From positions 1 to 43,293 of the forward strand of contig JAFSBX010000053.1 in the NCBI GenBank assembly GCA_017437065.1: 43,293 nt of DNA. The letters run 5' to 3'. The position numbers and the translations under genes were made by a program. The stretch comes from Lachnospiraceae bacterium (GTDB lineage Bacteria; Bacillota; Clostridia; Lachnospirales; Lachnospiraceae). Every line of letters starts with the position of its first letter. The first letter of the stretch is position 1. The notes below the pieces were generated by a model that saw only the letters and a list, made by a program, of their open reading frames with translations, made no database searches and was not told the origin of the DNA. Of this stretch, positions 1 to 43,293 are shown piece by piece.

Positions 1-169
1 ACGGGGTGCAGATCCACCAATGTTCGGTCAAATTTGATCCTGCCTAAGACTATTGTAGACCAAGAAGACTGTAAATTGAAAAACTTTGCCATATTTTCAT
101 TATAAGCTGTGATAAATTTTACTTTCATGATTCGTTGACAACTGAATATTGATTTCATACAGGACGTGA

Positions 170-328
170 GGATATGCGGAGCCACTAGGCAGGTTCGCCA
201 TGAGATACCTGCTCTTTTTGAGTGAACGTGAGGGAATGTTGAAACACTACATTGAAGCAAAGGTATGGAGCGAGAAGAATTTGGCAAAATGTGTAGCCGT
301 TGCACAGGGCGATGAAGCATATTCGTGA
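170..328 (+). pseudogene. Possible TnpV-like coding remnant
   Basis: An open frame with no start of its own runs from just after a stop at 167-169 to a TGA at 326-328. The internal ATG at 200 would give 42 residues. The pattern EPLGRF...RYLLF..., then a short amphipathic stretch, loosely resembles the conserved core of small TnpV-type proteins found on clostridial transposons, but with residues missing. There is no good ribosome binding site. I treat it as a decayed fragment next to the excisionase; the family assignment is a weak visual match and may be wrong. Confidence 0.22.
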
Positions 329-489
329 TAATGATACTTCCGGAGAGATCCGGTCAATTTGAATGACGGTGCAAGACCGATGTGGGCAGAGTAATGACCT
401 GCCACCTGTATGGATTTTTTGTTGTCTGCTGATGAGAGATAGGAGCATGGGTTCCTGTTTGTCATGGGCAGATAAAGTGTTGCCTATTA

Positions 490-743
490 TGAGAAAGATG
501 GAGGTGTTGAAAATAGATAATACAGAGGCAAAAGTGAAAGGAAAGATGGTTCCAATATGGAAGAAATATATGCTAACAGTTGACGAGGCTGTTCTGTATT
601 TTGGAATTGGAGAAAAGAAGATAAGGATGCTAATTTCTGAGAACGTTGATTCTGATTATTGCTTTACTGTTCAGGTGGGGAATAAATCGTTGATAAATCG
701 ACATAAATTTGAGGAATTCCTTAATCAGACAACTTCCTTGTAG
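490..743 (+). CDS. xis: Tn916-type excisionase (Xis), first element
   Basis: Small basic winged-helix DNA-binding protein of the Tn916 Xis type, expected to bend DNA at the element ends and direct the neighbouring integrase towards excision. The family signature is the central run VPIWKKYMLT..EA..YFGIGEKKIR followed by a basic tail ending ..NRHKFEEFL, matching the second excisionase at 21083-21403 in layout. The start is uncertain: ATG at 490 has no clear Shine-Dalgarno sequence, while ATG at 546 has a close GGA and would give the compact 65-residue core. It lies 109 bp upstream of the integrase start. Confidence 0.75.
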
Positions 744-763
744 TAATAAAAGAAATATAGAAC

Positions 764-785
764 TTTACCACTTTAAAGTGGTAAA
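764..785. repeat. 22-bp perfect palindrome between xis and int
   Basis: The arms TTTACCACTTT and AAAGTGGTAAA form a gapless 22-bp palindrome 21 bp after the excisionase stop. It could be an operator for a dimeric regulator, an Int/Xis-related site or a structural element. No counterpart is seen in the second element. Confidence 0.7.
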
Positions 786-789
786 TGTC

Positions 790-826
790 GCCCTGGTATG
801 ATATAATATGATTGTCGTGCTAGGGC
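790..826 (+). promoter_or_regulatory. Long-loop inverted repeat upstream of first integrase
   Basis: GCCCT (790-794) pairs with AGGGC (822-826) around a 27-base AT-rich loop containing TATGATA. The second element has the same arrangement in the same place (21437-21478, 28-base loop, different arm sequence, also with TATGATA). Compensatory conservation of pairing suggests a functional RNA or DNA structure controlling int expression, for example an attenuator. Confidence 0.45.
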
Positions 827-852
827 TTCTTCGTAGAAAGGAGCGAAGACGT

Positions 853-2067
853 TTGAGTGAAAGAAATCGCAATCAGAAAAGACGTGATAAGAAAGGACGT
901 ATTTTACGAAACGGAGAAAGCCAGCGAGCGGATGGAAGATATGCATTTGTTTATACAGATTGCTTTGGAAAGCAGAAATTCCTTTACAGTTGGAAGCTAG
1001 AATCGACAGATCCACTTCCTGCAGGGAGAAGACCTTGTCAGTCGCTTAGAGAGAAAGAAAAAGCCATCTTAAAAGATATATATGATGGTATTACTTCCTA
1101 TGGTGACAATTTGACAGTTCTTGAGTTAGTAAAGAAGTATATAGGTCAAAAGACAGGTGTTCGTCATAATACAGAAGCGAATTATAACTTTGTTATCAAC
1201 ATTATTAAGAAAGAGGAATTTGGTGCCAAAAGGATTGATAAGGTAAAACTATCAGATGCAAAGGCGTGGTTGATTAAGCTTCAGGCAGATGGTAGGGGAT
1301 ATAGCACCATTCATTCAGTCCGGGGAGTGGTAAGACCTGCTTTTCAAATGGCTGTAGACGATGATTTGATTCGTAAAAATCCGTTCGAGTTTCAACTATG
1401 TACAGTAGTTGTAAACGATAGTGTAACAAGAGAAGCCATAACCAGAAAACAAGAAAGAAAGTTCTTGGAATTTATTAAGAATGATGAGCATTATAAACGA
1501 TACTATGATGGTATGTTTATCCTCTTTAAAACCGGACTTCGTATTTCAGAGTTCTGCGGATTGACACTTTCCGATATTGATTTTGAAGAAAAACAAATAA
1601 GTGTAAATCATCAGCTTCAAAGGACCAGAGGAATGAAGTATATTATTGAGGATACGAAAACATCAAGTGGAACCAGAATCATTCCTATGACCGAAGAAGT
1701 GTATGAATGTTTTAAGCGTATTGTTGAAAATCGGAAAAAACCCAAGAAGGAACCTGTGATTGATGGATATAAGGGATTTTTGTTTTTGGATAAGAAGGAT
1801 ATGCCGGAAGTTGCCTTGCATTGGGAAAAACATTTTGAGTGGGCATTGGCAAAACATAATCGAATCTATAAGGAACAATTACCTAAGATCACACCTCATG
1901 TTTGCAGACATACTTATTGCAGTAACATGGCAAAAAGCGGAATGAATCCCAAGACACTTCAATATCTAATGGGGCATTCTGATATAGGAGTTACCCTGAA
2001 TACATATACGCATCTGGGAGCAGAGGATGCCAAGGAAGAACTTGGCAAATATGCTAAAATGGCTTAA
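853..2067 (+). CDS. int: Tyrosine recombinase/integrase, Tn916 family, first element
   Basis: Site-specific tyrosine recombinase that would integrate and excise the left-hand element. I choose the TTG at 853 because it follows AGAAAGGAG at good spacing and gives an N terminus (..KKGRILRNGE) that aligns with the second integrase; an upstream ATG at 808 would add 15 residues without support. Domain order is arm-binding N terminus, SAM-like core-binding domain, then catalytic domain. Visible active-site residues are R230 (GLRISE), H349 and R352 (HVCRH), H375 (MGHSD) and Y385 (NTYTH). All are intact, so it should be active. It ends about 225 bp before the att core, typical for this family. Confidence 0.93.
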   Translation: MSERNRNQKRRDKKGRILRNGESQRADGRYAFVYTDCFGKQKFLYSWKLESTDPLPAGRRPCQSLREKEKAILKDIYDGITSYGDNLTVLELVKKYIGQKTGVRHNTEANYNFVINIIKKEEFGAKRIDKVKLSDAKAWLIKLQADGRGYSTIHSVRGVVRPAFQMAVDDDLIRKNPFEFQLCTVVVNDSVTREAITRKQERKFLEFIKNDEHYKRYYDGMFILFKTGLRISEFCGLTLSDIDFEEKQISVNHQLQRTRGMKYIIEDTKTSSGTRIIPMTEEVYECFKRIVENRKKPKKEPVIDGYKGFLFLDKKDMPEVALHWEKHFEWALAKHNRIYKEQLPKITPHVCRHTYCSNMAKSGMNPKTLQYLMGHSDIGVTLNTYTHLGAEDAKEELGKYAKMA

Positions 2068-2470
2068 AATTTAAAAATATTGATACAACTAAAAGATAAC
2101 CTAAGTGGAAAAAGTCTTTAGTAAAATGAGAAAATCGAGCTGTTTTACTAAGATTTTTACTAAATTTGGATGACAAAATATACGAATTTATGCCACGATA
2201 TGCGACGAAAACGAAGAAAACAATCTATCACAGCAAATCGTATAAAGTGGCGTAAAATCAAGGAAAATCAGCATTTTCAAGGAGTTTTTAAGGCATGATT
2301 AAAATATTATTTATTTGCCACGGCACTCCTTCAACATTCTTGAAATAATCCAGTATTTATGCGTGTTTGGAGGAATTGAGGAGTGTGATTTGCACCCCGT
2401 TTGCACCTCCAAAATAGATGACGGAAAAGATTCTTTATATGGCTAATATTACAATTACAGGAGCGAAAAT
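2068..2470. other. Junction of the two elements: att and integrase arm-type sites
   Basis: This 403-bp gap holds no gene. It contains a 16-bp motif at 2248-2263 that recurs exactly at 22899-22914, the att core at 2293-2325, and two TTTGCACC repeats (2389-2398 and 2400-2407). These match inverted and direct GGGGTGCAA / TTTGCACCC copies at 22768-22826 near the other end of the second element. By analogy with Tn916-family elements, I read these as integrase arm-type and core-type binding sites. Confidence 0.6.
2293..2325 (+). repeat. attL: Left attachment site of the second element (phosphatase 5' end copy)
   Basis: These 33 bp match 22955-22987 at 29 positions; all four differences are synonymous or conservative in the phosphatase reading frame. 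The copy reads ATG plus MIKILFICHG and then diverges, giving a 17-codon dead-end frame that stops at 2346-2348. An AAGGAG sequence sits ten bases before the ATG, so each element end brings its own translation start. Confidence 0.85.
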
Positions 2471-2734
2471 ATGTACAAGAATTGTCGTGAGGAATTATTA
2501 GCTGTATTAACAGAGTATGTGAAAGAGAAAGGCGAAAATGAGTTTACCAGAGCGGAGGCATTAGCTGCTATGCGTAGAGCTGGAAGTAAATATAAATCAG
2601 GAAGTGTAAGTGCTCATCTGTCTTATAGATGCTGTGCTAACGTTCCAAGGTATTATAAGCCAATGTATGACGATTACGAGAAGATTGGTGATGGCTTATA
2701 TAGAATAAAGGATTATAAAGAAAACAATTTATAA
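2471..2734 (+). CDS. Small DUF7669-like winged-helix protein
   Basis: An 87-residue protein starting at an ATG preceded by AGGAGCGAAAAT. The pattern of an N-terminal helix, then FTRAEALAAMRRAGSKYKSGS, then a CANVP..Y.P.YDD...IGDGLYRI ending, matches the DUF7669-type winged-helix fold that often occurs beside or fused to restriction and other nuclease genes. It lies 106 bp upstream of the large nuclease-domain gene on the same strand, so the two are probably co-expressed. A DNA-binding regulator or specificity partner is inferred; no catalytic residues are apparent. Confidence 0.55.
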   Translation: MYKNCREELLAVLTEYVKEKGENEFTRAEALAAMRRAGSKYKSGSVSAHLSYRCCANVPRYYKPMYDDYEKIGDGLYRIKDYKENNL

Positions 2735-2840
2735 GGTTATATTTGTTCTCCATCATGCAGTTAACGTGTATGGTGGAGATTTTAATAATAAGAAATTTGA
2801 TTATCAGGGCGACTTATTACTTGCAGAAAGGAAGGAAAGC

Positions 2841-5800
2841 ATGGATATTTTTAATGACATGATGGATTATGACGACATATTTGAAAATCAGGAGACACTT
2901 AATGAAATGAAAGATATAGCAGACGAGATTAAAAAATATGATGTATACGATGTCATAGCAAGGTTATCTGGTTTAAATCTAATGTCGCATAACCAAAATA
3001 AATCCATTTTATTGGATGCTTTGCTTGCTGCTATTATTAGTGAAGAGGAAAGTTCCTATAATTCTACCTGTAAAATGAGTGCAGGTAAATTTAAGAAATT
3101 AATCGGGAGAATTAATGAAACAAATTTGGCTATGTCTATTGACCCGAATGAAAATGTTTTTTATCAGAATGTAATGCTGACGGATAATTATACGGTTTTT
3201 AATGGAATTGATAATACACCTGCATATAATCTCCAGATGCTGATAGATATTTTGTTTAATTACAAGAATGACTTTCCAATAGAATATAATCAAAAAATAG
3301 GAAAACTGGCGATGTTTGCGCTGGGAGTATCGGAAGAAATAGCCCGAAAAATACATATAAAAGATTGTGAAATAGTATCTGATGAAGGGCGACAGGTGAT
3401 AATACCAGATAGTGAAAAGGTAAAAGAATATGCAGAGTGTGTCGTGATTAATGAACAGAGAGCAAAATGTTTTTTGAATGACTATACTAATTTGCTGGAT
3501 GAAATTATTATACCGTTCGGAAGCGGTGATGTTGGTTCCATGAATAATCGACCTTTTTACTGTAAACCGTTTGTAAGAAATAAAAGAGACAATACAATTA
3601 TCTTGCTTAATATTTCGTTGTTACCGAATTTTGTTTTCTTTCAAGCAATAAAAATAGCTTCCGAGTTCGGAATCAAAGATAAGGTAGTTAATCGATATAA
3701 TGACTACGTATGGAGAGATTGTAGAAAGTCCTTAGAATCATTGGGACATCATAAAATAAAGGAAAGTGTGTTAGGTATCGAGCTTGTAAATAATGATTAC
3801 TATAAAGAACGTATGGTAAACGTATATAATAATCAACTAATGCTTGTTGTATTCGTATGTGATGATGCTAGTGATTATACAGAAGTTACAATGCATACCG
3901 AATATCCAGATGAAAGGCATACGCTTTTGTTTGAAAAAAGAATGGAGTATTTCGTTGAAAAAATAAAAGAAAATACTATCGAAAGAGATAATATGTACTG
4001 CATGCTTATAATAAGTGGATTTGGAAGAGGACTGGGATTAAGGGCCGCAAAACGTCCGTCTGCATATAAGGCATTGCAATTGAATCCATTTGAATTGCAT
4101 TGTATATCTGTCAATGAACGACATAAAAAGAATTTTATACCCAGGTATATACGAGCGAGAGAAAAGATAAACACACAAATGCCACATCTATTTAGCGAGT
4201 TAAATGAGATTAGTATCTATACAAGTAATCAGTATTCGTTTTATATGAATGATGATTTGAATACGTATAATACTATGTTTATGATTGCTCCAGGAGATTC
4301 TATAGAATATATAAATCAGGCTATAAAAAATGAAGGGGCTGTACTAATTGATTCTTACGAAGATGGTTGGAAAACGCAGGTGGTTTTGTGTGATTCGAAG
4401 AGAAATATATACACAGAAGAGCGTATGATGGAAACAAAAAGGAGCTCTTTATGTATTCGTTATAATAATTGTACTATTTGGATTACATCTGGTGAAATAT
4501 CGGAGGAAGTAGATGTTAATTTGAATTTTTCGATTATAGATACAATATCTTATTGGTTGGCGGAGTGCAAAGATATCATTGAAAATATGGAATTAATGGA
4601 TACACTATATCACTTTACGGTAGTGCTCAGTGGTGATAAGGAAACCTATTATTATGCTCCAACTGAGGATATTGCGGTATCGGATTTAATTGAGATTGAA
4701 GAAAATGGTAGACATTATAATTTGGTCTGGACTCCTAAAGCATATGGTCAGATGAGTTGCAAGACGAATGCGAAGGAAAAAGAATTGTGCCAGATTATTT
4801 TGGATGTGTTAAATAGTAATGCATACGAGATTTATGATTATGCGGAAAGATTAGATGTATTATTTGAAAATCCGATGAAGAGAAAAATCTTTTCTATGGA
4901 TTTTCAAGAAAAACCATATCTAAAACCTATATTGTTTACTGAGGACAGGATGGTTCGTGAAGAGGATGAGGATTGTCTGTTAGATATAATAGGGAAGTCT
5001 ATACTTCAAAGTGGCAAATGGACATATGGTATTATTCCAGATGAAAAAAGAACAACGATTGCAAATGATGTTGTAGGAATGCTATATAATATGCTTCAAA
5101 AAGAGATTGAAGTTTTAAGTCCGAACAATTTGGTTGAAGTCATATATTCTGATTTGGAAGAAATATTGTATAAGCTGATGGTAGCAGAGCGGACTTATGC
5201 TTATGAGTTGACGTGTTATCCAGAAAAAGAAGAAAAATACATAACCGAATACAATAATCTAAATCGCACCTCGTTAGCTTTAAAATTTATGATGGAATAT
5301 GTTGCTGCCAAACCGCCGAAAGGGAAGGTTGCATTAGGGATAGGAAAGTATGAGTATATATTGGCAATTTGTTCTCTGATTATAGAGTGGGCGTATAAAA
5401 ATGATTTGTTTCACTATAATATTTTTAATACACCAGTGGAAATATTAAAATCAGACAGAATAGGAATGAAGCAGGACGAATTTTATACAATATATCAGTA
5501 TGGTGATAAATATAGAAGAGAACAGTTATATTATTATTCTTCTAGTGATTTTCGGAAGAAATATACTATTAGCCAAGAAGATTATTCAGAATCTTTGGAT
5601 GATGCTTTTCAAGCAGAGTATGGATATACATTTGCTCAATTCTGTAAAGTAATAATAGGAATGGTAGAATATGGTAAAGAGAGAGAAGGACAAGAGATTT
5701 ATATTGAGTCTAAAGAAATACTTGTGGAATACCTGATTCAAATGGATGAGGAATTATCCGAAGAAGCAGTAAGTGGCATATTCGAGGATATATGTTTGAC

Positions 5801-6515
5801 AGAGAGAGATGATTTCTTAAAGTTGCCACCAGAGTTTAGAAAGGAAGATGTATATCCATGGAGATTTAATCGTGCTTACTCCTTTAATAGACGTCCAGTA
5901 ATAATGAGGGAAAGTACGATGATATGGGGGAATAGGCAACTATACCATATGCTCATGTATGTGACAGATTTAATATATGAAGGTAAAATATCAACAAAAA
6001 ACGATAAAATGTCTACTTTGATTGGACGAATTAGCGATGATAGAGGTAGACGATTTAATAAATTGATTGCGGATATACTTTCAGATATGGAGGTGTTTGT
6101 AATTGATTCAAATGTTGATAAGATAAATAAACAGTCTGTGGCAGATGAGAAAGGAAACACATTAGGAGACATTGATGTACTGATAATAGATAGAGAGAAG
6201 AAACGCATATACGTGGCAGAGGTAAAGGATTTTAATTTTTCAAGAAATCCATATGAAATTCAGCAAGAGTATCAGAAAATGTTTGTTGATGGCAAAAAGA
6301 AGTGCTATGCCACAAAACATGCCAGAAGAGTCGATTGGGTTAAGGAACATATAGAGGATGTGAAATTACATTACAAATTAGCTGATGTTACATGGAATGT
6401 TTACGGACTGTTTATAGTAAGTGAGCCATTAATCAGTACACAGGTATATCATCAAAAACTCGAAGTGATTTCAAGGGCCGAGTTAAGTGTGGAGCGTATT
6501 AGAAGGATTAAATGA
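2841..6515 (+). CDS. Large uncharacterised protein with C-terminal PD-(D/E)XK nuclease domain
   Basis: A 1224-residue protein that I do not recognise as a member of a named family. ATG 2841 follows AAAGGAAGG at ideal spacing; an in-frame ATG at 2766 lacks one. The long N-terminal and central part (about residues 1-1050) is rich in Tyr, Asn and acidic residues, has no Walker A and no membrane segments. The C-terminal part has the layout of a PD-(D/E)XK nuclease of the Mrr/NERD type: a helix with RGRRFNKLIADIL, then GDIDVL with D1110/D1112, then VAEVKD with E1127 and K1129, then a helix. It sits at the element's left end, a usual cargo position, directly after a DUF7669-like gene and followed by a strong terminator. 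A role in defence against phage or plasmids is inferred from domain and context only. Confidence 0.7.
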   Translation: MDIFNDMMDYDDIFENQETLNEMKDIADEIKKYDVYDVIARLSGLNLMSHNQNKSILLDALLAAIISEEESSYNSTCKMSAGKFKKLIGRINETNLAMSIDPNENVFYQNVMLTDNYTVFNGIDNTPAYNLQMLIDILFNYKNDFPIEYNQKIGKLAMFALGVSEEIARKIHIKDCEIVSDEGRQVIIPDSEKVKEYAECVVINEQRAKCFLNDYTNLLDEIIIPFGSGDVGSMNNRPFYCKPFVRNKRDNTIILLNISLLPNFVFFQAIKIASEFGIKDKVVNRYNDYVWRDCRKSLESLGHHKIKESVLGIELVNNDYYKERMVNVYNNQLMLVVFVCDDASDYTEVTMHTEYPDERHTLLFEKRMEYFVEKIKENTIERDNMYCMLIISGFGRGLGLRAAKRPSAYKALQLNPFELHCISVNERHKKNFIPRYIRAREKINTQMPHLFSELNEISIYTSNQYSFYMNDDLNTYNTMFMIAPGDSIEYINQAIKNEGAVLIDSYEDGWKTQVVLCDSKRNIYTEERMMETKRSSLCIRYNNCTIWITSGEISEEVDVNLNFSIIDTISYWLAECKDIIENMELMDTLYHFTVVLSGDKETYYYAPTEDIAVSDLIEIEENGRHYNLVWTPKAYGQMSCKTNAKEKELCQIILDVLNSNAYEIYDYAERLDVLFENPMKRKIFSMDFQEKPYLKPILFTEDRMVREEDEDCLLDIIGKSILQSGKWTYGIIPDEKRTTIANDVVGMLYNMLQKEIEVLSPNNLVEVIYSDLEEILYKLMVAERTYAYELTCYPEKEEKYITEYNNLNRTSLALKFMMEYVAAKPPKGKVALGIGKYEYILAICSLIIEWAYKNDLFHYNIFNTPVEILKSDRIGMKQDEFYTIYQYGDKYRREQLYYYSSSDFRKKYTISQEDYSESLDDAFQAEYGYTFAQFCKVIIGMVEYGKEREGQEIYIESKEILVEYLIQMDEELSEEAVSGIFEDICLTERDDFLKLPPEFRKEDVYPWRFNRAYSFNRRPVIMRESTMIWGNRQLYHMLMYVTDLIYEGKISTKNDKMSTLIGRISDDRGRRFNKLIADILSDMEVFVIDSNVDKINKQSVADEKGNTLGDIDVLIIDREKKRIYVAEVKDFNFSRNPYEIQQEYQKMFVDGKKKCYATKHARRVDWVKEHIEDVKLHYKLADVTWNVYGLFIVSEPLISTQVYHQKLEVISRAELSVERIRRIK

Positions 6516-6548
6516 ATCAGTGCAGGCAACGGTTGCAGAGTGAAAAAG

Positions 6549-6575
6549 GAAGGTTGAAATATACCTTCTTTTTTT
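6549..6575 (+). terminator. Rho-independent terminator after the large nuclease gene
   Basis: GAAGGT pairs with ACCTTC (6563-6568) around an 8-base loop, followed by seven T. Almost the same module recurs at 7548-7574. Confidence 0.85.
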
Positions 6576-6630
6576 ATTCTTTCTAGTACAAAAATATTTA
6601 TGAAGAAAAGTATACTTAGAGGTTAAATGG

Positions 6631-6715
6631 TAAGTAGTAGGCGGTACTAACGAAATAGTAAAAATAATTATTGACAAACAGAAAGAAAACAGATAATATT
6701 ACTTTGTAAGTAGTA
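6631..6715 (+). promoter_or_regulatory. Vegetative promoter flanked by TAAGTAGTA direct repeats
   Basis: TTGACA (6671-6676) and TAATAT (6694-6699) are separated by 17 bases, a near-consensus sigma-A promoter for the two small genes that follow. TAAGTAGTA occurs at 6631-6639 and again at 6707-6715, the second inside the palindrome AGTAGTAACTACT. One copy lies upstream and one downstream of the promoter, as expected for operator sites. Confidence 0.65.
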
Positions 6716-6742
6716 ACTACTATAAGAAAAGGGAGGATGTAT

Positions 6743-7198
6743 ATGTTAGTAACCAAAACTGTAAAAATTGAATTTGCTAATTCTGAATGGCGTGCTGTTG
6801 ACTGTATTCAGGATTTAAGGAAAGCAGCTAAAAGTGCATCGTTAAATTTATACTCTAGGTATGATGTTCGAATAGAGTTGCCAAGAGTTGTAAATGATAC
6901 GCAAGTAGTTATGGATATGCGGATTCCAGAAGAAATTGTAGAGACCTTTAGTATTGGAAACCATCTTCGAGGTGTGTCTGCGTACCTAATGAAATACTGT
7001 GATGGCAGATATAATGAAGCGGTTGTCGGTAATCGAATACTAAATTATATAGTTATACCTGTACCTGAATCAGAGGATGTTCAGATTCCAATGGTGCAGA
7101 GATTATCATTGATAGCAGAAGTGGCAGAATTGCTTAAAAACTCAGATAGCGTGACTAATGATAAAATAGCAAGAATAATTACTATTTTACATGAATAA
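6743..7198 (+). CDS. Uncharacterised small protein
   Basis: A 151-residue protein. ATG 6743 sits six bases after GGGAGG; the upstream ATG at 6737 abuts the Shine-Dalgarno sequence and is unlikely. There is no signal peptide, membrane segment or metal-binding motif. The sequence alternates predicted strands and helices and ends in a helical stretch (VQRLSLIAEVAELL...). It has its own promoter and is followed, with an 8-bp frame overlap or a 16-bp gap depending on start choice, by another unknown gene. I cannot assign a function; proximity to the nuclease gene makes an accessory or regulatory role possible. Confidence 0.6.
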   Translation: MLVTKTVKIEFANSEWRAVDCIQDLRKAAKSASLNLYSRYDVRIELPRVVNDTQVVMDMRIPEEIVETFSIGNHLRGVSAYLMKYCDGRYNEAVVGNRILNYIVIPVPESEDVQIPMVQRLSLIAEVAELLKNSDSVTNDKIARIITILHE

Positions 7199-7214
7199 AG
7201 AAGGAGGTTTAAGG

Positions 7215-7541
7215 ATGTATAATAATATGTATTATGTGGAAATGAAAATAACAAAAAGATTGTCGTCAGTTTTCAATATTAATGAAATACAAATTCTCGA
7301 GAATGCAAGAATTAGACATAATAATTATTTTGTTAATGCCACTTGTAGACAAACAAAGAATAGAAAGTATATTTCTAAAATTATAACAAAGGGAGATGTA
7401 ATAGGCTTTTATTTAGAAACAGAACATCCTGTTGCAGACACACAAAGAATTGGTAACGCACTCCGTATGTATTCAATAATTGCTGCAACTAATGGGTTGG
7501 GCGGTTATGTTTCAAATCAGCGATTGATGAAAGCTGCGTAG
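7215..7541 (+). CDS. Uncharacterised small protein
   Basis: A 108-residue basic protein. ATG 7215 is chosen because AAGGAGG lies just upstream; an in-frame ATG at 7191 overlaps the end of the previous gene. Residues such as TCRQTKNRKYISKIITKGD suggest a nucleic-acid-binding surface, but no named domain is visible. It is the second gene of a two-gene unit that ends in the terminator at 7548-7574. Confidence 0.55.
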   Translation: MYNNMYYVEMKITKRLSSVFNINEIQILENARIRHNNYFVNATCRQTKNRKYISKIITKGDVIGFYLETEHPVADTQRIGNALRMYSIIAATNGLGGYVSNQRLMKAA

Positions 7542-7547
7542 TAGAAA

Positions 7548-7574
7548 GAAGGTTGAAATACACCTTCTTTTTTT
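7548..7574 (+). terminator. Rho-independent terminator (second copy of the module)
   Basis: GAAGGT (7548-7553) and ACCTTC (7562-7567) form a 6-bp stem with seven T after it. Stem and most of the loop equal the terminator at 6549-6575. Confidence 0.85.
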
Positions 7575-7599
7575 ATGTCTATTTTACGGAAAGGAGGTG

Positions 7600-7711
7600 G
7601 TCTCGAAAAGTGTACATTTTAAGACTATGTAAAACAGGCTGGTAAACAGTCTCAAAAAGCATACAAAATAAATTTTAAGACGTCTCAGAGGAAGTATAGA
7701 CATTATGAGAC
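7600..7711 (+). promoter_or_regulatory. res: Putative res site for the serine resolvase (three subsites)
   Basis: Three consecutive units begin with GTCTC and end with AGAC or GAGAC: 7600-7625 (26 bp), 7649-7681 (33 bp) and 7682-7711 (30 bp). The first two share GTCTC-A-rich ... TTTTAAGAC. They lie directly upstream of the resolvase start at 7732. Inverted-repeat subsites of about 25-34 bp upstream of the resolvase gene are the standard layout of Tn3-type res sites. Confidence 0.6.
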
Positions 7712-7731
7712 GCAGGAAGGAGATTTTATTT

Positions 7732-8373
7732 ATGAAACGTTACGGTTATCACAGAACAAGTACCAGAGAGCAACATTTGGACAGAGGTATTACAGAAATC
7801 AAGGCATATTGTACTGCCAATAGCTTAGAACTGGAGAAGATTTTTACCGACCAGCAGACAGGTAAGAACTTTAATAGGCCTCGTTACACTATTATGAAAG
7901 AGGACGTGCTTAGAGCAGGTGATGAATTAATTATCACTGAGGTTGACCGTTTGGGTAGAAATAAGCAAGAGACTCTTAAAGAGCTTCAATATTATCGAGA
8001 TAATGGTATCAGAGTTAAAATATTGGAACTACCGACAACTCTTATGGATTTATCAGCTATGGATAATGCTATGGCACGTATGATAATGGAAACCATTAAT
8101 AATATGCTTATTGAATTATATGCGACCATGGCTCAGGCGGAGATTGAGAAGAAAGAGAAACGCCAGAAGGAAGGTATTCAGGCAAAGAAAGACCGTGGTG
8201 AGTGGGACAATTATGGCCGTCCTGCGGTTATGAGTATGGAAGATTTTGCAGATGAGTACAAGAAGGTAGAAGCAGGCGAAATTCGTCCGTTTGAATTAAT
8301 GCATAAGCTGAGGATGAGTAAAGCTACATATTACCGATATGTCAATAAAATAAGTAGAGTTGTTGATATATAA
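7732..8373 (+). CDS. Serine recombinase, resolvase type
   Basis: A 213-residue serine site-specific recombinase. ATG 7732 follows AGGAAGGAG; the upstream in-frame ATG at 7705 lies in the res-like region. The N terminus YHRTSTREQ carries catalytic S10 with R8 and Q14. The motif EVDRLGRN gives the conserved arginines, and the long E helix (TMAQAEIEKKEKRQKEGI) leads to a short C-terminal helix-turn-helix. The size is that of small resolvases/invertases, with no large-serine-recombinase domain. With the res-like sites upstream it probably resolves multimers formed during replication of the excised element. A DNA inversion role near the flagellin is conceivable but lacks inverted sites. Confidence 0.88.
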   Translation: MKRYGYHRTSTREQHLDRGITEIKAYCTANSLELEKIFTDQQTGKNFNRPRYTIMKEDVLRAGDELIITEVDRLGRNKQETLKELQYYRDNGIRVKILELPTTLMDLSAMDNAMARMIMETINNMLIELYATMAQAEIEKKEKRQKEGIQAKKDRGEWDNYGRPAVMSMEDFADEYKKVEAGEIRPFELMHKLRMSKATYYRYVNKISRVVDI

Positions 8374-8520
8374 GTAATAATTTTTATATATTTTTAAATT
8401 ACAGTATAGGGTAAAAAATTTAGAAATCTGCGGAAGTACCCTACCCCTTTTATATAGGGAAAGAAGTCTAGTTCGGAACCCCACCCTCCGTATAAATAAA
8501 AATAATGTCGAACATTAAAA

Positions 8521-8555
8521 TAGCCAGAGCCATAGATTACCTATGACTTTGGCTA
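8521..8555. terminator. Bidirectional terminator between resolvase and XRE gene
   Basis: TAGCCA...CATAG pairs with CTATG...TGGCTA around five bases, with T runs on both strands. It overlaps the stop codon of the minus-strand XRE gene and ends both convergent transcripts. The preceding 8374-8520 gap shows no gene. Confidence 0.75.
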
Positions 8556-8981
8556 TTGCTTTTTGCGGGCTTTTATCTTAGTAAATTCGATGATTTCTTT
8601 CTTATCAGCTTCTGATATTTTCTCAAAGTAGTAGAGTAGTTCTTTTTCAAGATTATTGAAATGTTGGTATTTTTTCTGATTGTTGGGGTTGTTGAAGTAC
8701 TCTAAAAAACCAGCCAAGTCTTCACTGGATTGTGTAGGTGCAGGTGCATCATAGTAAACATTCTTGTCGAGTTCCAAAGAAAGTTGAATCAGGTCATCGA
8801 CAGAAATATTGTATAGACCAGCTAATTTATAAAGGGTTTCGGAGTTGGGTGTACGTTGACCTGTCTCATAATGAGAATATGTCTGTCTCACAACGCCCAG
8901 AAAGGATGCTACATAGTCCTGATTGTATCCATGAATGGTTCGTAGCTCTCGTAATCGGTTTGCTAACTGTTCATTTTTCAA
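8553..8981 (-). CDS. XRE-family helix-turn-helix regulator, divergent from flagellin
   Basis: A 142-residue regulator. I choose the TTG at 8981 since AGGAAAGGTGG lies about eight bases upstream and the HTH begins at once; the longer frame to 9140 would add 53 hydrophobic residues not expected in this family. The HTH reads LRELRTIHGYNQDYVASFLGV.RQTYSHYETGQRTP, followed by LYKLAGLYNISVDDLI. The rest is an acidic helical tail that could be a dimerisation or effector part. It is transcribed away from the flagellin gene, and three TGTAGC repeats lie in the shared upstream region, so it probably represses itself and the flagellin. Confidence 0.85.
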   Translation of the reverse strand: MKNEQLANRLRELRTIHGYNQDYVASFLGVVRQTYSHYETGQRTPNSETLYKLAGLYNISVDDLIQLSLELDKNVYYDAPAPTQSSEDLAGFLEYFNNPNNQKKYQHFNNLEKELLYYFEKISEADKKEIIEFTKIKARKKQ

Positions 8982-9042
8982 GGTTTCCACCACCTTTCCT
9001 AATAAAAGTATAGTGAAAAGTGCAAAAGAAAATGCAACAAAG

Positions 9043-9114
9043 TGTAGCGAAATAACAAAAATAATGTTAACTTTATGTAGCGAATGGACGATATAAAAGA
9101 TACAGAGTGTAGCA
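9043..9114. promoter_or_regulatory. Three helically phased TGTAGC operator-like repeats
   Basis: TGTAGCGAA occurs at 9043-9051 and 9076-9084, and TGTAGCA at 9108-9114. Start-to-start distances are 33 and 32 bp, close to three helical turns each. The middle copy lies inside the spacer of the sigma-D promoter and the third over or just past its expected start point, a good layout for repression by the divergent XRE protein. Confidence 0.55.
9068..9094 (+). promoter_or_regulatory. Sigma-D (sigma-28) flagellar promoter for the mobile flagellin
   Basis: TAAC (9068-9071) and GACGATAT (9087-9094) are separated by exactly 15 bases. The Bacillus sigma-D consensus is TAAA-N14-16-GCCGATAT, so 10 of 12 positions match. 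The predicted start lies near 9101, giving a leader of about 54 bases to the flagellin ATG. No strong vegetative promoter is seen here on this strand. Confidence 0.6.
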
Positions 9115-9154
9115 TTCTGTCTGGAACAGTATAGTAACAACTTGAGGTAGACGC

Positions 9155-11350
9155 ATGATTATAGCACATAATTTAGGGGCAATGAATGCTCAGAGACAAT
9201 ATAATATCGTAACCAATAGAAAGGCAAAAACATCAGAAAAACTGTCATCGGGTTATAAAATTAATAGAGCCGCAGATGATGCCGCTGGTCTATCTATTTC
9301 AGAAAAAATGCGTAGACAGATAAGAGGCCTGACACAGGGTGTAGAGAATACGCAGGATGGTGTATCACTTTGTCAAGTTGCCGATGGAGCTTTGGCAGAA
9401 GTTAATGATATGCTTCATCGTATTACAGAACTTTCGGTAAAGTCCGCTAATGGTACAAACAGTGAACAGGACAGACAGTATATACAGGAAGAAATCAATC
9501 AAATTTTGCAGGAAATAGAGAGGATTGGAGATACAACCACTTTTAATGAACAGAAAATTTTTTCGGGTAGCACCAATACTGTTAGTGGTGGAAGTAGCGG
9601 TGTAGGTGGAACAGGTGGTGTGACGAATCCGCCAACGACAACAATTACCAAAGAACGTACACTTAAGGTAGGTGTGTCAGGAACACCAACAGATACAAGT
9701 GCTCAGACTTATACTATTTCCGCTGATGTGGCCTCAGGGGTTTCTATCGGTACAGATACATATGATTGGAGTGCAATTCAATCTGCTGACGGAAAGAGCT
9801 TAGCGGATACGGAAATAGCGGCAGGCAGTTATTCTTTGACACATAAAGGAATGACGTTAAATATTCAGGTATCAGAGGGACAGACTCTTGATTCGATTGC
9901 TTCTAAAGTGGATGCATTGAGTTGGTCAACATCACAAAGAATTGTATCTCGTGAGAAAGCTGTAGATAATCTGACAGTAAATACAGGAACTAAAATTGCA
10001 ACGTTTTCAAGTAAGAGCTATCCGTCAGTATATACGGTTAATGCAACTGAAGAAGGTATAAGTGTAAATAGCAGAACGGTCAGAAAATGGAGTGAAATGG
10101 GTATTGACCTTGATAATCTGCAAGCTGGAACCTATACATTTAATGACCCATATGCAAATTCGGATTTGTCATTTACTTTTGAGATTAAGGATGGAGCAAC
10201 ACGAAGCGGTCTGATAGCAGGACTTAATAATGTGAAAATATCATGTAGTACGTTATATGAGTATTCAGACTGCCAGTCGATGTCATTTGGAACTAATCCT
10301 GATTGTCGATTAGACCTATTCATGGAACCTGCACACACGGCAGCGGTATTTTCAGGTTCTGTGGGAGAGGACCTTGGACTTTGGCAGAATGATGGTCAGC
10401 AAAAGTATTTTGAATTTGCTGTAAAAAATGGTAAGTTAGGTCTTTCTTATTTGGGTGCGGGTTCAGACCCATTTAGTTTATCTACAACCAAAGACTATTT
10501 TTTTGCAATAACAGATGAAAGCGAGAATCGCCTAAAGGCATTAGACTACAGTCAGGCAACAAATGATGATGATTGGAAAGATAATCCGATTGTATTCAAA
10601 AATGGAGATACAGAACTGTACTTATACTTACTAAACCATGGGAATAGCACAATTACGTCTTATCAGGATTTGATAGATGACTGTACAGTTCCCTATAGTA
10701 GTGGAGCTAATACCAATAATGTTTTACTTGGTTTTACTCATAATAATTTGACAATAAATCAGTATGCTGGAACTGGTAAAGTACAATCATTGGCAAATGG
10801 AAATGTAGGTAAAGTAACATATGAAACATCATTAACAGCCGCCACGTTACTTGACAATAAAGAAGATTATACCGTTACGGTTCCTACTACACCGACAACA
10901 CCCGACCAGCCATCTGTTGACCCCGATGCACCCGCATTAGATGAGACCATAGGTGCAAAAAGGTTATGGATTCAGTCTGGGTGTGAAGCTGGCGATGGAA
11001 TGTGGCTTGAAATTGATAACATGAACACATCCATTTTAGGTATTAAGGACGTAGATGTTTCTACAATTGATGGTGCAAATCAGGCTATGGATGCTGTAAA
11101 AGGAGCATTGCAAAAGGTAACTGCAAACCGCAGTAAAATAGGAGCTCAGCAAAATCGATTGGAACACACCATAGCCAATGAGGAAAATATTGTTGAGAAT
11201 ACTACCGCAGCTGAGTCAAGAATCAGAGATACGGATATGGCAAAGACAATGGTTGAATATTCAAATACCAACATTTTGTTACAGGCAGGGCAAGCAATGA
11301 TGGCACAGGCAAATCAGAGCAATCAGGGGGTATTAAGTTTGTTGCAATAA
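9155..11350 (+). CDS. Flagellin carried on the mobile element
   Basis: A 731-residue flagellin, the structural subunit of the flagellar filament, secreted through the flagellar export apparatus. Both polymerisation ends are intact: residues 1-137 contain LSSGYKINRAADDAAGLSIS and LHRITELSVKSANGTNS, and about 640-731 contain ANRSKIGAQQNRLEHTI and end in ..MAQANQSNQGVLSLLQ. Between them is an unusually long exposed region of about 500 residues, beginning with a Gly/Thr-rich linker and ending in a Thr/Pro linker; its middle looks like repeated beta-rich domains. Bacterial flagellins are often 270-550 residues, so this is a large surface-variant type. It has its own sigma-D promoter and an XRE gene divergent to it. 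No flagellar assembly genes accompany it, so it must use host machinery. The weak start context (TTGAGGTAGACGC before ATG) still contains GAGG. Confidence 0.93.
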   Translation: MIIAHNLGAMNAQRQYNIVTNRKAKTSEKLSSGYKINRAADDAAGLSISEKMRRQIRGLTQGVENTQDGVSLCQVADGALAEVNDMLHRITELSVKSANGTNSEQDRQYIQEEINQILQEIERIGDTTTFNEQKIFSGSTNTVSGGSSGVGGTGGVTNPPTTTITKERTLKVGVSGTPTDTSAQTYTISADVASGVSIGTDTYDWSAIQSADGKSLADTEIAAGSYSLTHKGMTLNIQVSEGQTLDSIASKVDALSWSTSQRIVSREKAVDNLTVNTGTKIATFSSKSYPSVYTVNATEEGISVNSRTVRKWSEMGIDLDNLQAGTYTFNDPYANSDLSFTFEIKDGATRSGLIAGLNNVKISCSTLYEYSDCQSMSFGTNPDCRLDLFMEPAHTAAVFSGSVGEDLGLWQNDGQQKYFEFAVKNGKLGLSYLGAGSDPFSLSTTKDYFFAITDESENRLKALDYSQATNDDDWKDNPIVFKNGDTELYLYLLNHGNSTITSYQDLIDDCTVPYSSGANTNNVLLGFTHNNLTINQYAGTGKVQSLANGNVGKVTYETSLTAATLLDNKEDYTVTVPTTPTTPDQPSVDPDAPALDETIGAKRLWIQSGCEAGDGMWLEIDNMNTSILGIKDVDVSTIDGANQAMDAVKGALQKVTANRSKIGAQQNRLEHTIANEENIVENTTAAESRIRDTDMAKTMVEYSNTNILLQAGQAMMAQANQSNQGVLSLLQ

Positions 11351-11391
11351 ATACAAACACTTAAATGCATAACAAAGGAAGGAGCAGTTTT

Positions 11392-11787
11392 ATGGATTAT
11401 TTTAATCGGCGAGCTTTAAATGAATATGGAGGAAAAACGAAGGAAGTAAGAGAGTATGAGTGGACTCATGAGCATGGTAGTTTTGAACAGGATGTACCAG
11501 AAAAGATTGTGCGTTCTGGTGCTAAATTTTATACAAGTTCATATAAGTGTCCTAAATGCAAAAAATTTATGTATAAAGCAAATGTAGGTGAATTTGTTTG
11601 GATAAAGACCCCAGATGGAATGAAACCATTAAAAAGTACATTTGGTTGCTTTGAATGCTGTATGTTATTTTCGGCAATCCCAGGAAAGATGTTGTCGGAG
11701 GGGGATTATTATACCCTAAAGGACAAAAGAGATGTCATGTTTATGACAACTATTATAAGTGATTATGCATTATATCCACCACAGTAA
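11392..11787 (+). CDS. Uncharacterised cysteine-containing protein downstream of flagellin
   Basis: A 131-residue soluble protein. ATG 11392 follows AAAGGAAGGAG; an in-frame ATG at 11365 overlaps that site. It contains CPKC (C53, C56) and CFECC (C86, C89, C90), together compatible with a four-cysteine zinc ribbon. No known domain name can be given. It starts 41 bp after the flagellin stop and is followed after 13 bp by another unknown gene, so the three may be one transcript. A link to flagellin expression or modification is only positional. Confidence 0.6.
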   Translation: MDYFNRRALNEYGGKTKEVREYEWTHEHGSFEQDVPEKIVRSGAKFYTSSYKCPKCKKFMYKANVGEFVWIKTPDGMKPLKSTFGCFECCMLFSAIPGKMLSEGDYYTLKDKRDVMFMTTIISDYALYPPQ

Positions 11788-11800
11788 GGAGGAATGTATT

Positions 11801-12277
11801 ATGATTGTTGAAGCAATATTATTACCAGATTCGGATGACTTTGGATATTTCTCTATATTTGCTCAATTAGTAGAAAAGTCAGGTAAATATAGAAGAGATA
11901 ACAGTAAACAAAAATCAGTAGTGGTTTCAGTTAATGAAATGTGGATATGCCAGCATTTTATTAGTAATTACTCAGGAGAAGACCTTGAGTGCATACATTA
12001 TGGGGATATGAGTACGGGAACCTATAAAATGGCAATGGGAAATATACCCGACACAACAGTGTACAGAGTGGCATTACCAGAATTATGGATTCTGTTTTCT
12101 TCCTTTATTAGAAAAGCCTCTGTATCCAATAGGGATATTGACCGTATGGCTAAGACGTTATCGAGTAGAAGTAGAAATGAACTTATGTATCAAAATGGAG
12201 ATGTTGTAAAAAGAGATGGTAGTTTTGCTCCGCTCCAGGATGTCGTAATGGCATTAAGCCTAGCAATTCAGAGGTAG
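11801..12277 (+). CDS. Uncharacterised protein, third gene after flagellin
   Basis: A 158-residue protein whose ATG at 11801 follows AAGGAGG. It lacks a signal peptide and transmembrane segments. Features are an N-terminal VEAILLPDSDDFGYFSIF, a central YRVALPELWILFSSFIRKAS and a C-terminal helical region. I do not recognise a family. It ends 53 bp before the terminator hairpin at 12330-12372. Confidence 0.55.
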   Translation: MIVEAILLPDSDDFGYFSIFAQLVEKSGKYRRDNSKQKSVVVSVNEMWICQHFISNYSGEDLECIHYGDMSTGTYKMAMGNIPDTTVYRVALPELWILFSSFIRKASVSNRDIDRMAKTLSSRSRNELMYQNGDVVKRDGSFAPLQDVVMALSLAIQR

Positions 12278-12329
12278 TAGTATACTCTTATATCTAATAA
12301 TGTTTCTTAAACTTAATAAATGTGAACAG

Positions 12330-12372
12330 GCAACGTTAGACATCGTAATCGGTGATTCTGGCGTTGCTTTTT
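12330..12372 (+). terminator. Terminator closing the flagellin gene group
   Basis: GCAACG (12330-12335) pairs with CGTTGC (12362-12367), followed by five T. A second hairpin, GAGCA (12382-12386) with TGCTC (12398-12402) and then T-rich sequence, follows at once, so the boundary between the cargo and the small-gene run is strongly insulated. Confidence 0.7.
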
Positions 12373-12441
12373 ATTTGACCTGAGCAAGTCATTAAACTGC
12401 TCTATTTTTATGCCTTGGGGCAGGAAAGGAGGTGCAGAAGC

Positions 12442-12696
12442 ATGGAAGATTTATTATCCAAAATCTATGACAAGGTGGCTTATTACGAAAAGGATGGCAT
12501 CCAGTTTGGCAATGAATATGATTGTCGGGTGGAAGAGATTCTTAAGCCGCTAAGAGAGACCATGGCTGAATCCGAAGTGGAAGAGATTAAGGAGCTGGTG
12601 TATGCCGCTTCTTATTATGCCCAGAAATATGGATTTATGCTGGGTGTACGCTTTATGGCAAAGCTTATGTTAGAAGCTATGGAGTCAGCAGAGTAG
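12442..12696 (+). CDS. DUF6809-like small protein
   Basis: An 84-residue, strongly acidic, all-helical protein. ATG 12442 follows GGAAAGGAGG at good spacing; the longer frame from 12415 is not needed. The pattern EDLLSKIYDKVAYYE...EYDCRVEEIL...EVEEIKELVYAASYYAQKYGFMLGVRFMAKLMLE fits the small DUF6809-type helical proteins common on Lachnospiraceae plasmids and ICEs. Function is unknown. It is the first gene of a same-strand run leading to the recombination genes. Confidence 0.55.
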   Translation: MEDLLSKIYDKVAYYEKDGIQFGNEYDCRVEEILKPLRETMAESEVEEIKELVYAASYYAQKYGFMLGVRFMAKLMLEAMESAE

Positions 12697-12767
12697 CAGA
12701 GCTGCCGCAATTACAACTGAATATGGAACCAAAAACAAAATTATGAAAAGAACAGGAGATTAAAACT

Positions 12768-13775
12768 ATGATGAACAACAATTTTAACAACGGAGCAGCT
12801 AACAACAAAAACAATTCAAATAATGGAGGTTTTATTATGGCACAGGGAACACTTACAACAATGGAAGAATTTGCAGGAACAGTAAAGACAGCTATGGAAG
12901 CACATTATGGTGTTGATTACAAAGTAACGGTACAGGATGTACAGAAAAATAATGGCCTGGTGCTTACTGGTATTACGATTTTGAAGAAGGATTGCAACAT
13001 TGCCCCTACGATTTATCTGAATCAGGCATTTGAACAGTATCAGGAAGGACATACCTTGGAGAGTATATGTAGAGAATTTATTCGTGTATATGAAGAGCAT
13101 AAGGTTCAAACTGATTTTGATATAAGTTGTGTAATAGATTTTTCAAAGGTGCAGAGTCGTATCTGCTATAAGCTCATAAATGTCGAGAAAAATGAAGTAT
13201 TGCTTTCTGATGCACCGCATGTTTTGCTGGAAGACCTTGCCGTTATCTTTTATATTCTAGTATCCAGTGATGCGGAAGGTACTGGCACGATTACCATTAA
13301 GAATAACATGCTGGAGATTTGGGATGTAAATACAGATACCTTGTATGAACTGGCACTTACAAATACCCAGAGGTTATTCCGAGGAACGGTGCAATCCATG
13401 GCAAGTGTAATGACTGAAATCTTATCTCATAAACTGGATGAGGAAAGTGCTCAAGAGTTTTACGACATGATGGTAGGTGAGAATGATATGATACCGATGT
13501 ATGTGTGTACCAATACCATGAAATTAAACGGTGCGGGTGTAATTCTTTACAGAGGATTGCTTCAGGCGTTTGCCGATAGAGTTGATAGTGATGTGTTTAT
13601 TTTGCCAAGCAGTATCCATGAAACTCTTCTTATTCCTGTAAATGCAGATATGGATGTGGAATATCTTAGAGATATGGTTAGAACTGTCAACAGGACCGAA
13701 GTGGCACCAGATGAAATCCTATCTGATAATGTATATCGTTACAGTCGTTTAACAGACCATGTGGAATTAGCGTAA
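12768..13775 (+). CDS. DUF5688-family protein
   Basis: A 335-residue soluble protein of the DUF5688 type, common on clostridial conjugative and mobilizable elements and without an established role. The family core begins at TMEEFAGTVKTAMEAHYG and ends near ..NRTEVAPDEILSDNVYRYSR. There are two plausible starts: ATG 12768 with AGGAG and a 23-residue Asn/Gly-rich leader, or ATG 12837 with a perfect TGGAGG and a start (MAQGTLTTMEEF) close to the domain. Both may be used. It follows the DUF6809-like gene by 71 bp and precedes a run of small genes in the same direction. Confidence 0.7.
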   Translation: MMNNNFNNGAANNKNNSNNGGFIMAQGTLTTMEEFAGTVKTAMEAHYGVDYKVTVQDVQKNNGLVLTGITILKKDCNIAPTIYLNQAFEQYQEGHTLESICREFIRVYEEHKVQTDFDISCVIDFSKVQSRICYKLINVEKNEVLLSDAPHVLLEDLAVIFYILVSSDAEGTGTITIKNNMLEIWDVNTDTLYELALTNTQRLFRGTVQSMASVMTEILSHKLDEESAQEFYDMMVGENDMIPMYVCTNTMKLNGAGVILYRGLLQAFADRVDSDVFILPSSIHETLLIPVNADMDVEYLRDMVRTVNRTEVAPDEILSDNVYRYSRLTDHVELA

Positions 13776-13830
13776 TCCATATAGGTCTTATTTTTTTACC
13801 CTAAATTACAGAAAGCAGGAGGAAATATTT

Positions 13831-14142
13831 ATGTTTAACAAGAAAGAAATGAAGCTCATCACAGATTACAGAAAGGCACAGAAGTACCTGATGAATGGTA
13901 TTCCAGTATTTATGGTACAGCTGGATGGCAGCTTAGTTGAAATTACAGAGGATACTGATTGGAAAACTCTGCTTTTTCATAACATGAAACAAGGTAACTA
14001 TGCAATTTATCGTAAGAAGTTTGCTGGTATCGGGGAGTTCCATAAGGACATCCATATCGGTAAGAGAACACTTACGGTAGAACATACAAAAGAAGGAGGT
14101 GGTGCATCATGGACGTTTGCATCTTGCAGGGACAAAGAATAA
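13831..14142 (+). CDS. Uncharacterised small basic protein
   Basis: A 103-residue protein with a strong AGGAGGAAATATTT-ATG start. The sequence MFNKKEMKLITDYRKAQKYLMNGIPVF.. and a basic C-terminal half give no recognisable domain. Its last 34 bases overlap the start of the cysteine-rich gene at 14109 in another frame, implying translational coupling. It belongs to the small-gene run between DUF5688 and the ArdC-like protein. Confidence 0.6.
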   Translation: MFNKKEMKLITDYRKAQKYLMNGIPVFMVQLDGSLVEITEDTDWKTLLFHNMKQGNYAIYRKKFAGIGEFHKDIHIGKRTLTVEHTKEGGGASWTFASCRDKE

Positions 14143-14288
14143 CCCCTGAAATGCCTGGAGCTTGCAGTAGATGTAGCTTGTATCTTAGTACCTGCCTGCC
14201 AATGATTCTGAATGGATTCTTGGTGGGAGCAGAGTGCGATTATGATTATTGCTGTGATTGTCCGCATTATGAAGAGTGTGGGAAGTAG
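14109..14288 (+). CDS. Cysteine-rich 59-residue protein
   Basis: A short gene missed by length cut-offs: ATG 14109 follows AGAAGGAGG by seven bases and the stop is TAG 14286-14288. The product has ten cysteines in 59 residues, clustered as CSRCSLYLSTC near the middle and YCCDCPHYEEC at the end, which suggests a metal-binding (zinc or iron-sulfur) mini-domain. It overlaps the preceding gene and is followed after 15 bp by the DUF3848-like gene. Similar cysteine-rich small proteins are found in the equivalent place on related elements; function unknown. Confidence 0.65.
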   Translation: MDVCILQGQRITPEMPGACSRCSLYLSTCLPMILNGFLVGAECDYDYCCDCPHYEECGK

Positions 14289-14303
14289 GAAAGGAGAAGC
14301 ATT

Positions 14304-14630
14304 ATGTTAAATAATGAATTTGTAACCAGATTAGTAGCAGAGCTGGAGGTAGTAAAGTTGGATATTACAGCCAGACCGCTTACGGCATCCCAACTGTGGG
14401 ATAAGTCTTATGAATATGTAATTAAGCAGGCGATTGTGGATATGTTTACAGGTGAGAATAACCAGCTGTATAGATATACCAATGCCATCATTACAGATAT
14501 TATGCAGGAAGAGAATGCGTTGCATTATTTGTATGGTATCTGGAAAGATGCTGATTATATGTTGCAGGGAGCATTTGCTGATACATTTTATGAGGAATTG
14601 TTATACAGAAGAGGTGGTAGTGATGAATAA
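14304..14630 (+). CDS. DUF3848-like small protein
   Basis: A 108-residue acidic helical protein starting at ATG 14304 after AGGAAAGGAG. The segment WDKSYEYVIKQAIVDMF and the later LYGIWKDADYML resemble DUF3848 proteins, which commonly precede ArdC-like antirestriction genes on ICEs and plasmids. Here the stop overlaps the ArdC-like start by eight bases (14623-14630), so the two are translationally coupled. The family assignment is moderate; the function is not known. Confidence 0.5.
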   Translation: MLNNEFVTRLVAELEVVKLDITARPLTASQLWDKSYEYVIKQAIVDMFTGENNQLYRYTNAIITDIMQEENALHYLYGIWKDADYMLQGAFADTFYEELLYRRGGSDE

Positions 14631-15513
14631 GAATCAGGAGAAAATAAAAGCAGCCCTTGAACGTATCGACACTTGTTTGGCGACAATAGATACGGACGAG
14701 GACTGGCTTAGGTACTTGTCTTTTCAAAGTTTATTTTACAACTATAGCTTTGGAAATACAATACTTATTTATTCACAGAATCCAGAAGCAAGCTATGTGA
14801 AGGGCTACAAGGCTTGGAATCAGCTTGGTAGATATGTGAAGAAAGGGGCAAAGGGGCTGGCTATACTGGCCCCTTGTTTCAAGAAAACAGAGGTCTTTAA
14901 AGAACCAGAAAACAAGTCAGAATATCACGATGCGGAAGGTGAGAAAGAGGTAAAAAAGGTTATCTCAGGATTTTGCGTTACTTATGTTTATGATATTGCG
15001 GATACTGATGGAAGTGACGAATACTTACCTGTACTGGTAAAAGGGCTTGCTGGAAACAGTGAAGCAGAGAAAGAAATTTATGAGAGATTGCGAGCATTCA
15101 TATCTAAAGAACATACCGTAACAGAGGTAACGGGAACAGCCTCTAAGGGCTCGTATAACCTCGATACAGGCGTTATTTGTGTAAGGGGTGACTTAGATTA
15201 TCTGCAACGAATTAAGACGCTCCTGCATGAATATGCACATGCTCTTGATTTTAAGATGCATCCAGAACCTGATGTATCCCGCAACAGAAGGGAACTTATT
15301 GCAGAGTCAGTGGCGTTCGTGGTAGCTATGAGACTTGGGCTTGATACCAGTAGTTATAGTATGAGTTATATCAAAAGCTGGTTGAAAGATGCAGATGAAT
15401 TAAAAATAATTGCTGATACGGTACAGAAAGTGTCGGCACGAATCATTAACAATTTGGCAGAATCTTCGGATTCTGCCTTTTCTAATTTGAAAGAAGAACA
15501 GGAGGAAGAATAA
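14623..15513 (+). CDS. ArdC-like ssDNA-binding/zinc-metallopeptidase protein
   Basis: A 296-residue protein. ATG 14623 is chosen because GAGGTGG precedes it and it overlaps the previous stop; the open frame extends upstream without support. Residues 30-90 (YLSFQSLFYNYSFGNTILIYSQNP...GYKAWNQLGRYVKKGAKGLAILAP) match the N-terminal ArdC-type ssDNA-binding domain. H202-E203-Y-A-H206 is a zincin HEXXH motif, with a downstream helix containing RRELIAESVAFVV as a third-ligand region. Such proteins occur on plasmids and ICEs and are linked to protecting incoming ssDNA from restriction; that role here is inference from the family. Confidence 0.82.
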   Translation: MNKNQEKIKAALERIDTCLATIDTDEDWLRYLSFQSLFYNYSFGNTILIYSQNPEASYVKGYKAWNQLGRYVKKGAKGLAILAPCFKKTEVFKEPENKSEYHDAEGEKEVKKVISGFCVTYVYDIADTDGSDEYLPVLVKGLAGNSEAEKEIYERLRAFISKEHTVTEVTGTASKGSYNLDTGVICVRGDLDYLQRIKTLLHEYAHALDFKMHPEPDVSRNRRELIAESVAFVVAMRLGLDTSSYSMSYIKSWLKDADELKIIADTVQKVSARIINNLAESSDSAFSNLKEEQEEE

Positions 15514-16448
15514 TGTTTGCAAATGTATTAGTAGAAACAGATAAATTATCAAAAGAGGAATGGTTAAAATGGCGTAAACGTGGTATCGGGGGAAGTGATG
15601 TTGCTTCCCTCTTGGGTATCTCTAAATGGAAGTCTGAAATAGAGCTTTGGCTTGATAAGACGAACCAGACCAATGAACCACCAGTAGAAAACGAAGCTAT
15701 GACCTGGGGAACCATTATGGAACCCATTATCCGTAACCATTTTGCAGAAGTGACTGGCAAAACAGTTGTTGAACTAAAGGCTATGCTTCAGCATCCAAAG
15801 TATCCGTTTATGCTTGCTGATGTAGATGGCGTTACTGTTGATGATGAGGGTAATCCTGCCATTCTTGAAATCAAGACAGCTAGTGAATACAAGCGTAATG
15901 AATGGGAAGAGGATGTGCCAGCGTATTATCAGACACAAATTCAGCATTATTTATGCGTAACTGGCATTCGGAAAGCATATTGTGCGGTGCTGATTGGTGG
16001 CAATTCATTTAAGATTTACGAAATTGAAGCGGATGATGAAATTCAGTCTATGTTAATAGCGGTGGAGAAGAATTTCTGGAATAAGGTACAGAACATGATT
16101 CGTCCTGAAATGGATGGTTCAGATGCTGCTAAAAATTTGTTGGATTCATTATATCGCGGTGGTGTTGCAGAGCAGATTGTTATGCCAGAAGAAGCTATTG
16201 AATATGTGGATGCTTATATTGAAGCCTGTGCAGAGGAGGACAGTGCCAAAGCAAAGAAACAGGAAGCTAGTAACTGTATTAAAGAAATCATGGGTGACTA
16301 TGATAAAGCTATCTGCTTAGGTCATAGTATCAGCTGGAAACCAGTAAGTACGGAGAGACTTGATACAAAGGCTTTAAAAGAACAGGAGCCTGAGATTTAT
16401 GCCAAGTATGCAAAGACTACAGTAGCACGTAGATTCACATTGAAATAG
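15513..16448 (+). CDS. YqaJ/lambda-exonuclease-like recombination nuclease
   Basis: A 311-residue PD-(D/E)XK exonuclease of the YqaJ family, which degrades one strand of double-stranded ends to produce substrate for an annealing protein. The motifs are RGIGGSDVASLLGISKW near residue 25, TWGTIMEPIIRNHFAEVTGK, LADVDG (metal-binding Asp), AILEIKTAS (E-X-K) and YYQTQIQHYL (Q..Y). Length is normal for the family. Its ATG overlaps the last base of the ArdC-like stop. It is followed after 14 bp by the putative annealing protein, the classic two-gene arrangement of phage recombination systems such as lambda exo/bet and YqaJ/YqaK. Confidence 0.9.
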   Translation: MFANVLVETDKLSKEEWLKWRKRGIGGSDVASLLGISKWKSEIELWLDKTNQTNEPPVENEAMTWGTIMEPIIRNHFAEVTGKTVVELKAMLQHPKYPFMLADVDGVTVDDEGNPAILEIKTASEYKRNEWEEDVPAYYQTQIQHYLCVTGIRKAYCAVLIGGNSFKIYEIEADDEIQSMLIAVEKNFWNKVQNMIRPEMDGSDAAKNLLDSLYRGGVAEQIVMPEEAIEYVDAYIEACAEEDSAKAKKQEASNCIKEIMGDYDKAICLGHSISWKPVSTERLDTKALKEQEPEIYAKYAKTTVARRFTLK

Positions 16449-16462
16449 GGAGGATAACGATT

Positions 16463-17320
16463 ATGGGAAAACAGATAGATTTAAAAGCATTATTAGAGAG
16501 TAAAATGGGTAACATTGAGCCAATGGAAGGCTCTAAAATAGCCATAGAGCGTGCTGAAATGAGTGTACCCCACAATCTTATGTTTGATGCAGAAAGTACC
16601 GAATTTAAGCCAGAAACAAAGCCTGTGACAGCATCAGGAGCAAGAGGTTTAACGGTTGAGGAAGCGAAGTCATTTGATGATGAAATGAATCGTTTTATTG
16701 ATACTGTACTCATTGCTGGTGTTGATTATGGCATCATCCCGAGCTGCAAAAAACCGACACTTTTAAAAAGTGGAGCTGAGAAGATTCTTAATTATTTGGG
16801 TCTGATTGCTAGAACTGAAATCAGCAATCGTGTAGAAGATTACAATATCGGATTCTTTAGTTACGAAGCCAAGGTGTATTTGATTGATTACAATGGCGTT
16901 GTAAAAGGTGAGGGTATTGGCATAACGAATACCAGAGAAGGTAAATATGCTAAGACCAATGGCTATGCAGTACAGAATACCGTTCTCAAAATGGCTAAGA
17001 AGCGTGCTTTGGTGGATGCGGCTTTAAATGTGGGTAATTTGTCAGCAAGGTTCACTCAGGATGTTGAGGATATGAATATAGAGCCTGATAATGTGGGCGG
17101 TAAAAGTCCTGAAGAACTAAAGCAGGGAGAGAAGCCTAAAGCAGACAGACCAGTTACCCAGAAGCAGCTTAAGTATCTGGAAACACTCATGGGCCAGCAT
17201 AATACATCAGCAGAAGCTATGAACAAATATTGTAAGACGAACTTCGGTGTAGATGACTATAAGAAGATTACAGGAGTTCAGGCATCTACTTTGATAGAGA
17301 AGTTTAAAGCAGTGGAATAA
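16463..17320 (+). CDS. Putative single-strand annealing / recombination protein
   Basis: A 285-residue protein in the position normally held by RecT, Erf or Rad52-like annealing proteins, directly after the YqaJ nuclease. It is not an obvious RecT. Distinctive segments are DYGIIPSCKKPTLLKSGAEKIL near residue 90, and AVQNTVLKMAKKRALVDAAL followed by ARFTQDVED, which recur in phage proteins of unknown function next to exonucleases. The C terminus has a small helical module (TQKQLKYLETLMGQ...) seen appended to several phage DNA-binding proteins. Annealing activity is inferred from gene order. It closes the gene run and is followed by a terminator. Confidence 0.6.
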   Translation: MGKQIDLKALLESKMGNIEPMEGSKIAIERAEMSVPHNLMFDAESTEFKPETKPVTASGARGLTVEEAKSFDDEMNRFIDTVLIAGVDYGIIPSCKKPTLLKSGAEKILNYLGLIARTEISNRVEDYNIGFFSYEAKVYLIDYNGVVKGEGIGITNTREGKYAKTNGYAVQNTVLKMAKKRALVDAALNVGNLSARFTQDVEDMNIEPDNVGGKSPEELKQGEKPKADRPVTQKQLKYLETLMGQHNTSAEAMNKYCKTNFGVDDYKKITGVQASTLIEKFKAVE

Positions 17321-17358
17321 TTTGGCGGCGTAAAATTGCGTCGTCAAAATGAATTGAC

Positions 17359-17387
17359 GGGGGATGCAGTTATCTGTGTCCCCTTTT
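17359..17387 (+). terminator. Rho-independent terminator after the recombination genes
   Basis: GGGGGA...CAG pairs with CTG...TCCCC around TTAT, followed by four T. Confidence 0.75.
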
Positions 17388-17481
17388 CTGAAAATGTCTA
17401 TATGGTCCTTAGGGATTTGTAATATGCTCTTTTGGGGTGTCCTGTAGGTTGAATAAACAAATAAACATTGTATACAGAGGA

Positions 17482-17597
17482 AAATGTTAATTTATGTTGC
17501 ATTTTAACATTTCCCTTCTGGAGCCAGGTATATTATATATTAGGACACGCAGTAAAAATCAAATTTGTCGTGGGGTAATGAAAATGACTTCATTTTC
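17482..17597. promoter_or_regulatory. Inverted repeats upstream of the XRE gene
   Basis: The 306-bp gap 17321-17626 holds no gene. After the terminator it has AAATGTTAA (17482-17490) facing TTAACATTT (17504-17512) over 13 bases. It also has the compact palindrome GAAAATGA-CT-TCATTTTC (17580-17597), 30 bp before the XRE start. Either could be the autoregulatory operator; an AT-rich TATATTATATATTA tract lies between them. Confidence 0.45.
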
Positions 17598-17626
17598 TAC
17601 ACCATTGTCTACGGAAGGAGGCTATT

Positions 17627-18112
17627 ATGGAGAACGTTAATTTAGTTGTTGCAGAGAATTTAAAGAGTATTAGAGTTGGTAGAGGGTGGTCGCAATCATT
17701 GGTTGCAAATCAGCTAGGAATTGCACAAAGAACTGTATCGAGAGCAGAGTGTGGATGTGGGGTATCTAAGCGTACGTTAAAGATGCTGTGTGGATTGTAT
17801 CAGGTTCCAATGGCTTCTTTGTATAATGAGTGTGTACAAGAGCAACCAAGAGGAACACAGGTAGTACCAGATGATGTCGCAGTCAAACTTCTTATTAGAA
17901 ATTCATTTATTCAAGATTTAGAGCAGGAAGTTATAATACGGTATACAGATGCTATTCAAAGGGAAGCGTTAATGATGAGAGCGGATATAGAGCAGATTAT
18001 TCCCGAGGTTCTTACACTAAAGAAAACATATACACTTGCTGATGTGGTTACGGCATGTATGCTGACGAACCAAAAAACCTTATCTAATATAAGACAATTG
18101 GCAATAGCATAA
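17627..18112 (+). CDS. XRE-family helix-turn-helix regulator
   Basis: A 161-residue DNA-binding protein. ATG 17627 follows GGAAGGAGG. Residues 8-65 form a Cro/cI-type HTH: NLKSIRVGRGWSQSLVANQLGIAQRTVSRAECGCGVSKRTLKMLCGLYQV. The C-terminal half is helical and acidic with no recognised domain. It converges on a second XRE gene, with a shared terminator between them. Palindromes in its upstream region suggest autoregulation. Control of the recombination or replication genes is likely but not shown. Confidence 0.85.
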   Translation: MENVNLVVAENLKSIRVGRGWSQSLVANQLGIAQRTVSRAECGCGVSKRTLKMLCGLYQVPMASLYNECVQEQPRGTQVVPDDVAVKLLIRNSFIQDLEQEVIIRYTDAIQREALMMRADIEQIIPEVLTLKKTYTLADVVTACMLTNQKTLSNIRQLAIA

Positions 18113-18121
18113 ATAGAAAGA

Positions 18122-18146
18122 GGACAGTCGAAATAGACTGTCCTTT
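18122..18146. terminator. Bidirectional terminator between convergent XRE genes
   Basis: GGACAGT (18122-18128) pairs with ACTGTCC (18137-18143) over eight bases, with TTT after it and A-rich sequence before it, so it can serve both strands. Confidence 0.7.
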
Positions 18147-18147
18147 G

Positions 18148-18789
18148 TCATTCAAATGGAGCAATATCAGGGGGACTATCTGTGAAAAGAAGAAATTCTT
18201 GTGCTTTCTTATTAAATTCGTGATATCTTTCTTCAAATATAACACCGAGTTTCGGTATCACATTGGCTTTAAAGAATTCAATAAAAGTATTAGATATAAT
18301 ATATTCTCTTGCCTTTAATTGTATTTCATCATCTGTAGACATGTATTCATAAGCGTAAAATTCATGTTTTGTATAACGGTATAATTCTTCGAAAGCATGG
18401 AAGGTAGAGACGAGTAAGGAAACTAGAGCATCAGGATTAGCAAAAAGTGCTTCTAGCATATACTCGATAATCTGCTTATTTGATTCATCTTCGCACATTC
18501 GTTGGAGACTGTTATAAAATGCGTTACCGAAAGGAAGTTCTTCCTCAATACGATTGTATTGTTTCTGCTCTGTAGCTGTTGCACCAAGTAAGTAGTCATA
18601 AGAAACTTCTGGAAAATGTTCTTTATATTTTTTGATTATGGATATCTTGGCGTCGTAGTCATCTGAACCCTCAAGATTTGAAATGGTTGCTTTGCTAATT
18701 CCCATCTCTTCTGCCAATTTAGTCATTGATATTTTTTGATGAAGTAAAAATTTATCTTCGTAACGAAGTTGCTTAAATCGATTTTCCAT
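18148..18789 (-). CDS. cI-like XRE regulator
   Basis: A 213-residue regulator on the minus strand with ATG at 18789 and GGAGGGTAT just before it. The N-terminal HTH is SMTKLAEEMGISKATISNLEGSDDYDAKISIIKKYKEHFPEVSYDYLLGA. The remaining 140 residues are helical and rich in Phe and Tyr, without a protease or metal motif. Divergent transcription from a tiny HTH gene (18942-19115) that begins the Rep-Xis-Int module, with several palindromes between, gives the layout of a phage-type cI/cro switch. It probably keeps replication and excision silent. Confidence 0.82.
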   Translation of the reverse strand: MENRFKQLRYEDKFLLHQKISMTKLAEEMGISKATISNLEGSDDYDAKISIIKKYKEHFPEVSYDYLLGATATEQKQYNRIEEELPFGNAFYNSLQRMCEDESNKQIIEYMLEALFANPDALVSLLVSTFHAFEELYRYTKHEFYAYEYMSTDDEIQLKAREYIISNTFIEFFKANVIPKLGVIFEERYHEFNKKAQEFLLFTDSPPDIAPFE

Positions 18790-18813
18790 ATACCCTCCAA
18801 GCGTTCATGGAAC

Positions 18814-18913
18814 TGAACAATAATGATAAAAATTTTATTTGTTCAACATCTGTTTAGTTTGCTGACACCTTGATTATATCTTGATATATTCAAGGTGTAA
18901 AGAAGAATTCTTC
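18814..18913. promoter_or_regulatory. Operator region of the cI/cro-like switch
   Basis: Three inverted repeats lie in the 152-bp divergent gap: TGAACAA (18814-18820) facing TTGTTCA (18839-18845); ACACCTTGA (18865-18873) facing TCAAGGTGT (18890-18898); and the 12-bp palindrome GAAGAATTCTTC (18902-18913). They are plausible binding sites for the two HTH proteins on either side. Confidence 0.6.
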
Positions 18914-18941
18914 CAAATAAATCAACACGGAGGTAAAAGCA

Positions 18942-19115
18942 ATGGCTAACCAAGAGATAAAAAATTTAATAAAGAAACATCGCTTATTTCGTTATGAGGT
19001 GGCAGAAGCAATGGGAATATCAGAAGGGTATCTATCAACCCTGCTTAGAAAACCGTTAACGGATGAGATGGAACACAAGGTATTAGAGGCTATTAACAAA
19101 TTAACTAACCAGTAG
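18942..19115 (+). CDS. Tiny Cro-like helix-turn-helix protein
   Basis: A 57-residue gene below usual length cut-offs. ATG 18942 is preceded by CGGAGG and the stop is TAG 19113-19115. The product reads as a bare HTH: IKKHRLFRYEVAEAMGISEGYLSTLLRKPLTDEMEHKVLEAIN. It is divergent from the cI-like gene and followed after 12 bp by the 211-residue gene, so it is likely the cro-equivalent or activator at the head of the replication/excision operon. Confidence 0.75.
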   Translation: MANQEIKNLIKKHRLFRYEVAEAMGISEGYLSTLLRKPLTDEMEHKVLEAINKLTNQ

Positions 19116-19127
19116 GAGAAAATCAAA

Positions 19128-19763
19128 ATGAGAAGATTAAAAACCATAGAAGAATTGAATATGGAAGTAACAGTAGAATTGACAGCAGAAGAAAAGACAG
19201 AGGCATTTAAAGCATGGGTTATTGAAAAAATTGATGTATGTGAGACCTTTCTTTCTATTGCTATGCACAATTTGGATTACAGTTTAAACGAGCGTGAGCC
19301 GATTGCTGACCATTTGTTTGACGGTAAATTTAGGTTTGTATACTTCACTATCAATAACTACATCAAAGAGGCAGGATGGAAATGCGAAGAAGGGGTTATT
19401 TCTGGCGATGTGTTAGCGGATGCAGTTAAAGAATTTAAGCAGATGAAATGTAAAGTTCGAAAGGCAAAAGCTGAATATAAACAGAAATTTGCTGAATTGA
19501 AAGCATCAATTAGAGTTGCCAAAGAAAATTGTGAATACGTTGAAGCTGTCACAAGGCAGGTAGAAAAGCTTATTACAGATTGGTGTAGTACATATGTAAT
19601 TATTAATTATTTTAAAGCAAAGTTTGAGGGTGACAGATTATCAAAGACTATTGAGTCTGTAACTGATTGGATTTTATCAACAAAGCTTAATCCAAGTAAT
19701 GAGGATGTGGCTGTGTTTGTTGAAAGATTTATGAGAAACCATACAGAAATATTTGCATTCTAA
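19128..19763 (+). CDS. Uncharacterised helical protein upstream of rep
   Basis: A 211-residue soluble protein; ATG 19128 follows GTAGGAGAAAATCAAA. It is almost entirely helical, with a basic coiled-coil-like middle (FKQMKCKVRKAKAEYKQKFAELKASIRVAKENCEYVEAV) and no catalytic motif. I do not recognise a family. It sits between the Cro-like gene and the origin-like region of the Rep gene, so an accessory replication or partition role is possible. Confidence 0.6.
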   Translation: MRRLKTIEELNMEVTVELTAEEKTEAFKAWVIEKIDVCETFLSIAMHNLDYSLNEREPIADHLFDGKFRFVYFTINNYIKEAGWKCEEGVISGDVLADAVKEFKQMKCKVRKAKAEYKQKFAELKASIRVAKENCEYVEAVTRQVEKLITDWCSTYVIINYFKAKFEGDRLSKTIESVTDWILSTKLNPSNEDVAVFVERFMRNHTEIFAF

Positions 19764-19784
19764 AATAAGAGAAAAGGATATGCA

Positions 19785-19918
19785 GTTACTGTAGAAATGA
19801 CTAGATAACAGGAAAATTTGTTATTTCTCAGAGTAGTTCCCAGGTATCATGGGGAATGCTGAAGGTAAGAAAATACAGTAACAAAGGGCTTCTGGGACTG
19901 ATTTTCCCCAGCCCCAGA
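19785..19918. other. Highly structured origin-like region upstream of rep
   Basis: The 187-bp gap before rep is dense with inverted repeats. GTTACTGTA (19785-19793) pairs with TACAGTAAC (19874-19882) and encloses two hairpins: ATAACA (19805-19810) with TGTTAT (19819-19824), and TTCCC (19837-19841) with GGGAA (19852-19856). A further hairpin, CTGGG (19892-19896) with CCCAG (19907-19911), follows. HUH-type Reps nick at hairpin origins, often next to their gene, so this is the prime candidate for the double-strand origin. A structured leader RNA controlling rep is the alternative. Confidence 0.5.
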
Positions 19919-19950
19919 GGTCAATAGTAATACTAAGGAGGGTAATAGGT

Positions 19951-21015
19951 ATGGATAAGAGTCGATACTGGTTTGTGACGATTCAGGTTGCAAATATGAT
20001 GAAAGCGGGACTCACTAATGAACAAATGAATGACTATGATTATGTTGCAAAATTCTTCCTGAATTTGTGGCAATCAAGCTCTCCAACAAGAACTGGGTGC
20101 GTCAGTGTTTGTGTAAGTGCAGATGGATTGTATCATTTGCATGCTGCATTATATGGCGAGAAAACAACATTAACATCAGTGGCAAGACTTATGTTTGGTG
20201 CTCATGTTGAACCATGCAGAGGTGGAAAAGACAATCTCATGAAGTACATTTTGAAAGAAGAACAATACGCAGAGGCTGGAGAATCTGTTTTGCATGTGGT
20301 TGGTAGAGATAACATTATGGTTCACAAGGGAAAAAGAACTGATTTGCAAGAGATTGAAGAGTTAATTCTACAAGGACTTACTCCAAGAGAAATTATGGGG
20401 ATGAAGTTGTCGTATTGTAGGTATGAAAAAGAAATTAAGAGTTCGTATCTGATTAAGAGAATCCGTGAGGCACCACTACGCAAAAAAATGTATGTAGAAT
20501 GGCATGTCGGTGAAAGTGGAACAGGAAAAAGCTATTGCTATGATGTTTTATGTGCTACCTACGATTCAGATGATATTTATTTTGCAGGATATTCAACAAA
20601 TGGTTGGTTGGACCGTTATATGGAAGCTGGTGCACCTCGTATATTATTCATGGATGAGTTAAAGGGAACTGGTAGTTGGCAGGAGTTATTAAATGTTCTG
20701 GATGTTTACACGCAAAGAACAATTCATTGTAGATATGGTGATGCATATCCACTATGGGACATTATACATATTACTTCAGTTTATCCGCCAGAAGAAATAT
20801 ATCAGCAAATGGTTAAAGTGGAGCATCGAACGAATGATAGTCTTAAACAGTTGTTAAGACGTTTGACGAAGATTACCTATCATTTTATTCACAATGGACT
20901 GTACATGCAATATAGTATTCCCGCATCTTCTTATACCAATTATGATGATTTGAAGCGTGATGCTTACAATAGTTTAAGTTCTGCGGTCGGAGGTAAGAGT
21001 AATGAGGGGATATAA
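19951..21015 (+). CDS. rep: CRESS-type replication initiator (HUH endonuclease plus SF3 helicase)
   Basis: A 354-residue rolling-circle initiator of the same architecture as the Reps of eukaryotic CRESS-DNA viruses and their bacterial plasmid relatives. HUH domain: motif I YWFVTIQ (residues 6-12), motif II H62-L-H64, motif III Y99-I-L-K102 with the nicking tyrosine. SF3 helicase: Walker A GESGTGKS (187-194), Walker B ILFMDE (231-236), motif C ITS (274-276) followed by VYPPEE, and paired arginines R303-R304 as a possible finger. Start ATG has AAGGAGGG at good spacing. All catalytic residues are present. It should nick an origin, probably 19785-19918, and unwind the excised circle. It lies directly upstream of xis and int. 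Confidence 0.9.
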   Translation: MDKSRYWFVTIQVANMMKAGLTNEQMNDYDYVAKFFLNLWQSSSPTRTGCVSVCVSADGLYHLHAALYGEKTTLTSVARLMFGAHVEPCRGGKDNLMKYILKEEQYAEAGESVLHVVGRDNIMVHKGKRTDLQEIEELILQGLTPREIMGMKLSYCRYEKEIKSSYLIKRIREAPLRKKMYVEWHVGESGTGKSYCYDVLCATYDSDDIYFAGYSTNGWLDRYMEAGAPRILFMDELKGTGSWQELLNVLDVYTQRTIHCRYGDAYPLWDIIHITSVYPPEEIYQQMVKVEHRTNDSLKQLLRRLTKITYHFIHNGLYMQYSIPASSYTNYDDLKRDAYNSLSSAVGGKSNEGI

Positions 21016-21082
21016 TCGTGAAAAAGTTTTGCTGGGAACAAGTATTACATTAATAAAAGTAAGCGAAAGGTAGGTGTTAAGT

Positions 21083-21403
21083 ATGAACTTTGAAAAATAT
21101 TACTTCCTGTTTGCGATACATAATTGGGAGAAAAAGGTAGCCGCAAAAAAGGACACACGCTTGATATCATCTAAATCGTCAAAGAAGGTTCTTTCAGGAA
21201 AAAATCCTGACGAGGTGCCTATTTGTGAGAGATATACATTATCTATTCCAGAGGCAGCTCAGTACTTCGGTATTGGTCAGGTTAGATTAAGGAGTATCAT
21301 TCATGCAAATCCCAATGCGGACTTCTTGCTAATGGTAGGAAATCGCTTACAGATAAAACGTAAGAAATTTGAGGCATTTATAGATGATATGTCGGTTGTA
21401 TAA
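21083..21403 (+). CDS. xis: Tn916-type excisionase (Xis), second element
   Basis: A 106-residue winged-helix excisionase. ATG 21083 has GAAAGGTAGG upstream; the earlier ATG 21074 sits on that site. After a 45-residue basic extension the family core runs VPICERYTLSIPEAAQYFGIGQVRLR..., with a C-terminal wing and basic tail (NRLQIKRKKFEAFI). It parallels the excisionase at 490-743. It lies 67 bp after rep and 109 bp before int, in the order rep-xis-int, so replication and excision may be switched on together. Confidence 0.85.
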   Translation: MNFEKYYFLFAIHNWEKKVAAKKDTRLISSKSSKKVLSGKNPDEVPICERYTLSIPEAAQYFGIGQVRLRSIIHANPNADFLLMVGNRLQIKRKKFEAFIDDMSVV

Positions 21404-21436
21404 ATGCTGGAACTGTAGTTTTTTAGTGGCAGATTT

Positions 21437-21478
21437 GGCTCTTTTATGATAGACTTGAAGAAGCCATATATAAGAGCC
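21437..21478 (+). promoter_or_regulatory. Long-loop inverted repeat upstream of second integrase
   Basis: GGCTCTT (21437-21443) pairs with AAGAGCC (21472-21478) around 28 bases containing TATGATA, followed by TTTTCTG. It could terminate xis transcripts or act as an attenuator before int. The same architecture with different arm bases precedes the first integrase (790-826). Confidence 0.5.
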
Positions 21479-21512
21479 TTTTCTGTCAGTACTGATAGAA
21501 AGGAGCTAAATT

Positions 21513-22736
21513 ATGAGTAAAAGAAGAGATTGTAAAGGTCGAATTCTACGCAATGGCGAGATTCAGATGAAGAACGGTCGTTACAGATATAAATATGTAA
21601 ACAATTTTGGTGAAAAGAAATATGTTTACAGCTGGAGATTAGATGTACATGACCCACAACAGGCGGATAAGCCAATCGAGGCTTCTCTTAGAGAAAAGGA
21701 GAAGCAGATACAGGCGGATATGTTCGACCAAATAACACCAGAGGGCGGTAAGCTGACTGTTCTTGCTTTAGTAGAGAGATATGTGTCTTTAAAGAACAAT
21801 GTAAGACCATCTACGGAAGCATCGTACAGAACAGTTATGAATATCCTGAAGAAAGACCCCTTCGGTAGCAAGCGTATAGACAAGGTGAAACTGTCGGATG
21901 CAAAATTTTGGCTTGTCCAAATGCAGAAGAATGGAAGAGGTTTTAGTTCTATACGCACCATAAGAGGCATTATGCGACCTGCATTTCAGCTTGCGGTGGA
22001 TGACGATTTAATTCGTAAAAATCCATTCGCATTTGAGCTGATGTCAGTAGTTTATAATGACAGTGTTACCAGAGAAGCCATTTCTCATGAGGTAGAGCGT
22101 AAGTTCTTAAAATTTGTTCAGGAAGACAAGCACTTCTGCAAATATTATGATGGCATCTATATTCTGCTTAATACAGGACTTCGTATTTCAGAGTTTGTGG
22201 GGTTAACGAAATCAGATATTGACTTTGAGAATATGAAGATTAACGTAGACCATCAGTTGCAGCGTTATATCGGTGTCGGTTACAAGATGGTGGAACCAAA
22301 GACTGAAAGTGGTATACGCCAGATTCCGATGACGGAAGACGTTGCGGAATGTTTCAGAAGAGTTATAAAAAACAGAGTAACGCCTAAGGTGGAGCCAATC
22401 ATTGATGGATACGCAGGATTATTGTGGTTAGACAAAGATGGCAAGCCAATGGTAGCAATGCATTGGGAGAAGTATTTCCAGCATATTTGTGATAAGTACA
22501 ATGCTACATATAAGGTTCAGATTCCGAGAATTACACCCCATGTATGCAGACATACATTTTGTAGTCGCATGGCGGCAGCGAGAATGAATCCTAAGACGTT
22601 ACAGTATATTATGGGACATGCTGATATCAGTGTAACCATGAATACGTACACCCATTTAGGCTTTGAAGAGGCATCAGAAGAGGTTAGTAGAATCGCTAAA
22701 GAGAAGTCGAAAAAGTCTATAAGAAAAGTGGTGTAG
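21513..22736 (+). CDS. int: Tyrosine recombinase/integrase, Tn916 family, second element
   Basis: A 407-residue tyrosine integrase for the 20.7-kb element. ATG follows AAAGGAGC. Active-site residues are complete: R224 (GLRISE), H343 and R346 (HVCRH), H369 (MGHAD) and nucleophile Y379 (NTYTH), at exactly the same relative spacing as in the first integrase. The two proteins share long identical stretches such as RIDKVKLSDAK and AVDDDLIRKNPF, so they are homologues of the same specificity class, in agreement with use of the same att site. The gene ends about 220 bp before the att core in the phosphatase gene. Confidence 0.95.
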   Translation: MSKRRDCKGRILRNGEIQMKNGRYRYKYVNNFGEKKYVYSWRLDVHDPQQADKPIEASLREKEKQIQADMFDQITPEGGKLTVLALVERYVSLKNNVRPSTEASYRTVMNILKKDPFGSKRIDKVKLSDAKFWLVQMQKNGRGFSSIRTIRGIMRPAFQLAVDDDLIRKNPFAFELMSVVYNDSVTREAISHEVERKFLKFVQEDKHFCKYYDGIYILLNTGLRISEFVGLTKSDIDFENMKINVDHQLQRYIGVGYKMVEPKTESGIRQIPMTEDVAECFRRVIKNRVTPKVEPIIDGYAGLLWLDKDGKPMVAMHWEKYFQHICDKYNATYKVQIPRITPHVCRHTFCSRMAAARMNPKTLQYIMGHADISVTMNTYTHLGFEEASEEVSRIAKEKSKKSIRKVV

Positions 22737-22767
22737 AGCCAGTAAATATGCTGGGTTCAGACGTTTT

Positions 22768-22914
22768 GGGGTGCAAACGAAGGTGCGGGGTGCAAGCAAG
22801 CGTAATTTGCACCCCATTTTGCACCCTTTGCCCATCAAAACTTATCAATTTGCATCAAGTTTTATTAAAAAGTTAGCACATTAAGCGTAACCTAAAAATG
22901 GCGTAAAATCAAGG
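22768..22914. promoter_or_regulatory. Integrase arm-type sites at the right end
   Basis: GGGGTGCAA occurs at 22768-22776 and 22787-22795, and its inverse TTTGCACCC at 22806-22814 and 22818-22826. Matching TTTGCACC copies are at 2389-2407 in the left end. A 16-bp motif at 22899-22914 equals 2248-2263 in the first element. Repeats shared between both ends and placed beside the core are expected for Int arm binding. Confidence 0.55.
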
Positions 22915-22954
22915 TTTTATAAGGATTTATCAAGATTTGAAAGGATATATAAAA

Positions 22955-22987
22955 GCATGATAAAAGTGTTATTTGTTTGCCACGGCA
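22955..22987 (+). repeat. attR: Right attachment site inside the phosphatase start
   Basis: The 33-bp partner of 2293-2325. It includes the ATG and the first ten codons of the phosphatase gene, so the functional gene sits on the chromosome side. The Shine-Dalgarno-like GAAAGGA upstream at 22938-22944 belongs to the element. Confidence 0.85.
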
Positions 22988-23406
22988 ACATCTGCCGCAG
23001 CACCATGGCTGAGTCCATCCTAACCCACCTAATAAACCAAGCCGGCCTTTCACCCCAATTCCACATCAACTCCGCTGCTACCAGTCGCGAAGAAATCGGT
23101 AACCCGCCTCACCACGGCACAGTGGCCAAACTCCGCCAGGTCGGCATCCCCCTCATCCCACACCGTGCCACACAAATGACCAAACAAGACTACGAACAAT
23201 ACGACTACCTCATCGGCATGGACAGCGCCAACATCCGCAACATGACCCGCATCGCCGGCGGCGACCCCGAAAACAAAATTTATAAGCTGCTATCCTTCGC
23301 AGATTCTGACAGAGACATAGCCGACCCATGGTACACCGGCAACTTTGACGAAACCTACAACGATATTATGGAAGGGTGTACCGCTTTTTTGAAAAAAGTA
23401 TATTAG
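22957..23406 (+). CDS. Low-molecular-weight protein tyrosine phosphatase, element target gene
   Basis: A 149-residue cytoplasmic phosphatase. The signature C8-HGNIC-R14-S is the CX5R phosphate loop, and D123-P-W-Y is the general-acid loop; both are intact and length is typical. It hydrolyses phosphotyrosine via a cysteinyl intermediate; targets in this organism are unknown. The first ten codons are AT-rich and coincide with the att core, while the remaining sequence is markedly GC-rich with C-ending codons (for example ATCCCCCTCATCCCACACC), unlike every neighbour. This suggests separate ancestry for the gene body. Its 5' untranslated region comes from the integrated element, so expression now depends on element sequence. 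Confidence 0.92.
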   Translation: MIKVLFVCHGNICRSTMAESILTHLINQAGLSPQFHINSAATSREEIGNPPHHGTVAKLRQVGIPLIPHRATQMTKQDYEQYDYLIGMDSANIRNMTRIAGGDPENKIYKLLSFADSDRDIADPWYTGNFDETYNDIMEGCTAFLKKVY

Positions 23407-23521
23407 TGTACTGATAACAAATACCGATAACAAATAACAACTACCCTATGGAAAAGTCTGCCCGAAAGAATTATAATGTGCTAAAACTCATAAAATTTCG
23501 AGAAAGGCATGGTATACATTA

Positions 23522-24871
23522 ATGACAAAAGACTTAACAGAAGGAAAACCACTAAAACTTATCCTAAAATTTGCAATTCCGCTTTTATTTGGACTGTTAT
23601 TCCAGCAGTTTTACAGCGTAATTGATACCATGATTGTAGGCAAATTTCTAGGCTCAGATGCACTTGCAGCGGTAGGAAGCACCGGTTCCGTCAACTTCAT
23701 GGTAATCGGATTCTGTATGGGTGTCTGCAACGGTTTTGCAATACCGGTAGCACAGCAGTTTGGAGCAAAGAGAGAAATAGAATTACGAAAATACGTAGCA
23801 AACGCTGCATGGTTATGTGTTCTTTTTGCAATCATAATGACGGCGCTGACGACCATATTATGCCGCCCGATTCTGGAAATAATGCGTACACCCGATGACA
23901 TTATAAATCAGGCGTACAGTTATATATTTATTATTTTTGCAGGAATTCCTGCAATGATGTTATACAATATGCTGGCAGGAATTATCCGTTCTTTAGGAGA
24001 CAGCAAGACACCGGTGGCTTTTCTTGCACTTTCTTCTATTATTAATATTATTCTGGATGTAGTGCTGATTTACTACTTTAAAATGGGAGTAGCGGGCGCC
24101 GCATATGCAACGGTTATTTCCCAGATAATATCAGGAATATGCTGTTTCTTCTTTATGAGAAAGAAATATGAAATTTTAAAGATAACCAAAGAAGAATGGA
24201 AATTCGATTCCCATTATGCACTTATATTATGTGGAATGGGAATTCCGATGGGATTACAATATTCCATAACGGCAATCGGTAGTGTTATTTTGCAGACGGC
24301 GGTAAATTCCCTTGGAACGGTTTATGTTTCATCCATGACAGCTGCATCAAAATTATCCATCTTTTTCTGTTGTCCGTTTGATGCACTTGGTTCTACGATG
24401 GCAACCTATGGAGGACAGAATGTAGGTGCCGGAAAAATTGATCGTCTCGGAAAAGGCTTGAAGGCTTGTATTTTATTGGGGGCAGCTTATTCAGTAATAG
24501 CACTTGTTGTATATATTTTCTTTGCACCAAAATTATCCTTGCTGTTTTTGGATGCATCAGAAGTTGAGATAATCGCTAATGCAAAAATGTGTCTTATTGC
24601 AAATGGTATGTTCTACTTTGCATTAGCGTTGGTAAATATTGTACGTTTTATGATTCAGGGAATGGGATTCAGCAGTCTGGCAGTATTTGCAGGAGTATTT
24701 GAAATGATTGCAAGAGGTATCGTCGGTTTCGTATTTGTGCCAATATTCGGTTATCGGGCAGCATGCTTTGCAAGCCCGGCAGCATGGGTGATGGCAGATA
24801 TATTCCTGATTCCGGCATATATTTATTGTGTAAATAAACTAAAAAAACAAATAGGAACAGAAAAAGTATGA
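23522..24871 (+). CDS. MATE-family multidrug/Na+ efflux transporter
   Basis: A 449-residue integral membrane protein with twelve predicted hydrophobic segments in two similar halves. N-terminal LILKFAIPLLFGLLFQQFYSVIDTMIVGKFLGSDALAAVG is the MATE signature and recurs in weaker form near residue 240. Such transporters export cationic drugs or metabolites in exchange for Na+ or H+. The upstream 115 bp contains short ATAACAAAT repeats but no clear promoter. It overlaps the dehydrogenase gene by four bases (ATGA), indicating one operon. Substrate cannot be told. Confidence 0.92.
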   Translation: MTKDLTEGKPLKLILKFAIPLLFGLLFQQFYSVIDTMIVGKFLGSDALAAVGSTGSVNFMVIGFCMGVCNGFAIPVAQQFGAKREIELRKYVANAAWLCVLFAIIMTALTTILCRPILEIMRTPDDIINQAYSYIFIIFAGIPAMMLYNMLAGIIRSLGDSKTPVAFLALSSIINIILDVVLIYYFKMGVAGAAYATVISQIISGICCFFFMRKKYEILKITKEEWKFDSHYALILCGMGIPMGLQYSITAIGSVILQTAVNSLGTVYVSSMTAASKLSIFFCCPFDALGSTMATYGGQNVGAGKIDRLGKGLKACILLGAAYSVIALVVYIFFAPKLSLLFLDASEVEIIANAKMCLIANGMFYFALALVNIVRFMIQGMGFSSLAVFAGVFEMIARGIVGFVFVPIFGYRAACFASPAAWVMADIFLIPAYIYCVNKLKKQIGTEKV

Positions 24872-25590
24872 AAAAAAAGAAAGCACTGATAACAGGAGCT
24901 TCCAGAGGAATCGGCAACGCGATTGCAACAGAATTTGCAGGCAGTGGGTACGATATATATGTAACCTGCAAAAATTCTTTTACGGAGTTGCAGAAGCTAT
25001 GCGACGAACTGGAAAGTAAATATAGTATAGAAGCAACAGCATTTCAGGCAGATGTTGGAAATGTGGAACATATGGACAGGTTGTTTACAGAAATAAATGA
25101 CATTGATGTTGTTGTGAATAATGCGGGAATTTCTTATATCGGACTTTTAACGGATATGTTAGTGGAAGAATGGAATACTATGATTAACACCAATTTCAAT
25201 TCTTTATTTTATGTGTGCCGTCATGCTGTGCCGCTTATGGTACGAAAAAAAAGTGGAAAAATCATCAACATTTCCTCCGTATGGGGGAACGTGGGTGCTT
25301 CCATGGAAGTTGCATATTCCGCAGCAAAAGGTGGTATGAACACATTTACAAAAGCTCTGGCGAAAGAGCTGGCACCAAGTAATATTCAGGTAAATGCCAT
25401 TGCCTGCGGAGTCATTGACACGCAGATGAATGGTTGTTTTTCAGAAGAAGAAAGAGAAGCATTGCGCGAGGAAATACCGGCAGACAGATTTGGAAAGCCG
25501 GAGGAGGTTGCAAAACTTGCATTACAGCTTGCAACGGGAAATGAATATTTAACCGGACAGATTATTACACTGGACGGCGGTTGGATGTAA
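24868..25590 (+). CDS. Short-chain dehydrogenase/reductase, FabG-like
   Basis: A 240-residue NAD(P)-dependent SDR. The cofactor loop TGASRGIG (residues 9-16), NNAG (84-87) and the catalytic S137, Y150, K154 (YSAAK) are all present, and the end QIITLDGGWM is typical of FabG (3-oxoacyl-ACP reductase). Coupling to a MATE transporter instead of a fatty-acid cluster argues for a paralogue of unknown substrate over the housekeeping enzyme. The overlap ATGA with the transporter implies translational coupling. Confidence 0.85.
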   Translation: MKKKKALITGASRGIGNAIATEFAGSGYDIYVTCKNSFTELQKLCDELESKYSIEATAFQADVGNVEHMDRLFTEINDIDVVVNNAGISYIGLLTDMLVEEWNTMINTNFNSLFYVCRHAVPLMVRKKSGKIINISSVWGNVGASMEVAYSAAKGGMNTFTKALAKELAPSNIQVNAIACGVIDTQMNGCFSEEEREALREEIPADRFGKPEEVAKLALQLATGNEYLTGQIITLDGGWM

Positions 25591-25671
25591 AAATAGAACA
25601 TTATTTAATAGAGCACTATTTAATATAGAAGAAATAGCGAAGACAATATTAAAAATGAAATGAGGCAGAAT

Positions 25672-26583
25672 ATGTACGATTTAATTATTATTGGTTCCGG
25701 TCCGGCAGGACTGTCGGCAGCAGTATACGGAAAAAGAGCAGGATTAAATCTGCTTGTCATAGAAAAAAACGGTATGAGTGGAGGACAGGTACTTAACACT
25801 TATGAAGTGGATAATTATTTGGGACTTCCGGGAATCAACGGATTTGATATGGGAATGCAGTTCCGTGCCCATGCAGATAAATTGCAGGCAGAATTTAGGG
25901 ATGAAGCAGTAATGCGTATAGAAAATGAAGAGGGAAAAAAGAAAGTAGTTACAGAGCAAAATACTTATGAAACAAAGACAGTTCTGATTGCAACAGGTGC
26001 TTCTCACGCAAAACTGAATGTACCGGGCGAAGAAGAATTGGCAGGAATGGGAGTTTCCTATTGTGCAACCTGTGACGGAGCATTTTTCAGAAATCGTACC
26101 GTAGCAGTTGTCGGTGGAGGTGACGTGGCAGCCGAGGATGCAATTTTTCTTGCAAGAGGCTGTGAAAAAGTGTATCTGGTACACAGAAGGGATGAACTTC
26201 GTGCCGCCAACATCTTACAGAAAAATTTAATGGAGCTGTCTAATGTGGAAATTCTATGGAATCATGTTGTGACTTCCATAGAAGGTGACGGTCAGACGGA
26301 AAAAATGATAATCCGTAGTACAAAAGATGAAAGTGTGCAGGAAAAAGAAATTGACGGCATTTTTATTGCAGTCGGCATTCATCCGAATACCGCTTTTGTG
26401 GAAGGATTGCTGGAAATGGATGAAAAAGGCTACATTAAGGCAGGAGAAGACGGAAAAACCAGTGTGGATGGTATTTTTGCCGCAGGTGATGTGCGTACGA
26501 AGAAATTACGCCAGATTATTACGGCAGTTTCCGATGGAGCGAATGCAGTAACAAGCGTCCAGGAATATTTGCTCTCTAAATAA
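25672..26583 (+). CDS. trxB: Thioredoxin-reductase-like flavoprotein
   Basis: A 303-residue FAD/NAD(P)H disulfide reductase. ATG 25672 is preferred because GAGG lies seven to eight bases before it; the in-frame ATG at 25660 has no Shine-Dalgarno sequence. FAD motif GSGPAG (8-13), redox-active C131-A-T-C134, NAD(P) motif GGGDVAAE (148-155) and C-terminal FAD motif GIFAAGDVR are all intact, with the size of bacterial TrxB. It would reduce thioredoxin or a similar partner in the cytoplasm. No thioredoxin gene is adjacent. The partner and pyridine nucleotide preference cannot be read with confidence. Confidence 0.88.
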   Translation: MYDLIIIGSGPAGLSAAVYGKRAGLNLLVIEKNGMSGGQVLNTYEVDNYLGLPGINGFDMGMQFRAHADKLQAEFRDEAVMRIENEEGKKKVVTEQNTYETKTVLIATGASHAKLNVPGEEELAGMGVSYCATCDGAFFRNRTVAVVGGGDVAAEDAIFLARGCEKVYLVHRRDELRAANILQKNLMELSNVEILWNHVVTSIEGDGQTEKMIIRSTKDESVQEKEIDGIFIAVGIHPNTAFVEGLLEMDEKGYIKAGEDGKTSVDGIFAAGDVRTKKLRQIITAVSDGANAVTSVQEYLLSK

Positions 26584-26629
26584 TGTATATCAGCGTCGGT
26601 TTTGGCGTTATGCCAATTTATGCCACCGG

Positions 26630-26685
26630 TTGACAAATTGTTACACCAGTGTTATCATTTAATACAGTTGTAACAAATTTGTAAC
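26630..26685 (+). promoter_or_regulatory. Promoter with two WalR-like boxes upstream of the NlpC/P60 gene
   Basis: TTGACA (26630-26635) and TATCAT (26653-26658) have a 17-base spacer. Two direct-repeat pairs match the WalR/YycF box TGTWAH-N5-TGTWAH: TGTTAC-ACCAG-TGTTAT (26639-26655) and TGTAAC-AAATT-TGTAAC (26669-26685). Their starts are 30 bp apart. WalRK is known to control cell-wall hydrolases in Firmicutes, and the gene downstream is one. Confidence 0.65.
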
Positions 26686-26728
26686 AAATGTTCATCTAAG
26701 CAGAAGATAAACATTATGGAGGGTAATA

Positions 26729-27982
26729 ATGAAACAACAGAAACTGAAAGTTGCAGCATGTGGACTTGCAGCTGTAGTTACATTTGCAGGCATGAATATT
26801 ACAGCAAATGCGGCAGGAGGTATATCAGAAGTTCTTCCATCAGCCGGTGTAACATTAACATTGGCAGATAACACAACTACATTACAGGCAATAAAAGACA
26901 GCGCACCAACAGGTGACGGAGCTGTAGAAAATACAACAGACACAAAGAAAATTGAACAGACACAGACAATTGAAGAATTGAAAGCTGAGACAGAAGCAGC
27001 AGTAGAAGAAATGACACCGGAACAGGCAGAAGAGGAAAGCTTTAAAAGCCTCGTGATTGCACAGGTAACGAATTATGTAAATGTTAGAAGCACGCCAAGC
27101 GAAGAAGGAGAAATCGTAGGAAAATTATACGACAAATCTGTAGGTACGTTCCTTTCTGAAAAAGATGGCTGGTATGAAATTAATTCCGGTTCCGTAACAG
27201 GATATGTAAAAGCGGAGTTTTGTGTTACCGGAGAGGCAGCCGTAGACTTGGCAAAAGAAGTTGGAACGAGAATTGCAACCGTTACAACAACAACTTTGTA
27301 TGTAAGACAGGAGCCGACAACAGAATCATCTGTAATCGGAATGGTGCCGATTGAAGATGATTTGATTGTAACAGAAGAATTGGACGGATGGGTAAAGGTA
27401 AACATCGAGGAAGGTGACGGATATGTTTCTACCGATTATGTTACTTTAACCACTGAGTTTGTAAAAGCAGAATCCAAAGCGGAAGAGGAAGCTCGTCTTG
27501 CGAAGGAAGAGGCAGAGCGTAAAGCTGCCAGAAAAGCTGCAGCCGCAGCAGAAGCTGCCAGAAAAGCAGAAAGTACTGCTCAGAAAACTGAAACACAGAC
27601 ACCGACAGAAACTGTTACAGTTTCCGGAGGAAGTGAAACAGGAACAGCAGTAGCAAACTACGCATTGCAGTTTGTGGGTAATCCATATGTATACGGTGGT
27701 TCCAGTCTTACCAACGGTACAGACTGCTCCGGATTTGTTATGAGCGTTTATGCAAACTATGGCGTAAGCCTCCCACATTCCTCATCTGCATTAAGAAGTT
27801 CTGGTTCAGGCGTGGAAGGCGGATTGTCAGCAGCACAGCCGGGGGATATTATCTGTTATTCGGGACACGTTGGACTTTACATCGGCAACGGTCAGATTGT
27901 ACATGCATCTACATCCAAAACAGGTATCATTGTATCCAATGCTGATTATCGTCAGGTTCTTGCCGTACGAAGAATCTTTTAA
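26729..27982 (+). CDS. Secreted SH3-domain NlpC/P60 peptidoglycan hydrolase
   Basis: A 417-residue exported enzyme that cleaves peptide cross-bridges of peptidoglycan. There is a signal peptide with cleavage likely after ANA (about residue 28). Two bacterial SH3 domains follow (about 107-165 and 177-237: VNVRSTPSEEGEIVG and LYVRQEPTTESSVIG), then an Ala/Glu/Lys coiled-coil linker and a Thr-rich stretch, then the C-terminal NlpC/P60 domain (about 308-417). The catalytic triad is C333 (DCSGF), H380 (GHVGLYIG) and H392. Start has TGGAGGG. The gene stands alone between its own promoter with WalR-like boxes and a strong terminator. Confidence 0.93.
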   Translation: MKQQKLKVAACGLAAVVTFAGMNITANAAGGISEVLPSAGVTLTLADNTTTLQAIKDSAPTGDGAVENTTDTKKIEQTQTIEELKAETEAAVEEMTPEQAEEESFKSLVIAQVTNYVNVRSTPSEEGEIVGKLYDKSVGTFLSEKDGWYEINSGSVTGYVKAEFCVTGEAAVDLAKEVGTRIATVTTTTLYVRQEPTTESSVIGMVPIEDDLIVTEELDGWVKVNIEEGDGYVSTDYVTLTTEFVKAESKAEEEARLAKEEAERKAARKAAAAAEAARKAESTAQKTETQTPTETVTVSGGSETGTAVANYALQFVGNPYVYGGSSLTNGTDCSGFVMSVYANYGVSLPHSSSALRSSGSGVEGGLSAAQPGDIICYSGHVGLYIGNGQIVHASTSKTGIIVSNADYRQVLAVRRIF

Positions 27983-28005
27983 TAATAATTTGATAAAAAT
28001 GAAAG

Positions 28006-28036
28006 GGTTGCACCTCAATATGTGCAACCTTTTTTT
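28006..28036 (+). terminator. Strong terminator after the NlpC/P60 gene
   Basis: GGTTGCAC (28006-28013) pairs with GTGCAACC (28022-28029) over eight bases, followed by seven T. Confidence 0.92.
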
Positions 28037-28254
28037 GTACAACATGACAATCACAACATAAACAAATACCTTTTGACACCTGAATCGTAATGGAAAAGTG
28101 TTTGAAAGTGTTTAAATGTAGTTAGCGTAAATTAAATGTTTATATTTTTTGAAATCATTTACTGTTTCTGGCAGATAATCACTTGTACAAGATACACAAA
28201 TTATTGTGCAAAAAATATATACAATTAAAAAAATAAAAAAAGTTCTCAACAAAG

Positions 28255-28389
28255 TTATCCACTCATAAAACCCCAATAAATACATAAAATTTAACTTATA
28301 CACCAAGTTATCCACATTATCCACAGAATAAGTATACACACTATGTGGAAAAAATGAGGGTAAAAAAAGAACACGCGTTTTGTGAATAT
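28255..28389. other. Cluster of DnaA boxes in a long AT-rich gap
   Basis: The 526-bp gap 28037-28562 has no gene. It holds two perfect DnaA boxes TTATCCACA back to back (28308-28316, 28317-28325) and one-mismatch boxes TTATCCACT (28255-28263), TTATACACC (28296-28304), GTATACACA (28332-28340), TGTGGAAAA (28344-28352, minus) and TGTGAATAT (28381-28389, minus). An A/T tract that could unwind lies just upstream (28209-28242). No dnaA, dnaN or rpmH is near, so a DnaA-titrating or regulatory cluster is as likely as an origin. Confidence 0.65.
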
Positions 28390-28497
28390 TAACGATTTCC
28401 ACCTTTTTACTGGAAAATACTTGAAAATCAAGATTTCTGCGGTTTCTCTGTCACGTTAAAGTGGCGACTAAAATCTTAAGTAAATTTTGTCAAATTG

Positions 28498-28527
28498 TTG
28501 TAAAAAGAATGTGGTCTGTGTTATAAT
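28498..28527 (+). promoter_or_regulatory. Extended -10 promoter for hpf
   Basis: TTGTAA (28498-28503), an 18-base spacer, then TATAAT (28522-28527) with TG one base upstream. Confidence 0.65.
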
Positions 28528-28562
28528 GTCTGTACAACAATAAAGCGGAAGGGATGATTAGC

Positions 28563-29090
28563 ATGAAATTTATTATTAGCGGAAGAAACATCGACGTAAC
28601 AGAAGGATTAAGATCAGCGGTTGAAGACAAAATCGGCAAACTTGAAAAATATTTCAATCCCGATACAGAAGTTCATGTGACCATGAGTGTTGAAAAAGAC
28701 CGTCAGAAAATCGAAGTTACAATCCCGGTGAAAGGAAATATCATTCGTTCAGAGCAGGTAAGCAATGATATGTATGTATCTATTGATTTAGTAGAGGAAA
28801 TCATTGAGAGACAGCTGAAGAAGTATAAAACAAAATTAGTGGACAAGAAACAGTCCGCCGGATTCTTTAGTCAGGACTTTATTGAAAAAGATTATATGGA
28901 CGAAGAAGATGTGAAAATCGTTCGTACTAAGAAATTTGATATTAAGCCAATGTATCCGGAAGATGCCTGCATTCAGATGGAACTTTTAGGACACAATTTC
29001 TTTGTATTCTGCAATGCGGAAACTGATGAAGTAAATGTTGTGTATAAGAGAAAAGGAAATACCTACGGTTTAATCGAGCCGGAAGTATAG
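28563..29090 (+). CDS. hpf: Long-form ribosome hibernation promoting factor
   Basis: A 175-residue cytoplasmic protein that binds the small ribosomal subunit and pairs inactive 70S ribosomes into 100S dimers in stationary phase. ATG 28563 is preferred, with GGAAGGG nine bases upstream; ATG 28554 abuts that site. Residues 1-100 are the HPF/YfiA domain (MKFIISGRNIDVTEGLRSAV), and the C-terminal dimerisation domain ends VRTKKFDIKPMYPEDACIQMELLGHNFFVF. The two-domain form is the one usual in Firmicutes. It is monocistronic, between an extended -10 promoter and a terminator, and its promoter lies next to the DnaA-box cluster. Confidence 0.94.
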   Translation: MKFIISGRNIDVTEGLRSAVEDKIGKLEKYFNPDTEVHVTMSVEKDRQKIEVTIPVKGNIIRSEQVSNDMYVSIDLVEEIIERQLKKYKTKLVDKKQSAGFFSQDFIEKDYMDEEDVKIVRTKKFDIKPMYPEDACIQMELLGHNFFVFCNAETDEVNVVYKRKGNTYGLIEPEV

Positions 29091-29140
29091 ATGACAGCCG
29101 AAGTTTGAACGAGAAAAGTTAATAATTGAAAATCCGGAGG

Positions 29141-29170
29141 GAACTGTACAGAATGTGCAGTTCTCTTTTT
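29141..29170 (+). terminator. Terminator after hpf
   Basis: GAACTG (29141-29146) pairs with CAGTTC (29158-29163) over 11 bases, followed by TCTTTTT. Confidence 0.85.
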
Positions 29171-29283
29171 GGGAATAGAACAATTTTGCTTTATGATGCT
29201 CTTTTCAGAGCAGCATAATTACAAAACGTAATATGTTGCAGCAGAAAAGAATATATTGAAAATAAAAAGGCGTTGTCATAGTA

Positions 29284-30360
29284 ATGGAACGAATCATTGA
29301 TTATATGAAAAGAAAAAGATATATTCCTGCTATACTGATATTTGTTTTGTGTGGTATGTGTTTTTCTTTTTTTATGCATAAGGAAAATATACAGACAGTG
29401 GAAACACTTGCCGATGGAGAAACGATTAATTGGGTGGACTTTAACGTGTCTTATGAAGCACTTTGCAATGCTTATGAGGCTGATATTTCAACATATAAGG
29501 AAGATATTCACATTGACTGGATAGAACTGTTAGCTTACCTTGCTGCTAAAAACGGAGGAAAGTTAGAAGATGGTATGGAATCGGAAATTACGAAAATCAC
29601 GGAACGGGTAAAAAACGGGGAAACAACCATAGCTGGTGAAGGAAAAGAACTAAAATATTATGACTATTATTATAAGGCATATTCGTCCATTCTAGGAAAC
29701 TATGTAGGAGAATATAAAATTCAGACCGAAAATGAAGACGGAAAGAAAGTTTGGGAAAGCAGGTATGGACTGAAAGCATTTTCACCCATAGCCAAAGGCT
29801 TTGAATATAATGATTATGACGATTTCGGCACATCCAGAAGCTACGGCTATTCAAGACCGCATTTGGGACACGATATGATGGGACAGACAGGCACACCGAT
29901 TATTGCAATCGAATCCGGGGTTGTGGAAGCAATCGGTTGGAACCAATATGGAGGATGGCGTGTCGGAATTCGCAGCTTTGACACAAATCGTTATTACTAT
30001 TATGCTCACTTACGGCAAAATTATCCCTATGCGGAAGGTCTGGAAGAGGGAAGTGTAGTGACGGCAGGGGACGTAATCGGATACATGGGTCACACTGGTT
30101 ACAGCAAAGAGGAAAACGTAAATAACATAGAAGTAACCCATCTTCATTTTGGAATTGAGTTGGTTTTTGATGAGAAAAGAAGAGAAGAAGGAAAAGAAAT
30201 TTGGATAGACTGTTACCAGATTGCAAAATTTTTATATAAGAACCGCTGTGAAGTAGAAAAAATTGGCGATACAAAAGAGTGGAAACGAAAATATGAGATG
30301 AAAGAAGACAGCGTGGAAAAATATAAAAAGAAAATAAGTAAAAAAAATACAAAAACGTAG
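29284..30360 (+). CDS. Membrane-anchored M23-family peptidoglycan peptidase
   Basis: A 358-residue zinc endopeptidase of the LytM/M23 type. A basic N terminus and a hydrophobic segment (about residues 13-30) anchor or export it. The extracellular part has a helical region of about 130 residues and then the M23 domain with metal ligands H193 and D197 (HLGHD) and the HLH pair H286/H288. The spacing and the YYYYAHL segment are typical. The C-terminal 60 residues are strongly basic and Lys-rich. Members with this layout include SpoIIQ-like and spore- or division-related proteins, but no sporulation gene is adjacent. Start lacks a strong Shine-Dalgarno sequence; ATG 29284 is the first one that keeps the anchor. 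Confidence 0.85.
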   Translation: MERIIDYMKRKRYIPAILIFVLCGMCFSFFMHKENIQTVETLADGETINWVDFNVSYEALCNAYEADISTYKEDIHIDWIELLAYLAAKNGGKLEDGMESEITKITERVKNGETTIAGEGKELKYYDYYYKAYSSILGNYVGEYKIQTENEDGKKVWESRYGLKAFSPIAKGFEYNDYDDFGTSRSYGYSRPHLGHDMMGQTGTPIIAIESGVVEAIGWNQYGGWRVGIRSFDTNRYYYYAHLRQNYPYAEGLEEGSVVTAGDVIGYMGHTGYSKEENVNNIEVTHLHFGIELVFDEKRREEGKEIWIDCYQIAKFLYKNRCEVEKIGDTKEWKRKYEMKEDSVEKYKKKISKKNTKT

Positions 30361-30438
30361 AAAGAAAGTTATGTCTACCATATGTTTTCGCAAATAAAAA
30401 AGAATTATAACAAATTTCTAAATAATTTTATTTACACA

Positions 30439-30467
30439 TTGCAAAACAATAAGCCCTATGTTAAAAT
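30439..30467 (+). promoter_or_regulatory. Promoter of the butyrate operon
   Basis: TTGCAA (30439-30444), 17 bases, then TAAAAT (30462-30467) preceded by TG at the extended -10 position. A leader of roughly 80 bases follows, with TTGCAATG-type repeats and a small GCC/GGC hairpin. I saw no clear Rex-type palindrome. Confidence 0.55.
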
Positions 30468-30551
30468 ATAGACAATTGCAATGATAAAAAAATAACAATC
30501 AATGCAAAGCCTAGTGATTAGGGCGTTTTGAGATTATGGAGGAAAAGAAAA

Positions 30552-31739
30552 ATGGCAAAGAAAGTTGTATTAGCAGGTGCATGCCGTACCGCAATCGGAA
30601 CAATGGGAGGAAGTCTTTCTACTACTCCTGCAGCAGAACTTGGTTCTATCGTAATTAAAGAAGCATTGAACAGAGCAGGTGTTGCTCCGGAAGCAGTAGA
30701 TCAGGTATATATGGGATGCGTTATCCAGGCAGGTCTTGGACAGAACGTTGCTCGTCAGGCTTCCATCAAAGCAGGTCTTCCAATCGAAGTACCGGCTGTT
30801 ACTATTAACGTAGTTTGTGGTTCTGGTCTTAACTGTGTTAACATGGCTGCACAGATGATTATGGCTGGTGAAGCTGACATCGTTGTTGCAGGTGGTATGG
30901 AAAACATGTCTATGGCACCATTCGCACTTCCTAATGCACGTTTTGGATATAGAATGAACAATGGTACATTAGTTGATACTATGGTAAATGATGCATTATG
31001 GGATGCATTCAACAACTACCACATGATTCAGACAGCTGATAATATCTGTGACGAATGGAACATCAGCAGAGAAGAATTAGACGAGTTTGCTCTTAAGAGC
31101 CAGCAGAAAGCAGAAGCTGCTCAGAAGGCAGGAGCATTCGATAAAGAAATCGTACCTGTAATGGTTAAGAAGAAAAAAGAAATGGTAGAATTCAAAGTAG
31201 ACGAAGGTCCTCGTGCAGGTTCTACAATGGAAGGTTTAGCTAAGCTTCGTCCAATCAACAAAGATAAATACGTTACAGCCGGTAATGCATCAGGTATCAA
31301 TGACGGTGCTGCTGCAATCGTTGTTATGAGCGAAGAAAAAGCAAAAGAATTAGGCGTAACACCTATGGCTGAATGGGTTGCAGGTGCTCTTGCAGGTGTG
31401 AGACCGGAAGTTATGGGTATTGGTCCTGTTGCTTCTACACAGAAAGTTATGGCTAAAACAGGAATGAAAATTGAAGACTTCGATATCATCGAAGCAAACG
31501 AAGCTTTCGCTGCACAGTCTATCGCAGTAGGAAGAGATTTAGGAATCGATGTTGATAAACAGCTGAACCCGAACGGTGGTGCTATCGCATTAGGACATCC
31601 GGTAGGTGCTTCAGGATGCCGTATCTTAGTTACATTACTTCATGAAATGGAAGCTAAAGATGCTAAGACAGGTCTTGCAACACTTTGTATCGGTGGCGGT
31701 ATGGGCTGCTCAACAATTGTTAAAAAATACGAAGCCTAA
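30552..31739 (+). CDS. thl: Acetyl-CoA acetyltransferase (thiolase)
   Basis: A 395-residue biosynthetic thiolase condensing two acetyl-CoA into acetoacetyl-CoA, the first step of butyrate formation. ATG 30552 has TGGAGGAAAAG upstream; the longer frame begins before it. Catalytic C89 (VVCGSGLN), H349 ([10 protein letters not shown]) and C379 (CIGGGMG) are present, and the length is normal. It is first in the operon and has its own promoter. A 146-bp hairpin-rich gap separates it from crt, unlike the short crt-hbd-bcd gaps, so thiolase may be made in excess over the later enzymes. Confidence 0.96.
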
Positions 31740-31745
31740 AATATC

Positions 31746-31856
31746 GTCGCCCGGCGGCGACGACTTAAGAGAATTACTTCGTAATTCTCCCTAAATGGTA
31801 TATTTGGCTCGCGCATAAGTGAGAAGAGTGCCGCCTGAAATGACGGCACTTCTTTT
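31746..31856 (+). terminator. Triple hairpin/attenuator between thl and crt
   Basis: Three stems follow each other: GTCGCC with GGCGAC (31746-31761), GAGAATTAC with GTAATTCTC around TTC (31769-31789), and AGTGCCG (31827-31833) with CGGCACT (31844-31850) followed by TCTTTT. The last is a plausible weak terminator. The others may stabilise the thl mRNA end after processing. Confidence 0.65.
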
Positions 31857-31885
31857 GAAAAATAAAAAGAAAGAGGAAACAGACC

Positions 31886-32662
31886 ATGGAATTTGTTTTA
31901 TATGAACAGAAAGGTGCAGTTGGTGTTATTACCATCAGCCGTGAAAAAGCATTAAACGCATTAAATTCTACAGTTCTTGAAGAATTAGACAAAACTTTGG
32001 ATGCAGTAAACTTAGATGAAGTAAGATGTCTTATTTTAACAGGTGCAGGCGAGAAATCTTTCGTAGCAGGCGCTGATATCGGAGAAATGAGCACACTTAC
32101 AAAAGCAGAAGGTGAAGCATTCGGTAAAAAAGGAAATGATGTATTCCGTAAATTAGAAACATTCCCGATTCCTGTAATCGCAGCAGTAAACGGCTTTGCA
32201 TTAGGCGGTGGATGTGAAATTTCCATGAGCTGTGACATCAGAATCTGTTCTGAAAACGCAGTATTTGGACAGCCGGAAGTAGGTCTTGGCATTACACCTG
32301 GTTTTGGTGGAACACAGAGACTTGCTCGTTTAGTAAGCCCTGGTATGGCAAAACAGTTAATTTATACAGCAAGAAATATCAAAGCTGATGAAGCATTAAG
32401 AATCGGTCTTGTTAACGCAGTGTATCCGTTAGAAGAGTTAATGCCGGCAGCAGAAAAAATGGCAGCAGGTATTGCGAAAAACGCTCCAATCGCAGTTCGT
32501 AACTGCAAAAAAGCTATTAACGACGGTTTAGACGTTGATATGGATGCAGCACTTGTAATTGAAGAAAAATTATTCGGTGACTGCTTTGAATCTTATGATC
32601 AGAAAGAAGGAATGGCTGCTTTCCTTGAAAAAAGAAAAGTAGAAGCATTCTTAAATAAATAA
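31886..32662 (+). CDS. crt: 3-hydroxybutyryl-CoA dehydratase (crotonase)
   Basis: A 258-residue enoyl-CoA hydratase-fold enzyme that dehydrates 3-hydroxybutyryl-CoA to crotonyl-CoA. Start has AAAGAGGAAAC. The oxyanion-hole segments AGADIGEM and GFALGGG are present, as are the two catalytic glutamates E111 and E131, 20 residues apart as in crotonases. Assignment to the butyrate pathway rests on the operon. It is 26 bp from hbd, and probably cotranscribed with hbd and bcd. Confidence 0.96.
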
Positions 32663-32688
32663 TAAGTGGAAAAATAGGAGGATTTAAA

Positions 32689-33528
32689 ATGAAAGTAGGT
32701 ATTATCGGTGCAGGTACAATGGGTGCTGGTATTGCACAGGCATTCGCACAGACAGAAGGTTATGAAGTATTCCTTTGCGACATCAACGAAGAATTCGCAG
32801 CAAACGGAAAAAACAGAATTGCTAAAGGTTTAGAAAAAAGAGTAGCAAAAGGAAAAATGGAACAGGCAGCAGCTGACGCTATTTTAAATAAAATTACAAC
32901 AGGTGTGAAAACAATCTGTACAGACTGTGATCTCGTTGTAGAAGCAGCTCTTGAAGTTATGGATATCAAAAAACAGACATTCAAAGAATTACAGGATATC
33001 TGCAAGAAAGATTGTATCTTCGCTACAAATACATCTTCTCTTTCTATTACAGAAATCGGCGCAGGACTTGACAGACCGGTTATCGGTATGCACTTCTTCA
33101 ATCCGGCTCCTGTTATGAAGCTTGTTGAAGTTATCGCAGGATTAAATACACCGGACGAAATGGTAGAAAAAATCAAAACAATTTCTACAGAAATCGGAAA
33201 AACACCTGTACAGGTTAATGAAGCAGCCGGATTCGTTGTAAACAGAATCTTAATCCCAATGATTAACGAAGCAATCGGCATCTATGCAGAAGGTGTTGCA
33301 ACAGTTGAAGATATCGATACAGCTATGAAACTTGGTGCAAATCATCCAATGGGACCTTTAGCACTTGGTGATTTAGTAGGTCTTGATATTGTACTTGCTA
33401 TCATGGAAGTTCTTCAGGCTGAAACAGGCGATTCCAAATATCGTCCTCATCCACTTCTTAGAAAAATGGTACGTGGCGGTCAGTTAGGACAGAAGACAGG
33501 TAAAGGTTTCTACGATTACAGCAAATAA
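32689..33528 (+). CDS. hbd: 3-hydroxybutyryl-CoA dehydrogenase
   Basis: A 279-residue NAD(P)-dependent dehydrogenase reducing acetoacetyl-CoA to (S)-3-hydroxybutyryl-CoA. The Rossmann motif [10 protein letters not shown] is at residues 7-16, the catalytic histidine H135 is in [16 protein letters not shown], and the all-helical C-terminal substrate domain ends ..[13 protein letters not shown] as usual. The start has a perfect AGGAGG. It lies between crt and bcd, and order crt-hbd-bcd is the common one in Roseburia/Eubacterium-type operons. The codon after the GXGXXG strand (CDINEE, Asp) suggests a preference for NADH, a family-based inference. Confidence 0.97.
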
Positions 33529-33580
33529 GCAAAATCGAAAATATTCTATATATAACATTTAACATGGAGGAAATAAAATC

Positions 33581-34747
33581 ATGGATTTTACTTTAAGCAA
33601 AGAACATGAAATGGCGAGAGCTCTTTTCAAAGAGTTCGCTGAAAAAGAGGTAAAACCTCTTGCAATCGAAGTAGATGAGACAGAAGAATTCCCAAGAGCT
33701 ACAGTTGAAAAAATGGCAAAAGCAGGTTTCTTAGGAATTCCGGTTCCGAAGGAGTACGGCGGACAGGGTTGTGACATTTTAACATATGCTATCTGCGTAG
33801 AAGAATTAGCTAAGGTTTGTGGTACAACAGCAGTTATCGTATCTGCTCACACATCTCTTTGCTGTGACCCTATTCTTACATATGGTACAGAAGAACAGAA
33901 ACAGAAATATTTACCGGATTTAGCAAGTGGTAAAAAACTTGGTGCTTTCGGTTTAACAGAGCCGGGTGCTGGTACAGACGCACAGGGACAGCAGACAAAA
34001 GCTGTATTAGAAGGAGATGAATGGGTACTTAACGGTTCCAAAATCTTCATCACAAATGGTAAAGAAGCTGACGTATATGTTATCTTCGCTATCACAGGCG
34101 TAGTTGAAAAACGCGGCAGAATGACAAAAGAAATCTCCGCATTCATCGTAGAAAAAGGAACACCTGGATTCACATTCGGTACAAAAGAAAAGAAAATGGG
34201 TATCCGTGGTTCATCCACATACGAATTAATCTTCACAGACTGCCGTATCCCGAAAGAGAACATGTTAGGTGCTCAGGGTAAAGGCTTCGGTATTGCTATG
34301 CATACACTTGATGGTGGACGTATCGGTATCGCTGCTCAGGCACTTGGTATTGGTGAAGGTGCTCTTGAAAGAACTATCGAATATGTAAAAGAAAGAAAAC
34401 AGTTTGGACGTGCTATCGGTGCATTCCAGAATACACAGTTCCAGCTTGCAAATATGGCTACAAACGCTCAGGCAGCTCAGATGTTAGTATACAAAGCAGC
34501 TTGCACAAAAGATCAGTATACAAAAGATCACAAAACATCTTACAGCATCGAAGCAGCACAGGCTAAATTATTCGCAGCTGAAATGGCTATGGACGTTACA
34601 ACAAAAGCAGTTCAGTTACACGGTGGTTACGGCTACACAAGAGAATACGAAGTAGAACGTATGATGAGAGATGCTAAGATTACAGAAATCTACGAGGGAA
34701 CAAGCGAAGTTCAGAGAATGGTTATCTCTGCAAACCTTCTCAAATAA
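33581..34747 (+). CDS. bcd: Butyryl-CoA dehydrogenase
   Basis: A 388-residue FAD acyl-CoA dehydrogenase that, with EtfAB, reduces crotonyl-CoA to butyryl-CoA while bifurcating electrons from NADH to ferredoxin. Family signatures are FGLTEPGAGTDAQG, the EKKMGIRGSSTYEL segment, and GGYGYTREYEVERMMRDAKITEIYEGTSE at the end, where the glutamate near residue 372 is the catalytic base of short-chain acyl-CoA dehydrogenases. The start has TGGAGG. It lies 52 bp after hbd and 94 bp before etfB. Confidence 0.97.
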   Translation: MDFTLSKEHEMARALFKEFAEKEVKPLAIEVDETEEFPRATVEKMAKAGFLGIPVPKEYGGQGCDILTYAICVEELAKVCGTTAVIVSAHTSLCCDPILTYGTEEQKQKYLPDLASGKKLGAFGLTEPGAGTDAQGQQTKAVLEGDEWVLNGSKIFITNGKEADVYVIFAITGVVEKRGRMTKEISAFIVEKGTPGFTFGTKEKKMGIRGSSTYELIFTDCRIPKENMLGAQGKGFGIAMHTLDGGRIGIAAQALGIGEGALERTIEYVKERKQFGRAIGAFQNTQFQLANMATNAQAAQMLVYKAACTKDQYTKDHKTSYSIEAAQAKLFAAEMAMDVTTKAVQLHGGYGYTREYEVERMMRDAKITEIYEGTSEVQRMVISANLLK

Positions 34748-34841
34748 GGAAGATGTTCTCGAAAAAAACGAAGGTTTTTGAGGGCACGTCTTACACACAT
34801 TACAATGATTATCAATAAATTTAGAATAAGGAGAAAATACA

Positions 34842-35624
34842 ATGAAAATTGTTGTTTGTATTAAACAGGTACCTGATACAAAGGGTGGCGTTAAATTTAA
34901 TCCGGACGGTACACTTGACAGAGGTGCAATGCTCACTATCATGAACCCTGATGATAAAGCAGGTTTGGAAGCTGCACTTAGATTAAAAGACGAAATGGGT
35001 GCAGAAGTAACAGTTATCACAATGGGTCTTCCGAAAGCAGAAGATGTTCTTCGTGAAGCTCTTGCAATGGGCGCTGACAATGCAATCCTTGTAACAGACC
35101 GTGTACTCGGTGGTGCTGATACATGGGCTACATCTACAACACTTGCAGGTGCTATCAGAAACCTTGAATATGATTTAATCATCACAGGACGTCAGGCTAT
35201 CGACGGTGATACAGCTCAGGTTGGTCCTCAGATTTCTGAACACCTTAACATTCCTGTAATCAGCTATGCTCAGAACATTAAAGTGGAAGGTAACAGCGTA
35301 GTTGTTGAACGTCAGTATGATGACAGATATCATGTATTAAAAGCTCAGATGCCTTGCTTAGTTACAGCACTTGCTGAATTAAATGAGCCTCGTTATATGA
35401 CTCCGGGCGGAATCTTCGATGCATTCAAGAAAGAGATTACTGTTTGGGGAAGAGCAGACTTAAAGGATGTTGATGATTCTAACCTTGGTTTGAAAGGTTC
35501 ACCTACACAGATTGCTAAAGCTTCCGATAAAGTACGTAAAGGTGCCGGAGAAAAAGTAACATTAGGTGCAGCTGAAGCAGTTGATTACATCATCGACAAA
35601 TTAAAAGTTAAACACGTAATCTAG
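34842..35624 (+). CDS. etfB: Electron transfer flavoprotein beta subunit
   Basis: A 260-residue EtfB that pairs with EtfA to accept electrons from NADH and pass them to Bcd and ferredoxin. It opens with MKIVVCIKQVPDTKGGVKFNPDGTLDR, and the family signature VERQYDDRYHVLKAQMPCLVTALAELNEPRYMTP is intact. In bifurcating EtfB this subunit holds the bifurcating FAD with part of the NADH site; residues here fit but cannot be tested by eye. Start has AAGGAG. A structured 170-bp gap separates it from etfA. Confidence 0.97.
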   Translation: MKIVVCIKQVPDTKGGVKFNPDGTLDRGAMLTIMNPDDKAGLEAALRLKDEMGAEVTVITMGLPKAEDVLREALAMGADNAILVTDRVLGGADTWATSTTLAGAIRNLEYDLIITGRQAIDGDTAQVGPQISEHLNIPVISYAQNIKVEGNSVVVERQYDDRYHVLKAQMPCLVTALAELNEPRYMTPGGIFDAFKKEITVWGRADLKDVDDSNLGLKGSPTQIAKASDKVRKGAGEKVTLGAAEAVDYIIDKLKVKHVI

Positions 35625-35641
35625 TTACTACTTAGAACTGC

Positions 35642-35718
35642 AAAAAATGAAAAAAGAAATTTTGCAAGTTCACTTGCAATAATTTATTTTTCTCATTTTT
35701 TATAGGGCGCTTAGCCCT
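35642..35718 (+). other. Structured RNA/hairpin region between etfB and etfA
   Basis: TTGCAAGT (35662-35669) pairs with ACTTGCAA (35672-35679). Outer arms AAAAAATGA (35642-35650) and TCATTTTTT (35692-35700) extend it into a 59-base imperfect stem. A second stem, AGGGC (35704-35708) with GCCCT (35714-35718), follows, and TCAGA...TCTGA pairs further on. The T-rich 3' arm could act as a partial terminator tuning etfA relative to etfB. Confidence 0.55.
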
Positions 35719-35794
35719 GGCGAAATGGAGCGTAGCGGAATTGAGTCGGTAGTTCTCAGAACGCTTCAGCTCTGAAATATAATGGAGGTTAAAA

Positions 35795-36838
35795 ATGAAC
35801 ACAGCAGAATATAAAGGAGTATTTGTCTTTGCTCAGCAGGTTGACAATGAGATAAGCGGAATCGCTTTAGAATTAATCGGTAAAGGTAAAGACCTTGCAA
35901 AAGATTTAGAAACAGAAGTAACAGCCGTTTTAGTTGGTTCGGATGTTAAAGGTTTAGCAGATGAATTAGCAGCTTACGGTGCTGACAGAGTTATCGTTGT
36001 AGACGATCCTGAATTAAAAGAATACAGAACAGAGCCATATGCACATGCACTTGCATCTGTAATCGAAAAATATAAACCGGAAATTATGTTAGTTGGTGCT
36101 ACAGCAATCGGTAGAGATTTAGGTCCTCGTGTATCCGCCAGAGTACATACAGGTCTTACAGCTGACTGTACACAGCTTGAAATTGGTGATTTCCCAATTA
36201 ACCCAATTCCGGGAAGAGAGCAGTTACACAACCAGTTATTAATGACTCGTCCTGCTTTCGGTGGAAATACAATTGCAACAATTGCATGTCCTGATTTCCG
36301 TCCTCAGATGGCAACAGTTCGTCCTGGTGTTATGCAGAAATTACCTAAAGTTGAAGGTGCTAAAGCAGTTATCGAAGAATTCAATCCTGGATTCACACCG
36401 GACAACAAATATGTTGAAATCTTAGAAGTAGTTAAATCTGTTGTTGATACAGTAGATATTATGGATGCTAAAATCTTAGTATCCGGTGGTCGTGGTGTTG
36501 GAAGTGCTGAAAACTTCAAATTATTAGACGACCTTGCAGAAGTATTAGGCGCTACAGTAAGCTGCTCCCGTGCAGCAGTAGATGCAGGCTGGAAATCTAA
36601 AGATTTACAGGTTGGACAGACAGGTAAAACAGTTCGTCCTAACGTATACTTCGCAGTTGGTATCTCAGGTGCTATCCAGCACTTAGCAGGTATGGAAGAA
36701 TCTGATTTAATCATCGCTATCAACAAAGACGAAACAGCTCCTATCTTCGATGTAGCTGATTACGGTATTGTTGGTGACTTAAACAAAATCCTTCCTGCAT
36801 TAACAGAAAAATTGAAAGCAGAATTAGCTGCTAAATAA
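35795..36838 (+). CDS. etfA: Electron transfer flavoprotein alpha subunit
   Basis: A 347-residue EtfA, partner of the upstream EtfB in the Bcd/Etf electron-bifurcating complex. The C-terminal FAD-binding signature is clear: LVSGGRGVGSAENFKLLDDLAEVLGATVSCSRAAVDAGW, then QVGQTGKTVRPNVYFAVGISGAIQHLAGM. There is no N-terminal ferredoxin-like [4Fe-4S] extension. The start follows TGGAGG. It is the last gene of the operon; a terminator lies 44 bp after it. The final butyryl-CoA:acetate CoA-transferase or kinase is not in this cluster. Confidence 0.97.
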   Translation: MNTAEYKGVFVFAQQVDNEISGIALELIGKGKDLAKDLETEVTAVLVGSDVKGLADELAAYGADRVIVVDDPELKEYRTEPYAHALASVIEKYKPEIMLVGATAIGRDLGPRVSARVHTGLTADCTQLEIGDFPINPIPGREQLHNQLLMTRPAFGGNTIATIACPDFRPQMATVRPGVMQKLPKVEGAKAVIEEFNPGFTPDNKYVEILEVVKSVVDTVDIMDAKILVSGGRGVGSAENFKLLDDLAEVLGATVSCSRAAVDAGWKSKDLQVGQTGKTVRPNVYFAVGISGAIQHLAGMEESDLIIAINKDETAPIFDVADYGIVGDLNKILPALTEKLKAELAAK

Positions 36839-36873
36839 TAAGCTTAAGAGTGCGAAAATAGAACATTCTATGC

Positions 36874-36931
36874 TATAATAAAACAGTCGTTTTTATATTT
36901 CATTAAAGAAATATGGAAATGGCTGTTTTTT
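36874..36931 (+). terminator. Butyrate operon terminator, overlapping a possible ABC promoter
   Basis: AACAGTC (36882-36888) pairs with GGCTGTT (36921-36927) with an inner stem ATATTTC/GAAATAT, followed by six T. Immediately before it lies TATAAT (36874-36879) with an upstream TG, a possible start for the ABC cluster that would read through the hairpin. Confidence 0.75.
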
Positions 36932-37027
36932 CTTGTAAAAATGTGTATAAGTGAAGCTTTTAAAGCAGGATAAGTGGAAAATTTGTGGAAAGAAAACGGA
37001 AAACAAGATAAAGGAAGGAAATGTGAT

Positions 37028-37726
37028 ATGCTGGAAGCAATTGGAATAAAGGCATCATATAAAGGAAACGGGTGGAAGCAGAAAAGAAAGGAAGTTTTAA
37101 AAAATATTAATTTTAAAGCAGAATCCGGACAGTGTATTGGGCTAATAGGTGCCAACGGAGCCGGTAAATCCACGCTTTTATCCATACTTTCGGGCATTAG
37201 AAAACCGGATAACGGACAATTAATATTTGAAGGAAAAGATTTGTTTTTAAAAGAAAACAGAAAACTGATAAAGGAAATCAGCGGGTATGTTCCGCAGGAA
37301 AATCCGTTAATAGAAGAGCTGACAGTTTTTGATAACTTAATGTTATGGTATTTTGATAAAAAAAGATTGCAGAAGGAAATCAGGGAAGGAAAACTGGTTG
37401 ATTTTGGATTGGAAGAATATTTGAAAGTTCCTGTAAATAAATTGTCGGGAGGATTAAAAAAACGTGTCAGCATTGCATGCGCAGTAGCCGATAATCCAAA
37501 GATAATGATTATGGATGAACCTACAGCAGCCTTAGATATGTTATGTAAACATGACATAATGAATTACATACACAAATGCAAGAATAGCGGCAAAATCATC
37601 ATTTTTTCGACACATGACGAGACAGAATTACAAATTTGTGATAGACTGTATGTATTGCGTTCCGGGGAACTTGGGGAAGTTCCAACAGGTTTAAGCAGTA
37701 AAGAACTTGTAAATTTGCAAAAGTGA
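37028..37726 (+). CDS. ABC transporter ATP-binding protein
   Basis: A 232-residue ATPase. ATG 37028 follows AAGGAAATGTGAT; the longer frame from 36974 has no support. Walker A GANGAGKST (41-49), Q-loop Q90 (VPQENP), signature LSGG (139-142), Walker B IMIMDEP with D163/E164 and H-loop H196 are all intact. It likely powers the two ABC-2 permeases encoded at 39219-41560, with the unknown membrane-anchored protein between them. The substrate is unknown; the arrangement resembles ABC-2 exporters of peptides, lipids or antibiotics. Confidence 0.93.
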   Translation: MLEAIGIKASYKGNGWKQKRKEVLKNINFKAESGQCIGLIGANGAGKSTLLSILSGIRKPDNGQLIFEGKDLFLKENRKLIKEISGYVPQENPLIEELTVFDNLMLWYFDKKRLQKEIREGKLVDFGLEEYLKVPVNKLSGGLKKRVSIACAVADNPKIMIMDEPTAALDMLCKHDIMNYIHKCKNSGKIIIFSTHDETELQICDRLYVLRSGELGEVPTGLSSKELVNLQK

Positions 37727-37808
37727 AGTATTGAAAAGTGTAACAGATTTCAATTGAAGAAACAGGATTCAGTGTGAAGATTTACAAGAAAAGAAAGGTG
37801 AGGATTTT

Positions 37809-39209
37809 ATGAAAAAAGGAGCAATTATAGGAATTGTATGTGGAGTTTTGGCACTTGGATTTGGCGCAATAGGTGTCAGTGCAGCAGTTATATTTAGTAA
37901 TCCCACAGTTAAAGTTATGCAGGGAACAACGAAGATGTTGAAAGAAATGACAGATCAGGAAAGCTCGCTTAATGCCAGAATGGGAGTGAGTGGGAAGACC
38001 AAAATACTTACAAGTGATAAGTATAAGACAGTATTTGATCTTGATATTTATGATGTAGAAGGGCTGGAAGATTTGGCACTTGGCATTGACGGTACTGTTT
38101 TGTGTGATTATAAAAATGAAAAGATGAAAGAAGAGATAAGTTTTTCACTTTCTTATTTTGAGTTTTTATCATTTCAGATGGCAGTAGATAAAACGGATGT
38201 ATATCTGGATATTCCTAAGCTTTATGATGGAAGTATTTATTTTAACTCACAAAATATCGATGAGCAGTTTAATAATTCTATATTCAAAGATTATATTGAG
38301 ACAGAATTGGAAGAAGATATATCGATGGATTTTTTCAGCGAGGCAGCCGGTAATACAGCAAACTTTTCTGATGAGTACAAAAAAGAAATTATACAGCTGG
38401 TAAAGAATGCTGAAATTGAAAAAACAAAGATGGTACTTCCGATTGAAGTTGGAAATAAAAGTGTAAATTGTGAGGGTTATACTCTTTCCTTAAAACAAGA
38501 GGATGTGAATTCTTTGCTTCAGAGTCTTTATGAAGAAAGCGGTGTGTCCGGAGAAAGTACTTATTTAGTAAGTAATGATGTGAAAATACTTATTTATATG
38601 GATAAGAGCAATAATATTAAGCAGATACAGACAGAAGAAGACATTTACTTAAAGGATTTAGAGTGTGGCATTTCAGCAGCACTCAAATTTACCGGTGAAG
38701 ATAATGCGTTTGATGAAATGAAAGGTAAGTTTGGTGTTGTGGCAGATGGTGAAACTGTAAATTGCGATTTAGAGTATGCGTCTGTATTAGAGGGTAAAGA
38801 AACGAAGCAGAAGATGCAGATGATTATCAGTACGGATGAAACAGATATTATGGGTATAGAGTACAAAGGTATACTGAATGCAGAAGACAGCAGCTATGAC
38901 ATGGATATTAGTATGGATGTAGAAGATGAAAATATTACCGTAGAGTTAGCAGGAAACATTGAAGCAGATGATAAAAGTTATGCCTTGAATTTCAAAGATT
39001 GTGTTGTTTATTATGAAGATTCCCAAATTGGCAGTTTTGATGGAGGATATAGAATCGAGCCGTTGGAGGAAGAAATTGAAATTCCATCTGCAAAGACTTA
39101 TCCGATATTTGAGTTTACAGAAGCAGAGTTCGCTTCATTTGCCATGGAATGTTATGAGAACTTGGAAGAATATGCCAATATGTTAGGTGGAATGGGGAAT
39201 TTGTATTAA
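37809..39209 (+). CDS. Membrane-anchored extracellular protein of unknown function
   Basis: A 466-residue protein with one N-terminal hydrophobic segment (about residues 4-30) and a long acidic extracellular part built of alternating beta strands, without a lipobox cysteine. Stretches such as LDLDIYDVEGLEDLALGIDGTV and MDISMDVEDENITVELAGNI recall open beta-sheet lipid-binding or DUF6583-like exported proteins, but I cannot name the family with confidence. It sits between the ATPase and the permeases, with AAGAAAGGTGAGG before its ATG, so it is probably an accessory subunit or substrate-binding partner of the exporter. Confidence 0.7.
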   Translation: MKKGAIIGIVCGVLALGFGAIGVSAAVIFSNPTVKVMQGTTKMLKEMTDQESSLNARMGVSGKTKILTSDKYKTVFDLDIYDVEGLEDLALGIDGTVLCDYKNEKMKEEISFSLSYFEFLSFQMAVDKTDVYLDIPKLYDGSIYFNSQNIDEQFNNSIFKDYIETELEEDISMDFFSEAAGNTANFSDEYKKEIIQLVKNAEIEKTKMVLPIEVGNKSVNCEGYTLSLKQEDVNSLLQSLYEESGVSGESTYLVSNDVKILIYMDKSNNIKQIQTEEDIYLKDLECGISAALKFTGEDNAFDEMKGKFGVVADGETVNCDLEYASVLEGKETKQKMQMIISTDETDIMGIEYKGILNAEDSSYDMDISMDVEDENITVELAGNIEADDKSYALNFKDCVVYYEDSQIGSFDGGYRIEPLEEEIEIPSAKTYPIFEFTEAEFASFAMECYENLEEYANMLGGMGNLY

Positions 39210-39218
39210 GGATTGCTT

Positions 39219-40406
39219 ATGAAACGGATGTTACTTTTATTATGTGCGGAAAATAAACGTGCATGGAAGATTTTCCCGAAAATGTTATTACAGGCAATTG
39301 TTTTGGCTCTTGTGGCCGGAACAATTGCTTTTTGCGCTACCAATCTTTTATATAGGGATACTCCGACACAGGTCAGGGTAGCAGTTGTTGTGGAGGAAGA
39401 TAACCAACTGACGGAGTTTGCATTGGAGTATGTAAAGCAAGAGGAAGAAGGCGTGGAATTTGTTGAGTGTAACAGAGAAACTGCACTTGACGGATTGAAA
39501 GAAAATGAGTTTGCGGCGGTTATCATTTTGCCAAAGCAGTTGATAGAAGGAATTTTAAGTGGCGAGAATTTTGCTGTTACAGTAATATGTAATGAAAATC
39601 TAACAGTTGCAGGGGGATTTTTAAAGGAGCTGACACAGGCAGGAGCAACACTGCTTTCCACGGCACAGGCTGAAATATATGCGATTTATGAGCTTGCAGG
39701 AGAAGTGGGGGCAGAGAATCAATTAGAAGAACTACAAAATGCCATAAATATGGAAAATCTGAATTTAGCAATGGGAAGAAAAACTATTTTTTATGAAAAG
39801 ACAATTTCGGCAACGGGAAGCTTTTCTGTACAAGTATATTATACTGCAAGTGCTATAGTTGCCATTTTGCTTTTTTTGGGAATTCCCATGGGTATGTTTT
39901 TAAAACAGGATGGAAAAACCGTTCTTAGACAGTACAGTCGTGTTGGAATCGGAGCAGGAAAGCAGCAGTTTGTTCGATGGATAACTGCGTTTGGTATTTA
40001 TGGAGTGGTGTGCGTTATTGGTTGTTTTTTTGCTGTAATGAAAGGATACTCCGGGGATAATTTTATGATGTTGTTTGGAATTATGTGGATTGTTTCAGGG
40101 AGTATTGCAGCATTTTTGCTTTTGATTTACGAAATAACAGAAAAGAAAAGTAGTGCAGTACTGTTGACAACATTTCTGGCAGTCATGCTCCTCTTTTTAA
40201 GCGGTGGTATTATACCGAAAGTATTTTTTAACGGGGAACTCAGAAGGATAGCCGATTATTTGCCATCTACCTTTTGGTTGGAGGGGATAGGAACTGCTTT
40301 TGACGGAAGGTTTTCTGGCAGGGAGATAATGGCAGGTACGTTATATGGTCTGTTATTTTTTTCAGGTGCAGTCCTGTTACGGCGCAAAAAGGTGGTAGAA
40401 GGATGA
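39219..40406 (+). CDS. ABC-2-type permease (first)
   Basis: A 395-residue membrane protein. ATG 39219 lies six bases after AAGGA; the TTG two codons upstream is less likely. It has the ABC-2 layout: one N-terminal transmembrane segment (about 20-42), a large extracellular domain of about 170 residues, then five or six transmembrane segments from about residue 200 (IVAILLFLGIPMGMFL, AAFLLLIYEI, FLAVMLLFLSGGI). It overlaps the second permease by four bases (ATGA), so the two are translationally coupled and probably form a heterodimer driven by the ATPase at 37028. Confidence 0.85.
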   Translation: MKRMLLLLCAENKRAWKIFPKMLLQAIVLALVAGTIAFCATNLLYRDTPTQVRVAVVVEEDNQLTEFALEYVKQEEEGVEFVECNRETALDGLKENEFAAVIILPKQLIEGILSGENFAVTVICNENLTVAGGFLKELTQAGATLLSTAQAEIYAIYELAGEVGAENQLEELQNAINMENLNLAMGRKTIFYEKTISATGSFSVQVYYTASAIVAILLFLGIPMGMFLKQDGKTVLRQYSRVGIGAGKQQFVRWITAFGIYGVVCVIGCFFAVMKGYSGDNFMMLFGIMWIVSGSIAAFLLLIYEITEKKSSAVLLTTFLAVMLLFLSGGIIPKVFFNGELRRIADYLPSTFWLEGIGTAFDGRFSGREIMAGTLYGLLFFSGAVLLRRKKVVEG

Positions 40407-41560
40407 GACAATGTGTGGAGCAACTTAGGAAAAATTGGGTATATGTTTCGATTATATGGAAAAGAATGTGGAAAACTCCGGGATATTTACTGGCCTTTTT
40501 GCTTGTACCGATAGTGATTTTAACTGTGTATCACATTTCAAAGGGGGAGACGGAGGTAAGAGTAGCTGTTTATATAGAAGGAATTCAGGAAAATATAGAG
40601 ACGGAAGAGTTAGATTGTGATAGTAACCAAACTTTTCACAAAGAGCTTAGGAGGCGGTTAGAAGAGAGAGAGGGAACCATTCATTATTCGTTTTGTAATA
40701 CAAAAGAGGAAGTAAAACAAGAGGTAGCAGTGGCAAAGGCTGAATGTGGATTTATAATTCCGCGGGATTTATTATGTCAGTGGGAGAAAAATCAGATAAA
40801 AAATAGTATAGAATGTTTTATATCTCCACAAACCTCCATGCAGACAATATGTCAGGAAGCTTTTTTTGCAGAGTTATTTCTATTATATGAGGAATATACC
40901 TTTCCAACACAAGCGATGAAGATGTTCTCCACAGGAGAACATGAGGAGGAAGGAACAGTTGAAATTGCAAAGTTGGCAGAGGAATTATTTTTTAAGTATC
41001 GTTATAATGGGAGTACTTTTCAGTTTGAGTATGAAACTTATGTGGGCGATAACACAGAAGATGTAGAAGGTTTGACAACAAAAAAGGAACAGGAGGAGAG
41101 AAATTTATTTTCCATAAGGGGAATGTTTGCATTCGTAATCTACATATGTGCTTTATGCGGGACATTGGATGCTTTGGAGGATGAAAATGCAAAACGAACC
41201 CATCGAATGAAACAGAGAATATCTTTTTCGGTATTGACCATTTGTGTGCCGGTTTTTGTAATGAGTGCGATTGCAATAGGGTGTTTTTGGCTGACAGGAA
41301 CGATAGAATCCATCTGGAAAGAAGTCGGAGCAATGCTTTTGTATCAGCTGATTCTCATTGGATATTGTATGATATTAAAAAAGCTGTTCAGAAAGGAAGA
41401 AAGTTTTGCGACAGCAATGTCAATGCTCATCCTTCTGACAGCAGTAGTTTGTCCGGTATTTGTGGATTTATCACAGTTTGTTCCGGTATTTAATTTATTG
41501 AAAAAAATATTTCCGGTAAATTATTATCTGAATATTTTTAAAAAATGTACTAAAATTTGA
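40403..41560 (+). CDS. ABC-2-type permease (second)
   Basis: A 385-residue paralogue of the preceding permease: N-terminal transmembrane segment (about 26-46, YLLAFLLVPIVILTVYHI), extracellular domain, and C-terminal membrane region starting about residue 235. It is slightly shorter, with charged loops KRTHRMKQ and KKLFRKEE. Its ATG lies in the ATGA overlap. Operon end is uncertain; no strong hairpin is seen before the next gene, although a new promoter is. Confidence 0.83.
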   Translation: MRQCVEQLRKNWVYVSIIWKRMWKTPGYLLAFLLVPIVILTVYHISKGETEVRVAVYIEGIQENIETEELDCDSNQTFHKELRRRLEEREGTIHYSFCNTKEEVKQEVAVAKAECGFIIPRDLLCQWEKNQIKNSIECFISPQTSMQTICQEAFFAELFLLYEEYTFPTQAMKMFSTGEHEEEGTVEIAKLAEELFFKYRYNGSTFQFEYETYVGDNTEDVEGLTTKKEQEERNLFSIRGMFAFVIYICALCGTLDALEDENAKRTHRMKQRISFSVLTICVPVFVMSAIAIGCFWLTGTIESIWKEVGAMLLYQLILIGYCMILKKLFRKEESFATAMSMLILLTAVVCPVFVDLSQFVPVFNLLKKIFPVNYYLNIFKKCTKI

Positions 41561-41569
41561 GATTTATGT

Positions 41570-41575
41570 TATAAT
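41570..41575 (+). promoter_or_regulatory. Extended -10 element upstream of the YbaK-type gene
   Basis: TATAAT with TG one base upstream (41567-41568), 41 bp before the ATG. No good -35 is visible. Confidence 0.5.
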
Positions 41576-41616
41576 ACAATTAAATTGTTTTAAATTTAGA
41601 AAAGAGAAATAATAAT

Positions 41617-42099
41617 ATGGCAAAAATGAAAGAAATAAAAACAAATGCAATGCGTATTTTGGACAGGTTGAAGATTAATTATTCTCATTATACATATGAA
41701 TGTGAAGAATTTATTGATGGCATTCAGATAGCAGATAAATTGAATCTTCCGCATGAAAAAGTATACAAAACCTTAGTTACGATAGGAAACAGCAAAAATT
41801 ATTTTGTGTTTGTAATCCCCATAGAAGCGGAATTAGACTTAAAAAAAGCGGCAAAATCTGTAGGAGAAAAAGCAGTTGCCATGATACCTGTGAAAGATAT
41901 TAACAGCATTACGGGGTATATACGTGGCGGTTGCACGGCAATCGGCATGAAGAAGCAGTATACAACAAGAATCGCTGAACAGGCACGGGAGCTGCAATCT
42001 ATGATCGTCAGTGGAGGGAGGATTGGTTCACAGATAGAGCTTGTGCCAAATGACTTATGTAATGCCTCGAAGGCAGAATTTGCAGACATTACGATGTAA
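41617..42099 (+). CDS. ybaK: YbaK/EbsC-type aminoacyl-tRNA deacylase
   Basis: A 160-residue protein of the YbaK family, which hydrolyses mischarged Cys-tRNA(Pro). Characteristic are the start KTNAMRILDRLKINYSHYTYE, the catalytic-lysine region VYKTLVTIG, FVFVIPIEAELDLKKAAKS, and the C-terminal GYIRGGCTAIGMKK. Length is typical. It appears monocistronic with a weak AGAGAAATAATA ribosome site. Distinction from the related ProX or EbsC subgroups cannot be made by eye. Confidence 0.9.
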   Translation: MAKMKEIKTNAMRILDRLKINYSHYTYECEEFIDGIQIADKLNLPHEKVYKTLVTIGNSKNYFVFVIPIEAELDLKKAAKSVGEKAVAMIPVKDINSITGYIRGGCTAIGMKKQYTTRIAEQARELQSMIVSGGRIGSQIELVPNDLCNASKAEFADITM

Positions 42100-42224
42100 T
42101 AAAGTAAACAGAGGAGGAAGACGGAAAATTAGTAAAATATACTAAAAAAAACACACCATTTTAAATTTTATGTACTGTTTTTAACAAGAGTGTAGTATAA
42201 TATGAATACTAGGAGGAAAGGCTT

Positions 42225-43175
42225 ATGAAGATACGTGAGAGAAAAGAAAAAACTACCTTGGAACAAGGTAACGCACCAAAAGAAAGTATTTTTAAAAAGG
42301 CTATAGCGAAAGGCACTAGTATTAAAGAGGGCGTTGTTAAAAACGTCAATAGTAAGCGTGGCACTAAAACGAATAGTGCGGGAAATAATGGTGAAAATAA
42401 GGAGAAAGGTAAAATTGGCACCGTTATAAAGAACATCTTTAAAGAAGGAATCAGTAAAAGCGGTATTACGATACGAACACAGCTGATTATTGGATTTGTT
42501 ATTCCTATCATATTCCTTTTGGTAGTAGGTATTGTATCGTATCAGCGGGCTGCCGGTGCATTGGAATCAAACTATGAGCAGTCTACAACGAATGCATTGG
42601 AAATGACAAGAAATTCCTTAGACAGTTCCTTACGGGTTATTAATCAGCAGGTAATGGAGATGGTACAGGATACGAATGTCAGATCTTATTCGCTGGGAGC
42701 CTACATAGGCAAAAGTGGTCAGCAAATGACTAGCAGAAACGCAATCAAGACCACTGTAAGTGTTAAAGAAACGGCCAGTGATATTGTACAGGATATCTAT
42801 GTTATCCCGGTAGATGGTGAAGAGGTTGTTACATCAAAGACCTTGGATAATAGTAAGGGAGGTAAGGGAGCAGATAGTTTTATGGAAGCATTAAAGAAGT
42901 CGGAAGATAGTTTCCTATTTGACAATGCCTTTGTAAACTGGGGGGAAACCCATCCTTTTTTTGATTCATGTCTGGGAATTTCAATGGATGAATATACTTT
43001 ATTCTGTTATCAGGCGTTTAAACAGGGCGGAAATCAGGGTATTGTTATTTTTGATATCAGTACACAAGGAATCAAAAACCTGCTCCAGCAGTTAGATTTT
43101 GGAGAGAACAGTCATGTTGCGTTTGTTATGGCAAACGGAAGAGAAGTCAACACTAGTACATCGACCAGAAAGTAA
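42225..43175 (+). pseudogene. Methyl-accepting chemotaxis protein, truncated after the sensor domain
   Basis: The 316-residue remaining frame has a long basic, Lys-rich cytoplasmic head (1-80), a transmembrane segment (86-105, LIIGFVIPIIFLLVVGIVSY) and an extracellular Cache-like sensor domain with the helical N-terminal stretch and beta-rich part typical of chemoreceptors. It stops at 43173-43175 before the second membrane segment, HAMP and signalling domain, so it cannot signal. The sequence change coincides with the hairpin at 43174-43196, which suggests insertion of a mobile element whose remainder lies beyond the window. An intact start with GGAGGAAAGG indicates a recent event. Confidence 0.75.
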
Positions 43176-43293
43176 GTACCATATCAAATGGTACTTGCTT
43201 CCTCCTCGGAAATTTGATCCATTTTATATTTCCAATGATATACTACAGGCTCTTTGTTTATTTCATCAAAATATAAATAGATTCTATTAATTA
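43174..43293. mobile_element. Left end of an unidentified insertion in the chemoreceptor gene
   Basis: AAGTACCAT (43174-43182) and ATGGTACTT (43188-43196) form a 9-bp hairpin with a five-base loop exactly at the point where the receptor frame ends. Downstream the minus strand is open from the window edge to a TGA at 43184-43186 (36 codons, ..YFDEINKEPVVYHWKYK..), probably the end of an element-encoded gene that I do not recognise. Terminal hairpins fit IS200/IS605-like or similar elements, but too little is visible. Confidence 0.4.
43184..43291 (-). CDS. Partial minus-strand gene at the right edge
   Basis: The last 35 residues of an open frame entering from beyond the window, ending KMDQISEEEASTI and stop inside the hairpin loop. 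It may be the C terminus of the inserted element's protein. No family recognised; it could be a chance frame. Confidence 0.25.
   Translation of the reverse strand: MNRIYLYFDEINKEPVVYHWKYKMDQISEEEASTI

Follow-up and report, generated by a model that had tools for sequence, protein, structure and literature searches.

The window, i.e., the whole stretch of 43,293 nt that was analysed (positions 1-43293 of contig C34 in the host genome G000, 3.9 Mb in 156 contigs), carries on its forward strand a flagellin gene (9155..11350) encoding 731 aa, with conserved ends and a variable centre of about 500 aa. The open reading frame starts with ATG and has no internal stop. Both the N- and the C-terminal helical domains characteristic of a flagellin (FliC/Hag) were matched in Pfam, Flagellin_N (PF00669, 7e-39, aa 3-139) and Flagellin_C (PF00700, 6.4e-23, aa 645-730), leaving about 505 residues between them, and the ends are therefore considered intact, as the initial annotation had it. 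Among the 40 window ORFs scanned with Pfam there was no other flagellar structural family, and FliS, FliW or csrA were not recognised alongside the flagellin. The centre was modelled by AlphaFold with low confidence (mean pLDDT 43.5). Directly 3' of the flagellin and on the same strand lies a gene for a 140-aa protein with CxxC-like pairs (11365..11787), which has a 29% relative at the same place in the corresponding module of Butyrivibrio AE2015. A stretch resembling the 140-aa protein also occurs within long frames of 14 other genomes (894-1049 aa in 13 of these, 453 aa in one) and at a second place in G000.

The flagellin gene is located within element B, an integrative element of about 20.7 kb (2326..22987). 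Imperfect 59-nt direct repeats, 78% identical, are found at 2267-2325 and 22929-22987, and the 12-nt core TTTGCCACGGCA at their ends (forward strand, 2314..2325 and 22976..22987) occurs twice in the window and in none of 100 shuffles. The left core marks the junction between element A and element B. The right core lies within codons of a gene for an LMW-phosphatase (22957-23406); the right repeat copy corresponds to the 5' end of this gene and is in its reading frame. A Tn916-type tyrosine integrase (21513..22736, forward strand; PF00589 2e-30, PF02920 3.2e-25) adjoins the right repeat, so that the end-placed integrase and flanking core repeats of a Tn916-integrase element are both present. 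The chromosomal genes common to the window and two genus mates start at the phosphatase gene. In one genus mate (G001) integrase-like frames adjoin the phosphatase and are followed by the same chromosomal genes, and in the other (G002) the contig ends exactly at the phosphatase spot. Because of the core repeats at both junctions, the integrase and the position at the phosphatase gene, the flagellin belongs, as judged from the organisation of the DNA, to a site-specific element some 20.7 kb long, and the earlier description of a flagellin carried inside an element devoid of other flagellar genes holds. No relaxase or type IV secretion genes were recognised among the element B ORFs scanned, several of which had no family match, and element B is for this reason not classed as an ICE; Mob_Pre and NikA-like genes are found near the module in its relative in V9D3004. 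Contamination is not supported, as the contig runs into genes arranged in the order of G002; the protein identity is 97-99% for three of them and 82-96% for most of the rest.

Element B is the second of two elements in tandem. Element A (363-2325), at the same phosphatase attachment site, is represented in the window by its xis-int end (Xis and integrase, 363-2067) and extends past the left end of the contig. At another locus (L159) a phosphatase is likewise found beside a related integrase. The left part of element B encodes a 1249-aa protein (2766-6515) with a PADLOC match to Upx (4.5e-26, best stretch aa 933-1207), which is likely to be a defence gene. Repeats resembling terminators with a hairpin and a T-run were seen by eye after element B genes at 6546-6577, 7545-7576, and 18120-18151.

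A normal flagellar locus is not supported either, as that of the host is located elsewhere. In G000 it comprises a 282-aa flagellin, FliS, FliD, FlaG, CsrA, FliW, and FlgK and is separate from the element, and a further flagellin of 375 aa is encoded on contig C84. The initial annotation would have fallen had the same gene been found at a fixed flagellar locus in relatives that lack the element; the best match in the two genus mates (G002:C26) has no flagellar neighbours. A prophage origin was also rejected. The viral contig collection contained no flagellin match and only two YqaJ relatives (43 and 39%), with no recognised flagellin beside them. In both phage-collection records looked at (two of 11) a flagellin is followed by a FliS-like gene, an arrangement unlike that of the element B module.

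The flagellin is part of a module with a characteristic gene order: resolvase, divergent HTH regulator, flagellin, DUF5688 protein, ArdC-like protein, YqaJ, and YqaJ partner. In the window a small serine recombinase of the resolvase/invertase family (7705..8373, forward; PF00239 3.5e-22) is followed by the HTH regulator on the reverse strand (8553..9140; PF01381 5.6e-13), whose real start is probably near 8981 given the length of its relatives. Downstream of the flagellin and all on the forward strand are the backbone genes for the DUF5688 protein (12768..13775; PF18941 3.1e-102) and the ArdC N-terminal domain protein (14434..15513, start probably 14623; PF08401 5.1e-10), a YqaJ/RecE-like recombination exonuclease (15513..16448; PF09588 1.1e-41, phrog_434 2.3e-99), and the YqaJ partner (16463..17320; phrog_10048, function unknown, 3.8e-46). 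The partner is by its position a candidate annealing protein; no annealing-protein family was matched in Pfam or NCBIfam, and its AlphaFold model (mean pLDDT 46.0) was too poor for use.

The same gene order was found in three other Lachnospiraceae, V9D3004 (L085), Butyrivibrio AE2015 (L086), and AC3007 (L087), among four loci at which a scan of genome contigs found YqaJ; the remaining contig, of 3.6 kb, was too short to inform. The flagellins at this slot in the other elements have 717, 721, and 657 aa, respectively. In all three elements the HTH gene lies beside the flagellin and the recombinase (73-76% identical to that in the window) precedes both, and the DUF5688 (56-58%) and ArdC-like (67-77%) proteins are shared. 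FlhA is present in all four carriers, as is FliA above the curated cut-off (FliA_WhiG 5.2e-78 in G000). When 397 genomes of the family were searched with YqaJ, 20 had a match at E <= 1e-50, and 20 of the 24 regions given by rows outside G000 and G118 (AC3007) were examined, several of them on short contigs. One further close relative (L142 in G058, 75%) has a type I restriction system of the HsdR, HsdM, and HsdS families in the slot and no recognised flagellin, so the flagellin is carried by four of five informative close members, the window included. As none of the 19 regions examined for more distant element relatives (of 23 such rows) contained a flagellin, flagellin cargo belongs to one branch. 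Defence-type genes are found near the module in the window (Upx-like), in V9D3004 (cytosine methylase), and in AC3007 (restriction-modification genes), and none was found in the two AE2015 module neighbours scanned. A TniQ-family gene about 9 kb from the V9D3004 flagellin (L139, 8803-10191) hints at a larger Tn7-like neighbourhood.

Upstream of the flagellin there is a sigma28-like promoter, TAAC-N15-GACGATAT (9068..9094, forward), which was the best site in the 300 nt upstream and was equalled in 4 of 300 simulated sequences. The pattern TAA[CG]-N15-GACGATAT is present upstream of the flagellin in all four elements as a conserved block in an otherwise diverged spacer; taken singly the element promoters score modestly, 3 to 10 of 300 simulated sequences being as good. 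Among 16 upstream regions scored, sigma28-like sites as good or better were seen in several others, the host's own flagellin included, and no site of that quality was seen in L068, pNP95, G003, and C84. The sigma28 consensus given for Butyrivibrio is TAAA-N16-17-MCGATAa, and in the same study the majority of flagellin genes examined in Roseburia and Eubacterium were assigned to sigma28 control by inference (PMC3720852). Apart from the fourth base of TAAA and the weak a that closes the consensus, the element sites match it. With this promoter upstream and a sigma28 gene in the host, the flagellin would, at the level of sequence, be a sigma28-controlled flagellar gene.

The promoter overlaps an operator-like pair, TGTAGC-N27-TGTAGC (9043..9081, forward), the second copy of which lies inside the promoter spacer and which has one match in the window (0.02 expected). 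The window, V9D3004, and AC3007 each have two TGTAKC copies, 33 bp apart start to start, one of which lies in the promoter spacer; the AE2015 copy differs by at least one base and has no TGTAKC in the spacer. A pair with the same spacing was also found in two unrelated loci (L036 and L069) of 128 scanned. In G000 the combined promoter/operator motif has its sole exact match at the element, and allowing one mismatch gave two more (reversed control, one). We infer from this arrangement that the HTH protein would repress or gate the flagellin promoter. In G043 the same promoter with TGTAGC in its spacer lies between a homologue of the HTH gene (71%) and a csrA-flagellin pair (L095, 7727-10319), and this locus is a possible source of the regulatory unit of the element. 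No FliA over the cut-off was found in G043 (draft, 95% complete).

A 17-nt inverted repeat (8897-8913 and 9108-9124, 88%) flanks the promoter in the window, its left arm being inside the HTH gene, and in V9D3004 there is one of 18 nt (3674-3691 and 3734-3751, 78%, 42 nt apart). Such repeats bear on a possible Hin-type phase variation, in which the promoter segment would lie between inverted recombination sites. A serine recombinase is present, the two pairs are different, and none is common to the three modules compared by eye. The leader has a small hairpin at 9102-9120 (ACAGAGTGTAGCATTCTGT), and hairpins at the leader of V9D3004 (GAGACG-TTGC-GTCTC) and AC3007 (GAGATG-TTGC-ATCTC) differ by one compensatory change (by eye). 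The hairpin could possibly be a CsrA site or half of an operator.

The modules of V9D3004 and AC3007 share a block of 10.6 kb (2364-12943 and 2984-12940, respectively; blastn), with an identity of 96.0% across 6569 nt and 93.8% across 1785 nt; no match was found by blastn between the two loci beyond this block. With one gene as a proxy for the hosts, the alignable 1060 nt of flhA are 71.2% identical, and the FlhA proteins 68%. Within the shared block six other module proteins compared are 96-99% identical, and the middle of the flagellin gives no DNA alignment at all (27% aa identity in a forced global alignment; the window and V9D3004 give 26% in the same way). Local protein matches in the V9D3004 and AC3007 middles are restricted to its start (30% over 97 aa) and its end (69% over 26 aa). 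In bins of 30 nt the two genes are 90-100% identical over the first 210 nt and 86-100% over the last 210 nt, with a drop between. On the evidence of these alignments, the module has recently been transferred between distant hosts and the flagellin centre has been replaced between nearly identical modules. The AE2015 and V9D3004 flagellins have the same centre (84%).

A tree was made from the flagellin ends only (37 rows, two of the 39 collected flagellins being left out), with part of the flagellins of each carrier collected. In it the four element flagellins group with four lone ones (96/96), whereas the host flagellins that were collected fall elsewhere. As element and lone genes are mixed within this group the element flagellins do not form a clade of their own. 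The nearest row outside it is a 946-aa flagellin of AC3007 itself. Three of the lone flagellins (L068, L069, and L070; 669-722 aa) were chosen by their central domain and the fourth, G002:C26, as best match. The former are single genes between housekeeping-like genes, with no flagellar or element genes recognised nearby in a comparison with the marker set, and FlhA was not found in G274, the genome of L070. The latter is truncated by an in-frame stop and lies beside mobilisation-like genes and an IS fragment (the mobilisation, IS, and housekeeping names near L036 and L068-L070 were given by eye from first residues).

The initial annotation also proposed that the gene could swap the filament surface of the host. 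Mobile cargo status, recurrence at the same slot, differing and replaced centres, and a flagellar-type promoter make swapping or mixing of the surface the natural reading of the sequences. It is fairly probable that element B is a site-specific integrative element bringing its host a regulated alternative flagellin that would enter the filament and change its surface. Unless the HTH protein occupies its promoter and blocks it, the element flagellin would be transcribed with the host's sigma28 at the time when flagella are made. The subunit, having ends like those of the host flagellins, would be exported and would enter or replace the filament, so that element-carrying cells would display a different surface; filaments may be mixed or fully replaced, and use of the subunit may depend on phase. 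Homologous recombination via the conserved ends could then swap the outer domain, and a pool of surfaces would travel with the element.

A retained segment was likewise pointed out, which we take to be the TLR5-contact region (aa 87-103, LHRITELSVKSANGTNS). This segment is present and largely conserved; it argues little for a change in immune recognition, as the corresponding segment of the host's own flagellin, LQRMNELAVKAANGTYT, is similar and it is thus not special to the element B flagellin. The outer domain is the part that varies. The likeliest benefit may be escape from agents that bind the filament, flagellum-binding phages first and antibodies second. Phages are favoured on circumstantial grounds: the slot and its neighbourhood also hold restriction and other defence genes, and in Campylobacter protection from a phage by a minor flagellin has been reported (PMC5126078). 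A wider version, in which regulator, sigma28 promoter, flagellin, and recombination exonuclease constitute a mobile flagellin cassette that moves between genera and element backbones and reshuffles outer domains, possibly through its own YqaJ-type recombination, and in which it shares its slot with restriction systems as anti-phage cargo altering the receptor surface, is put forward tentatively.

Other roles for the flagellin and its regulator have to be weighed. The HTH protein may serve the element itself, in immunity or control of excision, and the flagellin be a plain class III gene. The best curated match of the regulator is to the RstR phage-repressor family (7.9e-13, under the family cut-off), and 13 of 14 regions around HTH relatives have no recognised flagellin (15 of 44 rows outside G000 and G118 were examined in these regions, two on contigs below 10 kb). 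In all four elements, however, the regulator is divergent from the flagellin, as its counterpart in G043 is from csrA-flagellin, and the sigma28-like spacers of G043 and of three elements contain TGTAKC, which makes a role confined to the element doubtful. It may also be considered that the product is no filament swap but serves adhesion or contact between cells, e.g., donor and recipient, as a minor or secreted flagellin with the large centre as the working part. The centres of 405-479 residues show little resemblance beyond the first ~100, and a small protein gene lies 3' of the flagellin in three of the four elements, related in two. Against this, the ends are of full length, their closing QGVLSLLQ or QGVLNLLQ is shared by many filament flagellins of the collected set, and the promoter is sigma28-like; we regard such a function as rather improbable.

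A captured flagellin that is rarely or never expressed and retained by chance would resemble the single genes L068-L070, of the same group and among housekeeping-like genes (by eye), and the truncated lone flagellin of G002. Yet all four element copies are intact and have kept slot, promoter, and divergent regulator despite divergence of the backbone proteins of the window and the other elements to 58-77%, and a passive passenger is accordingly rather improbable. The preferred reading remains that of a regulated alternative filament subunit.

Flagellins on mobile DNA are already known in enterobacteria, on plasmids and islands. The linear plasmid pBSSB1 of Salmonella Typhi, with fljB(z66) and fljA, is similarly a mobile replicon with a complete flagellin and an adjoining putative regulator, and motility through functional z66 flagella has been described for strains carrying it (PMC1876496, PMC6860452). 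In contrast to what is described for pBSSB1, element B is integrative, belongs to another phylum and has a divergent HTH gene instead of a downstream fljA. It also differs in its serine recombinase, in a module common to distant hosts and in outer-domain replacement within near-identical modules. The flk locus of E. coli is reportedly excisable. The flkA, fllA, flmA, and flnA genes of E. coli are likewise imported extra flagellins at other loci and are functional in assembly (PMC7018530). The phylum and the type of element differ, and for element B one can see the vehicle and also its relatives in distant hosts. Serotype switching of chromosomal fliC is also described as an exchange of the hypervariable centre through recombination within the conserved ends (PMC7018530); in the present case the gene affected is carried by an element, and the limits of the exchanged part are still visible.

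Among the matches listed from the open-licence literature, none indicated by title or start of abstract a flagellin as cargo of a Lachnospiraceae element. As far as the literature was searched, what is new is a Lachnospiraceae integrative-element module with its own promoter and operator-like repeats and with centre replacement in near-identical modules. It has been argued that a newly arrived flagellin is of no benefit before it comes under a working regulatory system and is unable to replace a distant resident gene, and that in Escherichia and Salmonella one can no longer see where the crossovers that brought in new variable regions took place (PMC7018530). The element family would offer a concrete route round these limits, since its flagellin brings along a regulator and a promoter of flagellar type, and the near-identical modules with different centres reveal the boundaries of exchange. 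In the Lachnospiraceae, a family with dominant members in human colon and rumen (PMC10794557), the element appears to be a vehicle for moving and reshuffling the flagellar filament surface between species, and the spread of flagellin diversity in the family becomes directly testable. Within the same family, the plasmid pNP95 of Pseudobutyrivibrio xylanivorans also carries a large lone flagellin, of 680 aa and among glycosyltransferase and surface-sugar genes, with no resolvase annotated in the 27 features around it. The ends of the pNP95 flagellin group with those of the G043 and G003 flagellins and not with those of the element flagellins.
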